From: Stappia indica
GTDB lineage: Bacteria > Pseudomonadota > Alphaproteobacteria > Rhizobiales > Stappiaceae
Assembly: GCF_020177335.1 (NCBI RefSeq)
Contig: NZ_JAIVMG010000006.1
Span: 124,001 to 188,000 of the forward strand
Direction of reading: 5' to 3'
Length of the DNA: 64,000 bases
The notes below the pieces were generated by a model, which saw only the letters and a program-made list of their open reading frames with translations, had not been told where the DNA came from and made no database searches. Shown in pieces: positions 1 through 64,000 of this stretch (position 1 is the first letter of the stretch; each line of letters starts with the position of its first letter). Position numbers and translations under genes: made by a program.

Positions 1-1
1 G

Positions 2-154
2 GGGGCGGCGGTCATGGCGCTGCCCAGCACCAAGGACGGCGATGCGGGCGGGTCAAAGCGCCGGCAGTGGTCACTGCGTTGGCTGATGCCGCGTGAGGCG
101 CTGGTTCCGGCGCGGGTTGCCGCCGGTGGCCGCAAACCGGATGGGGACAGGTAG
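2..154 (+). CDS. Possible C-terminal end of an upstream gene
   Basis: One forward frame is open from the left edge to a TAG at 152-154. It would encode about 50 residues beginning GAAVMALPSTKDGD and ending in a basic tail. The other two forward frames also run without stops for most of this stretch, so openness alone is weak evidence in such GC-rich DNA. No family is recognisable. It could be the end of a gene reading into the paa region from the left, or non-coding leader. Confidence 0.22.
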   Translation, partial: GAAVMALPSTKDGDAGGSKRRQWSLRWLMPREALVPARVAAGGRKPDGDR

Positions 155-210
155 GAGCGTTCCTGACCAAGGGGCGTTTTTGCGGTTTCAAGGCTTGTGT
201 CAATCTGCTT

Positions 211-228
211 AATGGACCGGTTGATGAG
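211..228. promoter_or_regulatory. Weak candidate TetR/PaaR-type site upstream of paaX
   Basis: The sequence GACCGGTTGATGAG lies about 40 bases before paaX. It shares its first nine bases with the better palindrome found between paaN and paaG (12022-12035). Symmetry is poor here, so this is only a suggestion that PaaR might also act on paaX. Confidence 0.18.
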
Positions 229-264
229 CCGGAGTTCCTTTTGCCGGCAACGGGAAGCAGTGGC

Positions 265-1209
265 ATGAGCGAGAGCCAGTCGGGCGATGCGGCCGCGCCG
301 TCTTGCGCGGAGCGCGGGAGTGGCCAGGGGGCGGCGGAGGCCGCGCTCGCGGTGCTGCTCGACCGGCTGCATGACGCCCAGCCGCTGCGGGTCTGGTCGC
401 TGATCATCACCTTCTTCGGAGATGCTGTTGCCCCGCGCGGCGGCGAGGTCTGGGCCGGCACGGTCTCGGAACTGCTCGGCGCCATGGGCGTTGATGCTGC
501 CGCCGTGCGGGCGGCGTTGTCGCGGCTGGCGCGGGACGGCTGGCTGGAGCGCACTCGGGTCGGGCGGCTCAGCTACTATGCGCTGTCAGGGGCCGGGCGC
601 GCGGCCTTTGGCCCGGCAATCGCCCGGGTATATGCCACTCCGAGGCAAGCGACATCCGCGCGGCTGCGGATCGTCTGTCTGCCCGATGGCGATCCGCGCG
701 GGGGCTTGCGCGATGCGGCGCTGAAGTCGGGCTATGGCCAGCTTGCGCCCGGCGTGTTGCTGGGAACCGATGTCAGCCCGCCGCTTGCGGGGGAGGGGGC
801 GGAGCGCTGCACGGTGCTGGCCGCCGATGTCCTCAGCGGGCCGCGCCGGGAGCTGGTGGAGCGGGCCTTCGATCTGGCGCCGCTGGCCCGGCGCTATCAT
901 CAGTTCATCGAAGGATTCGCGCCGCTGGCCGATGCGCTGGAAAGCGCGCCGCCGGTGGTTGGCGAGCAGGCGATGGTGGCGCGGCTCCTGCTGATCCATG
1001 CCTATCGCCGGCTGATCCTGCGCGACCCGGGGCTGTCACCGGATCTCCTGCCGGGAGACTGGCCGGGGCTTGCCGCCAATGCGCTGTGCGCCCGGCTCTA
1101 CCGGCAGCTGTTGCCCGCTTCCGACGAGTGGCTTTCGCAGCGGGCGCTGTGCCGCGATGGCGCCCTGCCGGCGCCGGACGCCAGCTATTTCGACCGATTT
1201 CCCGACTGA
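265..1209 (+). CDS. paaX: PaaX-family transcriptional repressor of phenylacetate catabolism
   Basis: The 314-residue product has the PaaX family layout. An N-terminal winged-helix domain (about residues 40-115) includes RVWSLIITFFGDAV, the conserved ARG-like PRGGEVW stretch and VRAALSRLARDGWLERTR. A middle ferredoxin-like region and a C-terminal helical block (LLLIHAYRRLILRDPGLSPDLLP) follow. PaaX proteins repress paa genes and are released by phenylacetyl-CoA (family knowledge). The ATG at 265 is preferred over an in-frame TTG at 241 because the extra eight residues are not family-like. The gene lies 155 bases before paaA and reads the same way, so it probably controls the paaA promoter. A second regulator, paaR, lies at the far end of the cluster. 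Confidence 0.92.
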   Translation: MSESQSGDAAAPSCAERGSGQGAAEAALAVLLDRLHDAQPLRVWSLIITFFGDAVAPRGGEVWAGTVSELLGAMGVDAAAVRAALSRLARDGWLERTRVGRLSYYALSGAGRAAFGPAIARVYATPRQATSARLRIVCLPDGDPRGGLRDAALKSGYGQLAPGVLLGTDVSPPLAGEGAERCTVLAADVLSGPRRELVERAFDLAPLARRYHQFIEGFAPLADALESAPPVVGEQAMVARLLLIHAYRRLILRDPGLSPDLLPGDWPGLAANALCARLYRQLLPASDEWLSQRALCRDGALPAPDASYFDRFPD

Positions 1210-1251
1210 AGCTCTCTTGCCTTCAAGGACTTGCCGCATTGCGGCGCAATG

Positions 1252-1296
1252 TGTGACAGAAAATGATTGAAGAATAAAATTGCTGTCACTTATAAT
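1252..1296 (+). promoter_or_regulatory. paaA promoter with an interrupted inverted repeat (candidate PaaX operator)
   Basis: A sigma70-like promoter is visible: TTGAAG (1267-1272), an 18-base spacer and a perfect TATAAT (1291-1296). It is bracketed by TGTGACAG (1252-1259) and CTGTCACT (1283-1290), an inverted repeat matching 7 of 8 bases with 23 bases between the arms. One arm lies just upstream of the -35 and the other abuts the -10. The E. coli PaaX operator is also a widely spaced inverted repeat, though of different sequence. That this one binds PaaX is inference. Confidence 0.6.
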
Positions 1297-1364
1297 CGTT
1301 CCAGACAGCGCCCGGCAGGCGGGGAGCGACCGTGGTGAGGCGGGGTCGAGGAGGAAGAGCCAAG

Positions 1365-2366
1365 ATGTACACCCAGGCACTCAATGCGCGTGAGACCGAG
1401 ACATCTGCACCGGAGGATGCGGAGCGTCTCGCCGCGTTTCAGGCGCGGATCGATGCGGAAGAGAAGATCGAGCCGAACGACTGGATGCCGGCGGCCTATC
1501 GCAAGACATTGGTGCGGCAGATTTCCCAGCATGCCCATTCGGAGATCGTCGGCATGTTGCCGGAGGGTAACTGGATCAGCCGCGCGCCGACCCTGAAGCG
1601 CAAGGCGGCGTTGCTGGCCAAGGTGCAGGATGAGGGCGGGCACGGTCTCTACCTCTATTCGGCGGCGGAAACCCTTGGCGTCTCGCGCGAGGAACTGACC
1701 GAGCAGCTGTTGTCCGGCCGGGCGAAATACTCCTCCATCTTCAATTATCCGACCCTGACCTGGGCCGATATCGGCGCCATCGGCTGGCTGGTCGACGGGG
1801 CGGCGATCATGAACCAGATCCCGCTGTGCCGCTGTTCCTTCGGGCCGTATGCGCGGGCGATGATCCGGGTGTGCAAGGAGGAGAGCTTCCATCAGCGCCA
1901 GGGCTATGAGCTGCTTTTGGAGATGTGCCGCTCTTCCGAGGAGCAGAAGGCGATGGTGCAGGACGCGCTTGACCGCTGGTGGTGGCCGTCGCTGATGATG
2001 TTCGGTCCGTCCGACACTCACTCCACCCATTCGGCTCAGTCGATGGCCTGGAAGATCAAGCGCTTCACCAATGACGAGCTGCGGCAGAAATTCGTCGATG
2101 CCACCGTGCCGCAGGCGCATTTCCTCGGGCTGACGATCCCCGACGAGAAGCTCGCCTTCGATGCGGAGAGCGGTCACTGGACCTTTGGCGAGATCGACTG
2201 GGACGAGTTCTCCCGGGTGATCGCCGGCGATGGCCCGTGCAACCGGGAGCGGCTGACCGCCCGGCAGAAGGCGCATGAGGCCGGCGCCTGGGTGCGCGAG
2301 GCGGCGCTGGCCCATGCGGAAAAGCGGGCCGCCCGGCGCGCGGCGGCGCAGGTCGCCGCCGAATAG
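1365..2366 (+). CDS. paaA: 1,2-phenylacetyl-CoA epoxidase, catalytic subunit A
   Basis: This is the diiron oxygenase subunit of the PaaABCE multicomponent monooxygenase, which epoxidises the ring of phenylacetyl-CoA. The 333-residue product keeps the iron-ligand motifs QDEGGHG and [10 protein letters not shown], plus the family stretches [12 protein letters not shown] and FGPSDTHS. The ATG at 1365 has an AGGAGGAAG ribosome-binding site just upstream. An in-frame GTG at 1332 would place that site inside the gene, so it was rejected. It is the first gene of paaABCDE, driven by the promoter at 1267-1296. The C-terminus is alanine/arginine-rich and probably disordered. Confidence 0.97.
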
Positions 2367-2442
2367 CCGCCGGATAACGTCAGCGTTCGGACCAGAGGAC
2401 AGTTCAGGATTTGCGGCGCGGAGGCGCCGGAGGGAGAGCAGC

Positions 2443-2730
2443 ATGACCGAGAAAACCACCCCGCTTTGGGAAGTCTTCATTCGCTCGCGCACGGGCATGG
2501 CCCACCGCCATTGCGGCTCGGTGCATGCGGCGGATGCGGAAATGGCGCTGCAGGCGGCGCGCGATGTCTACACCCGGCGCGGCGAGGGGCTGTCGATCTG
2601 GGTCGTGCCCTCGGCGGAGATCATCGCCTCCGACCCGTCCGAGAAGGGGATGCTGTTCGAGCCGACCGCCTCGAAGATCTATCGGCATCCGACCTTCTAC
2701 GAGATCCCCGAAGACGTCGGCAACATGTGA
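2443..2730 (+). CDS. paaB: 1,2-phenylacetyl-CoA epoxidase, subunit B
   Basis: This is a 95-residue protein of normal PaaB length. It contains LWEVFIRSRTGMAHRHCGSV, DVYTRRGEGLSIWVVPS and the ending FYEIPEDVGNM, all typical of the family. PaaB is a small structural component that bridges the catalytic and reductase components of the epoxidase. The ATG at 2443 follows a GGAGGGAGAG ribosome-binding site. Open sequence upstream overlaps the paaA end in another frame and is not part of the gene. It lies between paaA and paaC in the standard order. Confidence 0.96.
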   Translation: MTEKTTPLWEVFIRSRTGMAHRHCGSVHAADAEMALQAARDVYTRRGEGLSIWVVPSAEIIASDPSEKGMLFEPTASKIYRHPTFYEIPEDVGNM

Positions 2731-2739
2731 GGACGGGCC

Positions 2740-3492
2740 ATGACGGATGCGCTTTTCACCTATGTGCTGCGGCTCGCCGATGACGCGGCGATCCTCAGTC
2801 AGCGTCTTGGCGAGTGGTGCGGTCACGCGCCGACGCTGGAGGAGGATATCGGCCTGGCCAATGTGGCGCTCGATCATGTGGGCCAGGCGCGGGCGCTCTA
2901 CAGCTATGCCGCCGAGGTGGAGGGCAAGGGCCGGGACGAGGATCAGCTCTGCTTCCTGCGGGTCGAGCGGGCCTTCCGCAACTGCCTGCTGGTGGAGCAG
3001 CCGAATGGCGATTTCGCCCAGACCATCGCCCGCCAGTTGTTCTTCTCCGCCTTCATGCTGCCGTTCTGGGAGAAGCTGACCGGCTCCAGCGACGCGACGC
3101 TGGCGGCGATTGCCGCCAAGGCGGAAAAGGAGGCGGCCTATCACCTGCGCCATGCCAGCGAATGGACGATCCGGCTCGGCGATGGCACGGCGGAAAGCCA
3201 GCGGCGGATGCAGGAGGCGATCGACCTTCTGTGGCCCTACACCGGCGAGCTGTTCGAGGCGGACGATACCGTGTCACAGCTGGTGGCGGCCGGCATTGCG
3301 GTCGATCCGCAAGGCTTGCGCGCGGGCTGGCTTGCGACCCTCAGCCGGGTGCTGGAGGAAGCGACGCTGACCCTGCCGGCGCAAGGCTGGATGCAGACCG
3401 GCGGCCGCGACGGGCGCCATTCGGAAAGCTTCGGCCACCTTTTGTCGGAGATGCAATACATGCAGCGGGCCTATCCGGGCCGGAACTGGTGA
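2740..3492 (+). CDS. paaC: 1,2-phenylacetyl-CoA epoxidase, subunit C
   Basis: The 250-residue product has the PaaC ferritin-like fold signature: LGEWCGHAPTLEEDIGLANV near residue 25, ALYSYAAEVEGKGRDEDQL and the C-terminal HSESFGHLLSEMQYMQRAYP. PaaC is the structural partner of PaaA in the heteromer and is needed for activity though not itself the active diiron site. It starts nine bases after paaB and is followed closely by paaD, so the genes are almost certainly co-transcribed and translationally coupled. Confidence 0.96.
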   Translation: MTDALFTYVLRLADDAAILSQRLGEWCGHAPTLEEDIGLANVALDHVGQARALYSYAAEVEGKGRDEDQLCFLRVERAFRNCLLVEQPNGDFAQTIARQLFFSAFMLPFWEKLTGSSDATLAAIAAKAEKEAAYHLRHASEWTIRLGDGTAESQRRMQEAIDLLWPYTGELFEADDTVSQLVAAGIAVDPQGLRAGWLATLSRVLEEATLTLPAQGWMQTGGRDGRHSESFGHLLSEMQYMQRAYPGRNW

Positions 3493-3496
3493 GATC

Positions 3497-4024
3497 ATGA
3501 GCGCGGCAGGGGATACCGACACGGTGCAGGCGCTGGCGCTGGAAGAGCAGCGGCTGCGGGCGCTGGAGGTGGCCGGCCAGGTGCCCGATCCGGAGGTTCC
3601 GGTGCTGACCATCGCCGACCTTGGCGTCCTGCGCGATGTGCGGGTGCGGGAGGGCGGCGTTGTCGAGGTCGACATCACCCCGACCTACACCGGCTGTCCG
3701 GCGATGGCGGTGTTCACCATGGACATCGAGACGGCGCTCTTGGCGGCGGGGTTTTCCTCCGTGCGCATCAACACGGTGCTGTCACCGGCCTGGACCACCG
3801 ACTGGCTGAGCGCGGAGGCGCGCGAGAAGCTGAGGGCCTATGGCATCGCCCCACCGGCGGGCAAGGCCTCGCGCCGGGCGCTGTTCGGCGACGACCAGGT
3901 CGCCTGTCCGCGCTGCGGTTCGCTGGAGACGGAGAAGGTTTCCGAATTCGGCTCGACGGCCTGCAAGGCGCTGTGGCGCTGCCGCGCCTGCGCCGAACCG
4001 TTCGATTATTTCAAGTGTCACTGA
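3497..4024 (+). CDS. paaD: PaaD, iron-sulfur/diiron assembly factor for the epoxidase
   Basis: The 175-residue product has an N-terminal MIP18/DUF59-type domain (VPDPEVPVLTIADLGVLRDV, then ITPTYTGCPAM around residue 70). A C-terminal zinc-ribbon-like segment carries two CxxC pairs (CPRCG and CRAC). PaaD is required for function of the PaaABCE complex and is thought to help metal-cofactor assembly. It starts four bases after paaC. Its length and its place between paaC and paaE are standard for the family. Confidence 0.95.
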   Translation: MSAAGDTDTVQALALEEQRLRALEVAGQVPDPEVPVLTIADLGVLRDVRVREGGVVEVDITPTYTGCPAMAVFTMDIETALLAAGFSSVRINTVLSPAWTTDWLSAEAREKLRAYGIAPPAGKASRRALFGDDQVACPRCGSLETEKVSEFGSTACKALWRCRACAEPFDYFKCH

Positions 4025-4070
4025 TATCGGCCCGGACCACTGTGTCCGCCGACCGAGGGAGGAGCCCCGC

Positions 4071-5150
4071 ATGTCGCCGCGATTTCATGCGCTGAAGGTC
4101 AGGGAAGTGAAGCGGGAGACCGCCGATGCCGTCTCGATTTCGTTCGAGGTGCCGGAGAGTTTGCGCGAAAGCTACCGCTTTTCCGCCGGCCAGTATCTGA
4201 CCCTGCGCGCCACCATCGATGGGGCCGACGTGCGTCGCTCCTATTCGATCTGCGCCGGCGAGGATGACGGCGAATTGCGGGTCGCGGTGAAGAAGGTGGA
4301 GGGCGGCGCATTCTCCGCCTATGCCAACGAGAACATCCGCGCCGGCGACGAGATCGACGTGATGACCCCGTCGGGCCGTTTCCTGCTGCCAGCGTATGAA
4401 GGTGGCGGGCGGATGCTGGTGGCGATTGCCGCCGGCTCCGGCATCACCCCGGTGCTGGGAATGATCCGCACGGTGCTGGCCCGCGAGCCGGAGAGCGAGT
4501 TTTTCCTGCTCTATGGCAACAAGACGGCGCAAAGCATTATCTTCAAAGAGGAAATCGAGGATCTCAAGGACCTGTTCCCGGGCCGCCTCGGCATCTTCCA
4601 TGTGCTGTCGCGCGAGACCCAGGATGTGGAGATGCTGTCTGGCCGGCTCGATGCGGACAAGCTCACGCCGCTGCTGACCCATGTGGTTCCGGCGGCGGAG
4701 GCCGATGGGGTGTTCCTGTGCGGTCCGGGCGAGATGATCGAGACCGCCGGTGCGGTGCTGGCTGGGCTCGGGGTCGATCCGGCCCGCATTCACCGGGAGT
4801 TCTTCACCCCCGCCGACGGCTCCCCGGCCCATGCCCCCAAGCCGGCCCACGCGGATGCGGATATCGATCATGCGGCCAGCGCCGAACTGGTGATCGACGG
4901 GGCGCGGGTCAGCGTGCCGGTGGCCGCCGGCGAGACCATCGTCGACGCGGCGATCCGCGCCGGGGTGGAGGCGCCGTTCTCCTGCAAGGGCGGCATGTGC
5001 TGCACCTGCCGGGCCAAGGTCGTCACCGGCGAGGTGGATATGGCGGTGAACTATTCGCTGGAGCCCTGGGAGGTGGAGGCCGGTTTCGTGCTGACCTGCC
5101 AGTCGCGCCCGGTCACCGACAAGGTGGTGCTCGACTACGACGCCATGTGA
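4071..5150 (+). CDS. paaE: 1,2-phenylacetyl-CoA epoxidase, reductase subunit E
   Basis: The 359-residue electron-transfer component has three parts. An FAD-binding FNR-type domain comes first (RRSYSIC). An NAD(P)-binding domain follows (AAGSGITPVLGM, then FLCGPGEMIE). A C-terminal plant-type 2Fe-2S ferredoxin domain has CKGGMCCTC and a later CQSRP cysteine as cluster ligands. It passes electrons from NADPH to the PaaA diiron centre. The ATG at 4071 follows GAGGGAGGAG. Upstream open sequence is a reading-frame shadow of paaD. It is the last gene of the operon, followed by a 413-base non-coding stretch. Confidence 0.96.
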   Translation: MSPRFHALKVREVKRETADAVSISFEVPESLRESYRFSAGQYLTLRATIDGADVRRSYSICAGEDDGELRVAVKKVEGGAFSAYANENIRAGDEIDVMTPSGRFLLPAYEGGGRMLVAIAAGSGITPVLGMIRTVLAREPESEFFLLYGNKTAQSIIFKEEIEDLKDLFPGRLGIFHVLSRETQDVEMLSGRLDADKLTPLLTHVVPAAEADGVFLCGPGEMIETAGAVLAGLGVDPARIHREFFTPADGSPAHAPKPAHADADIDHAASAELVIDGARVSVPVAAGETIVDAAIRAGVEAPFSCKGGMCCTCRAKVVTGEVDMAVNYSLEPWEVEAGFVLTCQSRPVTDKVVLDYDAM

Positions 5151-5212
5151 GGCGAGGGGGCGGGCGTTCCCAAACCGGGCGCCCTTGCCCCACACATGTT
5201 CCTCTGCGGGGG

Positions 5213-5272
5213 CGTCCTCCCGGGCAAGCGCCAGCGCGACCCGGGATCGGCGAGGCACGGCCTGTCGATTTC
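5213..5272. repeat. Intergenic direct repeat, copy 1
   Basis: A 60-base unit starting CGTCCTCCCGGGCAAGCG and ending CTGTCGATTTC occurs here and again 202 bases downstream, with four mismatches. Both copies contain two CCCGGG hexamers. The whole paaE-livF gap (5151-5563) shows no convincing gene, and these repeats are its main content. The unit may be a dispersed genomic repeat family, which one window cannot show. Confidence 0.75.
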
Positions 5273-5414
5273 CTGCGCTGGAAACGTTGGCGCGTCGGTT
5301 CCGATGAGGCTGGACGCGCTCTGCTCTCGGCTCCCCGGTCCCGGCTCGGGGGCCGGGAGGACGCCCGTTTTTGTGGCCTCGGTTGTCGCGCTCCCGACAT
5401 TCCCGCACACTCCG

Positions 5415-5474
5415 CGTCCTCCCGGGCAAGCGCCAGCACGACCCGGGATCGGGGAGACATGGCCTGTCGATTTC
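5415..5474. repeat. Intergenic direct repeat, copy 2
   Basis: This is the second copy of the 60-base unit at 5213-5272, in the same orientation and differing at four positions. It lies about 90 bases from the 3' end of livF, between the convergent paaE and livF genes. Confidence 0.75.
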
Positions 5475-5563
5475 TCCCCTGCTGGAGGTGTTCGGGTTTC
5501 AGTGCGCGCTTGGCGGGAGCGGAGTCACATCAATGACTTCGCCCGGTTTGTTCGCAAGGTGAT

Positions 5564-6307
5564 TCAGACCCCGAGATAAGCCTCGCGCACCCGCTCGTCG
5601 GTCAGGAGCTCGCGGCCGCTGCCGGTCATGGCGATCTCGCCAGTCTCGATGACGTAGCCCCGGTCGGCGATCGACAGGGCGGCGAAGGCGTTCTGCTCCA
5701 CCAGGAACACCGTCACCGCCTCTTCCTCGCGCAGGCGGGCGATGATGGTGAACACTTGATCGACCAGCACCGGCGCCAGCCCCATGGAGGGCTCATCGAG
5801 CAACAACAGCCTGGGCCGGCTCATCATCGCCCGGCCGATGGCCAGCATCTGCTGCTGGCCGCCGGAGAGGCCGCCGGCCGGGTTCTTCCGCCGCTCCTTC
5901 AGCACCGGGAACAGGGCGTAGACCCGCTCAAGATCGGCGGCGATTTCCGCATCCTTGCGCAGGTAAGCGCCGAGCCGCAGATTGTCCTCGATCGATAGCG
6001 GCGAGAAGATCTGCCGCCCCTCCGGCACCTGGGCGATGCCGGCCTTGACCCGGGCATGGGCGCTGGTGCGGGTGAGATCCGTGCCGGAGAACCGGACCCC
6101 ACCGGCGGTGATCGGCTGCACGCCGGAGATGGCCCGCAGCAGGGTGGTCTTGCCGGCGCCATTGCCGCCGACCAGCGCCACCACCTCGCCGGGGCGCACC
6201 TCCAGCGAGACCCCGTGCAGGGCTTCGATCCGGCCATAGCCGGAGCGCAGCCCCTCGATTTTCAGAAGGGGATCATCCGAGCGCAAGGGAGGCCTCCCGG
6301 GTGCCAT
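5564..6307 (-). CDS. livF: Branched-chain-type ABC transporter ATPase, LivF family
   Basis: This 247-residue ATPase of a HAAT-type importer has Walker A GGNGAGKTT, signature LSGGQQQML and Walker B LLLLDEPSMGL, with the LivF-type ending VREAYLGV. It is the last gene of the leftward set livH-livM-livG-livF. The ATG chosen overlaps the livG end by 35 bases; no better internal ATG is apparent. Its place inside the phenylacetate cluster suggests uptake of phenylacetate or a related aromatic acid rather than leucine. That substrate is an inference from context. Confidence 0.9.
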   Translation of the reverse strand: MAPGRPPLRSDDPLLKIEGLRSGYGRIEALHGVSLEVRPGEVVALVGGNGAGKTTLLRAISGVQPITAGGVRFSGTDLTRTSAHARVKAGIAQVPEGRQIFSPLSIEDNLRLGAYLRKDAEIAADLERVYALFPVLKERRKNPAGGLSGGQQQMLAIGRAMMSRPRLLLLDEPSMGLAPVLVDQVFTIIARLREEEAVTVFLVEQNAFAALSIADRGYVIETGEIAMTGSGRELLTDERVREAYLGV

Positions 6308-7061
6308 GGGTGCCGAGATAGGCCTCGATCACCTTGGGGTTGGCGCGAACCTCGTCCGCGCGTCCTTCCGTCAGGGTCTGGCCCTGTTCGAGCACATGCA
6401 CCCGGTCGGAAATCCGCATCACCAGCTTCATGTCATGTTCCACCAGCACCACCGTCATGCCCTCATCGGCAATCCTGCGGATCAGGGTTTCGATCTCTTC
6501 CGTCTCCACCGGGTTGCAGCCGGCGGCCGGCTCATCGAGCAGCAGCACCTGCGGCTCGGCGGCCAGCGCGCGGGCGATCTCCAGCCGTTTCAGCGCGCCA
6601 TAGGGCATGGCGCTGGCCGGGGTCTCCGCATAGTCGGAGAGCCCGACCCGCTCCAGCAGTTGCCTGGCGATCTCGGCGCTTTCCCGGTTCTGCCGGGCGG
6701 TGGAGGGCAGCGCCAGAAGATGCGCCAGCAGTCCGCGCCGTTCCTTCAGGTGACGACCGACCATCACGTTTTCCAGCGCGGTCATGCGGAAGAACACCTG
6801 CAGGTTCTGGAAGGTGCGCGACAGACCGCAGCGGGCGAGCCGGTTCGGCTCCAGGCCGGTGACGTCCTGGCCTTGCAGGATCACCCGGCCACGCCGTGGA
6901 CGGTAGACGCCGGAGATGAGGTTGAACAGGGTGGTCTTGCCGGCGCCGTTCGGGCCGATGATCGAGAACACCGTGCCGGCCTCGACTGAAAAGGAGACAT
7001 TGTCGACCGCCTTGACGCCGCCGAAGGCGATGCCGATCTCCTCGACCTTGAGAATGCTCAT
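6273..7061 (-). CDS. livG: Branched-chain-type ABC transporter ATPase, LivG family
   Basis: The 262-residue ATPase has Walker A GPNGAGKTTLFN and Walker B VLLLDEPAAGCNP, followed by the LivG-type insert before the H-loop (VLVEHDMKLVM). The signature region reads PYGALKRLEIARAL; the usual LivG sequence is closer to PYGxQRRLEIARAL, so the family's glutamine is replaced here. Start and upstream stop overlap by four bases with livM (7058-7061), which indicates translational coupling. Confidence 0.9.
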   Translation of the reverse strand: MSILKVEEIGIAFGGVKAVDNVSFSVEAGTVFSIIGPNGAGKTTLFNLISGVYRPRRGRVILQGQDVTGLEPNRLARCGLSRTFQNLQVFFRMTALENVMVGRHLKERRGLLAHLLALPSTARQNRESAEIARQLLERVGLSDYAETPASAMPYGALKRLEIARALAAEPQVLLLDEPAAGCNPVETEEIETLIRRIADEGMTVVLVEHDMKLVMRISDRVHVLEQGQTLTEGRADEVRANPKVIEAYLGTHGTREASLALG

Positions 7062-8002
7062 GGCCGGGTCCTCCGGATCAGGGCGGCAAGGCTGGGGACG
7101 ATGCCGCTGCGCAGAACGATCATGATCACCATCATCATCAGGCCGAGCAGCAGGTGTTCATAGTCATGGAAGGTGGTGAGCACCTGCGGCAGCACGACGA
7201 GGATCGCCGCGCCGACCAGCGAGCCGAACACCGAGCCCATGCCGCCGAGCACCACCATGGTCACCAGCTCGATGGAGTGGATGAAATTGGCGCTGTCGGG
7301 GGTGACGAAGCCGTTGACCAGCGCCAGGGCCGAGCCGGCGACCGAGGCGTAGACGGCGGAAATGACGAAGACGATCAGCTTGTAATGGGCGACGTCAACG
7401 CCGGCGACCCGGGCCGCCACTTCGGAATCGTGCAGCGCCCGCAGCGCCCGCCCGGTGGGGCTGGCCACTAGGTTGACCGCCAGCCAGGCGCCGAGCACCA
7501 GCAGCGCGCCAGTGATCCAGTACCAGGTGCTTGCCCCGCGCACACGCCAGCCGAACAGGGTCAGGCGCGACACCGGCATGCCGTCGGGGCCGCCGGTGAG
7601 CCAGCTTTCATTGGCAATCGCCATGGCGATCAGGATGCCGAAACCGAGGGTGGCGACCGCGAGGTAGTGGCCCTTGAGGCGCAGGATCGGCCGGCCGACG
7701 ACAAAGGCGATCAGGCCGCAAACCAGCGCCCCGGCCAAGAGCGCCAGCAGCGGATGCAGGGAAAACTGCGCCGGCAGCACGGCGACCGCATAGGCGCCGA
7801 GACCGAAGAACCCGGCATGGCCGAGGCTGACCTGACCGGCGAAGCCCATCAAAAGGTTGAGGCCGATCACCGCCAGGGCAGAGATCCACACCAGCGCGGC
7901 GACCCGCAGGTAGAAGTTGGAGGGCAGAATGAAGGCGAGGGCGACGACGATCAGCGCAATGGCGACCGGCGCGGCGAGACGGTGGGCAAGAAGCGCGCGC
8001 AT
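7058..8002 (-). CDS. livM: Branched-chain-type ABC transporter permease, LivM family
   Basis: The 314-residue membrane protein has about nine hydrophobic segments and LivM landmarks: GLNLLMGFAGQVSLGHAGFFG near residue 45 and the EAA-like loop ALRALHDSEVAARVAGVDV. The ATG at 8002 (MRALLAHRLAAPV) is chosen because the longer open frame upstream is only the shadow of livH. It lies two bases after the livH stop codon. Confidence 0.9.
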   Translation of the reverse strand: MRALLAHRLAAPVAIALIVVALAFILPSNFYLRVAALVWISALAVIGLNLLMGFAGQVSLGHAGFFGLGAYAVAVLPAQFSLHPLLALLAGALVCGLIAFVVGRPILRLKGHYLAVATLGFGILIAMAIANESWLTGGPDGMPVSRLTLFGWRVRGASTWYWITGALLVLGAWLAVNLVASPTGRALRALHDSEVAARVAGVDVAHYKLIVFVISAVYASVAGSALALVNGFVTPDSANFIHSIELVTMVVLGGMGSVFGSLVGAAILVVLPQVLTTFHDYEHLLLGLMMMVIMIVLRSGIVPSLAALIRRTRP

Positions 8003-8004
8003 GG

Positions 8005-8877
8005 TCAGACCCGCTCCGTGCTGGCGCGGCCGAAGAAGCCGCCGGGCAGGACGAACAGCACCGCGAGAATGACGATGAAGGCAATCGCGTCCTTGTAGGT
8101 GGAGGAGATGTAGCCGGCGCCGAGCGCTTCCAGCAGGCCGACGGCCAGACCGCCGACGATGGCGCCGAGCGGGTTGCCCATGCCGCCGAGCATCGCCGCG
8201 GCGAAGCCCTTGAGCGCCAGCAGGGCGCCGATGTCGTAGCTGGTCAGGGTGATCGGCGCGACGAGAATGCCGGCGATGGCGCCGATGGCCGCCGAGAGCA
8301 CAAAGGAGAAGCCGACGACGAAGGAGGTGTTGATCCCGACCAGCCGCGCGGCCAGCCGGTTGGCGGCGGTGGCCAGCACCGCCTTGCCGAGCAGGGTGCG
8401 GTTGAAGAAGAACCACAGAAGAGCGACGATCACCGCCGCGCCGCCCAGCACCCAGAAGCTTTGCGGCAGCACCGCCGCGCCGCCGATCATCACCGGCGTG
8501 TCACCGGAGAAGGCGGGCAGCGAATGGAACTGCTTGTCGAAGACGATCTGGGCACCGCCGCGCAGGAAGATCGAGGCGCCGATGGTGATGATGATCAGGG
8601 TGACGGCGGAGGCGCCGCGCGCCGGCTCGATGGCGAGCCGGTGCAGCAACAGGCCGATCACCATGGCGGCGAGGATCGCCGCCGGAATGGCGAAGTGCAG
8701 CGGCACGCCGGCGGCGGTGATGAACACCGTGGTCATGCCGCCGATCATGACGAACTCGCCTTGCGCGAAGTTCACCACGTCCGAGGCGTTGTAGATGATG
8801 GTGAAGCCGAGCGCGACCAGCGCGTAGACCGCGCCGACTGTCAGGCCGGAGACACAAAACTGCAGAAAATCGGGCAT
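8005..8877 (-). CDS. livH: Branched-chain-type ABC transporter permease, LivH family
   Basis: This 290-residue integral membrane permease shows the LivH start pattern (LTVGAVYALVALGFTIIYNA, then VNFAQGEFVMIGG near residue 40) and the coupling-loop region KGFAAAMLGGMGNPLGAIVGG. It is the first permease gene of the leftward transporter and follows the binding-protein gene by about 140 bases of GC-rich, gene-free sequence. With livM it would form the membrane channel. Confidence 0.91.
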   Translation of the reverse strand: MPDFLQFCVSGLTVGAVYALVALGFTIIYNASDVVNFAQGEFVMIGGMTTVFITAAGVPLHFAIPAAILAAMVIGLLLHRLAIEPARGASAVTLIIITIGASIFLRGGAQIVFDKQFHSLPAFSGDTPVMIGGAAVLPQSFWVLGGAAVIVALLWFFFNRTLLGKAVLATAANRLAARLVGINTSFVVGFSFVLSAAIGAIAGILVAPITLTSYDIGALLALKGFAAAMLGGMGNPLGAIVGGLAVGLLEALGAGYISSTYKDAIAFIVILAVLFVLPGGFFGRASTERV

Positions 8878-9020
8878 GGGTTTCTTCGCCGATCATGCGG
8901 CGGCGGCGATAACGCGCCGGTGCCGCGACAGGGACCATCCAGGAGGGCGGCTCCCGCACCCGGCGCCGCCCGGATCAGCTCCGGACGGCGTCGGCAATGC
9001 GCGGGGGAAGCCCCGGGAGC

Positions 9021-10175
9021 TTAGTCGGCCAGGACCCAGTCGCCGTCGCGGATTTCCAGCATCCGGAAGGCGGTGAGGTCGAGACCGAGATGGTCGCTCG
9101 GCGACATGTTGACGACGCCGGCGGTGCCCATGAAGCCGCTGGTCTTTTCCAGCTCATCACGGATCGCCTGAGGATCCTCCGAGCCGGCGCGCTGCATCGC
9201 TTCCACCAGCATCATCAGCCCGTCATAGGCGTGGCCGCCGAAGGTCGAGACCGGCTGGCCGGTGGCTTCCTCATAGGCCGCCTTGTAGCTGGTCACGACC
9301 GCCTTCTGCGGGTCGTCATCCGGCAGCTTTTCGGCCACCAGAAGCGCGGAGGCGGGCAGGCGCACCCCCTCGGCCGCATCGCCGGCCAGCTCGATGAAGG
9401 ACTTCGAGGCCACGCCATGGCTCTGGTAGAGCGGCACGTCGAAGCCGAGCTGCTTGAAGTTGCGGGTGACGATGGCCGGCCCCTGGCCGAAGCCCGGGTT
9501 GACCACCGCCTGCAGGCCCGGCGCGCTCTTGATGTTGGTGAGCTGCGGCGTCATGTCCGAATCCTTCGGACCATAGGTCTCGTCGGCGACGATCTCGATG
9601 CCGTAGTTGCCGGCAACGCCAAGGCACTGGCCGTGCATGGACTTGCCGAAGCCGCCGGTGCCGGAAATCATGCCGACCTTGGCGATGCCCTTGGCTTTCA
9701 TGTCCTCGAAGATCTTCTCGCAGGCCATCTTGTCGGTATGCGGGGTCTTGAACACGAAGGGCTTGACCGGATCGACGATCACCACCGCGCCGGCGAGCGA
9801 GATGAACGGAATGCCCGCGTCCTCGAACACCGGGATCATCGCCATGGTCGCGCCGGTGCTCGATCCGCCGATCATCGCCACGATGCCGTCGTCCTCCACG
9901 AGGCGGGTGGCAAAGGTCCGGGCGTTGTTGGCGTTGGCGCCATCGTCATAGACGACCAGTTCCAGCTGCTTGCCGTTGACGCCGCCGGCCTCGTTGATCT
10001 TCTTGACGTAAAGCTCCAGCGTCTTGGCTTCCGGATCGCCCAGGAACGAGGCGGGGCCGGTGATCGCCAGCGAAGAGCCGATCTTGATCGTGTCGGCGGC
10101 GCTCGCCGGGCTCGCCATCGCGGCGGCGCCGGCAAAGAGCGCCGCCAGTCCCATCCGTGTCATCAGGTTCGTCAT
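9021..10175 (-). CDS. ABC transporter periplasmic binding protein, branched-chain amino acid/aromatic acid type
   Basis: The 384-residue secreted protein has a signal peptide ending SPASA before ADTIKIGSSLAITG, then the Peripla_BP_6 fold (SLAITGPASFLGDPEAK, and later VAMIGGSSTGATMAMIPVFE). The ATG at 10175 is preferred because GGGAGGAGAAACC precedes it; an ATG at 10190 would put this site inside the gene. It precedes the livHMGF set on the same strand and should confer specificity. Location between paaE and paaN suggests phenylacetate, phenylpropanoids or another aromatic acid as ligand (inference). Confidence 0.88.
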   Translation of the reverse strand: MTNLMTRMGLAALFAGAAAMASPASAADTIKIGSSLAITGPASFLGDPEAKTLELYVKKINEAGGVNGKQLELVVYDDGANANNARTFATRLVEDDGIVAMIGGSSTGATMAMIPVFEDAGIPFISLAGAVVIVDPVKPFVFKTPHTDKMACEKIFEDMKAKGIAKVGMISGTGGFGKSMHGQCLGVAGNYGIEIVADETYGPKDSDMTPQLTNIKSAPGLQAVVNPGFGQGPAIVTRNFKQLGFDVPLYQSHGVASKSFIELAGDAAEGVRLPASALLVAEKLPDDDPQKAVVTSYKAAYEEATGQPVSTFGGHAYDGLMMLVEAMQRAGSEDPQAIRDELEKTSGFMGTAGVVNMSPSDHLGLDLTAFRMLEIRDGDWVLAD

Positions 10176-10254
10176 GGTTTCTCCTCCCATTTAGCCAGTC
10201 TTGTTGCCAGTTTCGTTGTACGTCTCGTTTTTAGTCCTGCCCTCTGGCCCCGGG

Positions 10255-11916
10255 TCAGGCCGCTACCGGACGGCGCACGGTGGCCACCCGGAAGCGATTG
10301 GCGACGAAGGCGCTGTCGCACAGGCAGGCATTGCCCGCCGGATTGGCGCCGGTCACGTGGTAGTCGGAAAAGGCCGCGCTCTGGTTGACGAAGACGCCGC
10401 CGGTCAGGTTGACCGAGAGGCTGACACCGGCCTCGGCGAAGGCATCCGCCGCCCGGTCGATCACCGCTTCGTCGGTGGCATAGAGCGCGGCGGTGATGGC
10501 GCCCCGGCTGCGAGCCGAAGCGGCGGCACGGACAATCGCGTCCTCCGCCCCATCGGTGGCGATGACGAAGCTCACCGGGCCGAAGCGTTCCTCCAGATAG
10601 GCGCTTTCGTCGGCGGCATCGACGGCCAGGATCAGCGGCGTGGCGGAGCGGGCCTCCTCCATGCCCTCCACCGGTCCGCTGTCGCGCAGCACCTTGCCGA
10701 GCCCGCGCGCATCGGCGACGCGGGCCAGCGTTGCCTCATTCTGCACCGCGCCGAGCACACCGGCGGCGCGCTGCGGGTCGGACAGCAGCTTGTCGACGGC
10801 GGTTGCCAGCGCGCCGGCGATCTCGTCGAAGGACTTGTGGCCCTCATCGGTGTCGATACCGCCGCGCGGCACGTAGATGTTCTGCGGCGCGGTGCACATC
10901 TGCCCGGAATAGAGCGACAGGGAAAAGGCGATGTTGCCGACCATGCCACGCAAGGAATCCGTGCCGGTGACGACGATCGAGTTGACCCCGGCCTCCTCGG
11001 TGTAGACCGGCCGGCCGCCGGCGTTTTCCCGGATCCAGGTGCCGAAGGCGGGCGAGCCGGTGTAGTCGATGATGGCGATGCCGGAATGGGTGACCAGCTC
11101 CTTGGCGATCGGCGCCTCGACTGTGTCGGCGGCGAGCAACAGCACGTTCGGGTCGAACCCGGCTTCGGCCAGAACCTCACGGCCGATCCGCACGGTCAGG
11201 GCCAGCGGCAGGATCGCGCCGGGATGCGGCTTGACGATCACGGGGTTGCCGGTGGCCAGGCTGGCGAACAGGCCCGGATAGCTGTTCCAGGTGGGGAAGG
11301 TGGCGCAGCCGATCACCAGCGCCGGCCCGCGCGGAATGATGCGGAAGCGCTTGTCGAGGACGATCGGGTCCTTCGGGCCTTGCGGCTTTTCCCAGCGCAC
11401 CACGCCCGGCACCCGGCTCATCTCGTCATAGGCATAGGCAATGGCCTCAAGGCCCCGGTCCTGGGCGTGCGGGCCGCCGGCCTGGAAGGCCATCATGAAG
11501 GCCTGGCCGGAGGTGTGCATCACCGCATTGGCAAAGAGGAAGCTCTGGGCGTTGATGCGGGCGAGGATCTCCAGGCAGACGCCGACCCGCTCCTCCGGGC
11601 TCGCCGCGCCCCAGCTGGCCATCGCCGTTTTGGCGGCCTCTACCAGCATGTCCGGAGTTGCCTCGGGGTAGGTGATGGCGAGATCCGGGCCGAAGGGGCT
11701 GATTTCATGACCGACGCGCCCGCCGGTCGTCGGCTGGTCCAGCTCAAACGGCTTGCCGAGCATCGCCTTGAAGGCGGCCTCGCCATCGGCCTTTGCGGTC
11801 TCGCCATAGATCTTGCCGGACGGCATTTCTGGATAGGCCGACCAGAAGCCCCGCTCACGGATCGCCGTGACGGCCTTGTCGAGGGTTTCCCTGTGCTTGT
11901 CGAAAAAGCCGGCCAT
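10255..11916 (-). CDS. paaN: PaaN-type aldehyde dehydrogenase of phenylacetate degradation
   Basis: The 553-residue protein of the PaaN family has an aldehyde dehydrogenase core with VIVKPHPGAILPLA, IDYTGSPAFGTW, YTEEAGVNS (glutamate) and SLYSGQMCTAP (cysteine). It should oxidise the ring-opened semialdehyde formed from the oxepin-CoA. No C-terminal MaoC/hotdog hydratase domain is seen, unlike the fused PaaZ of E. coli, so the ring-opening hydrolase must come from another gene. The ATG at 11916 follows GGGGAGAATGAT; an ATG at 11943 would include this site in the coding region. It is divergent from paaG, sharing a candidate PaaR operator. Confidence 0.9.
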   Translation of the reverse strand: MAGFFDKHRETLDKAVTAIRERGFWSAYPEMPSGKIYGETAKADGEAAFKAMLGKPFELDQPTTGGRVGHEISPFGPDLAITYPEATPDMLVEAAKTAMASWGAASPEERVGVCLEILARINAQSFLFANAVMHTSGQAFMMAFQAGGPHAQDRGLEAIAYAYDEMSRVPGVVRWEKPQGPKDPIVLDKRFRIIPRGPALVIGCATFPTWNSYPGLFASLATGNPVIVKPHPGAILPLALTVRIGREVLAEAGFDPNVLLLAADTVEAPIAKELVTHSGIAIIDYTGSPAFGTWIRENAGGRPVYTEEAGVNSIVVTGTDSLRGMVGNIAFSLSLYSGQMCTAPQNIYVPRGGIDTDEGHKSFDEIAGALATAVDKLLSDPQRAAGVLGAVQNEATLARVADARGLGKVLRDSGPVEGMEEARSATPLILAVDAADESAYLEERFGPVSFVIATDGAEDAIVRAAASARSRGAITAALYATDEAVIDRAADAFAEAGVSLSVNLTGGVFVNQSAAFSDYHVTGANPAGNACLCDSAFVANRFRVATVRRPVAA

Positions 11917-12002
11917 ATCATTCTCCCCGCGCTGCTGCGCCATCCGCCGGTCCCTGCCGGGCCGGGTGATTTGAGTGCGGCGCCACGATTGACAGCGCCT
12001 GA

Positions 12003-12043
12003 TTGACGATCATAATAATTAACCGACCGGTTGGTCAGTCAAG
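12003..12043. promoter_or_regulatory. paaN/paaG divergent control region with candidate PaaR operator
   Basis: The sequence ACCGACCGGTTGGT (12022-12035) is a palindrome with one mismatched base pair, centred on CCGG. It has the form of TetR-family operators, and a TetR gene (paaR) lies in the same cluster. On the minus strand it sits between a TTGACT -35 (12042-12037) and a TATTAT/TTATTA -10 (about 12017-12012), where bound protein would block paaN transcription. paaG starts about 95 bases to the right. PaaR binding is inferred. Confidence 0.55.
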
Positions 12044-12135
12044 TAAAAAATGCAGCCGGCGCTGGCCGGATGCGCCGGCGCAGGCGGAAGGCGAGGAGGC
12101 TTTCCGATGTGGCCGCGGCAAAAGGGGGAGTGGGT

Positions 12136-12984
12136 ATGAGCGAGGCAAAGACGGTTGCTTCGGAGGCGTCGGTGCTGGTGGAGCGCGACGGCGGGGTTCT
12201 GGTCATCACGCTGAACCGGCCGGACAAGCTGAATTCCTTCAACGATGCGATGCAGGAGGCGCTGCGCGGCGCGCTGACCATCGCCGAAACCGACGCAGGA
12301 ATCCGCGCCGTGCTTCTGACCGGCGCCGGGCGCGGCTTCTGCGCCGGCCAGGACCTTGGCGACCGGAACATGTCCGGCGATGGTCCGCCGCCCGATCTGC
12401 GCGAGACCATCGGCACCCATTACAATCCGCTGATCCGGCGGCTGAAGGCGCTACCCAAGCCGGTGATCGCCGCCGTCAACGGGGTGGCCGCCGGGGCGGG
12501 CGCCAATATCGCGCTGGCCTGCGACATCGTGCTGGCGGCGGAAAGCGCGAAGTTCATTCAGGCGTTTTCCAAGATCGGGCTCGTTCCGGATTGCGGCGGC
12601 ACCTGGAGCCTGCCGCATCTGGTCGGCCTTGCCCGGGCCAAGGCGCTGACGATGCTCGCCGTTCCGGTTCCGGCGGCCCAGGCGGAGGCGTGGGGGATGA
12701 TCTGGAAGGCGGTGCCGGATGCGGAGCTGATGGACCAGGCCCGCGCGCTGGCCGCCCAGATGGCGGCGGCGCCGACCTTTGGTCTTGGGTTGATCAAGCA
12801 GGCGATCGAGGCGGCCGGCGACAACACGCTGGACCAGCAGCTCGATCTTGAGCGGGAGATGCAGGGGCGCGCCGGGCGTTCGCCCGACTACGCGGAAGGG
12901 GTTTCGGCCTTCATGGCCAAGCGTCCGCCGGCCTTCAGCGGCCTGCCGCCGCAAGGAGAGACGCCGCAAGGAGAAGGGGCGTGA
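12136..12984 (+). CDS. paaG: 1,2-epoxyphenylacetyl-CoA isomerase (enoyl-CoA isomerase/hydratase family)
   Basis: The 282-residue crotonase-fold protein has LNRPDKLNSFND, the oxyanion-hole motif GRGFCAGQDL and AGAGANIALACDIVLAAES. It also has GLVPDCGGTW, whose aspartate is the typical PaaG isomerase residue. It converts the ring-epoxide to the oxepin-CoA. The ATG at 12136 has a GGGGGAGTG site upstream. The longer open frame from 12031 would start inside the control region. The stop overlaps the GTG start of paaI by four bases. Confidence 0.9.
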   Translation: MSEAKTVASEASVLVERDGGVLVITLNRPDKLNSFNDAMQEALRGALTIAETDAGIRAVLLTGAGRGFCAGQDLGDRNMSGDGPPPDLRETIGTHYNPLIRRLKALPKPVIAAVNGVAAGAGANIALACDIVLAAESAKFIQAFSKIGLVPDCGGTWSLPHLVGLARAKALTMLAVPVPAAQAEAWGMIWKAVPDAELMDQARALAAQMAAAPTFGLGLIKQAIEAAGDNTLDQQLDLEREMQGRAGRSPDYAEGVSAFMAKRPPAFSGLPPQGETPQGEGA

Positions 12985-13460
12985 GCGCGACCGGGGCCGC
13001 CGGAGATCCGGCGGCGCTCGCCCGGGCCTGCGCCGATGCCATGTGGGCGGAGGACAAGGCGAGCCAGGGGCTCGGCATGGAGATTGTCGAGGTCGGCCCC
13101 GGCCATGCGGTGCTGGCGATGACGGTGACCGAGACCATGGTCAACGGCCATGGCATCTGCCACGGCGGCTTCGTCTTCACCCTGGCCGACAGCGCCTTCG
13201 CCTTTGCCTGCAACAGCCACAACCAGAACACCGTGGCCAGCCATTGCGCCGTCTCGTTCCTGCGGCCGGCCCGGCTGGGCGACCGGCTGACGGCGACCGC
13301 ACATGAACGCTGGCGGGAGGGCCGGTCCGGGATCACCGACGTGACCGTGGCCAACCAGCAGGGCGAGACCATCGCAGAATTTCGCGGCAATTCGCGCACC
13401 ATCGCCGGCACGCTGGTGCCGGAGGCGGCGATGGCAGCGGCCGTTCAGGATTCGAAATAG
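12981..13460 (+). CDS. paaI: Hydroxyphenylacetyl-CoA thioesterase PaaI
   Basis: This 159-residue hotdog thioesterase has a GTG start overlapping the paaG stop. The family core HGICHGGFVFTLADSAFAFA (about residues 55-74) holds the active-site aspartate, followed by the PaaI-type RPARLGDRLTATA. PaaI hydrolyses dead-end CoA esters made by the epoxidase pathway and so rescues coenzyme A. It is coupled to paaG and followed 35 bases later by paaK. Confidence 0.93.
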   Translation: MSATGAAGDPAALARACADAMWAEDKASQGLGMEIVEVGPGHAVLAMTVTETMVNGHGICHGGFVFTLADSAFAFACNSHNQNTVASHCAVSFLRPARLGDRLTATAHERWREGRSGITDVTVANQQGETIAEFRGNSRTIAGTLVPEAAMAAAVQDSK

Positions 13461-13495
13461 GCCGCTCAGGCCAAGCTTTTACCGGGAGGATACCT

Positions 13496-14806
13496 ATGCT
13501 CAACCTGTCGCCGCGTCCGGGCGATCTCGATCCGATCGAAACCGCCTCGCGCGAGGAAATCGCCGATCTCCAGCTCGCCCGGCTGAAATGGTCGCTGCGC
13601 CATGCCTATGACAATGTCGCCCATTACCGCCAGAGCTTCGACGCGGCGGGCGTTCATCCGGACGACCTCAAGACGCTTTCGGATCTGTCGAAGTTCCCCT
13701 TCGCCACCAAGCAGACCCTGCGTGACAACTATCCCTTCGGCCTGTTTGCCGTGCCGCAAGAGCAGGTGGCGCGGGTTCATGCCTCGTCCGGCACCACCGG
13801 CAAGCCGACGGTGGTGGGCTATACCCGCAGCGATCTCAAGGTCTGGGCGAGTGTGGTTGCCCGCTCGATTCGGGCTGCCGGCGGGCGCCCGGGCATGAAA
13901 TGCCACGTGGCCTATGGCTATGGCCTGTTCACCGGCGGTCTCGGCGCCCATTACGGCGCGGAGGAGCTTGGGCTGACGGTCATCCCCATGTCCGGCGGCA
14001 TGACCGAGCGGCAGGTGACGCTGATCGAGGATTTCCGCCCGGACATCATCATGGTGACCCCGTCCTACATGCTGGCGATTCTCGATGAATACCGCTCGCG
14101 TGGTCTCGATCCGCGCAAGTCGCCGCTGAAGGTGGGGGTCTTCGGCGCCGAGCCCTGGACCAACTCCATGCGCGAGGAGATCGAAGAGGCGTTCGACATG
14201 CACGCCGTCGATATCTACGGCCTGTCGGAGGTGATGGGGCCGGGGGTTGCCAGCGAATGCGTGGAGACCAAGGACGGCTTGCATATCTGGGAGGATCATT
14301 TCTATCCCGAAATCATCGATCCCAACACCGGCGAGGTGCTGGCCGATGGCGAGATTGGCGAACTGGTCTTCACCTCGCTGACCAAGGAGGCCATGCCGGT
14401 CATCCGCTATCGCACCCGCGACCTGACCCGGCTGCTGCCGGGGACCGCGCGCAGCATGCGCCGCATGGAAAAGGTGACCGGCCGGTCGGACGACATGATG
14501 ATCCTGCGCGGGGTCAATGTGTTCCCGACGCAGATCGAGGAACAACTTCTGCGGGTTCCGGCGCTGGCGCCCCATTACCTCGTGGAATTGACACGCGAGG
14601 GGCGGATGGACGAAATGACCGTCCACGTCGAAGCGCTTCCCTCCCATGCCGATGATGCGCACCGGGCCGCCGCCGCCGCGGAGCTGCGGGCGCACCTGAA
14701 AAACGTGATCGGCATCAGCGCCCGCGTGCATGTCGCCGATCCCGGCGGGGTGGAGCGTTCGATGGGCAAGGCGCGGCGCGTGATCGACAACCGGCCCAAG
14801 AGCTAG
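13496..14806 (+). CDS. paaK: Phenylacetate-CoA ligase
   Basis: This 436-residue AMP-forming ligase activates phenylacetate to phenylacetyl-CoA, the first step of the pathway and the source of the inducer. The ATP-binding motif SSGTTGKPTVVGYT (about residue 100), YGLSEVMGPGVASEC (about residue 240) and the C-terminal GRSDDMMILRGVNVFPTQIE are all characteristic of PaaK. The ATG at 13496 follows GGGAGGATACCT. It lies directly downstream of paaI and upstream of paaR. Confidence 0.96.
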   Translation: MLNLSPRPGDLDPIETASREEIADLQLARLKWSLRHAYDNVAHYRQSFDAAGVHPDDLKTLSDLSKFPFATKQTLRDNYPFGLFAVPQEQVARVHASSGTTGKPTVVGYTRSDLKVWASVVARSIRAAGGRPGMKCHVAYGYGLFTGGLGAHYGAEELGLTVIPMSGGMTERQVTLIEDFRPDIIMVTPSYMLAILDEYRSRGLDPRKSPLKVGVFGAEPWTNSMREEIEEAFDMHAVDIYGLSEVMGPGVASECVETKDGLHIWEDHFYPEIIDPNTGEVLADGEIGELVFTSLTKEAMPVIRYRTRDLTRLLPGTARSMRRMEKVTGRSDDMMILRGVNVFPTQIEEQLLRVPALAPHYLVELTREGRMDEMTVHVEALPSHADDAHRAAAAAELRAHLKNVIGISARVHVADPGGVERSMGKARRVIDNRPKS

Positions 14807-14949
14807 GACGGCGCGGACGTCGGTTCGCGAGCCGACCCAGGTGCCTGTTGGGGCTCTGGTCCGGCCCCTTTTCAGGGGGCGCCGCAAGACAAGACTGACC
14901 CGGGCGGGTGCGGTGCTTTCCGCTCCCGCTTTCCTTGACGGAGACGAAC

Positions 14950-15549
14950 ATGGCGCGACCGCGCGCGGACGACTACGACGACAAGCGCAAGGCGATCCTG
15001 AAGACCTCGGCGGCGCTGTTCGCCGAGCATGGGTTCGACCGCGCGTCGATGAACCAGATCGCGCAAGGATGCGGTGTTTCCAAGGCGTTGCTGTACCACT
15101 ACTACGCCAACAAGGACGCCCTGCTGTTCGACATCATCCGCGACCATCTCGACGAGCTGAACGCGGCGGTGGAGGAGGCCGCGGCACCGGCGGCGCCCGG
15201 TGAGGCGCGGCTGGAGGCCTGCGTCGGGGCGCTGCTCGACGCCTATCGTGACGCCAATGCCGAACACAAGATCCAGATCAACGAGATGAAGCGGCTGCCG
15301 CCCGAGCAGCAGGAAGAGCTGAAGGAGCGGGAGCGGCAACTGGTCAAGATGTTCGCTGCCGCGCTGGCCGATGCGGTGCCGGCGCTGGGCGGCGGATCGG
15401 AGTTGTTAAAGCCGGTGACCATGAGCCTCTTCGGCATGGTCAACTGGCACTACATGTGGTTCCGCGAGGGGGGGGCGGTCAGCCGCGAGGACTATGCGCG
15501 CATCGCCACCCGGCTGATTCTCGACGGCGCCCGCAGCCTCGCCGGGTAG
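14950..15549 (+). CDS. paaR: TetR-family regulator of phenylacetate catabolism (PaaR-like)
   Basis: The 199-residue TetR protein has the N-terminal helix-turn-helix AILKTSAALFAEHGFDRASM and CGVSKALLYHYYANKDALL, and a ligand domain with the PaaR-like NEMKRLPPEQQEELKERERQ. The ATG at 14950 is used; an open frame from 14908 has no ribosome-binding site. Its location at the end of the paaG-I-K run and the TetR-type palindrome in the paaN/paaG region support a paa role. With paaX at the other end, the cluster has two local repressors. Confidence 0.85.
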   Translation: MARPRADDYDDKRKAILKTSAALFAEHGFDRASMNQIAQGCGVSKALLYHYYANKDALLFDIIRDHLDELNAAVEEAAAPAAPGEARLEACVGALLDAYRDANAEHKIQINEMKRLPPEQQEELKERERQLVKMFAAALADAVPALGGGSELLKPVTMSLFGMVNWHYMWFREGGAVSREDYARIATRLILDGARSLAG

Positions 15550-15646
15550 GGCGAGAGCCCACGCATCGGGCGCGCAAACGGTTTTCCGCCAAAAAATCCG
15601 GATCGCGCCCTGCGCCGGGTGCCTCTCGCCAGAGTTGAGGCCGACC

Positions 15647-15676
15647 GGACTGGATGACTGGACTGGATGACTGGAC
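15647..15676. repeat. Short tandem repeat, 13-base unit
   Basis: The unit GGACTGGATGACT occurs twice head to tail, followed by GGAC. It lies in the roughly 190-base gene-free gap between paaR and the ornithine cyclodeaminase-family gene. No function is evident; it could vary in length by slippage. Confidence 0.7.
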
Positions 15677-15742
15677 CGGGGCGGTGCCTGCGGTCATGAT
15701 CCCTCCCGCCTTCCGACCCCGAATCCCTTGAAAGGACATGAC

Positions 15743-16726
15743 ATGCTGCAACTCGACAAGGATGCCACGCGAGACGCGCTCGACTGGCCGCCGCTGATCG
15801 AGGCCCTGCGGACCATGTTTCGCGATGGCTGCGAAATGCCCGTGCGCCATCACCATGACTTCGAGGTGCCGGGGGAGGCGGACGGAACCCTTCTCCTGAT
15901 GCCGGCCTGGGTGCCGGGGCGCTATCTCGGCGTCAAGCTCGCCACTGTCGTTCCCGGAAATGGTGGCCGCGACCTGCCGGCGGTGATGGCGAGCTACTGC
16001 CTGTCCGATGCCCGAACCGGGCAGATGCTGGCGCTGGTCGATGGCGGCGAGTTGACCGCCCGGCGCACCGCCGCCGCTTCGGCGCTGGCCGCCGATTACC
16101 TTGCGCGGGAGGATGCCCGGCATCTGGTGATCGTCGGCACAGGCCGGCTGTCGGCCAATCTGGCGGCGGCCCATGCGGCGGTGCGGCCCTTGTCGCGGAT
16201 CTCGGTCTGGGGCCGGGATGCGGAAAAGGCCAAGGTAGCGGCGGCTGAGATTGCCGAAACGCTCGGCATCTATTGCGTGGCGGCACCGGATCTTGAGGCG
16301 GCAGTGCGCGAGGCCGATATCGTCAGCGCCGCGACCTTGTCGGAAACGCCGCTGATCCATGGCGACTGGCTGCCCGAGGGCTGCCACGTGGATCTGGTCG
16401 GCGCGTTCAAGCCGAGCATGCGCGAGAGCGACGACGCGGCGGTGTCCCGCGCCCGCGTCTTTGTCGACACAAGGGCCGGGGCGATGAAGGAGGGCGGGGA
16501 TATCGTCCAGGCGCTGATGTCCGGAGCCTTGCGCGAGAGCGACATTCAGGCCGATCTTTTCGACCTGTGCCGCAACACCGCGCCGGGACGCCAGAGCGCG
16601 AGCGAAGTCACCCTGTTCAAGTCGGTCGGCGCCGCGCTGGAGGATCTCGCCGGGGCGATCCTGGCCTATGAGACCGCTTCAGCGAAGAATGCCGCCGAGG
16701 TGAAGCCAGTGATGCCGGTGATGTAA
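15743..16726 (+). CDS. Ornithine cyclodeaminase/mu-crystallin family protein
   Basis: The 327-residue protein has the family's N-terminal substrate region (MPAWVPGRYLGVKLATVVPG) and the hinge DGGELTARRTAAASALAADY. It then has the NAD-binding Rossmann motif VIVGTGRLSANLAAAHA near residue 130. Family members include ornithine cyclodeaminase, alanine dehydrogenase and delta1-pyrroline-2-carboxylate reductase; the exact reaction cannot be assigned from sequence alone. The ATG at 15743 follows AAAGGA; an in-frame TTG at 15728 is less likely. It has no clear operon partner. Confidence 0.85.
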   Translation: MLQLDKDATRDALDWPPLIEALRTMFRDGCEMPVRHHHDFEVPGEADGTLLLMPAWVPGRYLGVKLATVVPGNGGRDLPAVMASYCLSDARTGQMLALVDGGELTARRTAAASALAADYLAREDARHLVIVGTGRLSANLAAAHAAVRPLSRISVWGRDAEKAKVAAAEIAETLGIYCVAAPDLEAAVREADIVSAATLSETPLIHGDWLPEGCHVDLVGAFKPSMRESDDAAVSRARVFVDTRAGAMKEGGDIVQALMSGALRESDIQADLFDLCRNTAPGRQSASEVTLFKSVGAALEDLAGAILAYETASAKNAAEVKPVMPVM

Positions 16727-16849
16727 TCGGCGGCGGCGCCCGTCGCTCGGCTCATTCATCGTTCCACGCGAATGAATTGAGCGAAATAATCCGTTTGTTC
16801 GAACGTTTCCGGCCTGCCATGTTGCCTTTCGGTACAACGAGAGGTCGAC

Positions 16850-17896
16850 ATGAGCAGGACGGATTCGATCCCCGAACGCGGGCGGATGGCGCAAATCTTC
16901 GAAAAATTGTTCGCGTTATTGCCCGGATTGTCGCTGGTTGCGGCAATTTCCGCCGCCGCCTATGCGGCCCGGCATCTGCCTGGTCTCACCGCCTTCAGCC
17001 CGATGATCATCGCCATTGCCCTGGCGATGGTCATCCGCAACACCGTCGGCCTTCCGGCCCGGGCCGGTCCCGGCGTCGTGTTCGCCATGCGCCGGGTGCT
17101 GCGCTTCGCGGTTATCCTCCTGGGGCTGCAGTTGACCCTGGCCGATGTGCTCGGTCTCGGCGGTGCCGGTTTTCTGGTGGTGGCGCTGTCGCTTGTGGCC
17201 ACCTTTGCCTTCACCGTCTGGCTGGGTGCCCGCATCGGCGTTGACCGGAGCCTGGCGGAACTGATCGCCAGCGGCACCTCGATCTGCGGCGCCTCGGCGG
17301 TGGTGGCGGCCAATTCGGTCAGCCGCGCCTCCCAGGCGGATGTCGCCTATGCCATCGCCTGCGTGACGGTTTTCGGCTCCATCGCGATGTTCGTCTATCC
17401 CCTGCTGCCGGCCGTGCTCGGCCTTGATGCGGACGGCTATGGCATCTGGGCCGGGGCCTCGATCCACGAGATTGCGCAAGTGGCCGCCGCCGGGTTCCAG
17501 GTGGGGCCGGAGGCGGGCGAGGCGGCAACGGTGGCCAAGCTGTCGCGGGTGATGCTGCTGGCGCCGATGGTGCTCGGGTTGGGGCTGATGGTCCGTCGCC
17601 GCGCGCGGAAAAACGGCGGCAGCGCGGCAACCGGCGGTGTGCCGATCCCGTGGTTCGTCGCCGGATTCGTGGCGATGGTGGTGCTGGCGAGCATCATTGA
17701 TATCCCCGTTCCGGTCCGCGAGGGCGCCAATCTGGTCACCACGGCCTTGCTGACGCTGGCGCTGGCGGCGATGGGGCTGGAAACGGATATCGCCAGCCTG
17801 CGGGCGCGGGGGCCAAGGCCCTTTGTCCTCGGCGCGGTGGCTTCCCTGTTCATTGCCGTGGTCAGCCTGTTGCTGGTCCATCTGGTGGCGGGCTAG
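16850..17896 (+). CDS. YeiH/UPF0324-family membrane transporter
   Basis: The 348-residue protein has about ten hydrophobic segments and the family hallmarks ASGTSICGASAVVAANSV (about residue 145) and GIWAGASIHEIAQVAAAG (about residue 200). The family is annotated as putative sulfate exporters, although the substrate is poorly established. The downstream LysR gene on the same strand resembles YeiE/CysB-type regulators; yeiE-yeiH pairing is common and supports the call. Confidence 0.88.
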   Translation: MSRTDSIPERGRMAQIFEKLFALLPGLSLVAAISAAAYAARHLPGLTAFSPMIIAIALAMVIRNTVGLPARAGPGVVFAMRRVLRFAVILLGLQLTLADVLGLGGAGFLVVALSLVATFAFTVWLGARIGVDRSLAELIASGTSICGASAVVAANSVSRASQADVAYAIACVTVFGSIAMFVYPLLPAVLGLDADGYGIWAGASIHEIAQVAAAGFQVGPEAGEAATVAKLSRVMLLAPMVLGLGLMVRRRARKNGGSAATGGVPIPWFVAGFVAMVVLASIIDIPVPVREGANLVTTALLTLALAAMGLETDIASLRARGPRPFVLGAVASLFIAVVSLLLVHLVAG

Positions 17897-17921
17897 GGTC
17901 CGGGCCAAACGGGGACAGGCC

Positions 17922-18809
17922 ATGACACTGGAGCAGTTGCGGATCTTCGTCGCGGTCGCCGAACGGGAGCATGTCACCCGCGCGGCGGAGGCGCTCAACC
18001 TGACCCAGTCGACCATCTCGGCGGCGGTGTCGGCGCTGGAGGCGCGGCACGACGTGGCCCTGTTCGACCGGGTCGGCCGGGGCATTCGCCTCACCGAGGC
18101 GGGGGCGGTTTTCCTCGATGAGGCGCGGGCGGTGCTTGCCCGCGCCGGGGCGGCGGAAGAGGCGCTGGCCGATCTGGCCGGCCTGAAGCGCGGGACCCTG
18201 CAGCTCGCCGCCAGTCAGACGGTTGCCAACTACTGGCTGCCGCAGCGGCTCTGCCGGTTCCGCGCCGCCTATCCCCGCATCGACATCGGCCTGACCATCG
18301 GCAACACCGAGCAGGTGCGCGGCTGGGTTCTGGAGGGGCGGGCGGCGCTCGGCTTCGTCGAAGGGCCGGTGGCCGACCCGCGGCTTCTGCCCGAACGGGT
18401 CGGCGAGGACCGGCTCGTGCTGGTGATGGCGCCGGATCATCCACTCGCCCGGCTGCCGACTGTCGATGCGGCGGCGCTGATGTCGCTGACCTTCGTTACC
18501 CGGGAGCCCGGCTCCGGGACAAGGGTGATGCTCGACCGGCTGGCGGCCAGCGTCGGGCTTGCACTCGCCGACCTTCAGATTGCCCTGGAACTGCCGTCGA
18601 ACGAGGCGGTGCGCGCCGCTGTCGAAGCCGGTGCGGGGGCTGCGGTTCTGTCGCGGCTGGTGGCCGATGCGGCGATCCGGCTCGGCACGCTGGCGGCAAT
18701 CGAGTTGCCGCTGGCGCCGCGCCCGTTCTTCCTTCTGCGCCATGGCACCCGCCGCCCCAGCCACACGGTCAGGGCCTTCATGGAGGGGATTGATGCGCCG
18801 CTACCCTAG
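17922..18809 (+). CDS. LysR-family regulator, YeiE/CysB-like
   Basis: The 295-residue LysR protein has an N-terminal helix-turn-helix (VTRAAEALNLTQSTISAAVS, residues about 20-40) and a CysB/YeiE-like effector domain with LQLAASQTVANYWLP and TREPGSGTR. The ATG at 17922 begins MTLEQLRIF, the usual LysR start. It lies 25 bases after the YeiH-type gene, so the two probably share a transcript. YeiE homologues sense sulfite in enteric bacteria; whether this one does is unknown. Confidence 0.85.
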   Translation: MTLEQLRIFVAVAEREHVTRAAEALNLTQSTISAAVSALEARHDVALFDRVGRGIRLTEAGAVFLDEARAVLARAGAAEEALADLAGLKRGTLQLAASQTVANYWLPQRLCRFRAAYPRIDIGLTIGNTEQVRGWVLEGRAALGFVEGPVADPRLLPERVGEDRLVLVMAPDHPLARLPTVDAAALMSLTFVTREPGSGTRVMLDRLAASVGLALADLQIALELPSNEAVRAAVEAGAGAAVLSRLVADAAIRLGTLAAIELPLAPRPFFLLRHGTRRPSHTVRAFMEGIDAPLP

Positions 18810-18815
18810 GGTTCT

Positions 18816-19817
18816 CTAAGTGTAGGTGCGCTCGGCGATGGGGGTTTCGTCGATCCGCCGCAGCAGTTCCTCCAGAAGCGCGGCCTCCGCCCGGTTCATC
18901 ACCGCCTTCGGGTTCCAGACCACATGCACGTCGATAGCCGGCATGACGTCATAGGGCGGCAGTTGCCACAACAGCCCGTCCTCGATGTCGCGCCGGACCA
19001 CATGCACCGGCAGCGGGCCGATGCCGAGGCCGGCGATGATCATCCGGCGCACCTCCTCAAGATGGGCGGAGGTGCCCACTACCTGATCCTCCAGCTGGGC
19101 GTCGGCGCGCATCAGGGTGACCGGCCGCAGCGCATCGCTCATCTGGTCGGTGACGAAACTGACCGAGGAATGGCCGACCAGATCCGCCTTGGTCAGCCCT
19201 TCGCGGCCGAACAGCGGATGGCTCGGGCCGCAGAAAAGCCCGAAGAACTCCCGGTAAAGCCGGCGGTATTCCAGTTTCGGGCTCTTGTCATGAACCAGGC
19301 AGACGCCAAGGGAGGCGCGCCGGGCCAACACCGCGCCAATCCCCTCCCGGCTGGCGGAAATATCAATCGACAGGGTCGCGTGCGGATGGGCGGTGTGAAA
19401 GGCGTTCAGTGCCGCGTCGAACAGCGGGCAGATCACATGGCTGGCCATGGCGATGCGCACATGGCCGCGCACCTCGTCGGCCACATCGCGGATCAGGGTG
19501 CCGAGCCGCAGCACCGCGCCGTGAATGTCGACCACCTCCTTGTGCAACAGCTGGCCGGCGCGGGTCAGCCGGAAATGCCCGGGCGAGCGGTCGATCAGTC
19601 GCTTGCCGAGCCGGTCTTCCAGCCGCTTCAGCGCGCTGGAGACGGTCGGCTGCTTCAGCCCCAGCCGGTCGGCCGCATCGGTAATGCTGGACGCCTCGGC
19701 CAGCACCAGAAAGGTGCGCAGCAGGTTCCAGTCGAGATCGCGGGCGAGCCGCTCCGGCGGCTGTTCGGCGATCCGCCGGGCGGCGGCCGGCGAAAGGGGC
19801 GGGGGTGATTGAGCCAT
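18816..19817 (-). CDS. LysR-family regulator, divergent from polyamine-type transporter
   Basis: The 333-residue protein has an N-terminal extension of about 30 residues before DLDWNLLRTFLVLAEASSIT. The helix-turn-helix ITDAADRLGLKQPTVSSALK follows, then a substrate-binding-like domain (IAMASHVICPLFDAALNAFH). It converges tail to tail with the preceding LysR gene (six bases apart) and is divergent from the transporter operon starting at 19906. It is therefore the probable activator of that operon, and its effector may be the transported amine (inference). Confidence 0.88.
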   Translation of the reverse strand: MAQSPPPLSPAAARRIAEQPPERLARDLDWNLLRTFLVLAEASSITDAADRLGLKQPTVSSALKRLEDRLGKRLIDRSPGHFRLTRAGQLLHKEVVDIHGAVLRLGTLIRDVADEVRGHVRIAMASHVICPLFDAALNAFHTAHPHATLSIDISASREGIGAVLARRASLGVCLVHDKSPKLEYRRLYREFFGLFCGPSHPLFGREGLTKADLVGHSSVSFVTDQMSDALRPVTLMRADAQLEDQVVGTSAHLEEVRRMIIAGLGIGPLPVHVVRRDIEDGLLWQLPPYDVMPAIDVHVVWNPKAVMNRAEAALLEELLRRIDETPIAERTYT

Positions 19818-19827
19818 TGATGAGAAC

Positions 19828-19849
19828 GATATCCATGATTGGGATTATC
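19828..19849. promoter_or_regulatory. Candidate LysR-type binding site
   Basis: GATATCC and GGATTATC flank a seven-base centre in the 88-base divergent gap. They form an imperfect dyad containing ATCC-N7-GGAT, compatible with the T-N11-A form of LysR operators. The position, just upstream of both the LysR gene and the ABC operon, is right, but the match is short. Confidence 0.35.
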
Positions 19850-19905
19850 TATTTGAACAATGGTAGCCCGGCTGTCACCTTCCACGCAAGAAACGGGGAG
19901 GTTGC

Positions 19906-20772
19906 ATGTCACTGGAGGAACGCGAGGCGCGGCAGCCGGTTCTGCTGCTCACGCCGGCGATCACGGCGGTGGGGCTGCTGTTGGTGGTGCCGCTGGGCTT
20001 TATCCTGGTCTATTCCTTCTGGCTGCGCACCGCGACCGGCGCCGACCAGGCCGGTTTCTTCCTCGACAACTGGCGCGAAGCGCTCAGCGATCCGTTCTAC
20101 CGGGACATTCTGCTCAACACGCTGAAGATCGCGGCGGTGACCACTATCGTCTGCGCGCTCACCGGCTATCCGGCGGCCTATTTCATCGCCCGCTCGCGCG
20201 GCAACAAGGCGCTGCTGCTCTTGTTGCTGATGCTGCCGTTCTGGATCAGCTACATCATCCGCACCATGTCGTGGATCAACATTCTCGGCGCCTCGGGGGC
20301 GGTCAATTCCGGCCTGATGGCGCTCGGGCTGATCAGCGAGCCGCTGCCGATGCTCTACAACGAGGCGACTGTCGTGCTCGGGCTGGTGCATTTCCTGCTG
20401 CCCTTCATGGTGCTGAACGTTTTCGTCAGCCTCGATGGCATCGACGCGACGCTGGAGGATGCGGCCTGTTCGCTCGGGGCGACGCGCTGGCGCTCCTTCC
20501 TGGAGGTGACCCTGCCGCTGTCACTGCCGGGGTTGGCCGCCGGCGGGCTGCTCTGCTTCGTGCTGGCGGCGGGCACCTACATCACGCCGATCGTTCTTGG
20601 CGGGCCGAGCGATGCCATGTTCGCCAACCTGGTGTTCGAGGCGATCATCACCCAGCTCGACTGGCCGATGGGCTCCGCCCTGTCCTTGATGCTGCTGGCG
20701 GTGCTGGGCGCGCTGGTGTTGCTCTACAACCACTTCCTTGGCATGGCGCAACTGATGAAAGGCTTGAGCTGA
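19906..20772 (+). CDS. ABC transporter permease, PotB type (polyamine/opine family)
   Basis: The 288-residue membrane protein has six or so hydrophobic segments and the cytoplasmic coupling motif EDAACSLGATRWRSFLEVTL (about residues 185-204). It also has PotB-like WINILGASGAVN. It is the first gene of a PotB-PotC-PotD-PotA type importer. The stop overlaps the next start in TGATG, indicating translational coupling. The polyamine assignment rests on family resemblance and the neighbouring acetylpolyamine amidohydrolase. Confidence 0.88.
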   Translation: MSLEEREARQPVLLLTPAITAVGLLLVVPLGFILVYSFWLRTATGADQAGFFLDNWREALSDPFYRDILLNTLKIAAVTTIVCALTGYPAAYFIARSRGNKALLLLLLMLPFWISYIIRTMSWINILGASGAVNSGLMALGLISEPLPMLYNEATVVLGLVHFLLPFMVLNVFVSLDGIDATLEDAACSLGATRWRSFLEVTLPLSLPGLAAGGLLCFVLAAGTYITPIVLGGPSDAMFANLVFEAIITQLDWPMGSALSLMLLAVLGALVLLYNHFLGMAQLMKGLS

Positions 20773-21557
20773 TGGGCTGGGCACTGATCCGCGGCTGGAC
20801 CGTGCTGGTCTATCTGTTCATGTTCCTGCCGATTGCGGTGGTCGTGCTCCTGAGCTTCAACGCCAGCCAGTTCGGCAGCTTTCCCATGACCGGCCTGTCG
20901 CTGCGCTGGTTCGCGGAACTGGCCGGCAACGAGGCGATCCTGCGTGCCTTTCGCACCTCCATCGTGCTGGGGCTGCTGACGGCGGTGATCTCCACCACCA
21001 TCGGCGTTTTGGCGAGCCTTGCGCTGGTGCGCTACCGGGTGCCGGGTCGCAACCTGATCTCCACGCTGCTGATCGCGCCGATCCTGGTGCCGGAGGTGGT
21101 GCTGGCGGTGGCGCTGCTCCTCTTCCTCAACGCCCTGGCGGTCAACAAGAGCTTCGCGCTGCTCTTGGCCGGCCATGTGATCTTCACGCTGCCCTTCGTC
21201 ATTCTGGTGGTGCAGGCCCGGCTCGTCGGCATCCGCCGGGATGTGGAGGAAGCGGCAATGAGCCTTGGCGCCAGCCCGGTGCAGACCTTCTTCCAGATCA
21301 CTCTGCCGCTGCTGTCGCCGGCGGTTCTCGCCGGCATGTTGTTCGCCTTCACCATCAGTTTCGACGACATCACCGGAACGCTGTTCTGGAAGCCTGGTGG
21401 CGTGGAAACCGTGCCCACCCAGATTTTCGCGATGCTGCGCAACTCGATCTCGCCGGAGATCAACGCGCTCGGCACCGTGATGATCGTGCTGACCGCCGGC
21501 CTGCCGCTTCTCGGTATTGCCATTGCCCGGCGGATGGCCATGAAGCGCGGCGGATAG
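20772..21557 (+). CDS. ABC transporter permease, PotC type
   Basis: The 261-residue membrane protein starts at the ATG that overlaps the preceding stop. PotC-type features are LSFNASQFGSFPMTGLSLRW near the N-terminus and the coupling loop EEAAMSLGASPVQTFFQITL. FDDITGTLFWKPG near residue 200 is also typical. The longer open frame starting in the upstream gap is the shadow of the PotB-type gene. It would pair with that gene as the heterodimeric channel. Confidence 0.88.
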   Translation: MGWALIRGWTVLVYLFMFLPIAVVVLLSFNASQFGSFPMTGLSLRWFAELAGNEAILRAFRTSIVLGLLTAVISTTIGVLASLALVRYRVPGRNLISTLLIAPILVPEVVLAVALLLFLNALAVNKSFALLLAGHVIFTLPFVILVVQARLVGIRRDVEEAAMSLGASPVQTFFQITLPLLSPAVLAGMLFAFTISFDDITGTLFWKPGGVETVPTQIFAMLRNSISPEINALGTVMIVLTAGLPLLGIAIARRMAMKRGG

Positions 21558-21618
21558 AACCGCGCCGGTCAAAGGGGCAACCGCCGAGAAGCGATCCCAT
21601 TCCAGAGAGGGAAAAACC

Positions 21619-22758
21619 ATGGACAATACAAAACGCTACGAACGCTTGCGCGAAAGGTACATGAACGGCGGCATCGACCGGCGTTCCTTCCTCGGGCTGA
21701 TCGGTGCCGCCGGTCTGGCCTATGGCGTGCAGACGCCTTTTGCCCGCCATGCGCTGGCGGCGACCGAGCAGGTGCGCTTCGACGGCTGGGGCGGGGTGGT
21801 CTCGGAGGCGTTCCGCAAGCATGCCTTCGATCCCTACACCAAGGCCAGCGGCATCAAGGTGGTCGACGGCACCTTCGGCGGCGGCGACGAATTCCTGTCG
21901 CGGGTCAAGGCGAGCCAGCCGGGCGAATACAACATCGCCCATCTGTCCGGCGTGTTCGACTATGCCCGCTACCACGGGCTCGGCCTCAGCTCGACGCTGA
22001 ACGAGAAGAATATCCCGAACCTTGCCAATGTCATCCCCAAGCTGGTGGATGTCTTCCGCAAGGTGACGGACGGCTCGCTCTCCTGTGTGCCCTATGACTA
22101 TGGCACCACCGGGCTTGCCTATAACCGCAAGTACATCTCCGATGAGGAGATGAAGGAGAAGGGCGCGAAGATCCTGCTCGACGCGCGCTTCAAGGGCAAG
22201 ATCGCCGGCTGGAGCGACTGGCGCACGCGCATCTGGTACGCCTCGCTGCAGACCGGCCAGGACCCGAACGGGGCCACCGACATGGATGCGATCTGGGACG
22301 CGCTACGCACCCACCGCGATCTCCTGCTGAAATACTGGAGCTCCGGCGCGGAGCTGATGAGCCTTCTGGCGGAAGAGGAAATCTACGTCACCGAGGCCTG
22401 GTCGGGCCGGGTGCACGCCCTGCAGCAGCAAGGCCATGACATCGGCTACATGGACCCGCCGAACGGCTTCGGCTGGCAGGAATGCCTCTTCGTCATCAAG
22501 GGCTCGCCGATGGAGCCCTGCGAGGAACTGCTGAACTTCATGCTGGCGAAGGAGACCTCGATCGCGGTTGCCGAGGGGCAGAGCTATCCGCCGGCGCTCG
22601 ATCCCACCAAGGTCGAACTGGGCGAGATCATCCCGACCCTGCCGGCCTTCGATCCGACCGGCACGCTCGACGGGCTGACCTTCGCCGATCCGGCTTACTG
22701 GAACGGCAACGAACAGAAATGGTCGAAGGCCTTCAGCCGCATCCAGAAGGGCTACTGA
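21619..22758 (+). CDS. Polyamine-type extracellular solute-binding protein with Tat signal
   Basis: The 379-residue binding protein carries a twin-arginine motif (DRRSFLGLIGAAG, residues about 20-32) and a hydrophobic stretch, and probably matures after HALAA. The body is SBP-family type 8 (RFDGWGGVVSEAF, then PYDYGTTGLAYN). Tat export implies folding in the cytoplasm before export, seen in some amine- and opine-binding proteins. It follows the two permease genes and precedes the ATPase gene. A strong hairpin lies just after its stop codon. Confidence 0.87.
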   Translation: MDNTKRYERLRERYMNGGIDRRSFLGLIGAAGLAYGVQTPFARHALAATEQVRFDGWGGVVSEAFRKHAFDPYTKASGIKVVDGTFGGGDEFLSRVKASQPGEYNIAHLSGVFDYARYHGLGLSSTLNEKNIPNLANVIPKLVDVFRKVTDGSLSCVPYDYGTTGLAYNRKYISDEEMKEKGAKILLDARFKGKIAGWSDWRTRIWYASLQTGQDPNGATDMDAIWDALRTHRDLLLKYWSSGAELMSLLAEEEIYVTEAWSGRVHALQQQGHDIGYMDPPNGFGWQECLFVIKGSPMEPCEELLNFMLAKETSIAVAEGQSYPPALDPTKVELGEIIPTLPAFDPTGTLDGLTFADPAYWNGNEQKWSKAFSRIQKGY

Positions 22759-22777
22759 CGCCATCGCATCAACGACG

Positions 22778-22811
22778 GTGTTCCCGCGTGCCGCTGCGCA
22801 CGTGGGGGCAC
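22778..22811 (+). promoter_or_regulatory. Intercistronic hairpin after the binding-protein gene
   Basis: Arms GTGTTCCCGCGTG (22778-22790) and CACGTGGGGGCAC (22799-22811) can form a 13-pair stem, three of the pairs G-U, with an eight-base loop. There is no U-tract. Hairpins after binding-protein genes often protect the upstream mRNA and reduce downstream expression; that role here is inference. Confidence 0.5.
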
Positions 22812-22845
22812 CGGCTGACCTCAAGGACCGGATCGGAGATCGCCC

Positions 22846-23940
22846 GTGGGCGCCGTCAGCCTCACCAATATCGTCAAGAATTTCGGAAGCTTCACCGCGG
22901 TCCAGCGCATGTCGCTGGACATCCCGGAAGGTGCGTTCGTCAGCCTGCTCGGCCCTTCGGGCTGCGGCAAGACCACCACCTTGCGGATGATCGCCGGCCT
23001 GCTCGATCCGAGCGAGGGGGATATCACCATTGCCGGCCGGCGCGTCAACGATGTGCCGATCCACAAGCGCAATCTCGGGCTGGTGTTTCAGAATTACGCG
23101 CTGTTTCCGCACAAGACCATCGCCGAGAATGTCGCCTTCGGCCTGAAGTTTCGCGGGGTCTCCCGCGACGACCGGGAGCGGCGGGTGCGCGAGGCGCTGG
23201 AGCTGGTGCAGCTTCCCGACGTCGGGTCGCGCTATCCGGGTCAGCTCTCCGGCGGCCAGCAACAGCGCATCGCACTGGCGCGGGCGATTGTCATCGAACC
23301 GGATGTGCTTCTGCTCGATGAGCCGCTGTCGGCGCTGGATGCGAACCTGCGCGAGGATATGCGGGTGGAGCTGAAGCGGATCCAGCAACGGGTCGGCATT
23401 ACCACCGTGTTCGTCACCCACGACCAGTCCGAGGCGCTGGCCCTGTCCGACCATATCGTGGTGATGAGCAAGGGGCGGGTGGAGCAGACCGGCGCGCCGG
23501 AAGACGTCTACACCACGCCGGCGACCGAGTTCGTCGCCCGCTTTCTCGGCGCCTCGAACATTCTCGAGGCGACCTGCCTCACCGTCGATGGCGACGGGGT
23601 GACGGTGGAAGGTCCTGCCGTCGGGCGGCTGACCCTGCCGCGCGAGCGGGCGCCGCATGTCTCCGGGCCGGGGCCGGTGAAGCTCGCCGTACGGGCGGAA
23701 AAGCTGAAGCTCGAACGGCCCGACGCAGCCGACACATCCGCCGCCGGCGATCTCGTCCTCGACGGGCTGGTCGAGACGGTCGACTATCAGGGGCTTGCGG
23801 CCCGCTATTTCCTGCGCGTCGGCGACGTGCAGCTTCAGGCGATCAACATGATCGACAGTCATCCATTCGCGGAAGGGGAGCGGGTGTCGCTCCGCCTGCG
23901 CCCGCGTGATTGCACCCTCCTTGCCGGATCCACGCAATGA
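22846..23940 (+). CDS. ABC transporter ATPase, PotA type
   Basis: The 364-residue ATPase has Walker A GPSGCGKTTTLRM, signature LSGGQQQRIAL and Walker B VLLLDEPLSALDANL. A C-terminal TOBE domain (about residues 270-360) is typical of PotA/MalK-type ATPases. A GTG start at 22846 is used (MGAVSLTNIVKNFG). It ends in ATGA overlapping the next gene's start, tying the transporter to the catabolic genes that follow. Confidence 0.9.
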   Translation: MGAVSLTNIVKNFGSFTAVQRMSLDIPEGAFVSLLGPSGCGKTTTLRMIAGLLDPSEGDITIAGRRVNDVPIHKRNLGLVFQNYALFPHKTIAENVAFGLKFRGVSRDDRERRVREALELVQLPDVGSRYPGQLSGGQQQRIALARAIVIEPDVLLLDEPLSALDANLREDMRVELKRIQQRVGITTVFVTHDQSEALALSDHIVVMSKGRVEQTGAPEDVYTTPATEFVARFLGASNILEATCLTVDGDGVTVEGPAVGRLTLPRERAPHVSGPGPVKLAVRAEKLKLERPDAADTSAAGDLVLDGLVETVDYQGLAARYFLRVGDVQLQAINMIDSHPFAEGERVSLRLRPRDCTLLAGSTQ

Positions 23941-25292
23941 CGACCCAAGCCAAGAGCCATCTGTTCTACCAGAGCCGCAACCGCCGACCGGTGCTCGACC
24001 GCGCCCTAGGCATCTACATGTGGGATGTGGAGGGCCGGCGCTACATCGACGGCTCCTCCGGTGCCATGGTCTGCAACATCGGCCATTCCAACCCGCGGGT
24101 GCTGGAGGCGATGCGCCGGCAGATGGAAAAATCCACCTTCGGCTACCGGCTGCATTTCGAGACCGAACCGGCGGAACGGTTGGCCGCGCGCACGGCGGCG
24201 CTGGCGCCGGAGGGGCTGGAGAAGGTGTTCTTCGTCTCCGGCGGTTCCGAGGCGGTGGAAAGCGCCATCAAGCTGGCGCGGCAATACGCGGTGGCGATCG
24301 GTGAGGCGCAGCGCAGCAAGGTGATCTCGCGCGAGCCGAGCTATCATGGCTGCACCCTTGGGGCGCTGGCGCTCACCGGCTATGCGCCGCTGGTCGCGTC
24401 GTTTGAACCGATGATGCGGCCCATGCCGAAGATCCCGGCGCCGCGCGCCTATCTCGACGGGCTCGACCCGGACAGCGAGGCGACCGGCCATCACTATGCC
24501 GACATGCTGGAAGCGCGCATTCTGGCGGAAGGGCCGGAAACCGTGCTGGCCTTTATCGTCGAGCCGGTGGGCGGGGCCTCGACCGGCGCCTTGGTGCCGC
24601 CGGCCGGCTACATGCGCCGGATCCGCGAAATCTGCGACCGCTATGGCGTGCTTCTGATCCATGACGAGGTGATGTCCGGCGGCGGGCGGACCGGACGGTT
24701 CTTCGCCGGTGAGCATTTCGGTGCGGATCCGGACATTCTGGTCGTCTCCAAGGGGTTTGCCGCCGGCTATGCGCCGCTCGGGGCGATGATCGCTCATGAC
24801 CGGATCGTCGAGCCGGTGCTGGATGGCGGCGGCTTCCTGCATGGCTTCACCTATGCGGGCAATCCGCTGGCCTGTGCTGCCGGGCTCGCGGTGCTGGAGG
24901 AAATCGAGGCGGAGCAGCTTGCCGGCAATGCCGCCGTCGTCGGGGAGCTGCTGAAGAGCCGTCTGGAGGAGCTGGCCGAACGCTATCCGATCATCGGCGA
25001 TGTGCGCGGCAAGGGGCTGCTGCTGGCCTTCGAGCTGGTGGCCGACCGGGCGACCATGGCGCCGTTGCCGCCGGAGCTGAAAGCCTATGACCGGCTGGTG
25101 GAGCTGGCCTATGAAAACGGGCTGATCATCTATTCCCGCCGCACCCGGGGCGGCTATTCCGGGGATCATTTCCTCGTTTGTCCGCCGATGATCACCACCC
25201 CGGCGCAGGTGGAGGAGATCGTCGCGGTTCTGACCCTGACGCTCGACCAGTTCGTCGCCGAGGTGGCGCCGCACCTGACCGACGCGGCCTGA
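23937..25292 (+). CDS. Class III (omega-) aminotransferase
   Basis: The 451-residue PLP enzyme is of the ornithine/beta-alanine transaminase class. It has GSSGAMVCNIGHSNPRVLEA near residue 40 and VFFVSGGSEAVESAI for phosphate binding. It also has LIHDEVMSGGGRTGRF and the PLP-lysine motif VVSKGFAAGYAPLGA. The ATG at 23937 overlaps the ATPase stop. With BKACE immediately downstream, an attractive role is to convert a beta-amino acid into a beta-keto acid, but an omega-amine substrate is equally possible. Confidence 0.88.
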   Translation: MTTQAKSHLFYQSRNRRPVLDRALGIYMWDVEGRRYIDGSSGAMVCNIGHSNPRVLEAMRRQMEKSTFGYRLHFETEPAERLAARTAALAPEGLEKVFFVSGGSEAVESAIKLARQYAVAIGEAQRSKVISREPSYHGCTLGALALTGYAPLVASFEPMMRPMPKIPAPRAYLDGLDPDSEATGHHYADMLEARILAEGPETVLAFIVEPVGGASTGALVPPAGYMRRIREICDRYGVLLIHDEVMSGGGRTGRFFAGEHFGADPDILVVSKGFAAGYAPLGAMIAHDRIVEPVLDGGGFLHGFTYAGNPLACAAGLAVLEEIEAEQLAGNAAVVGELLKSRLEELAERYPIIGDVRGKGLLLAFELVADRATMAPLPPELKAYDRLVELAYENGLIIYSRRTRGGYSGDHFLVCPPMITTPAQVEEIVAVLTLTLDQFVAEVAPHLTDAA

Positions 25293-25306
25293 AGGATCTT
25301 GAATTC

Positions 25307-26233
25307 ATGAGCAAGACGATCATCACCTGCGCGGTCACCGGGTCGATCCACACGCCCACCATGTCGCCGCATCTGCCGGTGACCGGCACGGAAATCGCCG
25401 ATCAGGCGATTGCCGCGGCCGAGGCGGGCGCGGCGATCCTGCATCTGCACGCCCGCGATCCGCAGACCGGAGCGCCGTCCGCCCGGCCGGAGGATTTCAT
25501 GGGCTTTCTGCCCCGGATCCACCGGGAAAGCGCGGCGGTGATCAACCTGAGCACCGGCGGCAGTGCGGTGATGACGCTCGATGACCGGCTGGCGGCGCCG
25601 CGCGCGGTGGCGCCGGAAATGTGTTCGCTGAACATGGGCACGATGAATTTCGCGCTCTATCCGATGGCCGCGCGCTACACGGAGTGGAAGCACGACTGGG
25701 AGCGTCCGTTCCTGGAGGGCTCGGACGATCTGGTGTTCAAGAACACGCCGCGCGACATCGCCCGGGTGCTCGATGAGCTGGGCGCGCAGCGCGGAGCCCG
25801 GTTCGAGTTCGAATGCTACGACGTGGGGCATCTTTACATGCTGCGCCACTTCGCCGACCGGGGGCTGGTCAAGCCGCCGTTCTTCATCCAGTTCGTGTTC
25901 GGCGTTCTCGGCGGCATCGGTGCGGATCCGGACAATCTGGCGCATATGAAGAAGATGGCGGACAAGCTGTTCGGCGACAGCTACATCTTCTCCGTGCTTG
26001 CCGCCGGCCGCCAGCAGATGCCGTTCGCGGCAATGTCGGCGGCGATGGGCGGGCATGTGCGGGTCGGGCTGGAGGACAGCCTGTTCATCGGTCGCGGCGA
26101 ACTGGCGCGGGCAAACGCCGATCAGGTTCGCAAGATCCGCACAATCGTGGAGGAACTCGGCCGGACGGTGGCGAGCCCTGAGGAGGCGCGCGCCATGCTC
26201 GGCCTGAAAGGTGCGGACAAGATTTCCCTATGA
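25307..26233 (+). CDS. Beta-keto acid cleavage enzyme (BKACE, DUF849 family)
   Basis: The 308-residue TIM-barrel protein has the zinc-binding HLHARDPQTG (about residue 45) and the conserved CSLNMGTMNF, FECYDVGHL and VRVGLEDSLFI. Enzymes of this family condense a beta-keto acid with acetyl-CoA and release acetoacetate plus a new acyl-CoA; 3-keto-5-aminohexanoate cleavage enzyme is the founding member. The ATG at 25307 is supported by alignment of TCAVTGSIHTPTMSPHLPVT to the family start. The stop overlaps the next gene's ATG. Confidence 0.9.
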   Translation: MSKTIITCAVTGSIHTPTMSPHLPVTGTEIADQAIAAAEAGAAILHLHARDPQTGAPSARPEDFMGFLPRIHRESAAVINLSTGGSAVMTLDDRLAAPRAVAPEMCSLNMGTMNFALYPMAARYTEWKHDWERPFLEGSDDLVFKNTPRDIARVLDELGAQRGARFEFECYDVGHLYMLRHFADRGLVKPPFFIQFVFGVLGGIGADPDNLAHMKKMADKLFGDSYIFSVLAAGRQQMPFAAMSAAMGGHVRVGLEDSLFIGRGELARANADQVRKIRTIVEELGRTVASPEEARAMLGLKGADKISL

Positions 26234-26721
26234 CAGATGATGGCATTTCCATCCGGCTGGCATCCAGGACCGATGCCGGCCGGCTCAACGACGCGCTGGC
26301 GCAGCTCTCCCACGACCTTGGCGACCCGCATGGGACCCGACCGGAGGATCTGGTGCGGCACGGCTTCGGCTCCTCGCCGATCCTGCGCGGCCTTCTGGCG
26401 GAAACGGAGGCGGGCACCGTGGTCGGGGCGCTTGTGTACTCGCCGGTGTTCTCCACCGTGTCGGGCGGGGCGGGGCTTTATGTGTCCGACCTCTGGGTGT
26501 CCGGCGCGGCGCGCGGCGCGGGTCTCGGGCCGCGCCTTCTCGCCGCTGCCATCAGGACAGCACCGGCGGAATGGAACGTGAAGTTCCTGAAACTGTCGGT
26601 CTATGACGACAATCCGCGCGCCAGGGCGTTCTACGACCGGCTCGGCTTCACGCCGATGGCCGGCGAGACAGTGATGCGCCTTGATCATCTTCACTTCAAT
26701 GGACTGACGGGAGAGCCATGA
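26230..26721 (+). CDS. GNAT-family N-acetyltransferase
   Basis: The 163-residue protein has the acetyl-CoA-binding motif ARGAGLGPRLLAAAI (about residues 95-110) and the C-terminal NPRARAFYDRLGF. It overlaps both neighbours by ATGA, so it is part of the amine catabolic operon. The substrate is unknown; a polyamine or beta-amino acid is plausible because the next gene encodes a matching type of deacetylase. Confidence 0.82.
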   Translation: MTDDGISIRLASRTDAGRLNDALAQLSHDLGDPHGTRPEDLVRHGFGSSPILRGLLAETEAGTVVGALVYSPVFSTVSGGAGLYVSDLWVSGAARGAGLGPRLLAAAIRTAPAEWNVKFLKLSVYDDNPRARAFYDRLGFTPMAGETVMRLDHLHFNGLTGEP

Positions 26722-27740
26722 AAGCGATATTCGACCAGCGCCAGGAACAGCACGATCCCAAACACTTCATGGCCAATGGTGCGCGGCTGGCCAATCCGGA
26801 ACAGCCGGCGCGGATCTCCGCGCTTCTTTCGGGCGCGCGGGCGGCCGGCTGCGACATCGCCGCGCCGGACGATCACGGGATGGGGCCGATTGCCGCCATC
26901 CACTCGCCGGAATACCTGGTGTTCCTGCAGACGATCCACACCCGCTGGAGCCGCATCGAAGGCGCGTCGGAGGAGGTGATCCCCAACATCCATCCGGACC
27001 GGCGCACGGCCAGCTATCCGCGCTCAGCCGCAGGGCAGGCCGGGTTCCACCAGGCCGACACCTCCTGTCCGATCTCCGCCGGAACCTGGGAGGCGGCCTA
27101 CTGGTCGGCGCAGACCGCGATCACCGGCGCTGACCTGATGCGCGGCGGCGCCCGCTCCGCCTATGCCCTGTGCCGGCCGCCGGGGCACCACGCCTTTGCC
27201 GATCTGGCCGGCGGGTTCTGCTTCCTCAACAATTCGGCGATTGCCGCCGAGCGGCTGCGCGCCCATGGGCTGCGGCCGGCGATCCTCGATATCGATGTGC
27301 ACCATGGCAATGGCACGCAAGGCATCTTCTATGAGCGCGGCGATGTGCTGACCGTGTCGATCCACGCCGATCCGGTGCGGTTCTACCCGTTCTTCTGGGG
27401 CCATGCCTCGGAGCGGGGCGAGGGTGCCGGGCGCGGCGCCAACCTCAACCTGCCCTTGGTGCGCGGTACGGGCGACGACGCCTATCTGGAGACGCTGGAG
27501 ACGGCGTTCGCACATATCCGGGCCTTTGGCACCGATGTTCTGATTGTCGCGCTGGGTCTTGATGCCTATGAGAATGATCCGCTGAAGGGGCTGGCGATCA
27601 CGACCGGGGGATTCGGGCGGATCGGCGCGGCCATCGGCGGGCTTGGATTGCCGACGCTGCTGGTGCAGGAAGGCGGTTATCTTGCGCCGGAGCTTGGCGA
27701 CAACCTGGCGAGTTTCCTGAAGGGGTTTGAAGCGGAATGA
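26718..27740 (+). CDS. Acetylpolyamine amidohydrolase (histone deacetylase superfamily)
   Basis: The 340-residue zinc hydrolase has RPPGHHAFADLAGGFCFLNN with catalytic His157-His158. The zinc ligands are Asp193 and His195 in DIDVHHGNG and Asp282 in LGLDAYENDP, and the catalytic tyrosine is Tyr321 in QEGGYLAPE. These lie within two residues of the positions known in Mycoplana acetylpolyamine amidohydrolase, and the insertion around residues 75-115 also fits that subfamily. It should remove acetyl groups from N-acetylated polyamines or similar cationic amides. It overlaps both neighbouring genes. Confidence 0.88.
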   Translation: MKAIFDQRQEQHDPKHFMANGARLANPEQPARISALLSGARAAGCDIAAPDDHGMGPIAAIHSPEYLVFLQTIHTRWSRIEGASEEVIPNIHPDRRTASYPRSAAGQAGFHQADTSCPISAGTWEAAYWSAQTAITGADLMRGGARSAYALCRPPGHHAFADLAGGFCFLNNSAIAAERLRAHGLRPAILDIDVHHGNGTQGIFYERGDVLTVSIHADPVRFYPFFWGHASERGEGAGRGANLNLPLVRGTGDDAYLETLETAFAHIRAFGTDVLIVALGLDAYENDPLKGLAITTGGFGRIGAAIGGLGLPTLLVQEGGYLAPELGDNLASFLKGFEAE

Positions 27741-28843
27741 CGACGACAGCGGATATCCTGGTGATTGGTGGCGGGATCGCCGGGATCGGTGCGGCGGCGC
27801 GCCTGTCCGGATCGGCCAATGTGGTGGTGCTGGAGAGCGAGGACGTGATCGGCCGGCATGCGACCGGCCGCTCGGCGGCGATCTTCATCAAGAACTACGG
27901 CAACGCCAGCTTGCGGGCGTTGAATGCGGCCTCCGAGCCGCTGCTGGCGACCGGTGGAGACCTCTCCGACACGCCCTTCCTGACCCCGCGCGGGGAACTG
28001 GTGGTCGCCACCGCCGGCGAAGAAGGTGATCTGGAGAGCTACCTTGATGGCTCCGACGGGCTGGAGCGGGTGACCCCCGCCGAGGCGGTGGCGATGTTCC
28101 CGATCCTGAACCCCGAATATGTGGTGGCCGCCGCGCTGGAGCGGGCGGCGCAGGACATCGACGTCGACCGGCTGTTGCAGGCCTACGCGCGGATGGCGCG
28201 GCACAACGGCGCGCGGGTCGTCGCTTCGGCGCCGGCCACCCGCATCACCCGCACCGGCGGTGTCTGGCAGGTGGAGGCGGGCGGGGAGACCTATGCCGCG
28301 CCGATCCTCGTCAACGCGGCGGGGGCCTGGGCGGATACCGTTGCCGAGCGTGCCGGCGTGCGCCCGGCCGGGCTGGTGCCGCTGCGCCGTTCTGCGGCGA
28401 TCCTGCCGGCACCGGAAGGCTGCGACGTGACCGGCTGGCCGGCGCTCGTCAGTGCCAGCGAGACCTGGTACGCCAAGCCGGAAGCGGGAAAGCTGATGGT
28501 CTCTCCGGCGGATGAGGATCCGGTGGAGCCGCATGACGCCTGGCCGGAGGACATGGTGCTGGCCGAGGGGCTGCACCGCTATGAACAGGCGATGACCGTG
28601 CCGGTGACCCGGGTGGAACGGAGCTGGGCCGGTCTTCGCACCTTCACCGCCGACCGCACGCCGGTGGTCGGCTTCGATCCCGAGGCGGACGGCTTCTTCT
28701 GGCTTGCCGGGCAGGGTGGATACGGTATCCAGACCTCGCCGGTGCTGTCGCGCCTTGCCGCCGACCTGTGCCTGTCGCAAACCTCTGATCTGCCGGCGCC
28801 TTTGCTGGCGGCGCTTTCCCCCGCACGTCTTGCACGTGCCTGA
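27737..28843 (+). CDS. FAD-dependent amine/amino acid oxidoreductase (DAO family)
   Basis: The 368-residue flavoprotein has the dinucleotide motif DILVIGGGIAGIGAAARLSG at the N-terminus and VIGRHATGRSAAIF soon after. The C-terminal FWLAGQGGYGIQTSPVLS is typical of D-amino acid/glycine oxidase-like enzymes. It overlaps the amidohydrolase stop by four bases. It probably oxidises an amine or amino acid of the same pathway to an imine, which the RidA-like protein downstream would help to hydrolyse. The electron acceptor and substrate are unknown. Confidence 0.85.
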   Translation: MTTTADILVIGGGIAGIGAAARLSGSANVVVLESEDVIGRHATGRSAAIFIKNYGNASLRALNAASEPLLATGGDLSDTPFLTPRGELVVATAGEEGDLESYLDGSDGLERVTPAEAVAMFPILNPEYVVAAALERAAQDIDVDRLLQAYARMARHNGARVVASAPATRITRTGGVWQVEAGGETYAAPILVNAAGAWADTVAERAGVRPAGLVPLRRSAAILPAPEGCDVTGWPALVSASETWYAKPEAGKLMVSPADEDPVEPHDAWPEDMVLAEGLHRYEQAMTVPVTRVERSWAGLRTFTADRTPVVGFDPEADGFFWLAGQGGYGIQTSPVLSRLAADLCLSQTSDLPAPLLAALSPARLARA

Positions 28844-28864
28844 CCTCAAGAAGGATTGAAGTTG

Positions 28865-29218
28865 ATGTCCGATATCACCCGCATCGAGCCCGGCCCCCGC
28901 ATGAGCCAGGCCGTGGTTCACAACGGCACCGTGTGGCTGGCCGGTCAGGTCGGCAAGCCCGGCGCCAGCGTGACCGAGCAGACCGAGGCCATTCTGGCGC
29001 GGATCGATGCGCTGCTGGCGGAGGTGAACTCCGACAAGTCGCGGCTGTTGCAGGCAACCATCTGGCTGGCGTCGATGGATGATTTCGCCGAGATGAACGC
29101 GGTCTGGGATGCCTGGGTCGATCCGGCCAATCCGCCGGCCCGCGCCTGCGGTGAATCCCGGCTGGCAACGCCGGATTACAAGGTGGAGATCCTGATCACC
29201 GCCGCCGTGAAGGGCTGA
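28865..29218 (+). CDS. RidA/YjgF-family enamine/imine deaminase
   Basis: The 117-residue protein has the conserved NPPARACGESRLATPDYKVE near the C-terminus, which holds the arginine that binds the imino acid carboxylate. RidA proteins hydrolyse reactive enamine/imine intermediates released by PLP enzymes and flavin oxidases, both encoded just upstream. The ATG at 28865 is nine bases after AGAAGGA; TTG codons at 28856 and 28862 are less likely. It is the last gene before a clear terminator. Confidence 0.88.
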   Translation: MSDITRIEPGPRMSQAVVHNGTVWLAGQVGKPGASVTEQTEAILARIDALLAEVNSDKSRLLQATIWLASMDDFAEMNAVWDAWVDPANPPARACGESRLATPDYKVEILITAAVKG

Positions 29219-29254
29219 CGCATGTCGGTGCGCTATCAGACCGATAGATGACAG

Positions 29255-29296
29255 AAGGCCCGCCCGTCGGCTGAGACGGCGCGGGCCTTTCGTTTT
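29255..29296 (+). terminator. Rho-independent terminator of the polyamine/BKACE operon
   Basis: AAGGCCCGC (29255-29263) pairs with GCGGGCCTT (29281-29289) and is followed by TTCGTTTT. It lies 36 bases after the RidA gene and before the convergent acyl-CoA dehydrogenase-like gene. Confidence 0.85.
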
Positions 29297-29312
29297 CCTG
29301 GGCAGCGGCGGG

Positions 29313-30500
29313 CTATTCGGCCGCGGCCATATGCACCGGCGCGGCATTGGCGTTGAGGTGGTGCTGGTGGCGCATCTGGTTGAAGATGTTGATGCGCTGG
29401 ATATCGCTGGTGCCGCCGGCAATGCGCATGCCCACCGCGTCGCGCAACTGGCGGCTGAGGTGGTTGTTCATGAAGCCGAGATGGCCGTGCAACTGCACCA
29501 GGTGTTCGGCGGCCTCCAGCAGCTTTTCGCCCGCCAGGAACTTGCCGACGGAGCAGACGATGGACGCATCGTCGGTGTTGGCGGCCAGCTTCTCCAGCCC
29601 GGCATAGGTCATCAGCCGGCAGACCACCGAGGCGATCTTCATGTCGCTCATGCGGCCCTGCACATACTGATAATCGGCCAGCGGGCGGCGGAAGGCCTGG
29701 CGGCTTTCCACCCGCTGCATCGACTTTTCGAGCATGTTCTCGATCAGGCCGGAGGCCATGATGCCATAGAGCGCCCGTTCGAAGGAGATGATGCGGTAGA
29801 GGATCCGCAACCCGTCGCCCGGCTCGCCGATGATGTTGATCGGGTCGATGCGCGCGCCGTCGAAGGCGATGTTGGCGGTGGGGCTGGTGCGGATCCCGAG
29901 ATTGTCCTCCGTCGCCCCGAGGCGAATGCCGTCGGCGTCGAGATCGACGAAGAACAGGGTGATGTCGCGCTTTTCCCCCAGCGAGGGAATGCGCCCGGCG
30001 ATCATGCCGTGGGAGGCGATCGGTGCGTTGGTGATATGCACCTTCTCGCCATGCAGCCGCAAACCGTCCTCGGTGGGCAGGGCCGACACCGACATGCGGG
30101 CGAGATCGGAGCCGCCGCTCGCCTCGGTCATGGCGGTCACGCCGACATGGCCTTGCATGATGGTTTCGAGCCAGCGTGCCTTCTGCTCGGGGCTGCCTTC
30201 CTCCAGAATGATCCGCAGCGAGCCCACATGGCCCAGCATGGTGACGAGGAAGCCAAGATCCTCCGCCGTGGAGGCCACCCCTTCCATCGCCGCCGCGCAG
30301 TCGGTCCAGCTTCCGCCAAGCCCGCCGAGCGCCCTCGGCACCGGGATCCGCCACAGCCCTTCGCGGCTCATGCGGTCCCAGGTGGCGCGGTCGAAGCTTC
30401 CGTCTGCATCGTGTTGCTGTGCATTGGCGGCGGCCTGCTGGCCGATCTCTGCGTAGCGGGTGAAAAGGTCTTTCTGGTATTCGCTGAATTCGAAATTCAT
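29313..30500 (-). CDS. Acyl-CoA dehydrogenase family protein
   Basis: The 395-residue flavoprotein has MTEASGGSDLARM (FAD/substrate region), IHITN-like VHITNAPIAS and the C-terminal AGGTSDIQRINIF. In medium-chain acyl-CoA dehydrogenase the last motif is YEGTSQIQ and supplies the catalytic glutamate; here that residue is glycine. A glutamate in SFERALYGI occupies the position used by isovaleryl-CoA and long-chain dehydrogenases, so it may still be active. It runs convergent to the amine operon and lies downstream of a LysR gene on the same strand. Substrate unknown. Confidence 0.85.
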   Translation of the reverse strand: MNFEFSEYQKDLFTRYAEIGQQAAANAQQHDADGSFDRATWDRMSREGLWRIPVPRALGGLGGSWTDCAAAMEGVASTAEDLGFLVTMLGHVGSLRIILEEGSPEQKARWLETIMQGHVGVTAMTEASGGSDLARMSVSALPTEDGLRLHGEKVHITNAPIASHGMIAGRIPSLGEKRDITLFFVDLDADGIRLGATEDNLGIRTSPTANIAFDGARIDPINIIGEPGDGLRILYRIISFERALYGIMASGLIENMLEKSMQRVESRQAFRRPLADYQYVQGRMSDMKIASVVCRLMTYAGLEKLAANTDDASIVCSVGKFLAGEKLLEAAEHLVQLHGHLGFMNNHLSRQLRDAVGMRIAGGTSDIQRINIFNQMRHQHHLNANAAPVHMAAAE

Positions 30501-30732
30501 GACAGCATCCTCGTCCTGAATGAAGTCCGGTCAAAATTCGTGCGGAAGCTTGCGTTCCGGCGATATGACCCAAACACGGCAGGGCGAGAAAAAGAAATTA
30601 GTTCGGTATGTCTTGTCGATGAGCGAAATTAATGCCGGCTGACGTCTTGTCATTTCTGGTGATTGACGCAGTTGCAGGTCTGATTTCCGGTCCCGTTTTC
30701 AGTTTGATGAGCGGTCACTGGCGACGCGGCGC

Positions 30733-31653
30733 TCAGTCTGGCCGGTCGGCCGTGCCAGTGGTGGCGGTATCGTCCTGCGGTGCCGGCGGTGTGGACACCC
30801 CGACCTGAAAGGCGTGGGACAGGAAGGTCGCCAGCCGGACGATGCTGGCCGAGGCCTGCTGGTTGACCTTCACCAGAAGCTCGGAGCTGTGCAGGTTGGG
30901 CAAGCCGTATTCCGGGCCGATGCGGATCAGGTCCTGGGGCACCGCCCGGTCGGGCAGGACGCCGATGGCCTGGCGTTCCAGGATCGCCGTCTTCAGTGAG
31001 GAGAAGTTGTTGGAGCAATAGGCGATATGCCAGCGCTTGCCGATGGCGTTCAGCGCCTCGATGGCATTGCGCCGCACGCCGCAGCCTTCGGGAAACAGGG
31101 CAAGGGGCAGGGGGGTGTCCAGTGCCACGCGGGAATCGGGAACGGTGACCCAGCTCAGCCGCTCATCCAGCAGCTTCATCCCGTCGATCCCCTCGTGCCG
31201 GGTGACGAAGGCTATGTCGAGGTCGCCCTGGTCGATCATCTTCGACAGGGTGGTCGACAGATCGGTGACGATCTGCATTTCCGTCATCTCGTTGCGCTTG
31301 GAGAACTCGTTGATCACCCGGGGCAGCAGCAACTGGGCGTAATCGTCCGGCATCCCGATCCGCAGGGCTGTCACCGCGCTGGACGTCTGGATTTCCTGAA
31401 TGAGCGCATCGTTGAGACGCAAGATCTCGTTCGCATAGCTCTTGATCATCTCACCGTATTTTGTGAGACGAATTTCCTTACCGCTGCCGCGATCGAAAAT
31501 CGTTTCTCCAACAATACCTTCAAGCCGCTTGATCTGAAGGCTGATCGCCGATTGCGTTCGGTGCAGTTTCTCGCCCGCCGCCGTGAAGTTCTTCATTTCA
31601 GAGACAACAACCAGGGTCCGAAGCAGGTCGACATCTACATTGATCAATCCCAT
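30733..31653 (-). CDS. LysR-family regulator, divergent from the KAS III locus
   Basis: The 306-residue LysR protein starts MGLINVDVDLLRTLVVVSEM. Its helix-turn-helix is FTAAGEKLHRTQSAISLQIK, and its effector domain begins near ALRIGMPDDYAQLLLP. It is divergent from the KAS III gene (162-base gap) and upstream of the acyl-CoA dehydrogenase-like gene on the same strand. By the usual LysR rule it probably controls the divergent locus. No clear palindromic site was picked out in the gap. Confidence 0.87.
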   Translation of the reverse strand: MGLINVDVDLLRTLVVVSEMKNFTAAGEKLHRTQSAISLQIKRLEGIVGETIFDRGSGKEIRLTKYGEMIKSYANEILRLNDALIQEIQTSSAVTALRIGMPDDYAQLLLPRVINEFSKRNEMTEMQIVTDLSTTLSKMIDQGDLDIAFVTRHEGIDGMKLLDERLSWVTVPDSRVALDTPLPLALFPEGCGVRRNAIEALNAIGKRWHIAYCSNNFSSLKTAILERQAIGVLPDRAVPQDLIRIGPEYGLPNLHSSELLVKVNQQASASIVRLATFLSHAFQVGVSTPPAPQDDTATTGTADRPD

Positions 31654-31815
31654 GACGTTTCCTCATGCGATCTATTTTTCGAACTCATTTCAAAGGTCCG
31701 GTCGGGCTCGATAGGATGAAATCAATCTGAAAGCGAATTGAGCGGACATGCAACCATTAATTCGGGATTTGCGGGCTTCGGTCCGGCCAATTTCGACCTG
31801 ACCGGGAGATTTGTC

Positions 31816-32766
31816 ATGAAGCCTGCACTGCGTGTGATTTCGACAGGGGTGTGCCTTCCTGAGCGGATCGTCACAAATGACGAGATCCGCCGCGAACGGA
31901 ACGCGGCCATCGACCCGCAATGGGTCGAGAATACCCTGGGCATCCGCCAGCGCCGGATCGCCGAGGACGGGGTTCAGACATCCGATCTCGCCGCCAAGGC
32001 CGCCCGGGAGGCGCTGCGCAACGCGGGCGTTGCGGCGGACAGCATCGACCTGGTGATCGTCGCCACATCGAGCCCGGACCAGCGGGCCCCGGCCACCGCC
32101 TGCTTCGTGCAGAAGAAGGCCGGGCTGACCAACGCCATCGCCTTCGATGTTTCCGCCGTGTGCTCCGGCTTCCTGTTCTCGCTGACCACGGCCGCCTCGA
32201 TGCTGCATGCGGGCCAGGCGCGCCGGGCGCTGGTGATCGGCGCGGACATCTATTCCCGGGTCACCGACTGGGGGCGGCGCGACTGCGTGTTCTTCGGCGA
32301 CGGCTCCGGCGCGGCGCTGCTGGAGAGCGGGCCGCAAACCGCCCATGGACATTTTGATGCGGAGCTTTTCACCGACAGCACCGCCGCCCAGGCGTTTTCC
32401 ATCAAGGGGCAGGGCGACAGCTTCGACATGAACGGCCCGGCGGTGTTCAACGCGGCGAAGCACGCGGTGCCGCGCTGCATCAACGAGGTGCTGGCGCGCA
32501 ACGGCATGACCAGCTCGGACGTGGACATCGTCGTGCCGCATCAGCCCTCGCGCAGCTTGCTGGGCGAGATCGCCAGGCGGGCGGACATCCCCTTCGACCG
32601 GTTCCACCTCAACATGGACCGCTACGCCAACACGGTCGGCGCGACCATTCCGATTGCCCTGCATGAAGCGGTGATGGCCGGCAAGGTTCACTCCGGCGAC
32701 CGGATGCTGTTCGCCGCCGCCGGTGCCGGCTTCACCGCCGGCGCTGCCATTCACCACTGGTGCTAG
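31816..32766 (+). CDS. Beta-ketoacyl synthase III (KAS III/FabH-like)
   Basis: The 316-residue condensing enzyme has the complete KAS III triad: Cys116 in DVSAVCSGFLFS, His242 in VVPHQPSRS and Asn272 in RYANTVGATIP. Length and spacing match FabH. The ATG at 31816 follows GGGAGATTTG; open sequence upstream is not family-like. It is not next to fatty-acid genes or an acyl carrier gene. Its partners are an aminotransferase, a thioesterase and a ligase, suggesting a specialised condensation of CoA substrates rather than housekeeping fatty-acid initiation. Confidence 0.9.
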   Translation: MKPALRVISTGVCLPERIVTNDEIRRERNAAIDPQWVENTLGIRQRRIAEDGVQTSDLAAKAAREALRNAGVAADSIDLVIVATSSPDQRAPATACFVQKKAGLTNAIAFDVSAVCSGFLFSLTTAASMLHAGQARRALVIGADIYSRVTDWGRRDCVFFGDGSGAALLESGPQTAHGHFDAELFTDSTAAQAFSIKGQGDSFDMNGPAVFNAAKHAVPRCINEVLARNGMTSSDVDIVVPHQPSRSLLGEIARRADIPFDRFHLNMDRYANTVGATIPIALHEAVMAGKVHSGDRMLFAAAGAGFTAGAAIHHWC

Positions 32767-32775
32767 GAGGCTGTC

Positions 32776-34143
32776 ATGTCCCTGATCAAACCGGTTTCCG
32801 GCAAGGTCTACCCCGTGGCCGTCACCGCCTCCGGCGTGACGATCACCTCCGACAGCGGGCAGGAGTGGCTCGACGGCTCCTCCGGCGCGATTGCCTGCTC
32901 CATCGGTCACGGCCATCCGCATGTGGTGGAGTGCATCCGCCGCCAGCTTGAGACGGCGAGTTTCCTCTACCGCACCCAGTTCGCCAACGAACCGGCGGAG
33001 CGGCTTGCCGCCCGGCTGTGCGACAAGCTCGGCTATGCCAGCGCGTTCTTTGTCAACTCCGGCTCGGAGGCGGTGGAAACGGCGGTGCGGCTGGCGCAGC
33101 AGTACTGGCGCGAGGCCGGCCAGCCGGGCAAGACGCGGGTGCTCAGCCGGCGGATCAGCTACCACGGCGCGACCATCGGCGCGCTCGGCCTGTCCGGCCA
33201 TTGGCCCCGGCGGCGGTCGTGCGGCGGCGGGCTTTCGGGCGATCCGAGCCTGCCCACGCCCTATTGCCTGCGCTGCCCGCTCGGTCAGCGGCCGGACAGT
33301 TGCGGCTTTGCCTGCGCCCGGGCGCTTGAGGACGAAATCCGGCTGCATGGCGCCGACGCGGTGGCGGCGGTGATCATCGAGCCGATCGTCGGCGCCTCGG
33401 GGGCGGCGATCGTGCCACGGCCCGGCTATCTGAAGGCGATCCGCGAGATCTGCGACCGGCACGATGTGTTGTTGATCGCCGATGAGGTGCTGACCGGCCT
33501 TGGCCGTACCGGCGCCTGGCTGGGGATGGACCACGATGCGGTGCACGCCGATATCGTTTGCCTCGGCAAGGGGCTGAACGCCGGCTATCTGCCGATTTCC
33601 GGCGTGCTGGTCGATGCCCGGATCCAGGACCTGCTGACGGCGCGGGCCGCGTCCTTCACCCTCGGGCACACCCACTCGAACCATCCGGTGGCGGCGGCCG
33701 CCGCCAATGCGGTGCTCGATGTGCTGGAGAGCGAGGACCTGATCGCCCGGGCCGCGTCGACGGGGGCCTACCTTGGCGCGCGGCTGCAGGAGATGAGCGA
33801 GGACCTGCCCTTTGTCGGCGATGTGCGCGGACGGGGCATGTTCTGGGGGCTGGAACTGATCCACGACGACATCAGCTACGCACCGTTCGACCCGGAGCTG
33901 AACGCGGCCGATTGCGTGGTGCGCCATGCCTTTGATGCCGGCGTTCTCATCTATCCGGCAGCCGGTTTCATCGCCGGATCGGCAGGCGATGCGGTGATCG
34001 TCGCGCCGCCGCTCAACAGCTCGCACGCGGTGATCGACACCATCATCGAGCGCCTTGCCATCGCCCTGTCCGGCGCCGGCCGCGAGCTTCTTGTCCGGCG
34101 CAACGCCCCAACCTCCAATCAACAGGAGCCATCATGTCCATGA
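32776..34143 (+). CDS. Class III aminotransferase with cysteine-rich insertion
   Basis: The 455-residue PLP enzyme has GSSGAIACSIGHGHPHVV, VNSGSEAVETAV, LIADEVLTGLGRTG and the PLP lysine Lys265 in CLGKGLNAGY. Residues about 160-181 contain CLRCPLGQRPDSCGFAC, four cysteines in a CxxC-x8-CxxxC-like array. A corresponding segment occurs in some class III aminotransferases, but metal binding is untested. It starts nine bases after the KAS III gene and overlaps the thioesterase by ten bases. It may aminate the keto product of the KAS III step. Confidence 0.87.
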   Translation: MSLIKPVSGKVYPVAVTASGVTITSDSGQEWLDGSSGAIACSIGHGHPHVVECIRRQLETASFLYRTQFANEPAERLAARLCDKLGYASAFFVNSGSEAVETAVRLAQQYWREAGQPGKTRVLSRRISYHGATIGALGLSGHWPRRRSCGGGLSGDPSLPTPYCLRCPLGQRPDSCGFACARALEDEIRLHGADAVAAVIIEPIVGASGAAIVPRPGYLKAIREICDRHDVLLIADEVLTGLGRTGAWLGMDHDAVHADIVCLGKGLNAGYLPISGVLVDARIQDLLTARAASFTLGHTHSNHPVAAAAANAVLDVLESEDLIARAASTGAYLGARLQEMSEDLPFVGDVRGRGMFWGLELIHDDISYAPFDPELNAADCVVRHAFDAGVLIYPAAGFIAGSAGDAVIVAPPLNSSHAVIDTIIERLAIALSGAGRELLVRRNAPTSNQQEPSCP

Positions 34144-34538
34144 TCCCGCTGAAACCGAACCTGAAGGGTGTGCTGGTCCATGAGGTCAAGCCGACGGACC
34201 TTGCCACCAACTGGCGCAACAATGTGCCGGTTCTGGCAACGCCGGTGCTGCTCTGGCTGGCGGAGCTGGCCTGCATGCGGGCCATTGAGGGCACGCTGGA
34301 GGAAGGTCGGATGACCCTGGGCTTTGCCCATGATGTCCGGCATCTGGCGCCGACGCCGCTTGGCTGGACGATCCGGCTGGAGGCGGAGCTGGAGAAGATC
34401 GACGGCAAGCTGCTGACGTTCCTGATCGAGGGGCACGACGGTTCGGAACGCATCCTGGCCGGACGGCATACCCGGGCAATCGTTGATCGAGACCGGTTCC
34501 TGAGCCGGTTCGAGGAAAAGCAGTGCAGTCATGTCTGA
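34134..34538 (+). CDS. Hotdog thioesterase of the fluoroacetyl-CoA thioesterase (FlK) type
   Basis: The 134-residue protein has VLATPVLLWLAELAC and a later HDVRHLAPTPLG. Thr36, Glu44 and His70 have exactly the spacing of the FlK catalytic triad (Thr42, Glu50, His76). FlK hydrolyses fluoroacetyl-CoA, but most relatives have other acyl-CoA substrates, and no fluorinase-type gene is present. It overlaps the genes on both sides. A likely task is release or proofreading of the acyl product in this locus. Confidence 0.78.
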   Translation: MSMIPLKPNLKGVLVHEVKPTDLATNWRNNVPVLATPVLLWLAELACMRAIEGTLEEGRMTLGFAHDVRHLAPTPLGWTIRLEAELEKIDGKLLTFLIEGHDGSERILAGRHTRAIVDRDRFLSRFEEKQCSHV

Positions 34539-35559
34539 GCCCCTCGTATCCGCCGCAACCCCACACACGCCGGCCCAGAGCGGCGGTTCGCTCCGGGCCA
34601 CACGGGACCGTTTCGCCATGTTGACATCGCAGCAGAATTTCCGTGCCTATGCCATGCTCGTCACCGGCGGGGTGTGTCTTGGCATGTCGCCGGTGGTGGT
34701 CAAGGCGCTGCCGATCTCCGCCGATCTGTCGGCGTTCTACCGGGTCGCCTTTTCCGCGCCGCTGTTCATGCTGTGGGCGCTTTGGGACCGGCCCAATGCT
34801 GCGCGCCGCGCCGAAGCGGGCGAGGGGGAGCCGGCGGCACCTGCGGCGGCAAAGCGCATGCTCTACATGCTCTACGGGCTGGCGGCGCTGCTGTTCGCGG
34901 CGGATCTGGTGGCCATGCATGTCGCCATTCGCCTGACCAATGCCTCAATCGCCACGCTCTTCACCAACTGCGCGCCGTTCTTCGTCGGGGTCTACGGTAT
35001 TCTCGGGCTCACCGACCGGCCGAAGCGCGCCTTCTGGCAGGCGTTGCCGGTGGCGCTCCTCGGCGCGACCCTGCTGGTCGGGGTGTCGGCCTTCACCTCC
35101 GGCGGCGATCTCTGGGGCGATGCCATCGCCTTGCTCGCCGGGGCCTTCTACGCCGCCTATCTGGTGACCGTCCGGCAATTGAAGCTGGCAGGGGCTTCCT
35201 CCGTCTCGATCATGGTGATCGTCACCGCCGGCAGCGCCCTGTGCCTTCTGCCGCTGGTATTCCTCGGCGGCGGTTTCGTCTCCGCCTCCCTGTCGACCTG
35301 GGGGCTGATCGCCGTTCTGGTGCTGATCGGGCAGGTGGCGGGGCAGGGGCTGGTGACCGGGGCGCTGAAGCATTTGCCGGTGACCTCCAGTTCCATCGTG
35401 CTCCTGATCCAGCCGGTGGTGGCGGCGCCGCTGTCGTGGGTCTTCCTGTCGGAGACCCTGAGCCTTTTACAGATCACCGGCATGGGGCTGGTGCTGTTCT
35501 CCATCGCCGTGGTGGTGCGGCCGCAGCGGCGCGAGGTGGCGGCGGAGGCGGCCGGCTAG
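34531..35559 (+). CDS. EamA/DMT-family transporter
   Basis: The 342-residue membrane protein has about ten hydrophobic segments in two EamA repeats: VTGGVCLGMSPVVVKAL near residue 45 and DLWGDAIALLAGAFYAAYLV near residue 195. It also has the C-terminal VVAAPLSWVFLSETLS. Members export small metabolites or amino acids. It overlaps the thioesterase stop by eight bases, so it belongs to the locus and is a candidate exporter. The first 30 or so residues are hydrophilic and a start near residue 30 (MLTSQQNFRAY) is possible. Confidence 0.85.
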   Translation: MSEPLVSAATPHTPAQSGGSLRATRDRFAMLTSQQNFRAYAMLVTGGVCLGMSPVVVKALPISADLSAFYRVAFSAPLFMLWALWDRPNAARRAEAGEGEPAAPAAAKRMLYMLYGLAALLFAADLVAMHVAIRLTNASIATLFTNCAPFFVGVYGILGLTDRPKRAFWQALPVALLGATLLVGVSAFTSGGDLWGDAIALLAGAFYAAYLVTVRQLKLAGASSVSIMVIVTAGSALCLLPLVFLGGGFVSASLSTWGLIAVLVLIGQVAGQGLVTGALKHLPVTSSSIVLLIQPVVAAPLSWVFLSETLSLLQITGMGLVLFSIAVVVRPQRREVAAEAAG

Positions 35560-35772
35560 CGCTGCTCCGCCGCACCGGGGCGCAAGCCGCTTCCCGTCTG
35601 CTGCGCCGACAGGATCCCCGCTTTTCATCTTCCGACAAAGGTCCTCGGGCCCGGTGTGCAGTGCATTCCGGGTCGGGAGACCCGACTGCGAAAACAAGAC
35701 CGCACAAGAACGGCGGCCTCCAGGGACGGCCTGGCGCGCTCTGCGCGGGGCTTGGCAAGGAAAGGGAAGGAA

Positions 35773-37095
35773 ATGACCAAGCTGATCATCGGAAATGTCG
35801 ACAATGAGCATCAGGTGGCGGATGTGTCGCGCTATACGCGACAGGAACAGTCCGAGATCATCCTGTGCAATCAGCGGATGCTGTGGATGGCCCGACCGGG
35901 CGACGTGGTGGTTCTGCCGACCGCGCCGGAGCCGGAGATCGTTGCCTATTGGGCGAAGCTCAACGGCTGCGCGACTTCCGACATCACGCTGCTGGCGCCG
36001 CGCACGGACGGCCCTTGCGCCTTTCTGCGGCAGGAGGAATTGTTCGCTCCCGGTTTCGTCGCCGAATGCCGAGCGGTCATCGCCGCGCTGCCGGAAGATC
36101 GGCGGCCGCGCGAATTGCTCGCCTATTTTCCCGACAACTACATGGCGGAATTCGCCCGCGAGATCGGTGTTGAGGTCGCCGACCGGTTCTACGGCGAGGG
36201 TGGGGCGACGCTGCTGAACCAGAAAACTGCCTTCCGCAAGATCGCCGCCGGTCTTGGCGTGCCGATTCCCGAAGGGGCGATCAGCGACAACGCGGCGGAT
36301 CTGCGCCGGGCGATCCTGCGCATGGTCGAGGCCGGAAAGGACTTCATCATCAAGCTCGACCGGCATTCCGGCGGTTTCGGCAATCTCATCGTCCATGGAC
36401 CGCGCACCTCGGGGCGCAGCCAGGGCTCTTCCTCGGTGCAGCGCTACGATACGGTCGAGGAGGGGCGTGCCTTGTGCGAGCGGATCGTGCCGCGCGTCAC
36501 CGAAGCGGCAGTGGTCGAGGAATACCTGCCGACCGAGACGGTGCTTTACAGCGAATATCTGATCGAGGGGCCAGGCCGTTTCCGTCACCTCAACGATGGC
36601 ACCATGGACATGGAGCCCTTGTGGGTCGGCTTCGAGATCCCCGGCAGCTATGCGTTGCACCACCGGACCCTGTTTCTCGACCACAGTGCCCGCATCGTCG
36701 CGGCGGTGTCGCAACTGGGCTATCGCGGCTACATCAACATCGACGGTCTGGTGGCCAATGGCAGTTGCCACGTCAACGAGATCAACGGTCGCTGCGGCGG
36801 CTGCACCCATATCTTCGAGATCGCCCGACGCCAGTTCGGCGACCGGGTGCTCGGGGCCAAGCATATCAAGAGCTACAATCACGGGATTTGCCGCGAGCGA
36901 GGGCAGTTGGTGGCGACCCTCGCGGCGCACGGGCTGTTGTTCGAGCCGGGCAAGGAGAGCGGGGTGATCCCGTTCAACGTCGACTACGATCTGGAAAATG
37001 CCTTCGAATACATGACGGTGGCCAACTCGCCAGAGGAGGCGCGACGGCTCAGCGAACGCACGCTTGCCGCGTTCCGCGCGCAGATGGTCGCCTGA
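35773..37095 (+). CDS. ATP-grasp ligase, possible peptide/amide ligase
   Basis: The 440-residue protein has ATP-grasp features: NQKTAFRKIAAGLGVPIPEG (about residues 149-168) and DFIIKLDRHSGGFGN with Lys194 and a glycine-rich loop. VVEEYLPTE and the metal/ATP segment INIDGLV (Asp324) to HVNEINGRCGG (Glu336, Asn338, Arg340) follow. The N-terminal 140 residues (LIIGNVDNEHQVADV) resemble the pre-ATP-grasp domain of PGM1-like peptide ligases. The ATG at 35773 follows AAGGGAAGG. It probably forms an amide or ester between a carboxylate and an amino compound made in this locus (inference). Confidence 0.75.
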   Translation: MTKLIIGNVDNEHQVADVSRYTRQEQSEIILCNQRMLWMARPGDVVVLPTAPEPEIVAYWAKLNGCATSDITLLAPRTDGPCAFLRQEELFAPGFVAECRAVIAALPEDRRPRELLAYFPDNYMAEFAREIGVEVADRFYGEGGATLLNQKTAFRKIAAGLGVPIPEGAISDNAADLRRAILRMVEAGKDFIIKLDRHSGGFGNLIVHGPRTSGRSQGSSSVQRYDTVEEGRALCERIVPRVTEAAVVEEYLPTETVLYSEYLIEGPGRFRHLNDGTMDMEPLWVGFEIPGSYALHHRTLFLDHSARIVAAVSQLGYRGYINIDGLVANGSCHVNEINGRCGGCTHIFEIARRQFGDRVLGAKHIKSYNHGICRERGQLVATLAAHGLLFEPGKESGVIPFNVDYDLENAFEYMTVANSPEEARRLSERTLAAFRAQMVA

Positions 37096-37185
37096 TCGGC
37101 GGGCAGTGCAAGGAGTGACCCGGGGCGGCGGCGTTGGCCGCTGCCGCCCCTGTCGAAACCGTCGAAGGGGTGAGGAGACGGCGCG

Positions 37186-38406
37186 ATGAGCAAGGCAGGA
37201 GCAAGTGTCGCGGAAGGCAGGGCTTCGGCGAGGAAACGGCGGGTCACATTGCCAGCGGCGCTGTGGCGGCTGGTGGCGGTGCAGACCCTGATGAACGGCT
37301 CGCATTTCATGGCCATGCCGCTGTTGGCGGTGTTTTGCAGTGAGGTGCTGAAGCTTCCGGTGGTGGCGGTGGGCAGCGTTCTGGCGGTCTATTTCATCGC
37401 CGCGCGGGTGATGCCGGTGGTGGTCGCGCCGCTGGTCGACCGGTTCGGGCTGTGGCCGGCGGTGACCACCGGCCTCATGTTGCGGGGCGCCGGTTTTCTC
37501 GGTCTCTATCTGGCGGCGGGGCAGCGGGACGCGGTGCTGATGGCGGCGGCGCTCGGTCTGGGAACGGCGATCTACGAGGCGGGCGCCTATGGGGTGATCG
37601 GCGCGCAGGCACAGGCCGAGCGCGAGCGGCTGATCGTCACCAATGCGCAAGGGCTGAACCTTGGCTGTGTGTTCGGGCCGCTCGCCGGGGCCGGACTGGC
37701 GATGATTGACATCGCCTTGCCGCTGCTGCTCAGCGGCCTGCTCTTTCTGGCACTGGCCTGCGGCACGCTGCTGGAGCGCGCCGAGGTGCTGCGTGCGCAT
37801 CGGCCGCAAGCGGTGCGCGACAGTCTTGGCTCGGTTCTCGGCGACAAGCCGTTCCTGGTGCTGTGCCTTGCATTGGTGCCGTGGTGGGCGCTGTTTGCCC
37901 AGCTGTTCGCGGCGTTTCCCATCGAGGCGACCGCGCGCGGAGGTTCGGCCAGTTGGGCCGGATCGGTGCTCGTCGTCAATGGCGCGATCGGCTTTCTGGT
38001 GCTGTTTGTCGTGCCGGCGCTGATCCGCTATCTCGGCACTCTTGGTCTCTTGTTTGCCGCCGCCGCTGTTGGCGGGCTCGCCATTGCCTCGGTCGGGTTC
38101 ACGCCGGGGCTGTGGCCGCTGCTGGTGCTGGTGGGGCTGTTCTCGGCGGCGGAGATCGCGATTCTCGCGGCGGCGGAGATCCTGGTCGGGCGGCACGCCG
38201 GCGGGCGGGCGGTGGCGACGTTTTTCGCCGTCTTCAACATGAGCTGGGGCGTTGGCGGAGCCATTGGCGGCGCGGTGGGGCCGTGGATCGCCTCAATGCC
38301 GACCGGCGGCGCGGCCTGGGCGGCGCTGGGCGCCTCGGCGCTGCTGACCCTTGCCGGCTTTGCTCTTTACCTATGGATGCGGCCGGTGGCCCTGGAGGAC
38401 GGCTGA
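37186..38406 (+). CDS. MFS transporter
   Basis: The 406-residue membrane protein has about twelve hydrophobic segments. FIAARVMPVVVAPLVDRFGL (about residue 70) corresponds to the MFS loop 2-3 motif, and NMSWGVGGAIGGAVGPWIA lies in the C-terminal half. Its position after the ATP-grasp gene on the same strand suggests that it exports the product. It is followed by the convergent IclR gene. Confidence 0.86.
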   Translation: MSKAGASVAEGRASARKRRVTLPAALWRLVAVQTLMNGSHFMAMPLLAVFCSEVLKLPVVAVGSVLAVYFIAARVMPVVVAPLVDRFGLWPAVTTGLMLRGAGFLGLYLAAGQRDAVLMAAALGLGTAIYEAGAYGVIGAQAQAERERLIVTNAQGLNLGCVFGPLAGAGLAMIDIALPLLLSGLLFLALACGTLLERAEVLRAHRPQAVRDSLGSVLGDKPFLVLCLALVPWWALFAQLFAAFPIEATARGGSASWAGSVLVVNGAIGFLVLFVVPALIRYLGTLGLLFAAAAVGGLAIASVGFTPGLWPLLVLVGLFSAAEIAILAAAEILVGRHAGGRAVATFFAVFNMSWGVGGAIGGAVGPWIASMPTGGAAWAALGASALLTLAGFALYLWMRPVALEDG

Positions 38407-38434
38407 ACTCCGCGCCGGATGTCCGAAACGCTGG

Positions 38435-39214
38435 TCAGCGCAGGCTCGGCGTGATGCTGTTGGCGGTGTCGAGCAGGAAGGGCACGATGTCCTTCTCAAC
38501 CTTCTCCCGGGTCCAGTGATAGGCGGAGACCGAGCAATGCACGGCCGCAACCGGCCGGCCATCCGCGCCGATGATCGGTGCGGCAACGCCGATTTCCTTG
38601 AGAATCAGCTCATTGCGGGAAAATGAGTAGCCCAGATGCGCCGCTTCCTCGACAAGCTCGGCGATCTTGTCGCGATCCTGGGTCGTCTCCGGGGTGAAGC
38701 GGGCCAAGGGCCAGTTTTCGATGCAGGCGCGGCGCTCGGCTTCCGGCAGCATCGCCAGGATCGCCCGGCCCCCCGAGGTGTTGAGCGCGGGAACCCGGCG
38801 GCCGACCAGCGTGGCGGCAAAGGTGGTCCGCTGGCAGGGGATTCGCGCAACATAGACAATGTCGGAGCCGGACAGTTCCGCCATGTTGATCGTCTCGCCA
38901 AGGCGTCCGGACAGCTCGATCAGCTTGGGCATCGCCAGCTGCACCACCGGGTCGGACCAGAGGTAGGCATAGGCCATTTCCGCGAATTTATGCGAGGGGC
39001 GAAAGCGCCGGGTCGCTTCATCCTTCATCAGATAGCCGGTCTGATAGAGGGTGTTGGCAAACCGCTGGGTCGCGCTCTTGTCGAGGCCGGTGCGCTTTGC
39101 CAGTTCACTTAATCCAAGGCTCTGATGCTCCTCGTCAAAAGCTTCCAGAAGCCGGAGGCCCTTGGCCAACGAATTGACAAATAACGTATCCTGCTTCCGA
39201 TCCGCCATGGTCAT
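38435..39214 (-). CDS. IclR-family transcriptional regulator
   Basis: The 259-residue regulator has the IclR winged helix (LFVNSLAKGLRLLEAF, LGLSELAKRTGLDKSATQRF) and an effector domain with LPEAERRACIENWPLARFTP and AVHCSVSAYHWTREK. It is divergent from the dpp-type operon. A perfect inverted repeat in the shared 166-base gap is its probable operator, so it likely controls peptide uptake genes. Confidence 0.9.
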   Translation of the reverse strand: MTMADRKQDTLFVNSLAKGLRLLEAFDEEHQSLGLSELAKRTGLDKSATQRFANTLYQTGYLMKDEATRRFRPSHKFAEMAYAYLWSDPVVQLAMPKLIELSGRLGETINMAELSGSDIVYVARIPCQRTTFAATLVGRRVPALNTSGGRAILAMLPEAERRACIENWPLARFTPETTQDRDKIAELVEEAAHLGYSFSRNELILKEIGVAAPIIGADGRPVAAVHCSVSAYHWTREKVEKDIVPFLLDTANSITPSLR

Positions 39215-39258
39215 CGGGCCTCTCCCCTACGTCGAGCTGTTTTTCTACCTGACGGCTC

Positions 39259-39327
39259 TTGACGAGTTTGTCCGAAGTAAGGTGATATACCATTATCAAA
39301 TACATTGTATCGAAATATGATACAATG
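39259..39327. promoter_or_regulatory. dpp-type operon promoter region with perfect inverted repeat (candidate IclR operator)
   Basis: CATTGTATC (39303-39311) and GATACAATG (39319-39327) are perfect inverted 9-base arms with seven bases between. Just upstream, TTGACG (39259-39264) and TGATAT (39283-39288) with an 18-base spacer form a rightward promoter candidate. The repeat would then lie immediately downstream of the -10, a place suited to repression. The stretch is clearly AT-richer than its neighbours. Confidence 0.65.
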
Positions 39328-39380
39328 AAAATGATTTCGCCGGCGTACGGGAGCGCCGTGCCAGCCCATGTGGAGGATCC

Positions 39381-40895
39381 ATGAAGTCTCTTTCCCTGAA
39401 ATGCGGCGTTGCCGCTCTTGCGTTGATGGTCGCGGGTGCGGCTCATGCGGGCAAGTCGGACGACACGCTGAATGTCGCCTTCACCAAGGAGCTGGAAAAC
39501 GTCGACAGCTACTTCAACTCCTCGCGTGAGGGTGTGGTGTTGCAGCGTGCGGTCTGGGACGGGCTCGTCTACCGCGATCCGGTGACCAACGAGTACAAGG
39601 GCAACCTGGCCACGTCCTGGGAGTGGATCGACGACCTGACGCTGGAGTTCAAGCTGCGCGAGGGCGTCAAGTTCCACAATGGCGAGGAATTCGACGCCGA
39701 CGATGTGGTCTACACCGTCAACTACGTCGCCGACGAAAAGAATGGCGCGAAGACCCAGCGCAACGTCAACTGGATGAAGTCGGCGGAGAAGGTCGACAAG
39801 TACACCGTGCGGATTTCGCTCAAGAAGCCGTTCCCGGCGGCGATCGAGTTCCTGTCCGGTCCGGTGTCCATCTATCCGAACGAGTATTATGCCGAGGCCG
39901 GCCCGACGGGCATGGGCCTGAAGCCGGTGGGCACCGGTCCCTACAAGGTGACCGAGGTGGAACCGGGCAAGCATTTCGTGCTGGAGAAGTACGAGGGCTA
40001 TCACGACAGCCCGAAGGGCCAGCCGAAGGTCGGCAAGATCGACATTCGCACGATCCCCGATGTCAACACCCAGATGGCGGAGCTGTTCAGCGGCTCGCTC
40101 GATCTGATCTGGCAGGTTCCGGCCGACCAGGCGGGCAAGCTTGGGGCGATGGAGCAGTTCACCGTCGCCAATGAAAGCACCATGCGCATCGGCTACCTGA
40201 CGCTGGATGCGGCGGGTCGGACCGGTGAGAAAAACCCCTTCACCGACGTGCGCGTGCGCCGGGCCGTTGCCCATGCCGTCAACCGGGAAGCGCTGGTCGC
40301 GGCTCTCCTGAAGGGCAAGTCGAAGGTCATCAGCACCGCCTGTTTCCCCAGCCAGTTCGGCTGCTTCCAGGACGTTGCAAACTATGAATACGACCCGGAA
40401 AAGGCCAAGGCGCTGCTCGCCGAGGCCGGCTATCCGGACGGCTTCGAGACGGATTACTACGCCTATCGGGACCGTGAGTATGCCGAGGCGATCTCCAGCT
40501 TCCTGAACGCGGTCGGCATCAAGACCAACTTCCACATGCTGCAGTACTCGGCCCTGCGCGAGTTGCGGATGAAGGGCGGCACGCCGGTCTCGTTCCAGAC
40601 CTGGGGCTCCTACTCCATCAACGACGCCTCGGCGATCACCAGCCAGTTCTTCAAGTTCGGCTCGCTGGATGATTCCCGCGACGAGGAGGTGCGCGACTGG
40701 CTCGACGTGGCCGACAGCGCCACCGATCCGGAGAAGCGCAAGGAGTACTACGCCAAGGCCCTGACCAAGATCGCGGATCAGGCCTATTGGGTGCCGATGT
40801 TCTCCTACAACACCAACTACGTGTTCACCAACGAGGTGTCCTACACCCCGACGCCGGACGAGGTCCTGCGTTTCGTGGACATGTCCTGGAACTAG
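39381..40895 (+). CDS. Peptide-type ABC transporter binding protein (DppA/OppA family)
   Basis: The 504-residue secreted protein has a signal peptide ending AGAAHAG. SBP family 5 features follow: VVLQRAVWDGLVYRD, FKLREGVKFHNGEEFDADDV near residue 95, and VRRAVAHAVNREALV. It is the first gene of a peptide/oligopeptide type importer. The ATG at 39381 follows GGAGGATCC. A long hairpin lies directly after its stop codon. With gamma-glutamyltransferase and an M20 peptidase downstream, small (perhaps gamma-glutamyl) peptides are plausible ligands. Confidence 0.9.
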   Translation: MKSLSLKCGVAALALMVAGAAHAGKSDDTLNVAFTKELENVDSYFNSSREGVVLQRAVWDGLVYRDPVTNEYKGNLATSWEWIDDLTLEFKLREGVKFHNGEEFDADDVVYTVNYVADEKNGAKTQRNVNWMKSAEKVDKYTVRISLKKPFPAAIEFLSGPVSIYPNEYYAEAGPTGMGLKPVGTGPYKVTEVEPGKHFVLEKYEGYHDSPKGQPKVGKIDIRTIPDVNTQMAELFSGSLDLIWQVPADQAGKLGAMEQFTVANESTMRIGYLTLDAAGRTGEKNPFTDVRVRRAVAHAVNREALVAALLKGKSKVISTACFPSQFGCFQDVANYEYDPEKAKALLAEAGYPDGFETDYYAYRDREYAEAISSFLNAVGIKTNFHMLQYSALRELRMKGGTPVSFQTWGSYSINDASAITSQFFKFGSLDDSRDEEVRDWLDVADSATDPEKRKEYYAKALTKIADQAYWVPMFSYNTNYVFTNEVSYTPTPDEVLRFVDMSWN

Positions 40896-40909
40896 GCTGA
40901 ACGGTTCTT

Positions 40910-40942
40910 CCGGCCGGGACCTGAAAGAAAGGTTCCGGCCGG
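40910..40942 (+). promoter_or_regulatory. Strong intercistronic hairpin between binding-protein and permease genes
   Basis: CCGGCCGGGACCT (40910-40922) pairs with AGGTTCCGGCCGG (40930-40942) over 13 positions with one G-U pair, and has a seven-base GAAAGAA loop. No U-tract follows. The position, 14 bases after the stop codon, suits differential expression of the binding protein over the membrane parts. Confidence 0.65.
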
Positions 40943-40999
40943 TCGTCGTTCCTGGCCACGGACGGCGCCGGCCCTGGGCTGGCCGGTGCGGCCGTTGGC

Positions 41000-41941
41000 G
41001 TGCCCAACCCGCGGGATACCCCCTTGCTAAACTTCATCCTGAAACGGCTCGGTCTTGCCGTGCTCGTCGCGCTGACCGTATCGGCGATCAGCTTCAGCCT
41101 GCTGTTCATGGCGGGTGATCCGGCCGCGGCGCTCGCCGGCGAACAGGCCACCGATGTCGATATCGAAGCCATCCGCCGGCTCTATGGTTTCGACCGGCCC
41201 ATGATCGTCCAGTACTGGGAATGGCTGTCGCGGGCGCTGCAGGGCGACTTCGGCGAAAGCTACTATTTCCGCCTGCCGGTCGCCGATCTGATCATGGAAC
41301 GGCTGTCGATCACCATGACGCTCGGCGTCTGCGGCATTTCCTTTGCGCTCTTGACGGCGGTGCCGCTGGGTGTGGTCGCCGCGATCCGTCCGAACTCGCT
41401 GATCGACCGTTTCGCGCTGTTCCTGTCGGTGATGGGGCAGGCGATGCCGAGCTTCTGGTTCGGCCTGATGATGATCGTCGTCTTCTCGATCCAGCTCAAC
41501 TGGCTGCCGCCTTCGGGCACCAAGACCTGGGTGCACTTCATCATGCCGACCATCGTGCTGGGCTATTACGCCATGCCGGCGATCATGCGGCTGACGCGCG
41601 CGGGCATGCTCGACGTGCTCGGCTCGGACTATATCCGGACCGCGCGGGCCAAGGGCGCGGGCGAGGGGCGGGTGCTGTTCAAGCATGCCCTGCGCAACGC
41701 GATCATCCCGGTGGTGTCGCTGGCGGCGGTGCAGATGGGCTTCATGCTCGGCGGTTCCATCGTGGTGGAATCGATCTTCGCCCTGCATGGGGCGGGGTAT
41801 CTGGCCTGGGAATCCATTGGCCGCAACGACCTGCCGACGGTGCAGGCGCTGATCCTGGTCTTCTCGATGTTCTACATCGTCTTCACATTCCTGTCGGACG
41901 TGCTGAATGCCTGGCTCGATCCGCGCATCAGGGTGGCTTGA
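41000..41941 (+). CDS. Peptide-type ABC transporter permease (DppB family)
   Basis: The 313-residue membrane protein has a DppB-type N-terminus (LNFILKRLGLAVLVALTVS) and the coupling segment YIRTARAKGAGEGRVLFKHA (about residue 215). A GTG at 41000 gives nine extra residues; a TTG at 41024 would give the more usual MLNFILKRLG start, and the choice is open. It is followed one base later by the DppC-type gene. Confidence 0.88.
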   Translation: MPNPRDTPLLNFILKRLGLAVLVALTVSAISFSLLFMAGDPAAALAGEQATDVDIEAIRRLYGFDRPMIVQYWEWLSRALQGDFGESYYFRLPVADLIMERLSITMTLGVCGISFALLTAVPLGVVAAIRPNSLIDRFALFLSVMGQAMPSFWFGLMMIVVFSIQLNWLPPSGTKTWVHFIMPTIVLGYYAMPAIMRLTRAGMLDVLGSDYIRTARAKGAGEGRVLFKHALRNAIIPVVSLAAVQMGFMLGGSIVVESIFALHGAGYLAWESIGRNDLPTVQALILVFSMFYIVFTFLSDVLNAWLDPRIRVA

Positions 41942-41942
41942 G

Positions 41943-42839
41943 ATGACGCGCACAGCCGATACCCTCCTGGAGGAGATCCAGGGCCCGACACCCGGCCAGA
42001 TGCTGCGCAAGCGCGTCTTCGGTCATCAGGGACTTCTGTTCGGCGTGGCCGTTCTCGGCCTGCTGCTGCTGGTGGCGATCTTCGCCCCGCTGCTGGCGCC
42101 GCATGACCCCTACGCCCAGGACCTGCTCGCCCGGATGCAGCCGCCGGTGTTTCTCGGCGGCAGCTGGGAGCATCCGCTGGGCACCGACCATCTTGGCCGT
42201 GACTATCTTTCGCGGCTGATCTACGGGGCGCGGATCTCGCTGCTGATCGGCGGCTTCGCGGCCCTGATCTCCGGCCTGATCGGCACGGCGATGGGCGTTG
42301 CCGCCGGCTATTTCGGCGGCCGGGTCGACATGGCGGTGACCTTCCTCATCAATGTGCGGCTGGCCATGCCGGTGGTGCTGGTGGCGCTCGCCATCGTCGC
42401 CGTGTTCGGCGGCTCGCTGCAGGTGGTGATCCTGGTGCTCGGCTTCCTGCTGTGGGACCGGTTCGCCGTGGTGATGCGCTCTTCCACGCTGCAGGTGCGC
42501 TCGCGCGAATACGTCACCGCCGCGCAGGCGATTGGCTGTTCGACCTCGCGGGTGATCCTCAGCGAGATCATGCCGAACATCGTCAACAACCTGATCGTCG
42601 TCGTCACGCTGGAGATGGCCCACGCGATCCTGCTGGAAGCGGCGCTGTCGTTCCTCGGGCTGGGCGTCCAGCCGCCGACGCCCTCCTGGGGCCTGATGGT
42701 CTCGGAAGGCAAGCAGATGATGCTGTTCGAGCCCTGGCTGGTGGCCATTCCCGGCATCACCCTGTTCGTCCTGGTGCTGGCGATCAACCTGCTCGGCGAC
42801 GGGCTGCGCGATGTCACCGCTCCCGAAAACCGCAGCTAA
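41943..42839 (+). CDS. Peptide-type ABC transporter permease (DppC family)
   Basis: The 298-residue membrane protein has DppC hallmarks: LLAPHDPYAQDLLARM near residue 55, GTDHLGRDYLSRLIYGARIS and the coupling loop YVTAAQAIGCSTSRVILSEI. The C-terminal FLGLGVQPPTPSWGLMVSEG is also typical. The ATG at 41943 directly follows the DppB-type stop. It pairs with the preceding permease. Confidence 0.9.
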   Translation: MTRTADTLLEEIQGPTPGQMLRKRVFGHQGLLFGVAVLGLLLLVAIFAPLLAPHDPYAQDLLARMQPPVFLGGSWEHPLGTDHLGRDYLSRLIYGARISLLIGGFAALISGLIGTAMGVAAGYFGGRVDMAVTFLINVRLAMPVVLVALAIVAVFGGSLQVVILVLGFLLWDRFAVVMRSSTLQVRSREYVTAAQAIGCSTSRVILSEIMPNIVNNLIVVVTLEMAHAILLEAALSFLGLGVQPPTPSWGLMVSEGKQMMLFEPWLVAIPGITLFVLVLAINLLGDGLRDVTAPENRS

Positions 42840-42852
42840 GGAGGAAAGCCCC

Positions 42853-43854
42853 ATGAGTGAGCCTGTCCTCAGTGTCCGCAACCTGCGTCTCGACATCCCC
42901 ATCGGAGCGGGCACGCTGCACGCGGTGCGCGGCATCGACTTCGATCTGGACCGCGGCGAAACCCTGTGCATCGTCGGCGAAAGCGGGTCGGGCAAGTCCC
43001 TGACCTCGCTGGCGATCATGGATCTGCTCGGCAAGCGCATCGAGCGCAAGGCCGACAAGCTGGTGTTCGACGGCACCGACCTGACCAAGGCTGGCGCCAG
43101 GAAGATGCGGGCGCTGCGCGGCGACCGCATGGCGATGATCTTCCAGGAGCCGATGACCTCGCTGAACCCGGCCTACACCATCGGCGATCAGTTGATGGAA
43201 GCCTTGCTGCTGCATCGCAAGGTCGGCAAGGCGGAGGCGCGCCGGCGCGCGGTGGAGCTTCTGGAGAAGGTCGGCATCACCGGTGCGGAGCGGCGGCTGT
43301 CGCAATATCCGCACCAGCTCTCCGGCGGCCTGCGCCAGCGGGTGATGATCGCCATGGCGCTGATGTGCGAGCCGGAACTGATCATCGCCGACGAGCCGAC
43401 CACCGCGCTCGACGTGACCATTCAGGCGCAGATCCTGCGGCTCCTGGTCGATCTCACCCGGGAAATGAACGTGGCGATGATCCTGATCACCCACGATCTC
43501 GGTGTGGTGGCCCGCGTCGCCGACAAGGTGGCGGTGATGTATGCGGGCGAGCTGGTGGAGGCCGGTACGGCGAAGAAGGTGTTCGACGCGCCGATGCATC
43601 CCTACACCCGCGGCCTGCTGCGCTGCATTCCGGTGCCTGGCAAGACCGAGCGCGGATCGGAACTGGGGTCGATCCCCGGTATCGTTCCCTCGCTGGTCGG
43701 CGAGGTCAGTGGCTGCGTCTTCCGCACCCGCTGCGAGGAGGCGACCGAGGCGTGCCGTGGCGAAATCCCCTTCCGGGAAAGCGCCGACGGCCGTCACAAT
43801 TTCCGCTGCGTGCATGAAGCCGGCCGCCGGGCCGGTGTGGAGGAGCCGGCATGA
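42853..43854 (+). CDS. Peptide-type ABC transporter ATPase (DppD family)
   Basis: The 333-residue ATPase has Walker [14 protein letters not shown], signature [13 protein letters not shown] and Walker [15 protein letters not shown]. The oligopeptide-transporter C-terminal extension has the Cys-containing [17 protein letters not shown] motif. The ATG at 42853 follows AAGGAGGAAAG. The stop overlaps the next gene in ATGA. Confidence 0.9.
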
Positions 43855-44843
43855 GCGAAGGCAACGCATCCCCCCCGGTCCTGGAGCTGAGGAACGTCTC
43901 CAAGACCTATCAGATCAAGCAGGGCATGTTCGGCGAGCGCAAGCCGCTGAAGGCCGTCAATGACGTGTCCCTGTCCCTGCAGCGCGGCGACGTGCTCGGT
44001 CTCGTCGGCGAAAGCGGTTGCGGCAAGTCGACCCTTGCCAAGATCCTGCTCGGCCTGGAGGCGCCGACCAGCGGCGAGGTGCTGGTGGATGGCGAGCCGA
44101 TTGGCGCCCAGAACCGGCGGCTGCTGGCCCGCCGGATCCAGCCGATCTTCCAGGATCCCTATTCCTCGCTGAACCCGCGCAAGTCGATCCGCGACATCAT
44201 CTCGCTGCCCTTGCGGGTGCATGGGATCGGCGACAGCGCCTCGCAGGACAAGGCGGTGCGCGAGATCCTCGATGTGGTCGGACTGCCGTCGCGGGTGATG
44301 AACTCCTACCCGAGCCAGATGTCCGGCGGTCAGCGTCAGCGGGTGGCGATCGCCCGGGCGCTGATCATGAAGCCGGAGGTGGTCGTCTGCGACGAACCGA
44401 CCTCCGCGCTCGATGTGTCGGTGCAGTCGCAGATCCTCAATCTGCTCGGTGAGCTGCGCCGCGAGTTCGGCCTGACCTACCTGTTCATCAGCCACAATCT
44501 GGCAGTGGTGGAGCATCTCGCGACCCGGGTGGCGGTGATGTATCTCGGCCGGATCGTCGAGGAAGCGCCGGTCGGGGCGCTGTTCGATGAGCCGCGCCAT
44601 CCCTACACCGAGGCGCTGCTTGCTTCGGTGCTGACGCCGGAGCCGGACCTGGGTGTGCCGGATACCCATCTGGGCGCGACCTATCCGAACCCGATCGAGC
44701 CGCCCACCGGATGTCACTTCCACCCGCGCTGCGCCCGGGTGATGGAGCGTTGCAAGGGCGTTGCCCCGCAGCTCACCTCCGACGGCGAGCACAGCGTCGA
44801 GTGCCATCTTTATGGCCAGGAGAGCGGTCAGGCGGTGGCCTGA
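43851..44843 (+). CDS. Peptide-type ABC transporter ATPase (DppF family)
   Basis: The 330-residue second ATPase has Walker A GESGCGKSTLAKI, the Q-loop QDPYSSLNPRKSI, signature MSGGQRQRVAIARAL and Walker B VVCDEPTSALDVS. The C-terminal PTGCHFHPRCARVMERC is typical of DppF/OppF. It overlaps the DppD-type gene and completes the transporter. Confidence 0.91.
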   Translation: MSEGNASPPVLELRNVSKTYQIKQGMFGERKPLKAVNDVSLSLQRGDVLGLVGESGCGKSTLAKILLGLEAPTSGEVLVDGEPIGAQNRRLLARRIQPIFQDPYSSLNPRKSIRDIISLPLRVHGIGDSASQDKAVREILDVVGLPSRVMNSYPSQMSGGQRQRVAIARALIMKPEVVVCDEPTSALDVSVQSQILNLLGELRREFGLTYLFISHNLAVVEHLATRVAVMYLGRIVEEAPVGALFDEPRHPYTEALLASVLTPEPDLGVPDTHLGATYPNPIEPPTGCHFHPRCARVMERCKGVAPQLTSDGEHSVECHLYGQESGQAVA

Positions 44844-44888
44844 TCCGGGGCCCCAACATTGGGGGCAGTGGAACAAGAAAGACCGATT

Positions 44889-46469
44889 GTGAGCAGCAGC
44901 AATTTTTCGAAAACGCAGAGCGTGCGCAAATCCGTGCTGCGCACGCGGCATGGGGTGGTGGCCGCCCAGCATCGGCGCGCGGCGGAGGTTGGCGCCGAGA
45001 TATTGGCCGCCGGCGGCGATGCGGTGGACGCGGCGGTTGCCGTGTCCTTCGCCATTGGCGTTGTCGAGCCGTGGATGAGCGGTCCGGGCGGCGGCGGCGC
45101 GATGATGCTGTGGCGCCAGGACGAAGGCCGGGCCTATGCGGTCAACTATGGCATGCGGGCGCCGAAGGCACTCGATCCGGCGGACTATCCGCTTGAGGAA
45201 AACGGCACGGCGGGGGACCTCTTCCCGTGGAAGGCGGTGGCCGGCAACCGCAACGTGGAAGGCGCAACGGCGATAGCCGTGCCGGGCACGGTCGAGGGCG
45301 CGGGCCAGGTCCATGAGCGGTTCGGCAAGCTGCCCTGGGCGGATCTGCTGCAACCGGCGGTCGGGCTCGCCAATGAGGGATTGCTGGTCGACTGGTACGC
45401 GGCGCTGATCATCGCCTCGGCGACCCGCTCGCTCGCCCGCGATCCGGATGCCGCGGCCCAGTATCTGGAGGACGGTCAGTGGCCGACCATCGCCGGTTGG
45501 ACGGCGCTGGCGACCAAGCGCATCGACATGAGCGGCATGGCCGCGACCCTCGACCGGCTGGCCAGGGCCGGCTACCGCGATTTCTACGAGGGCGATATCG
45601 CCGCGATGCTGGTCAAGGACGTTCAGGCCAAGGGCGGCTGCCTTGGCCGCGATGACCTTGCCGGGTACCGGGCAGTGATCGAGGCGCCGCTGAAGCTGGC
45701 CTATCGCGATGCCCATATTCATGCGCTGCCGGGGCTGACGGCCGGGCCGACGCTGGCGGAGGTGCTTGCGTCCCTGGAAGCAGAGCTTGCGCCGGGCGAT
45801 CAGCCCGATGGGGCGGCGTTTGCCGCCTATGCGCGGGCGCTGAAGGGCGCCTATCGCAGCCGGCTTGCCGGCATGGGCGACGGCGAGGCGCCGAGCGCGC
45901 CGGGGTGCACCACGCATTTTTCCATCGTCGACCGGCATGGCAACATGGTGGCGATGACCCAGACGCTGCTGTCGATCTTCGGCTCCCGGGTGGTGTCACC
46001 CTCGACCGGGCTGATGATGAACAATGGCATCATGTGGTTCGATCCGGAGCCGGGCAAGCCCAACTCGCTTGCAGCGGGCAAGCGCTGCCTGATGAATGTC
46101 TGCCCGGTGATCGGCGAGAAAGGCGCGCGGCGTTTCGCGCTCGGCGCATCGGGAGGGCGCAAGATCGTCTCCGCCGTCAGCCAGCTTACCTCGCTCCTCA
46201 CCGATTTCGACATGAGCCTGGAAGAGGCGTTCCACGCGCCGCGCATCGACGTGTCCGGCGGCGAGACAGTGATTGCCGATGAGACGCTGCCGGCTGCGGT
46301 GATCGAGGCGTTGGCCGCCGATCAGCCGGTGACCACGACAAAACGCACCACGTTTCCCTATGCCTTCGCCTGCCCGACAGCGGTCTTGCGCGAGGGGGGA
46401 GAGAACATGGGCGCAACCGAGATCATGTCGCCTTGGGGCGATGCAGCACTTGAAAGGGAGGGAAGCTGA
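44889..46469 (+). CDS. ggt: Gamma-glutamyltransferase family hydrolase
   Basis: The 526-residue Ntn-hydrolase has [20 protein letters not shown] near the N-terminus, [12 protein letters not shown] and the autoprocessing site [20 protein letters not shown]. The first threonine there (about residue 341) is the predicted nucleophile. No signal peptide is evident, so it may act in the cytoplasm on imported peptides. The start is uncertain: GTG at 44889 follows AAGAAAGA, but GTG at 44868 or TTG at 44859 are in frame. It lies between the dpp-type genes and an M20 peptidase. Confidence 0.85.
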
Positions 46470-46471
46470 CC

Positions 46472-47863
46472 ATGGCATCGAGAGAGGGGGCGATTGCCCG
46501 GGCGGGAGCCTATTTCGATGAGGGGACGTTCAAGGAGGACCTGGCCCGCCTCGTCGCCTTCGAGACGGAGAGCCAGAACCCGGACCAGAAGCCGGAGCTG
46601 CGCCGCTACCTGGACGAGGCGATGCTGCCCTGGCTGACCGAGCTGGGCTTCACCTGCCGCATCTTCGACAATCCGGATCCGCGCGGCGGGCCGCTGCTGG
46701 TCGGTGAGCGCATTGAGGACCCGGCGTTCGAGACGGTGCTGACCTATGGCCATGGCGATGTGATCCGTGCCCAGAGCGACCAGTGGCGCGCTGGGCTCGC
46801 GCCCTTTACCGTGGTGGAGGAAGGCGACCGGCTCTATGGACGCGGCACGGCGGACAACAAGGGCCAGCATCTCATCAACATTGCCGCTCTGGCCCATGTG
46901 CTGGCCGAGCGCGGCAGCCTTGGCTTCAACGTCAAGGTGCTGATCGAGATGTCGGAGGAGACCGGGTCGGCGGGGCTCGCCGCTTTCTGCGCCGCCGAGC
47001 GCGAGTTGCTTTCCGCCGATGTGCTGATCGCCTCCGACGGTCCCCGGCTGCAGCCGGACACGCCGACCATGTTCATGGGCTCGCGTGGCGGTGTCAATTT
47101 CGACCTGATCGTCAATTTCCGCGAGGGGGCGCATCACTCGGGCAACTGGGGCGGGCTCTTGGCCGATCCGGCAACGGTGCTGGCCCATGCGATCGCCTCG
47201 ATCGTCGACGCGCGCGGTCAGATCCAAATCCCGGAGTGGCGGCCGACCAGCCTGACGCCGGATATTCGCGCCGCGCTGCGCGATCTGCCGATCCTCAGCG
47301 AGGAGGGCAGCGGGCCGCGGATCGACGAGGACTGGGGCGAGGAAGAGCTGTCGCCGGCCGAGCGGGTGTTCGGCTGGAACTCCTTTGCCGTTCTGGCCAT
47401 GAAGAGCGGCGTGCCGGAAGCGCCGGTCAATGCCATCTCCGGCTGGGCAAAGGCGCATTGCCAGTTGCGCTATGTGGTGGGGACCGACACCGACGACATC
47501 CTGCCGGCCTTGCGCCGTCATCTCGACGCCCATGGCTTCCAGATGGTCGAGATCACCCCGGCGGACCGGGTGTTCTTCCGCGCCACCCGGCTCGATCCGA
47601 GCGACCCCTGGGTGACCTTCGTCGCCACCTCGCTTGAGGAGAGCGCCGGCAAGGCGCCGCATATCCTGCCGAACCTGGCCGGCTCGCTGCCCAACGACAC
47701 GTTCAGCGAGATCCTCGGCCTGCCGACCGTCTGGGTGCCGCATTCCTATCGCGGCTGTTCGCAGCATGCCCCCAACGAGCATGTGGTGAAAGCCACCTGC
47801 CGCGAGGCCTTGAGCCTGATGGCTGGCCTGTTCTGGGATATCGGCGCGCGCAAACCCGCCTGA
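46472..47863 (+). CDS. M20-family metallopeptidase
   Basis: The 463-residue protein has the M20 zinc motifs YGHGDV (histidine ligand), [12 protein letters not shown] (bridging aspartate) and [11 protein letters not shown] (glutamates). The dimerisation domain lies around residues 200-320. It ends with the typical [13 protein letters not shown]. It starts two bases after the gamma-glutamyltransferase gene, so both are probably coupled. It may cleave dipeptides left after gamma-glutamyl removal; related enzymes also act on amidated amino acids. Confidence 0.87.
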
Positions 47864-47893
47864 CGGTTGCGGACGCACCAATGGTGATATCGG

Positions 47894-47930
47894 AAAGGCG
47901 GCGGGGTCTCCCGGCCGCCTTTTTCGTTTT
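47894..47930 (+). terminator. Rho-independent terminator of the dpp-ggt-M20 operon
   Basis: AAAGGCGGC (47894-47902) pairs imperfectly at its base with GCCGCCTTT (47914-47922), followed by TTCGTTTTTCTT. It lies 30 bases after the peptidase stop. The next 190 bases up to the GMC gene hold no convincing gene. Confidence 0.85.
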
Positions 47931-48120
47931 TCTTCGATGCCCTGAAGGGGTTGGCCGTTGCCGCCGACGCTCGATGCTGTGTCGGAATTCTTGAGTCATG
48001 CGAAGGGGTTCCGGGGTCCTCTTGATGAAGTGATTCAATCGCCCCTCACGCTTTGGATGAAGAAGGGGGAAGGCGCTACCTCTTTTGGTCGGGTACTCCC
48101 AACCGGTTCGCTCATGGAAA

Positions 48121-49815
48121 ATGATCCCGGATCATGCACTGACCGCGCCTGCGGGCCAGGAGGGGTGGAGTGTTCTCGTGAGGGTTGAGACAATCGAGCC
48201 CGACCTGGCGGCCAATCCAGGTGTTTGCGTGATCGGCGCAGGGCCGGTCGGTATCGCGCTCGCTCTCCGCCTGGGGCGGTTACGGCGGCGGGTTCTGCTG
48301 ATCGACGCCGGTCCGATGAGCCCGGTGACCGATATCAGCGGCGCTTTCAAGCTCGATCTCGCCGATGCGCTCACTCATGCCTCTTCCGAGGAAGCGACGC
48401 GGCAGGGGCTGGGGGGCACTTCGAGCGCCTGGGGCGCCCGCTGCTCCCCGTACGAGGCCATCGACTTCAGAATGCGGTCCTATGTGCCGCACTCGGGTGC
48501 GCCGGTGGGGGCGGAGGAGCTTGCCCCCTATGTGACGCCGACGGCTCGTTTTTTCGGGGTGGAGGATCACTTTGCCGACGATGAGGGTGAGGGGGGCAAG
48601 GCGTCGGTACGGATCGGGCGCTACATGCGCGTCAGCCCTTGCGCGGATATGGGGCGGCGCCATGGCGCCGAGTTGGAGGCTTCGGCGCAGGTTGCATTGC
48701 TGCTGGAAACGCGGGTGTTGAAACTCGACTTCGATCCGCTCGCCGGTACCGTGACCCGGATTGTCGCCCTGCGGCGCGGCGAACGCTACACCCTGACACC
48801 CCGGGCCATCGTGCTGTGTTGCGGTGGCATTCAGAATGCCCGGATGCTGCTCGACATGCAGCGTGCTTTTCCGCGTTTCCTGGGCGGAGAGGCTGGACCG
48901 GTCGGGCGTTACTACATGGGACACCTGTCCGGGAGCGTGGCGAGGATTGCCTTCCGTCCGCCGGCCGCCGCTCGCCCGTTTCAGTTCAGCGCCAATCCGG
49001 ACGGCAGTTTCGTCCGGCGCATCTTCACTTTCACGCCCGCGGCGCTCGACCGGGAGAAGCTGCTGAACATCTATTTCGCGCCGGTCAGCTATCCGCTGGG
49101 GGATCCGGACTATCGTAGCTCCACGCTGTCGGCGCTTCACCTGGCGCTTTCCCTCAGATTTCTGACCACCGACTACATGGGCAAGTTCCGGCCTGGCCAC
49201 AAGACGACGCCGTTCGACTTCCGACTGGGCATGCGTGCACATGCGGGAAACATCCTGCGGCAGCCGGTCGGCGCCGTGACGGGGCTCTACCGGATCACCC
49301 GGGAACGTCTGGGCTATACGCAGCGGCTGCCGTTGTTCCAATACGAGAACCCGGCCGGGATCTACGCCTTGCGCTATCATGCCGAACATGCGCCGACCCC
49401 GGCGAGCAGAGTGACGCTTTCAGGTCGCTCAGACAGCGAAGGCGTGCCGATCCCGCGGGTGGATTTTCGCTATTCCTCGATGGACATGGAGTCTGTGGAA
49501 CGGGCGCATGAGGTGTTCGAGAGATGGCTGGCCCAGCACGGGTACGGTCAGATGCACTGGCTCCAGCCAGCAGAGCGGCGACAGGAGCATATCCGTGTTC
49601 AGGCCAGTGACGGGTTTCACCAGATCGGGCTGACGCGCATGTCGGCGAGCCCGGAGACCGGTGTGGTCGACGGGGACCTGAAGGTGCACGGGACGACCAA
49701 TCTGTTCGTCTCCGGTGCCAGCGTCCTGCCCACCAGCAGCTATGCGCATCCTACCTTCACGGCGGTCAGTCTGGCCTTGCGGCTGGCGGATTTTCTGGCC
49801 GCCGGCTTTGTCTGA
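48121..49815 (+). CDS. GMC-family FAD oxidoreductase, probable tailoring enzyme
   Basis: The 564-residue flavoprotein has the FAD motif VCVIGAGPVGIALALRLG near residue 37 and QGLGGTSSAWGARCSPYEAI. VLCCGGIQNARMLLDMQ and the C-terminal GMC segment HGTTNLFVSGASVLPTSSYA follow. GMC enzymes oxidise alcohols or related groups. The start is uncertain: ATG at 48121, or GTG at 48178 after AGGAGGGG. It converges with the NRPS/PKS operon and may act on its product, which is inference from position only. Confidence 0.8.
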   Translation: MIPDHALTAPAGQEGWSVLVRVETIEPDLAANPGVCVIGAGPVGIALALRLGRLRRRVLLIDAGPMSPVTDISGAFKLDLADALTHASSEEATRQGLGGTSSAWGARCSPYEAIDFRMRSYVPHSGAPVGAEELAPYVTPTARFFGVEDHFADDEGEGGKASVRIGRYMRVSPCADMGRRHGAELEASAQVALLLETRVLKLDFDPLAGTVTRIVALRRGERYTLTPRAIVLCCGGIQNARMLLDMQRAFPRFLGGEAGPVGRYYMGHLSGSVARIAFRPPAAARPFQFSANPDGSFVRRIFTFTPAALDREKLLNIYFAPVSYPLGDPDYRSSTLSALHLALSLRFLTTDYMGKFRPGHKTTPFDFRLGMRAHAGNILRQPVGAVTGLYRITRERLGYTQRLPLFQYENPAGIYALRYHAEHAPTPASRVTLSGRSDSEGVPIPRVDFRYSSMDMESVERAHEVFERWLAQHGYGQMHWLQPAERRQEHIRVQASDGFHQIGLTRMSASPETGVVDGDLKVHGTTNLFVSGASVLPTSSYAHPTFTAVSLALRLADFLAAGFV

Positions 49816-49820
49816 ACGGT

Positions 49821-49861
49821 GATGCCCGCCGCGGCCTGTGTCAGATGCTCAGGCGGGCATC
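49821..49861. terminator. Hairpin between convergent genes
   Basis: GATGCCCGCC (49821-49830) and GGCGGGCATC (49852-49861) are perfect 10-base inverted arms around a 21-base loop. It begins six bases after the GMC stop and includes the last codons of the leftward gene. There is no U-tract, so it may be a bidirectional 3'-end structure rather than a simple intrinsic terminator. Confidence 0.5.
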
Positions 49862-51511
49862 AAGGACGAAGCGGCCACCGGCCGCATCGAAATGGTGGCA
49901 GCCGAGCAGCTCCGGCTTGAAGTCGGGCAGAATGGTGCGCACACAGCGCTCCCGGTAGGTCAGAAGGTCGAGCTGTTCGATTTCCATGATGTTCAGCCCG
50001 TATCCGTAAATCCCGTGCGAATTCTGTTGCGACGGGCGGTAGATCTTGCCGTCGACATCGAAGATCCGTCCGGCATTGCGCGCGAACAGGCTGCCCATCA
50101 CCACCGGATTGCGCCGGTGCGGCACGAGACGGCCGAGCCGGGGGCCGTCGACCTGGAACACATGCAACTCGCAGCAATGGTCCTCGTAGGCGTGGAAGGT
50201 CGACAGGTTGGTGAACAGCCACCACTTCTCCTGCAACCGCACCAGCACGCTGTCGGCGGCCGACTGGCCCTCCAGGGCGGTCGCGTAGAGCTCCCACTGG
50301 TGCGGAAAACCGGTACACCGCCAGATCTCGATCCGCCGCGCGGCGTGGGTCTCGGGCATCATGAAGATATCCTCGCCATCGCGAAACACGAAGGGATAGG
50401 ACAGGTGGTAGGGGCAGCGCAGCGCTTCGCCGAGCGGCGTCAACCCATCCTCATCCAGTCGCCCGACGGCGATATGCGCGTTTGTGTCGCCATGGCTGTA
50501 GGTCTCGTAGAACAGGTAGCACGCGCCATCGTGCTCGAACAGGAACGGATCGGCTCTGATGCTGGTCTCCGTCGCCGTGGGGGTCGGGGGAACCTGCCGG
50601 GCCGCCTGCGGATCGAAGGCGTCGATCGATCCCTGACCGAGATAGAGCGTCCACATGGCCGGATCATGCCCCAACCGCTCCAGCACCGCTTTTCGGGCGC
50701 GCCGTCCGAGTTCTCGGGCAAGGGTCGCGGCATAGCGAGGCAGGGCGGCCGCTGGCGGCGGCGCGGCCGCGCCGACCACATCTTCAGGCGCGGTCGGGGC
50801 GTCCACCTGATCGGCGACACGCCGCAATTCGCGCAGGAACAGCGCGGCCGCCCGCTCCTTGACGTAGGCGTTGTTGCGCGCGCCGCTGAACTTTGTGCTG
50901 AAGGCGATGCTGACGATGCAGCGCGACTCCTCGCCTTCGTGGCGGGCGTACAGCGCAAGGGACGTGGTTGGTTCATGCCGCATCACCGGGGCGTAGCCGT
51001 ACCAGTCCGCGTTGACGCCCCACTCGTCGGAAAAGTTGAATGCCCATTCCCCGTGTGGCAGGGCCCTGAGGGCCAGGTTCGGCAGGCCTTCGGGCGTGGT
51101 GCGCAAAACGAGGTCCGCTCCGGTCTCCTCGATCAGGCGCCGGGTCGCCTCCGGATCGATGTGCCCGGTTTTACGGTCGAGCGGCAATGGTTCATGCCGC
51201 AGCTTCCTGAGATCGACCGCCCGGGGCTGGAAGCGGGGGGGGCGGGCCAGCAGGCCGCGTTCAAGCCGGCTGACCGTACTGAAGCCGGTGCTTGCCCTTC
51301 TGGTGCCGAAAGGGGTGGGATGGACAAGCACGGCGGCAAGCGTCAGGCGGGGATCGCGGCTGATGTCCTCCATCGCCATCAGATGCCAGTTCTCGAACCG
51401 GTCGTGCCCGGCGATCAGGAGGGCAACCTTCAGCGGCGACCTGTCCCGGCCGGCCCCGAGTGGTTCGCCATCAGAGCCGGAATGGGGCTGGCCATTATGG
51501 GCGGTCGGCAT
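49841..51511 (-). CDS. Formyltransferase-like/GINT1-like two-domain protein in the NRPS operon
   Basis: The 556-residue protein has two parts. The first about 240 residues resemble a formyltransferase-like Rossmann domain (PLKVALLIAGHDRFENWHL, then GADLVLRTTPEGLP and HGEWAFNFSD). The rest resembles the five-bladed propeller domain of GINT1-type proteins (ADPFLFEHDGACYLFYETYS, YPFVFRDGEDIFMMPE, WWLFTNLS). Related proteins are often near biosynthetic genes, but I know of no proven reaction. The ATG at 51511 is preferred over one at 51538; both overlap the upstream NRPS gene, so the genes are coupled. Formyl, acyl or glycosyl transfer to the peptide product is possible. Confidence 0.6.
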   Translation of the reverse strand: MPTAHNGQPHSGSDGEPLGAGRDRSPLKVALLIAGHDRFENWHLMAMEDISRDPRLTLAAVLVHPTPFGTRRASTGFSTVSRLERGLLARPPRFQPRAVDLRKLRHEPLPLDRKTGHIDPEATRRLIEETGADLVLRTTPEGLPNLALRALPHGEWAFNFSDEWGVNADWYGYAPVMRHEPTTSLALYARHEGEESRCIVSIAFSTKFSGARNNAYVKERAAALFLRELRRVADQVDAPTAPEDVVGAAAPPPAAALPRYAATLARELGRRARKAVLERLGHDPAMWTLYLGQGSIDAFDPQAARQVPPTPTATETSIRADPFLFEHDGACYLFYETYSHGDTNAHIAVGRLDEDGLTPLGEALRCPYHLSYPFVFRDGEDIFMMPETHAARRIEIWRCTGFPHQWELYATALEGQSAADSVLVRLQEKWWLFTNLSTFHAYEDHCCELHVFQVDGPRLGRLVPHRRNPVVMGSLFARNAGRIFDVDGKIYRPSQQNSHGIYGYGLNIMEIEQLDLLTYRERCVRTILPDFKPELLGCHHFDAAGGRFVLDARLSI

Positions 51512-54323
51512 CGAGTTTCTCACGCAAGATGGTTGCAAGCCGGCGAATGCCGCTGTCGGTCAGCGCGTATTCGTGCCAGCCTTCCAGGGTGTGGACCGGA
51601 CCCTCGGAGCCCTCTTCCATCACATAGCCGAAGTGGACCTTCGCGGCGAGCGGATGCACCGCCTGGCTGCGGAAAAGGTGGACGGAGGTATCGAGCCGCG
51701 GCGCGGTTCCGTGTTCGCGGGCGGCGTCCACCAGAAGGTCCGTCACGTCACGGTTGGCCCGTTCCTCTGGCGTTAGTTCGCCGGGCTTGATGCCGAGCTT
51801 GGTCATCAACGTCAGCGTCAGCCGGAAGTGCTTCAGGAAGGCGATCAGCGGGATCTTGCCAGTGAGCAGCCGGGTCGCGAAATAGCTGACACGGCGGATC
51901 CGCTTGCCGGAGCGTACCCGCGCGCGCACATCCAGCGGAACCGTGTTGACGTAGTTCGGCGCCCAGCTGTCAATGACGCCGACGAAGGAAACCTCGTGCC
52001 CTCGCTCACGCAGGATCCGAGCCATCTCGATGGCAAGGGTGCCATTCACGCAAAGCCCGAGCAGGGCAATCGGTCCGGTCCCCTCGGCGATCCGCATGGC
52101 GTCAACCGCGCTCGACGCGATGTCGAGGAAGGAACGGGACCGCAGTTCGTCGTCGATCTCGGTCTCGAACATGTTGAGATTGTAGACCGAGGCTTCCGCC
52201 GGCAGGTCATGGGTCATCCGATAGTAGATGAAGGGATGATTGATGGTGTAGATCGCGCCGGGACCGGTGCCGCTCCGATAGGTTGTCAGCTTCCAGGGAT
52301 TGGTTTTTGCGGTCTCCGGGGACGCGCCGGGCGCCGGCAGGGGGGGGGACGCCGGGGCGAAGGCCGCAGCCGCGAAGCTTTGCAGCTGCGGTGTCTGGAA
52401 CAGCATCGCAAGGTCCGGCTTGATGCCGAAGCGCTGCCGGACACGGGCGAGCATCCGCAGGGCCAACAGGGAATGGCCGCCGAGGGCGAAGAAGTCATCC
52501 TTCGGGGTCACCGTGCCGACCTCCAGCACGTCCTGCCAGATCGCTGCCAGGGCATCGAGATGCGCCGGGTCGGGGGTGAAAGCGGCGGGAGGCGGTTGTT
52601 TGGCGGGAATGTCCTGTTTCGACTGCCGCTTGAGGGTGCGTGGTGCGGGGATCTGCCTGGCCGCGCCGCGCGCCTTCAGGCCATCGCGGTCCACGGCGCC
52701 GGATGCCAGGCGCGGCAGGTTCAGAAGAACGCTGATGTCCGGGACCTCGTCGGTGCCGGCGAGCTGCCCATGCAAATCCCGCTGCAGGATCTGCGGCAAC
52801 CTGTCGATCGGTTCCGGATAGTCGCTCCGCGGAACGATGAAAGCGCGCGGCGGTCCGGCCTCGGCCTCGACAACACAGGCTTCCGACACGCCGGGATGGG
52901 CTTCCAGCCATCGCTCCAGCCCGGCATCGGAGCATGCATCGCTTGTGGTTTGCCGTTCCACGGTGGGGAGGGATGCAAGCGGTGCCGCCGGCTCGGACAG
53001 AATGCGGTCGTAGGTCTGTTGCCAGAGATCGAGGAGGGTCTCGGCGGTCTGCCGCTCGAACAGATCGGTGTTGTACTCCAGTGACATGCGCCAGCCATCC
53101 GGGCGACCGACCATGAAGAAGTTCAGGTCGTAGATTGCGCCGGGGGAGAGCGACGGTGCGCCGACGAGGTCGAACGCGCCATAGGTCCGGTCTTCAAGAA
53201 ACGCCTTCTGGAGGTTGAAATTGACCGACACCAGCGGGTTGCGGGCGGAATCGCGCGGCGGGTTCAGGGTTTCGACCAGCTTGTTGAAGGGCATCTTTTG
53301 ATGGTCGATGGCTGCGGCAACGGTCTCGCGGACCGAGGTGACGTGATCGCCGAAGGTGGCTTGCGCCGGCATGTCGATGCGCAAGATGAGATTGTTGATG
53401 AACACGCCGATGAGGTCTTCCAGGTCGACCTCGTCGCGCCCGGCGATCTGTGCGCCGACAAGGATGGTCTCTTCGCCGGTGAAGCGATGCAGCAGGGCGC
53501 TGAGGACGGCGATGCCGAGGACGAACTGGGAGACCTGAAGGTCCCGCGCGGCGGCATCCATGCGCGCGCCGAAGTCCAGCGGCTTGCGGATGGAGGCCAC
53601 CTCGCCGTGGTTGGTTCTGAGAGCTGGGCGCGGTTTGTCGGGGGGCACCTCGAAATAGTGGCCATCGCCCAGCCGGTCGCGCCAGAACGCGGTTTCCGCG
53701 CGAAAATGTCGGCTCTTGAGATACTCCTCCTGCCACAGGGTGTAATCGCCATATTGCAGGGGCAGTTCGGGCAGGTTCGGCTCGCGTCCGGCATCGAGTG
53801 CCGAGGCGATTTCCCCGATCTCCCGTCCCAGCACCCGGATCGACCAACCGTCGAAGACGATATGATGCACAGTGGTCAGGAGCACCGCGTGGTCATTGTC
53901 GAGCAGGAGCAGCGAGGCGCGGATCAGGCCCGGCAGGTTGAGATCGAACGGTGCCTTGGCCATGAAGGCGCTGATGGATTTCATCCGCTTGTCGCGCTGT
54001 TCCTCCGTGACCCGCCTGAGGTCGATGACCGACATCTTGAAGGGGACCTTGTCGACCACCTCCTGCATCGGCCGGCCATTGGCGTCGGAAAAACGGGTCC
54101 GCAGGATCTCATGACGCTCGATCACCCAAGCGAAGGCTGCCTCGATGGTATCGGCGTTGAAGGCGCCCTTCAGCGTCCAGCAGATGGCGATGTTGTAGGC
54201 CGGGTTTCCCGGTTCCAGTTGATCGAGGATCCACCAGCGCAGCTGCGACTGCGAGCAGGGAAAGCGGGCGACGACCTTGTGCGGGGTCCCGGTGCGGGGC
54301 GGGGAAACGAGCATCGTTGTCAT
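51495..54323 (-). CDS. NRPS termination protein: C, adenylation remnant, PCP, TE
   Basis: The 942-residue protein has a condensation domain (residues about 18-450) with active-site HHIVFDGWS (His153, His154, Asp158). Residues about 465-555 align only with the C-terminal subdomain of an A domain (LEAHPGVSEACVVEA, then LPRLASGAVDRDGL). The ATP-binding core is absent, and the A10 lysine of NGKVDR is alanine in SGAVDR. A PCP follows (FFALGGHSLLALRM, Ser618), then a thioesterase (about 690-942) with GLCVNG, Asp785 in VIDSWAP and His917 in EGWHEYA. Cys758 replaces the usual serine nucleophile. Its start overlaps the upstream PKS/NRPS stop by one base. Confidence 0.9.
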   Translation of the reverse strand: MTTMLVSPPRTGTPHKVVARFPCSQSQLRWWILDQLEPGNPAYNIAICWTLKGAFNADTIEAAFAWVIERHEILRTRFSDANGRPMQEVVDKVPFKMSVIDLRRVTEEQRDKRMKSISAFMAKAPFDLNLPGLIRASLLLLDNDHAVLLTTVHHIVFDGWSIRVLGREIGEIASALDAGREPNLPELPLQYGDYTLWQEEYLKSRHFRAETAFWRDRLGDGHYFEVPPDKPRPALRTNHGEVASIRKPLDFGARMDAAARDLQVSQFVLGIAVLSALLHRFTGEETILVGAQIAGRDEVDLEDLIGVFINNLILRIDMPAQATFGDHVTSVRETVAAAIDHQKMPFNKLVETLNPPRDSARNPLVSVNFNLQKAFLEDRTYGAFDLVGAPSLSPGAIYDLNFFMVGRPDGWRMSLEYNTDLFERQTAETLLDLWQQTYDRILSEPAAPLASLPTVERQTTSDACSDAGLERWLEAHPGVSEACVVEAEAGPPRAFIVPRSDYPEPIDRLPQILQRDLHGQLAGTDEVPDISVLLNLPRLASGAVDRDGLKARGAARQIPAPRTLKRQSKQDIPAKQPPPAAFTPDPAHLDALAAIWQDVLEVGTVTPKDDFFALGGHSLLALRMLARVRQRFGIKPDLAMLFQTPQLQSFAAAAFAPASPPLPAPGASPETAKTNPWKLTTYRSGTGPGAIYTINHPFIYYRMTHDLPAEASVYNLNMFETEIDDELRSRSFLDIASSAVDAMRIAEGTGPIALLGLCVNGTLAIEMARILRERGHEVSFVGVIDSWAPNYVNTVPLDVRARVRSGKRIRRVSYFATRLLTGKIPLIAFLKHFRLTLTLMTKLGIKPGELTPEERANRDVTDLLVDAAREHGTAPRLDTSVHLFRSQAVHPLAAKVHFGYVMEEGSEGPVHTLEGWHEYALTDSGIRRLATILREKLDADRP

Positions 54324-57300
54324 CAGGCGGCTCCGAGGCTGGTGTTGCGCCGGCGCTGACCGCGGAACTCCCGCAAGGACGGGGTCGGCGGGTCGGCATC
54401 GTTCGAACCTTGAAGGTCATGGGTTTGGGCGAAGGTGGCGAGCTCGGCGATGGAGGGGTGACGCAGGATATGCTTGGCCTCAAGGCCGAGACCGGCCTCC
54501 AGCAGGCGCGCGGCGATCCGGAAGATGCTCAAGGAATCCGCGCCGAGACTGTAGATGTTGTCGTCCACGCCGATCTCGGGGACCGTCAGGATCTCCTGCC
54601 AGATCTTCGCGATCTGCTCCTCCAGAGGCGTGCGCGGCGCGGTTCGCTCGACGGCCACCTTCGAGTGGGGCAGTCCGCGCTTTGAGAGCGCCTTGCGATC
54701 GAGCTTGCCATTGCCGGTTTGCGGAAGTGCCTCCACCATGGTCCAGAAGGCCGGCACCATATGGGCCGGAAGCCGCTCCCTGGCATGGGTGGCAAGATCG
54801 GCGGAGGAGGGGGGCGTCGCCGGGCTTTCCGGCACCACGTAGCCGACGAGCTGGGTGTCGCCCTTCGGGCTGCGCGCGGCAACAACCGCGCAGTGGCGCA
54901 CCCCCGGGGCGCTCGCCATCACGGCCTCGATTTCGCCCGGTTCGATCCGGAAACCGCGCAGCTTGATCTGGGCGTCGATGCGCCCCTGCAGAAGGAGCGC
55001 GCCGTCGGCAAGGCGCTTGCCCACATCGCCGGTGCGGTAGAGCCGTTCGTGCCGGCCGTCGCCGAGATCGAGCTGAACGAAGGCCTTCTCCGTCAGGTCT
55101 GGCCGGTCGAAATAGCCGTTGGCCAGACCGTCGCCGCCGATCAGCAGCTCGCCAGGAACACCGATCGGAGCAATCCGGTTGGCATGATCGACGATGTAGA
55201 GCCGGGTGTTGGCGATCGGCTGGCCGATGGTCACGGGCGCCTGCGCATCGTCGATCCGTTTTACCGACGACCAGATGGTGGTCTCGGTCGGGCCATACAT
55301 GTTCCACAGCTCGCTGCCGAGGCCGAAGAGCGTCATGGCCAGATCCTGCGGCAACGGTTCGCCGCCGCACAGGATCTTCAGCCCGGGCCGGGCCGGCATG
55401 CCCGCCTCGACCAGCATGCGCCACAGGGTCGGCGTTGCCTGTATCACGGTTGCGCCGCAGGCCTCCGTCAGATCCACCAGGGCGAAACCATCCTGCACCT
55501 GCTCCCGGTCGGCCAGGACGACCGTCCCGCCGGCGATGAGCGGCAGGTAGAGCTCCAGAGCGGCGATGTCGAAGGAAACCGTGGTCACCGCCAGCAGGAT
55601 GTCCGAGACGGCAAAGCCGGGCTCGCGCGCCATGGATTGCATGAAGTTCGTCAGCGCCCGGTGGGAGACCTCCACTCCCTTGGGGGTGCCGGTGGAGCCG
55701 GAGGTGAAGATGATATAGGCCGGGGCGGCGGCTGAGGTTTCCGCCGCGGCCAGCGCGGCGCGGTTCTGTCGTTCGATGGCCGGCCGGTCGGTGTCGAGGC
55801 GGATGACCGTGGTTTCAGACCCGGCCAGCGCCGCGCTCCGTTCTCCATCGCACAGGATGCAGGCGACCCGGGCGGCCTCCAGCGTCTGCGTCAGTCTGGG
55901 TTCGGGGTGCTCCGGGTCGAGCGGGACATAGGTATGGCCGGCCTTCATCACCGCCAGCAGTGCAATCAGCATCTCCGGGGAGCGGTCGAGCAACAGGGCA
56001 ATGCGCGCGGCCTGGCCGGGAAGTACCTTCCTGAGATGGCGGGCGAGCTGGTTCGAGCGGGCCTCCAGCTCGCCATACGTCAGCGCATTGCCGTCATGGA
56101 CGACCGCCGGCTTGCCGGGATGCGCCGCCGCCTGGCGCGAGACCAGCGCGTGAACGTAGGCGTCCTCCTCATAGGTCTGGGCGCTTTGGTTCAGGTCTTC
56201 GCGCAGCCATTGCAGTTCGGCCGGGCGGATCAGCGCAAGATCGTCGATCGGGGTCTCGATATTCGCCGCGATGTCCGAGGCCAGGGTGGCGAAATGGCCG
56301 ATCCAGCGGTCGACGGTGGCCGGGTCGAGAACGTCGGCATTGTAGTCGACGTCGATGCGGATCCCCTCGGCGCTTTCGATCATGTTGAAGAACATGTCGA
56401 AATTCGAGAAGGCCTTGCCATTGGGTTCGATGGTCGCGCGCAGACCGGTGAACTCGGTCATGCCGCCGATGCGCTCCAGATTGAACTGGATCTCCGTCAG
56501 CGGCAGTCGGCTGGGGTCGCGCTCGACGCCGAGTTTCCGCACCAGGGTGCCGTAGGTGTAATCCTGATGCTCGAACGCCTGAAGGACGACCTGCTGGGTG
56601 GCCTTCAGATGCGCCACGAAGGCGGCGTCGCCGGCAACCGTTTGGCGCAGCGGCAGAAGGTTCACGCAATGGCCGACGAGGGTCTGGTCACCGACGAGGC
56701 TCTGTCCGGCGGAGGGAACGGCGATGACGATATCGTCGCTGCCGGAGAGGCGCGCCACCAGGACCTGCAAGGTCGCCAGCAGGGTGGAGAACAAGGTGGC
56801 GCCGGAGCGACCGCCCGCCTTCTTCAACGCCTTGTAACGATCCTTGTCGATGAAGCCGGTGCGGGTTCCGCCGGCAAAACTGCGCCGTTCGGGGTGGTCC
56901 CGGTCAAGCGGCATGTCGGGCAAGGGTGGAACGGTGCGGTACTGGTCGAGCCAGAAGGCTTCCGTCGCGTCGCTGGCGCGGGTGCCAGAATGGGCGCCGG
57001 GGGCGAGATCGCGCGCATAGGTGGCGTAGGACAGGGCAGAGGGCAACTCCGCGGCCTCACCGCTCTTCAGGCCACTGTAGACCGCCGCCAGTTCCTCGAT
57101 GATCACGTTGATCGACCAGCCGTCGCAGATGATGTGATGGGCGGTCATCAGCAGCACATGGCGGTCCGCCGCCAGCCGCAGCAGGGCGCCGCGCACGAGC
57201 GGCCCATGGGTCAGGTCGAACGGGATATGTGCTTCGCGGGCGACCAGGTCGAGCCTGGCGACCTCCGGGTCCTCTTTGCCGGACAGGTCGACCAGCGGCA

Positions 57301-60300
57301 GCTCCAGCGCGAAATCCGGAATGAACTCGAACCCGCTGCCATCGCGGGCGAAACGGATATGCAGCGCGTCATGGCGGGCGATCACGGTGTCGAGCGCTGT
57401 GCGGAAGGCGGCCTCGTCGAGCGGTCCTTCCAGGGTGAGGGAAAAGGATTCATTGAAGGCGCAGGAGGCTTCGTCGCCGGCCTGGGCCGACAGCCAGACC
57501 TCCTGCTGGGCTTCGGTAAGGGGAGTGGATGCCGGCAGCGAGGGGGAGCTGCCGGCATCCGTCCCGCGCCAGCCGGGCGCGGCGGCGCTTCCGGCCGGAG
57601 CCAGGATGCCGACGGCCTGAAGCGCGTCGGCACTGTCGCGGAAGGCGGCGGCGATCGCCTGGATGTCATCCTCGCTGTGAGCCGTCGTCAGGAAGCAAGG
57701 GTAACCGTCCAACGCATGAATGCCGCGCATCCGCAACTCCGGGAACATCAGGGCACCGAGCGGGTCGGTGTCGGAAAAGCGGGGGGTGAACCAACTGCTG
57801 AAGCTGGGAAGAACGCCGGGAATGCCGCGAGCGGCCAGATCGTCCTCGATCTCCGCCACCAGCCGTCCGGTTCGTTCGGCGACCCGGCCATAGAGAGCCG
57901 CGCCTTCGCCCTCAATGTGCCGCAACACGGCGCGGCAGGCCGCCAGCACCACCGGATGGCGGACGAAGGTGCCGGCAAAGAAGGTCGGGGCGGTCATCGG
58001 CGCACTGTCGTCGCCGTAGCGCCAGCATCCGCCGTCGAGTGCGTCCATGTAGCGGCTGTCGCCGGCCAGGATGCCGATGGGCATCCCCCCGCCGATGACC
58101 TTGCCATAGGTGGCCATGTCGCCCTTGATGCCCCAGATCGCCTGCATGCCGCCCGGATGGACGCGAAAGCCCGTCACCACCTCATCGAAGACCAGGGCAT
58201 AGTCGCCTTCGGTGGCCAGGGTCCGCAGCTCGCGCACGAACTCCACCGGACGCAGGTCCGGATGCCGGCTCTGCACCGGTTCGATGATCACGGCGGCGAG
58301 GTCGCCAGCGTTGCGGCGCACCCAGTCGAGGCTTTCCGGTGCGCCGTATTTCAGCACGATCATGTTGCCGACGGAGGTCGCGGGAATGCCCGGCGCAATC
58401 GGCAGCGCCACCGGCTTGTCGAGCCGGTTGCGGCCCTTGACCAGCACCTCGTCGAACTGGCCGTGATAGTCATTGGCGAAGACCACGATCTTGTCCCGCC
58501 CGGTAACCGCGCGGGCAAGGCGCATGGCCGCCATCACCGCTTCGGAGCCGGTGTTGCAGAAGGTGACGCGCTCCATGCCGACCATCTGCGAGATCAGTTT
58601 CGCGACCTCGCCGGCCAGCGGGGTTTGCGGACCGATGGCAAAACCGCTGTCGAGCTGGGTCTTGACCGCTTCGACAACGAAATCGGGCGCATGACCGAAG
58701 GCGGTCTGGCCCATGCCGTTGACCAGATCGATGTACTCGTTGCCGTCAATGTCCCAGATCCGCGATCCCTTCGAGCGATCGGAAACCACCGGGAACACCA
58801 TTTCCTTCCAGTCGGGGCGGAACCCGGACGCCGTGCGCGGGTCGGCCAGATGCGGCCGATTGGCGTCGGTAAAGGCCTTCGATCCGGCATTGCGGGCGGA
58901 GTAGGCGGAAATCAACCCGTCGATGTAGCGGGTTTTCTCCGGCGTCAGTTCTGGCACGCCGGGGCGGGCTCCGGGCCGGTAGATCTTGATGCGATCGGCG
59001 CCGATCTCCGTGTCATCGCCCGCTGTCGTCGTGGCCGGGGCGGGGGTGGCGTCTGCCGCCAGGATCGGGGCCATGGCCGGTGCGGGTGCGACCGGTGCCG
59101 TGCTCGCTGCCGGCGCGAACTGAGGGGCGACCGCCGGCTGGCCGGCGCTGCCCTGCAGGGCCTGCAACTGCTGCGAAAAGACGGCCTGCATCATCTGCAT
59201 CTGCATGTGCATTACCGCTTCGACGCCATTTGCCGAGCCGCTGGCAGCGGGAGCCGGAGCGGACGGGGAGGCCATCGCCGGTTGGGCCGGAGCCATTGTC
59301 GCAGCGGCAGCCGGTGCTGCGGCAGGAGCGGGCTGCGCCACCTCGGGCGGCAACTCGCGATCGAGATGGGCGGCAAGGTCGGCGACACTGGGAATGTCGC
59401 TCAAGAGCTCGCGGAACGAGAGCTTCACCTTGAACTGCTTCTCCAGCTTCTGGGCAAACTGGCCGATGAACAGGGAATCAAAGCCGAGTTCGAGAAAGCT
59501 TGCGGTCCGGTCCTCGGGGCCAAGGTCTTCGCCGGACATGTCCGTCAGCAATTCCAGCAAGGTCGTCTCAAGGCCGGGAATGCGGTCGGCGGCTGAAGTA
59601 TCGATTCCACTCATGAAGGCAACTCCCTGATCGGGCAGTGTGTTTGTCGATGGTGCTGCGGCAGTGTTCGCCGCGCTTTCCGGCGCGGGTGCGGCGTGAA
59701 CGGCAGTGGCCACATCGCCGGCCCGCCGAACCGATGCGGGGGCGTCGATCCAGTGGCGCTGGCGCTGGAACGGATAGGTCGGAAGCCAGGTCTTGCCGGT
59801 CCCGGCCGGCAGCTCGGGAAAGGGCAGGGTGCAGCCAGCCGCCCAGAGCTTGCCATGGGCCTGGGCGAGGGTTTCGGCGGCTTCTGTGGCCCGGTCATGC
59901 TCGGGCAGCGACTGGACAATGGCGGCAAGGTCCGAACGGGCAATGGTCTGGGCGGCAAAGACCGAAAGGGTTCGCCCAGGGCCGACCTCGATCAGCACCG
60001 GCTTGCGGTCGGCGCACAAGGTGGCAAGCCCGTCGGCGAACCGCACCGCATCGCGGCAATGGCGCGCCCAGTAGTCGGGCGAGGCGCCCTGTTCGTCCGT
60101 CTGCCAGGTGCCGGTGACGCAGGAAATGTAAGGGATCGTCGCGGTGCCGTAGGTGACCTTGGCGGTTTCCGCGCGCAGGGCCTCGGAGGCGCCGTCCATC
60201 ATCGCCGAATGGAAGGCATGGGACGTGTGCAGGCGGCTGAAGGCGATCTCCGCCTTTTCCAGCGCGGCGCAGGTGGCGTCGACCGCCTCGAAGGTTCCGG

Positions 60301-62443
60301 AGATGACATTGAGGGTTGGGGCGTTGATTGCCGCGATTTCGACGCCGTCCCGCAGATGCGGGGCGATGGCATCGGCAGCGGCGCGCACCGACACCATGGC
60401 ACCCTGCGGCAGATCCTGCATCAGGCGGCCGCGCGCGGCGACAAGGGCAAGCCCGTCCTCGAAGCCGATCACATTGGCCAGGGTCGCGGCGACGAACTCA
60501 CCGACGCTATGGCCGATCATCGCATCGGGGTGGCACTTCCGGCTGATCCAGAGCTGCGCCAGCGCATGCTGCACGATGTAGAGGCAGGGCTGGGCGATGC
60601 GGGTTTCCCGTTGGGTCTCGGCTATCGCCTCCGGCACCGGGCCGGTGTGACAGAGGTAGTCGCGCAGATCGAGCCCGAGCGAGGGCTTCAACAGTTCCGC
60701 GCCCCGGTCGATCCAAAGGGCGAACACCGGCTCGCAGGCATAAAGGGCAGCGGCCATGCCGACATACTGGGCGCCCTGGCCGGGGAACATGAAAACGACC
60801 GGCGGCGGGCTGTCCTCGGCGGTGGTGACCTCCACCCGGGCAGCGGAGAGGCGCTCGACCGCCTGTTCGGTGGAGGAGGCGACGATGGCGGTGCGCCGGG
60901 CAAAGGCGCGGCGACCGCTCTGGAGCGTCCGGGCGACCTGCGAGAGCGGCAACTCCGGCCGGGCGCGCAGATGCTCCGCCAGACGGTGACGCATGGCATC
61001 GAGCGCCTCGGGAGTGCGGGCGGACAGCGGCAGGATCAGCGGACGGGACCTCTCCTCGTCAATGGCTGGTTTTGAGACCGAAGGCGCTTGTTCCAACACC
61101 ACATGGGCATTGGTGCCCCCGACGCCGAAGGAGCTGACGCCGGCCCGGCGTGGGGTTCCGCTGTCCGGCCAGGGTTCGGCCTGGGTCAGGATCCGGAACG
61201 GGCTGTCATCTAGAGCAATGCGCGGATTGGGAGTCGCGTAGTTCGCCATAGGCGGCAGGGTCGCGTGATGAAGGGCAAGGGCCGTCTTGATCAGGCTGGA
61301 GACGCCAGCGGCGCAGTCCATGTGCCCGATGTTGCTCTTGAGCGAGCCCAGCGCGCAGCTTCCCTTCGGCAGGTCAGGGTCGATAAAGACCTCATTGAGA
61401 CCGTTGAACTCGATCGGGTCGCCCAGCGGTGTCGCGGTGCCGTGGCATTCCACATAGGCGACGGAGGCCGGGTCGACCTCTGCCTCGGCGAGCGCCATGG
61501 CGATGGCGTCCGCCTGCCCCTGGATGCTGGGCGCGGTGAAGCCGATCTTGTCGGCGCCGTCGTTGTTGAGCCCGCAACCGCGAATGACCGCGAAGATCCG
61601 GTCGCCATCGGCCACCGCATCGTCATAGCGCTTGAGCAGTACCACGCCGGCGCCGCTGGCGAAGACCGTGCCGGAGGCGTCGGCGTCGAACGGCCGGCAG
61701 ACCCCGTCGGAGGAGGCCATGCCACCTTCCTGATAGATGTAGCCGCGTCGCTGCGGGATGGTAATGGACACGCCGCCGGCCAGCGCCATGTCGCAACCAT
61801 AGGCCTGCAACTGCCGACAGGCCTGGGTGACCGCGACCAGCGAGGTGGAGCAGGCCGACAGCATGGTGACGGCGGGGCCGCGCAGGTCGAGCTTGTAGGC
61901 GACCCGGGTGGCGAGCGCGTCCGGCAAGCCGCCCATCGACTGATTGAAACAGCCGATCTGATAGTTGGATGTGAATTCTTCGAGCTTTGCCCGGTCGGAT
62001 AACACATTGTTCAACAGGTAGGTCGGCATCGAGGCACCGGCGAAAACGCCGATCAGGCCGGGGTAGGCCCGGGGGTCGCAGCCGGCTCCCTCCAGTGCTT
62101 CCCAGCAGATCTCCAGAAAGATGCGGTGCTGAGGATCGGTAAAGGAGGCCTCGCGGGGAAACATGCCGAAGAACTCGGCGTCGAACTCCTCGATTCCCTC
62201 AAGATGCGGCCTGGCCGCGACATAGTTGGGCGATGCCCGCTCCTCATCGGTAAAGGCATCCTCGATCTCTTCCGGGGTGAGGGGCGCGAAGGCGTGGCGT
62301 CCGTCGCGGACCATCTGCCACAGATCGTCGACCGAAGGCGCATCGGGGAAGCGCCCCGACATGCCAACGATGGCGATGGCGCCTGTTTCTGCAAGCGCAT
62401 CGCCGGCTTGCGGGGACCTGTCCCGTCCGGTGGTTTCGGTCAT
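54323..62443 (-). CDS. Hybrid PKS/NRPS: KS-AT-ACP-aminotransferase-C-A-PCP
   Basis: The 2706-residue protein has these domains. KS (20-450): Cys198 in SACSTSLVAV, His334 and His374. AT (550-850): Ser646 in GHSVGE and HAFH at 742-745, a malonyl-type motif. ACP: Ser990 in ELGFDSL. A Pro/Ala linker (1035-1145) contains a Met/Gln-rich helix. PLP aminotransferase (1150-1612): Lys1448 in TYGKVIGGGMPIG. Condensation (1640-2090): HHIICDGWS. Adenylation (2095-2590): specificity residues D-I-L-Q-L-G-M-I-W-K, a glycine-type code. PCP: Ser2637 in LGADSLSI. There is no KR, DH, ER or methyltransferase. It should extend an aminoacyl starter by malonate, transaminate the beta-keto group, then add glycine. 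Its ATG overlaps the previous stop (62440-62443). Confidence 0.93.
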   Translation of the reverse strand: MTETTGRDRSPQAGDALAETGAIAIVGMSGRFPDAPSVDDLWQMVRDGRHAFAPLTPEEIEDAFTDEERASPNYVAARPHLEGIEEFDAEFFGMFPREASFTDPQHRIFLEICWEALEGAGCDPRAYPGLIGVFAGASMPTYLLNNVLSDRAKLEEFTSNYQIGCFNQSMGGLPDALATRVAYKLDLRGPAVTMLSACSTSLVAVTQACRQLQAYGCDMALAGGVSITIPQRRGYIYQEGGMASSDGVCRPFDADASGTVFASGAGVVLLKRYDDAVADGDRIFAVIRGCGLNNDGADKIGFTAPSIQGQADAIAMALAEAEVDPASVAYVECHGTATPLGDPIEFNGLNEVFIDPDLPKGSCALGSLKSNIGHMDCAAGVSSLIKTALALHHATLPPMANYATPNPRIALDDSPFRILTQAEPWPDSGTPRRAGVSSFGVGGTNAHVVLEQAPSVSKPAIDEERSRPLILPLSARTPEALDAMRHRLAEHLRARPELPLSQVARTLQSGRRAFARRTAIVASSTEQAVERLSAARVEVTTAEDSPPPVVFMFPGQGAQYVGMAAALYACEPVFALWIDRGAELLKPSLGLDLRDYLCHTGPVPEAIAETQRETRIAQPCLYIVQHALAQLWISRKCHPDAMIGHSVGEFVAATLANVIGFEDGLALVAARGRLMQDLPQGAMVSVRAAADAIAPHLRDGVEIAAINAPTLNVISGTFEAVDATCAALEKAEIAFSRLHTSHAFHSAMMDGASEALRAETAKVTYGTATIPYISCVTGTWQTDEQGASPDYWARHCRDAVRFADGLATLCADRKPVLIEVGPGRTLSVFAAQTIARSDLAAIVQSLPEHDRATEAAETLAQAHGKLWAAGCTLPFPELPAGTGKTWLPTYPFQRQRHWIDAPASVRRAGDVATAVHAAPAPESAANTAAAPSTNTLPDQGVAFMSGIDTSAADRIPGLETTLLELLTDMSGEDLGPEDRTASFLELGFDSLFIGQFAQKLEKQFKVKLSFRELLSDIPSVADLAAHLDRELPPEVAQPAPAAAPAAAATMAPAQPAMASPSAPAPAASGSANGVEAVMHMQMQMMQAVFSQQLQALQGSAGQPAVAPQFAPAASTAPVAPAPAMAPILAADATPAPATTTAGDDTEIGADRIKIYRPGARPGVPELTPEKTRYIDGLISAYSARNAGSKAFTDANRPHLADPRTASGFRPDWKEMVFPVVSDRSKGSRIWDIDGNEYIDLVNGMGQTAFGHAPDFVVEAVKTQLDSGFAIGPQTPLAGEVAKLISQMVGMERVTFCNTGSEAVMAAMRLARAVTGRDKIVVFANDYHGQFDEVLVKGRNRLDKPVALPIAPGIPATSVGNMIVLKYGAPESLDWVRRNAGDLAAVIIEPVQSRHPDLRPVEFVRELRTLATEGDYALVFDEVVTGFRVHPGGMQAIWGIKGDMATYGKVIGGGMPIGILAGDSRYMDALDGGCWRYGDDSAPMTAPTFFAGTFVRHPVVLAACRAVLRHIEGEGAALYGRVAERTGRLVAEIEDDLAARGIPGVLPSFSSWFTPRFSDTDPLGALMFPELRMRGIHALDGYPCFLTTAHSEDDIQAIAAAFRDSADALQAVGILAPAGSAAAPGWRGTDAGSSPSLPASTPLTEAQQEVWLSAQAGDEASCAFNESFSLTLEGPLDEAAFRTALDTVIARHDALHIRFARDGSGFEFIPDFALELPLVDLSGKEDPEVARLDLVAREAHIPFDLTHGPLVRGALLRLAADRHVLLMTAHHIICDGWSINVIIEELAAVYSGLKSGEAAELPSALSYATYARDLAPGAHSGTRASDATEAFWLDQYRTVPPLPDMPLDRDHPERRSFAGGTRTGFIDKDRYKALKKAGGRSGATLFSTLLATLQVLVARLSGSDDIVIAVPSAGQSLVGDQTLVGHCVNLLPLRQTVAGDAAFVAHLKATQQVVLQAFEHQDYTYGTLVRKLGVERDPSRLPLTEIQFNLERIGGMTEFTGLRATIEPNGKAFSNFDMFFNMIESAEGIRIDVDYNADVLDPATVDRWIGHFATLASDIAANIETPIDDLALIRPAELQWLREDLNQSAQTYEEDAYVHALVSRQAAAHPGKPAVVHDGNALTYGELEARSNQLARHLRKVLPGQAARIALLLDRSPEMLIALLAVMKAGHTYVPLDPEHPEPRLTQTLEAARVACILCDGERSAALAGSETTVIRLDTDRPAIERQNRAALAAAETSAAAPAYIIFTSGSTGTPKGVEVSHRALTNFMQSMAREPGFAVSDILLAVTTVSFDIAALELYLPLIAGGTVVLADREQVQDGFALVDLTEACGATVIQATPTLWRMLVEAGMPARPGLKILCGGEPLPQDLAMTLFGLGSELWNMYGPTETTIWSSVKRIDDAQAPVTIGQPIANTRLYIVDHANRIAPIGVPGELLIGGDGLANGYFDRPDLTEKAFVQLDLGDGRHERLYRTGDVGKRLADGALLLQGRIDAQIKLRGFRIEPGEIEAVMASAPGVRHCAVVAARSPKGDTQLVGYVVPESPATPPSSADLATHARERLPAHMVPAFWTMVEALPQTGNGKLDRKALSKRGLPHSKVAVERTAPRTPLEEQIAKIWQEILTVPEIGVDDNIYSLGADSLSIFRIAARLLEAGLGLEAKHILRHPSIAELATFAQTHDLQGSNDADPPTPSLREFRGQRRRNTSLGAA

Positions 62444-64000
62444 GACCTGTTCCTGCTGATCTGCGAAAGGGACTGGCGGCGGATGGCGGCCCGGTGCGTT
62501 GCGGTCATGGCCGAACGGGCGACCGGTCCCCTGCCTTCAAGAAAATTCGCGAGGCCGCGAATGGTCGGATGCGTGAACAGGGCCATCACATCGACGCTGC
62601 GCTGAAGCGCGCCCTCCAGCCCGACATGCACCCGCATCAACTGCAGCGAGGTGCCGCCAAGATCGAAGAAATTGCGGTCCAGCGGGATCGCGTCACGGCC
62701 GAGGACCTCGGACCAGAGGCGGGCGATGGTTGTCTCGACGGGACTGCGGGAGGACGCCTTCGGCGAGGCCGGTGCATCATCCTGCAAGGAAATGGGGGCA
62801 AGCCTTGCCCGATCCACCTTGCCCGCCTGGGTCATGGGAAAGGTGACAACGGTGACGGCGGCGCTGGGCACCATGAAGGCGGGCACCGCTGCGCGCAGCC
62901 GGGCCAGGGCCGCGCTGGCGAAAGCCGGATGCGGCGTGCTGGCGTCCCGTGGTTTCAGATAGGCGACGATCCGTTTCGAGGTCGGCGTCGCCTGACAGGA
63001 GACGATGGCATCGTCGATCTCCGGATCGCGTCGCAGGGCCGCTTCGATCTCGTCCAGCTCGATCCGCTTGCCGTCGATCTTGACCTGGCGGTCCGCACGT
63101 CCCTTGAACGTGATTGTACCATCAGCTTCGACCCGGGCGAGGTCGCCGGTCAGATAGCAGCGGCGCGGCCCCTGCCGGGTCTCGACCATCCTGAACTTTT
63201 CATCGGTCAGGTCGGGTCGTTTGAAATAGCCGAGAGCAAGGCAGTCGCCGGAAATGGCAAGTTCACCGGTCTCGCCATCGGACAGTTCCCGGTTGCCTTC
63301 GCCAATGATGTGAATTCCGGTGCGGGCGATGGCCTTGCCGATCGGCACATCCGTGTCGGCGAAGTCGGGCGGCGGCGAAAAGCAGGTGACCATGGTGGTG
63401 GCTTCGGTCGGGCCGTAGCCGTTGGTAACCCGGCAGTGCGGGTAGATCCGATGGAACTTGCGGATATGGGTCGCCGAGGCGACCTCGCCGCCAAACAGCA
63501 CGTGCGTCAGGCTCGGCATCGACCCGTCGACGGAATCGGCGAACAGGTTGAAAAGACCTGTCGTCAGGACGACGAAGGTCACGTTTTCCCGGCGGATGAC
63601 GTCGCACAGCCGGGAAACGGAGAAGGTGGGGTCGGGCAAGCCTGCGAGGGTGCTGCCGTTCAGCAGCGCGCACCAGATCTCCATGGTGGCACCGTCGAAG
63701 GAGATGGTCGCCGCATTGAGGACGACATCGCCCGGACCGACATTGACGTAGCTTTGCTCAAGCGCCAGGTCGGCAATGGCCCGATGCGGGATCATCACCC
63801 CTTTGGGCCGGCCGGTGGAGCCGGAGGTGTACATGACATAGGCCATGTCGCCGCCGCCGACTGGCACAGAGGGCGGTTCAATGTCGCGGTCCTCGATCTG
63901 GCGCAGCGCGTTGCCAAGCTCGACGATCTCCCCGCGAACACTGGCAATGGCCGCAAGCTTTGCGTGATCCGTGGCGGTGGTGAAGATCACCTTCGGCGCG
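62440..64000 (-). CDS. NRPS A-PCP protein, N-terminal part beyond the right edge
   Basis: The C-terminal 520 or so codons are present; the frame is open to the window edge, so the true start lies beyond 64000. Visible adenylation motifs are YVMYTSGSTGRPKGVMIPHR (A3), NGYGPTEATT (A5), ELAISGDCLALGYFKRPDLT, the A7 YLTGDLARVEADG and the A10 lysine in TQAGKVDRARL. A PCP follows with FFDLGGTSLQLM. Pocket residues read approximately D-G-M-V-L-G-G-T-M-K, a code I cannot match to a known substrate. The aspartate suggests an alpha-amino acid. It is the probable loading module for the downstream KS. Confidence 0.88.
   Translation of the reverse strand, partial: APKVIFTTATDHAKLAAIASVRGEIVELGNALRQIEDRDIEPPSVPVGGGDMAYVMYTSGSTGRPKGVMIPHRAIADLALEQSYVNVGPGDVVLNAATISFDGATMEIWCALLNGSTLAGLPDPTFSVSRLCDVIRRENVTFVVLTTGLFNLFADSVDGSMPSLTHVLFGGEVASATHIRKFHRIYPHCRVTNGYGPTEATTMVTCFSPPPDFADTDVPIGKAIARTGIHIIGEGNRELSDGETGELAISGDCLALGYFKRPDLTDEKFRMVETRQGPRRCYLTGDLARVEADGTITFKGRADRQVKIDGKRIELDEIEAALRRDPEIDDAIVSCQATPTSKRIVAYLKPRDASTPHPAFASAALARLRAAVPAFMVPSAAVTVVTFPMTQAGKVDRARLAPISLQDDAPASPKASSRSPVETTIARLWSEVLGRDAIPLDRNFFDLGGTSLQLMRVHVGLEGALQRSVDVMALFTHPTIRGLANFLEGRGPVARSAMTATHRAAIRRQSLSQISRNRS

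Follow-up and report, generated by a model that had tools for sequence, protein, structure and literature searches.

The window analysed here is a 64,000-nucleotide stretch of the Stappia indica genome. It contains a unit of eight genes, in the order ACAD-LysR / KAS III-aminotransferase-FlK-EamA-PGM1 ligase-MFS, that is most likely a specialised-metabolite unit of the Stappiaceae. The proposed route, in which the KAS III, the aminotransferase (AT), the FlK-type thioesterase and the PGM1-type ligase would lead to an exported beta-amino-acid amide, has about an even chance of being correct. The acyl-CoA-dehydrogenase-fold flavoenzyme (ACAD) would also take part in this route.

Layout and conservation of the unit

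The minus strand carries the ACAD gene (29313..30500, Pfam ACAD domains) and a LysR-type regulator gene (30733..31653, Pfam HTH_1 and LysR_substrate) that is divergent from the enzyme genes. The plus strand carries a KAS III paralogue of the beta-ketoacyl synthase III family (31816..32766, PF08545/PF08541), a class III PLP aminotransferase that is a candidate beta-keto-acyl aminotransferase (32776..34143, PF00202), a FlK-type hotdog thioesterase (34134..34538, PF22636), a predicted EamA-family exporter (34531..35559, PF00892), a PGM1-type ATP-grasp peptide ligase homologue (35773..37095, PreAtp-grasp and PGM1_C), and a predicted MFS exporter (37186..38406, PF07690), which is the last gene of the unit. 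The original prediction described the six plus-strand genes behind a divergent LysR gene as the unit. All six ORFs were found intact and in place, with the predicted overlaps and gaps of 213 and 90 bases, and the protein families proposed for them agree with the Pfam matches. These genes do form one conserved unit, but the ACAD gene had been missed, and the LysR gene, located on the minus strand as predicted, is also a member.

The divergent intergenic region (31654..31815) contains short stretches conserved in a five-locus alignment and is likely a shared control region. A sigma-70-type promoter scan of this region found none, with 0.5 expected. A terminator scan found 7, against 4.3 expected, which is uninformative. 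The 213-base gap between the EamA and ligase genes is not general. Judged by ORF and match ends, it is approximately 40-65 bases in Stappiaceae loci L010, L011, and L013, and approximately 110-150 bases in L012.

Four further Stappiaceae genomes (two Pannonibacter, one Roseibium, and one Pseudovibrio) have all eight genes in this order, and one of these four copies is broken. The ACAD gene adjoins the LysR gene at all four loci, with 62-82% identity, and the LysR gene keeps its place and orientation, with 46-69% identity. The EamA and MFS genes are likewise present in 4 of 4 (47-61% and 54-69% identity, respectively). The ligase gene is present in 5 of 87 genomes of the family. A collapsed copy of the unit exists in a sister species (genome G013), where the LysR and EamA genes are the only whole genes among the eight and the EamA frame is open. 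This patchy occurrence and decay fit a dispensable specialised metabolism. As far as tested, the genes are not scattered in unrelated contexts. The neighbourhood search that had been suggested as a check found the gene order preserved at those four Stappiaceae loci, and the enzyme genes together on a Streptomyces plasmid.

Catabolic-looking operons lie on both flanks of the unit, and the AT, thioesterase, and ACAD could instead degrade imported beta-amino or branched acids, their linkage to the ligase and exporters being incidental. This is very improbable, given that all four other loci preserve the order, two exporters and a peptide ligase included, that no uptake system lies within the unit, and that the right-hand neighbours occur without the unit in genomes G002 and G003. 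An IclR regulator and an Opp/Dpp transporter were considered as members of the specialised-metabolite unit and rejected, as they were not found in L010-L013 and are present without the unit in the same two genomes. A clean empty site was not obtained. G002 and G003 match the right flank only, and G013 represents a deletion series. Two Hyphomicrobiales ligases (G121 and G704) are 25-27% identical to the window ligase, and the 19-20 kb fetched around them contained no match to the other nine window proteins.

Proposed condensation, amination and release

The KAS III has the full Cys-His-Asn triad, as predicted, and these residues are kept in 4 of 4 Stappiaceae KAS III rows and in the Streptomyces rimosus homologue. 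It shares the triad and the family with FabH. It differs from FabH at four further positions (E. coli numbering). All 30 presumed FabH rows have R36, N247, and R249, and 28 of them have Phe at the F87 gate position, whereas the four Stappiaceae rows have all lost the first three residues and carry Ala at the gate. The protein scores 266.6 bits on the housekeeping FabH model TIGR00747, below the cut-off of 292.1, and meets the broader KAS III subfamily NF006829 with 307 against a cut-off of 249. In the KAS III tree, the Stappiaceae proteins form a clade apart from the FabH rows. The differing residues, together with a separate FabH-like KAS III on contig C1, led us to reject this protein as the fabH product of the genome, and as far as tested no sign was found of the housekeeping role that would have undone the original prediction. 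The statement that no housekeeping fatty-acid gene is present thus holds locally but not for the genome, which has the copy on C1. On a type III PKS-like model, the KAS III scores 26.2 bits, with the cut-off at 27.

The AT scores 294.7 bits on PF00202 (cut-off 30.5). Its best curated model, NF005375 (PRK06917), gives 464.7 bits, below the cut-off of 535. The AT falls in a clade (100/99) that includes a gene adjoining lysine 2,3-aminomutase, beta-lysine acetyltransferase, and CoA-transferase genes. This relative in a beta-lysine operon favours beta-amination and fits the beta-amino acid product that had been predicted. ATs adjacent to BKACE lie just outside the clade, in a wider 89/88 group, and the other two non-unit ATs of the clade (L141 and L143) have no clear beta-amino-acid context. 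The relatives come from four plasmid records, out of 256, that were examined, one with a beta-lysine context, one with a BKACE neighbour, and two with no clear beta-amino-acid context.

An omega-transaminase (5lh9) is among the nearest PDB matches of the AT, and the FlK-type enzyme could release a labile beta-keto acid. The freed acid would then lose CO2 to give a methyl ketone, the AT would make a chiral amine from it, and the ligase would acylate that amine with an amino acid. The beta-lysine relative and the naming of a solved PGM1-type homologue (8ynd) as a peptide ligase both speak against this route, which is improbable.

Residues T36, E44, and H70 of the FlK-type thioesterase align with T42, E50, and H76 of FlK chain 3kv7, so that the triad is kept. 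The window protein therefore shares PF22636 and the Thr-Glu-His residues with the fluoroacetyl-CoA thioesterase FlK. It differs in context, as no fluorine-metabolism gene was recognised beside it and fluoroacetyl-CoA specificity has no support from its neighbours. In the class, 31 of 385 genomes, this one included, carry FlK-like genes. Of 35 FlK-like places outside this genome, 29 were searched with flanks of approximately 1.5 kb, and none had KAS III, AT, EamA, or ligase matches. These gene neighbourhoods do not support taking FlK to indicate a fluoroacetate context.

For the route to a beta-amino-acid amide, the most likely order of steps is condensation, amination on the thioester, release by the FlK-type enzyme, ligation, and export. 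The KAS III would condense a malonyl unit with an acyl-CoA other than acetyl-CoA, giving a beta-keto thioester. Before this thioester is cleaved, the class III AT would aminate its beta carbon, and the FlK-type enzyme would then release the beta-amino acid. The PGM1-type ligase would use ATP to activate a carboxylate and couple it in amide linkage to an amino acid or small peptide, and the EamA and MFS proteins would export the product under the control of LysR. The original prediction placed the thioesterase before the AT, with the freed beta-keto acid being transaminated to a beta-amino acid and then ligated. The same enzymes suffice for that order, and a Mesorhizobium AT that acts on free beta-amino acids is known (excerpts of PMC3149608). 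It is nonetheless unlikely. Early release exposes a free beta-keto acid, a kind of compound that the authors of PMC3149608 describe, in the same excerpts, as prone to decarboxylation, and the known transaminase described there accepts 3-aminobutyryl-CoA but not its free acid, which together make amination before release the likelier order. Nor does gene content fix the order of steps.

The transaminase in question, Kat (3-aminobutyryl-CoA aminotransferase), matches the role proposed for the window AT, that of a class III AT acting at a beta carbon, and offers a precedent for how the enzyme may work (excerpts of PMC3149608). It differs in being annotated as HemL-like, and it is placed beside the window AT by its described activity. 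The enzymes are individually testable, which makes the order of amination and release directly decidable. No carrier protein was found in the unit, as in the original prediction, and this is a point against the proposed route. The claim of a complete pathway goes beyond the evidence on the starter, the carrier, the role of the ACAD, and the ligase partner. If the proposed route is correct, it would be a minimal route from acyl-CoA to exported amide that needs no dedicated carrier gene, with one each of a KAS III, transaminase, thioesterase, flavoenzyme, and ligase, in a set found in two phyla.

The flavoenzyme and the ligase

The unit ACADs fall in one 8-row clade (100/99) with those of S. rimosus and Rhodococcus, TdaE, and a B. 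arboris protein. This clade stands apart from 13 other ACADs of the same genome (E <= 1e-15), which served as the ordinary ACADs in a comparison with a single TdaE row. That row (L140) was assumed to be TdaE because of its surroundings on a Phaeobacter plasmid. The residue at the FER position is Glu in the Stappiaceae ACADs, Asp in S. rimosus and Rhodococcus, Gly in TdaE, and Asn in B. arboris. The unit ACAD is thus like TdaE, the tropodithietic acid flavoenzyme, in its clade, and unlike it in keeping an acidic residue at this position and in lying in a unit where no tropone gene was recognised. TdaE itself combines dehydrogenation, CoA-ester oxygenolysis, and epoxidation (passages of PMC8283759). 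The shared clade, within which the S. rimosus ACAD groups with TdaE and B. arboris (95/87), and these activities would suit an ACAD that is a TdaE-like flavin oxygenase, with an oxygenated or ring-oxidised acid as the product in place of a simple beta-amino acid. The acidic residue makes this doubtful, as does the thioesterase beside TdaE, which is of the 4HBT_2 family and does not align with the window FlK.

In the route to a beta-amino-acid amide, the ACAD would most likely either provide the KAS III with an alpha,beta-unsaturated starter acyl-CoA or oxidise the thioester intermediate. Allylic beta-amino acids are a kind of molecule able to inactivate PLP enzymes. In a quite improbable extension, the ACAD would make a methacrylyl- or crotonyl-type CoA for an opened KAS III pocket and the AT would yield an allylic beta-amino acid. 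Masked as a dipeptide by the ligase, this compound would leave the cell as a Trojan-horse antimetabolite, and EamA would also provide self-immunity. On this reading G013, whose collapsed copy has whole LysR and EamA genes, would no longer make the compound but would still be immune.

The ligase contains PreAtp-grasp (74.0 bits, cut-off 27.5) and PGM1_C (25.5 bits, cut-off 22.5) domains. It matches PGM1 (PDB 3wvq) with an E-value of 3.4e-41 over profile positions 34-435 of 442, which is near full length, and the ATP-grasp peptide ligase 8ynd at 1e-36. By these domains and matches, the predicted amide-type ATP-grasp ligase is a PGM1-type peptide ligase homologue. An MFS gene is often near PGM1-type ligases on plasmids. 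The window locus resembles clusters of the PGM1 (pheganomycin) and ketomemicin type in having a PGM1-family ligase in a small cluster, and differs in its precursor module of KAS III-AT-ACAD-FlK. Ketomemicin clusters are described as independent of the ribosome and NRPS (part of PMC11943689). The pheganomycin cluster, by the annotation of L061, has a type III PKS (DpgA) and an amidinotransferase next to its ligase. A Pfam scan of 28 window proteins found neither of these, nor an aldolase, above the respective cut-offs. No described cluster with the same gene set was found in the open-licence literature, in agreement with the original prediction. We judge the eight-gene unit to be an orphan variant of the PGM1-ligase clusters, with a chemistry that we infer.

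The enzyme set in Streptomyces rimosus

A Streptomyces rimosus plasmid carries KAS III, aminotransferase, ACAD, FlK, and ligase genes in a row, which extends the set across phyla. Identities to the window proteins are 36, 38, 47, 50, and 30%, respectively. The set is present on two records (pPZG101 and pSRP1.2). Both are from strain R6-500 and therefore count as one independent case. Like the window unit, this set has contiguous KAS III, class III AT, ACAD, FlK, and PGM1-type ligase genes with an MFS gene nearby. It differs in having the ACAD gene inside the row, a CGNR gene where the window has LysR, no EamA among the annotated neighbours, and a ligase that is just 30% identical.

The S. rimosus FlK groups with the Stappiaceae FlKs (96/82). 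The KAS III lies outside the Stappiaceae KAS III clade and retains R36 and R249. The AT branches with other ATs and not with the four Stappiaceae ATs (88/88), and unrelated plasmid ATs are closer to the window AT (up to 43% identity) than the S. rimosus AT is (38%). In the ligase tree, the S. rimosus protein does not group as sister to that of the Stappiaceae (p-AU 0.051 when forced together), and the ligase may thus have joined the set twice. These placements of the KAS III, AT, and ligase count against the proposed reading, as does the grouping of the S. rimosus ACAD with TdaE and B. arboris.

Of 21 plasmid records with other PGM1-type ligases, 13 were examined, and the two S. rimosus records were the only ones among these to contain the set. 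With 6 kb flanks, it is absent from the plasmid FlK loci of Tistrella, Novosphingobium, Methylobacterium, Nonomuraea, and B. arboris, the last having only an ACAD-FlK pair. A set from Rhodococcus lacks a ligase, its AT is divergent, and its KAS III is broken in frame, which likewise counts against the proposed reading. According to excerpts of PMC9045324, antiSMASH reported a single cluster on the large plasmid of S. rimosus R6-500, a type I PKS in two copies. This industrial oxytetracycline strain carries the enzyme set on that same plasmid.

Gene content and occurrence among relatives

All six rightward genes of the original prediction (31816-38406, +) are present and intact as open reading frames in the window, and the intergenic gaps and gene overlaps described for them agree with these frames. 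Their Pfam families are KAS III, class III aminotransferase (AT), FlK thioesterase, EamA, PreAtp-grasp/PGM1_C (the ligase), and MFS. Divergent from them are a LysR gene (30733-31653, -) and a gene for an acyl-CoA-dehydrogenase-fold flavoenzyme (ACAD; 29313-30500, -). All eight genes occur in the window order in 4/4 other Stappiaceae loci, where the ACAD is 62-82% identical to that of the window and is therefore counted as a member of the unit. The unit is real, conserved, and biosynthetic. It very probably serves specialised biosynthesis and export, and no description of it was found in the literature searched.

A ligase match is present in 6 of 151 genomes (the window's own and 150 relatives). 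Four of the five other matches are from the same family, with 60-64% identity, and one is remote (26%). A scan of the genome contigs with two peptide patterns, which distant relatives would escape, returned the same four loci: Pannonibacter sp. SL95, Pannonibacter carbonis Q4.6, an uncultured Pseudovibrio, and Roseibium litorale. Counted by rank, genomes with the ligase number 5 of 87 in the family, 2 of 385 in the class (the window's own and the distant G121), and 3 of 398 in the phylum (these two and G704); the 13 further genomes from the genus of the window have none. With a cut-off of E below 1e-85, ACAD matches come from 1/385 class genomes (own) and 6/87 family genomes.

The IclR and peptide-binding-protein genes 3' of the window MFS were not found in the four other Stappiaceae loci. 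The region 38435-49815 encodes an IclR-family regulator, an Opp/Dpp-type ABC transporter, a gamma-glutamyltranspeptidase, an M20 peptidase, and a GMC oxidoreductase, and forms a peptide uptake and cleavage set adjoining the peptide-ligase unit. Its binding protein and IclR are also present in two genomes (G002 and G003) without the unit. To the left of the unit, a likely catabolic operon (19860-28840, +) includes ABC uptake genes. It also contains a class III aminotransferase (23910-25292, +), a beta-keto acid cleavage enzyme (BKACE; 25178-26233, +), a GNAT acetyltransferase, a histone-deacetylase-like deacetylase, and a DAO oxidoreductase. This operon looks like one for the breakdown of beta-amino acids or acetylated polyamines.

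Decayed copies

The sixth family genome with an ACAD match (G013) belongs to the window's genus and has flanks approximately 95% identical. In its copy (G013:C5 6805-9982), LysR and EamA are still open, with 306 and 342 codons respectively. The matches omit approximate window positions 29781-30381 (within ACAD), 30507-30762 (the ACAD-LysR gap), 31954-34235 (most of KAS III, AT, and the start of FlK, with one 36-base match inside), and 35561-38305 (the ligase and nearly all of MFS). This is a collapsed copy in a sister species, with the biosynthetic genes and MFS cut; its EamA exporter may be kept as immunity. Compared between window and G013, dN/dS is 0.09 (EamA), 0.10 (LysR), and 0.07 (IclR, in the flank); these values are mostly a product of shared history.

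The Pannonibacter carbonis copy, in other respects close to the Pannonibacter sp. SL95 copy, has an internal stop in KAS III and a broken ligase frame. Sequencing error is a possible cause of both. Loss of the biosynthetic genes fits a dispensable specialised metabolism.

Active-site residues and predicted chemistry

The window KAS III has Cys-His-Asn. Residues R36, N247, and R249 (named, like F87, by E. coli numbering) are present in 30/30 presumed FabH rows (the window genome's own and the 29 best-scoring of 80 other matching genomes) versus 0/4 Stappiaceae KAS III rows. At the F87 gate, 28/30 of the former have Phe and 4/4 of the latter have Ala. By analogy with FabH structures, these changes suggest that carrier binding is altered and that the acyl pocket is larger. 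They are not general, since the Streptomyces rimosus KAS III retains R36 and R249. The Thr-Glu-His residues of FlK align.

In the window ACAD, Gly takes the place of the SCAD Glu in 'YEGT'. At a second alignment site, the FER position, Stappiaceae have Glu, S. rimosus and Rhodococcus have Asp, TdaE (the tropodithietic acid flavoenzyme) has Gly, and Burkholderia arboris has Asn. In position, this Glu is presumably similar to the base of isovaleryl-CoA dehydrogenase, which makes dehydrogenation plausible on residue grounds. Oxygenation like that of TdaE, as covered in the available part of PMC8283759, is conceivable. The ligase matches the PGM1 structure 3wvq (E 3e-41); a weak third structure match is L-propargylglycine-glutamate ligase 8yi6 (9e-8).

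A Cytobacillus relative of the AT adjoins genes for lysine 2,3-aminomutase, beta-lysine N-acetyltransferase, and 3-oxoacid CoA-transferase. Two more ATs of a wider group (89/88), one in the window's left-hand operon and one at L144, adjoin BKACE genes. The Paraburkholderia and Paenarthrobacter relatives have no comparable beta-amino-acid context in the fetched neighbourhoods. On balance, the neighbourhoods favour beta-amination as the probable reaction. Bacillus subtilis YodT is presumably the Bacillus member of this family. It is termed uncharacterised in the accessible text of PMC6522883. The 3-aminobutyryl-CoA aminotransferase Kat is active on 3-aminobutyryl-CoA and inactive on the free acid (PMC3149608, in part), and so provides a precedent for a thioester route. 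The specific scheme of amination on the thioester is roughly an even call.

Related sets beyond Stappiaceae, and gene trees

A tblastn search of plasmids with the ligase returned 21 records, all below 60% identity, of which 13 were opened. A plasmid of S. rimosus R6-500 (two records) contains, consecutively, KAS III (36%), AT (38%), ACAD (47%), FlK (50%), and ligase (30%), followed by a CGNR gene and MFS. In the portion available of PMC9045324, this plasmid is said to hold just a type I PKS cluster in two copies. The genes on a Rhodococcus plasmid include KAS III, a class III AT that is divergent (29%), ACAD (39%), FlK (39%), CGNR, and MFS, with no ligase among those annotated. Because the KAS III there has a broken reading frame, this set is weak evidence.

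In the FlK tree, S. rimosus and five Stappiaceae rows form a six-row group (96/82) with a long S. rimosus end branch and with Rhodococcus outside. The ACADs of Stappiaceae, S. rimosus, and Rhodococcus form one clade with TdaE and a B. arboris protein (100/99), separate from 13 other ACADs of the window's genome. Within it, the S. rimosus protein branches with TdaE and B. arboris (95/87) and not with Stappiaceae; a topology constrained to unite the six unit ACADs is not rejected (p-AU 0.264). The S. rimosus ligase is not sister to that of Stappiaceae (p-AU 0.051 if constrained together), so the ligase may have been independently recruited or replaced. For KAS III, the four Stappiaceae sequences cluster together (100/100) and lie outside the FabH group. 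Those of S. rimosus and Rhodococcus form a separate pair; here the tree carries a long-branch warning, and its bootstrap is unsettled. The four Stappiaceae ATs (99/98) lie with those of Cytobacillus, S. rimosus, Paraburkholderia, and Paenarthrobacter in a 100/99 clade, with S. rimosus on the opposite side from Stappiaceae (88/88). Gene by gene, therefore, co-occurrence of the enzymes in Stappiaceae and S. rimosus is firm; a single common ancestor is shown by the trees for FlK only and would be compatible with the ACAD result.

In B. arboris (L067, 4809-6375), the TdaE-clade ACAD is directly followed by a FlK-type thioesterase, without annotation in the record. On a plasmid of Rhodococcus sp. 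AQ5-07 (L062), a PGM1-type ligase adjoins ACAD, AMP-binding, carrier protein, NRPS, and KAS III C-terminal genes, and this is another mixed ligase cluster. Plasmids of Curtobacterium (two) and Streptomyces anthocyanicus (L056, L057, and L079) repeatedly carry a PGM1-type ligase next to isochorismatase, chorismate-binding/anthranilate-synthase-like, and MFS genes, and represent a second recurrent type of ligase cluster.
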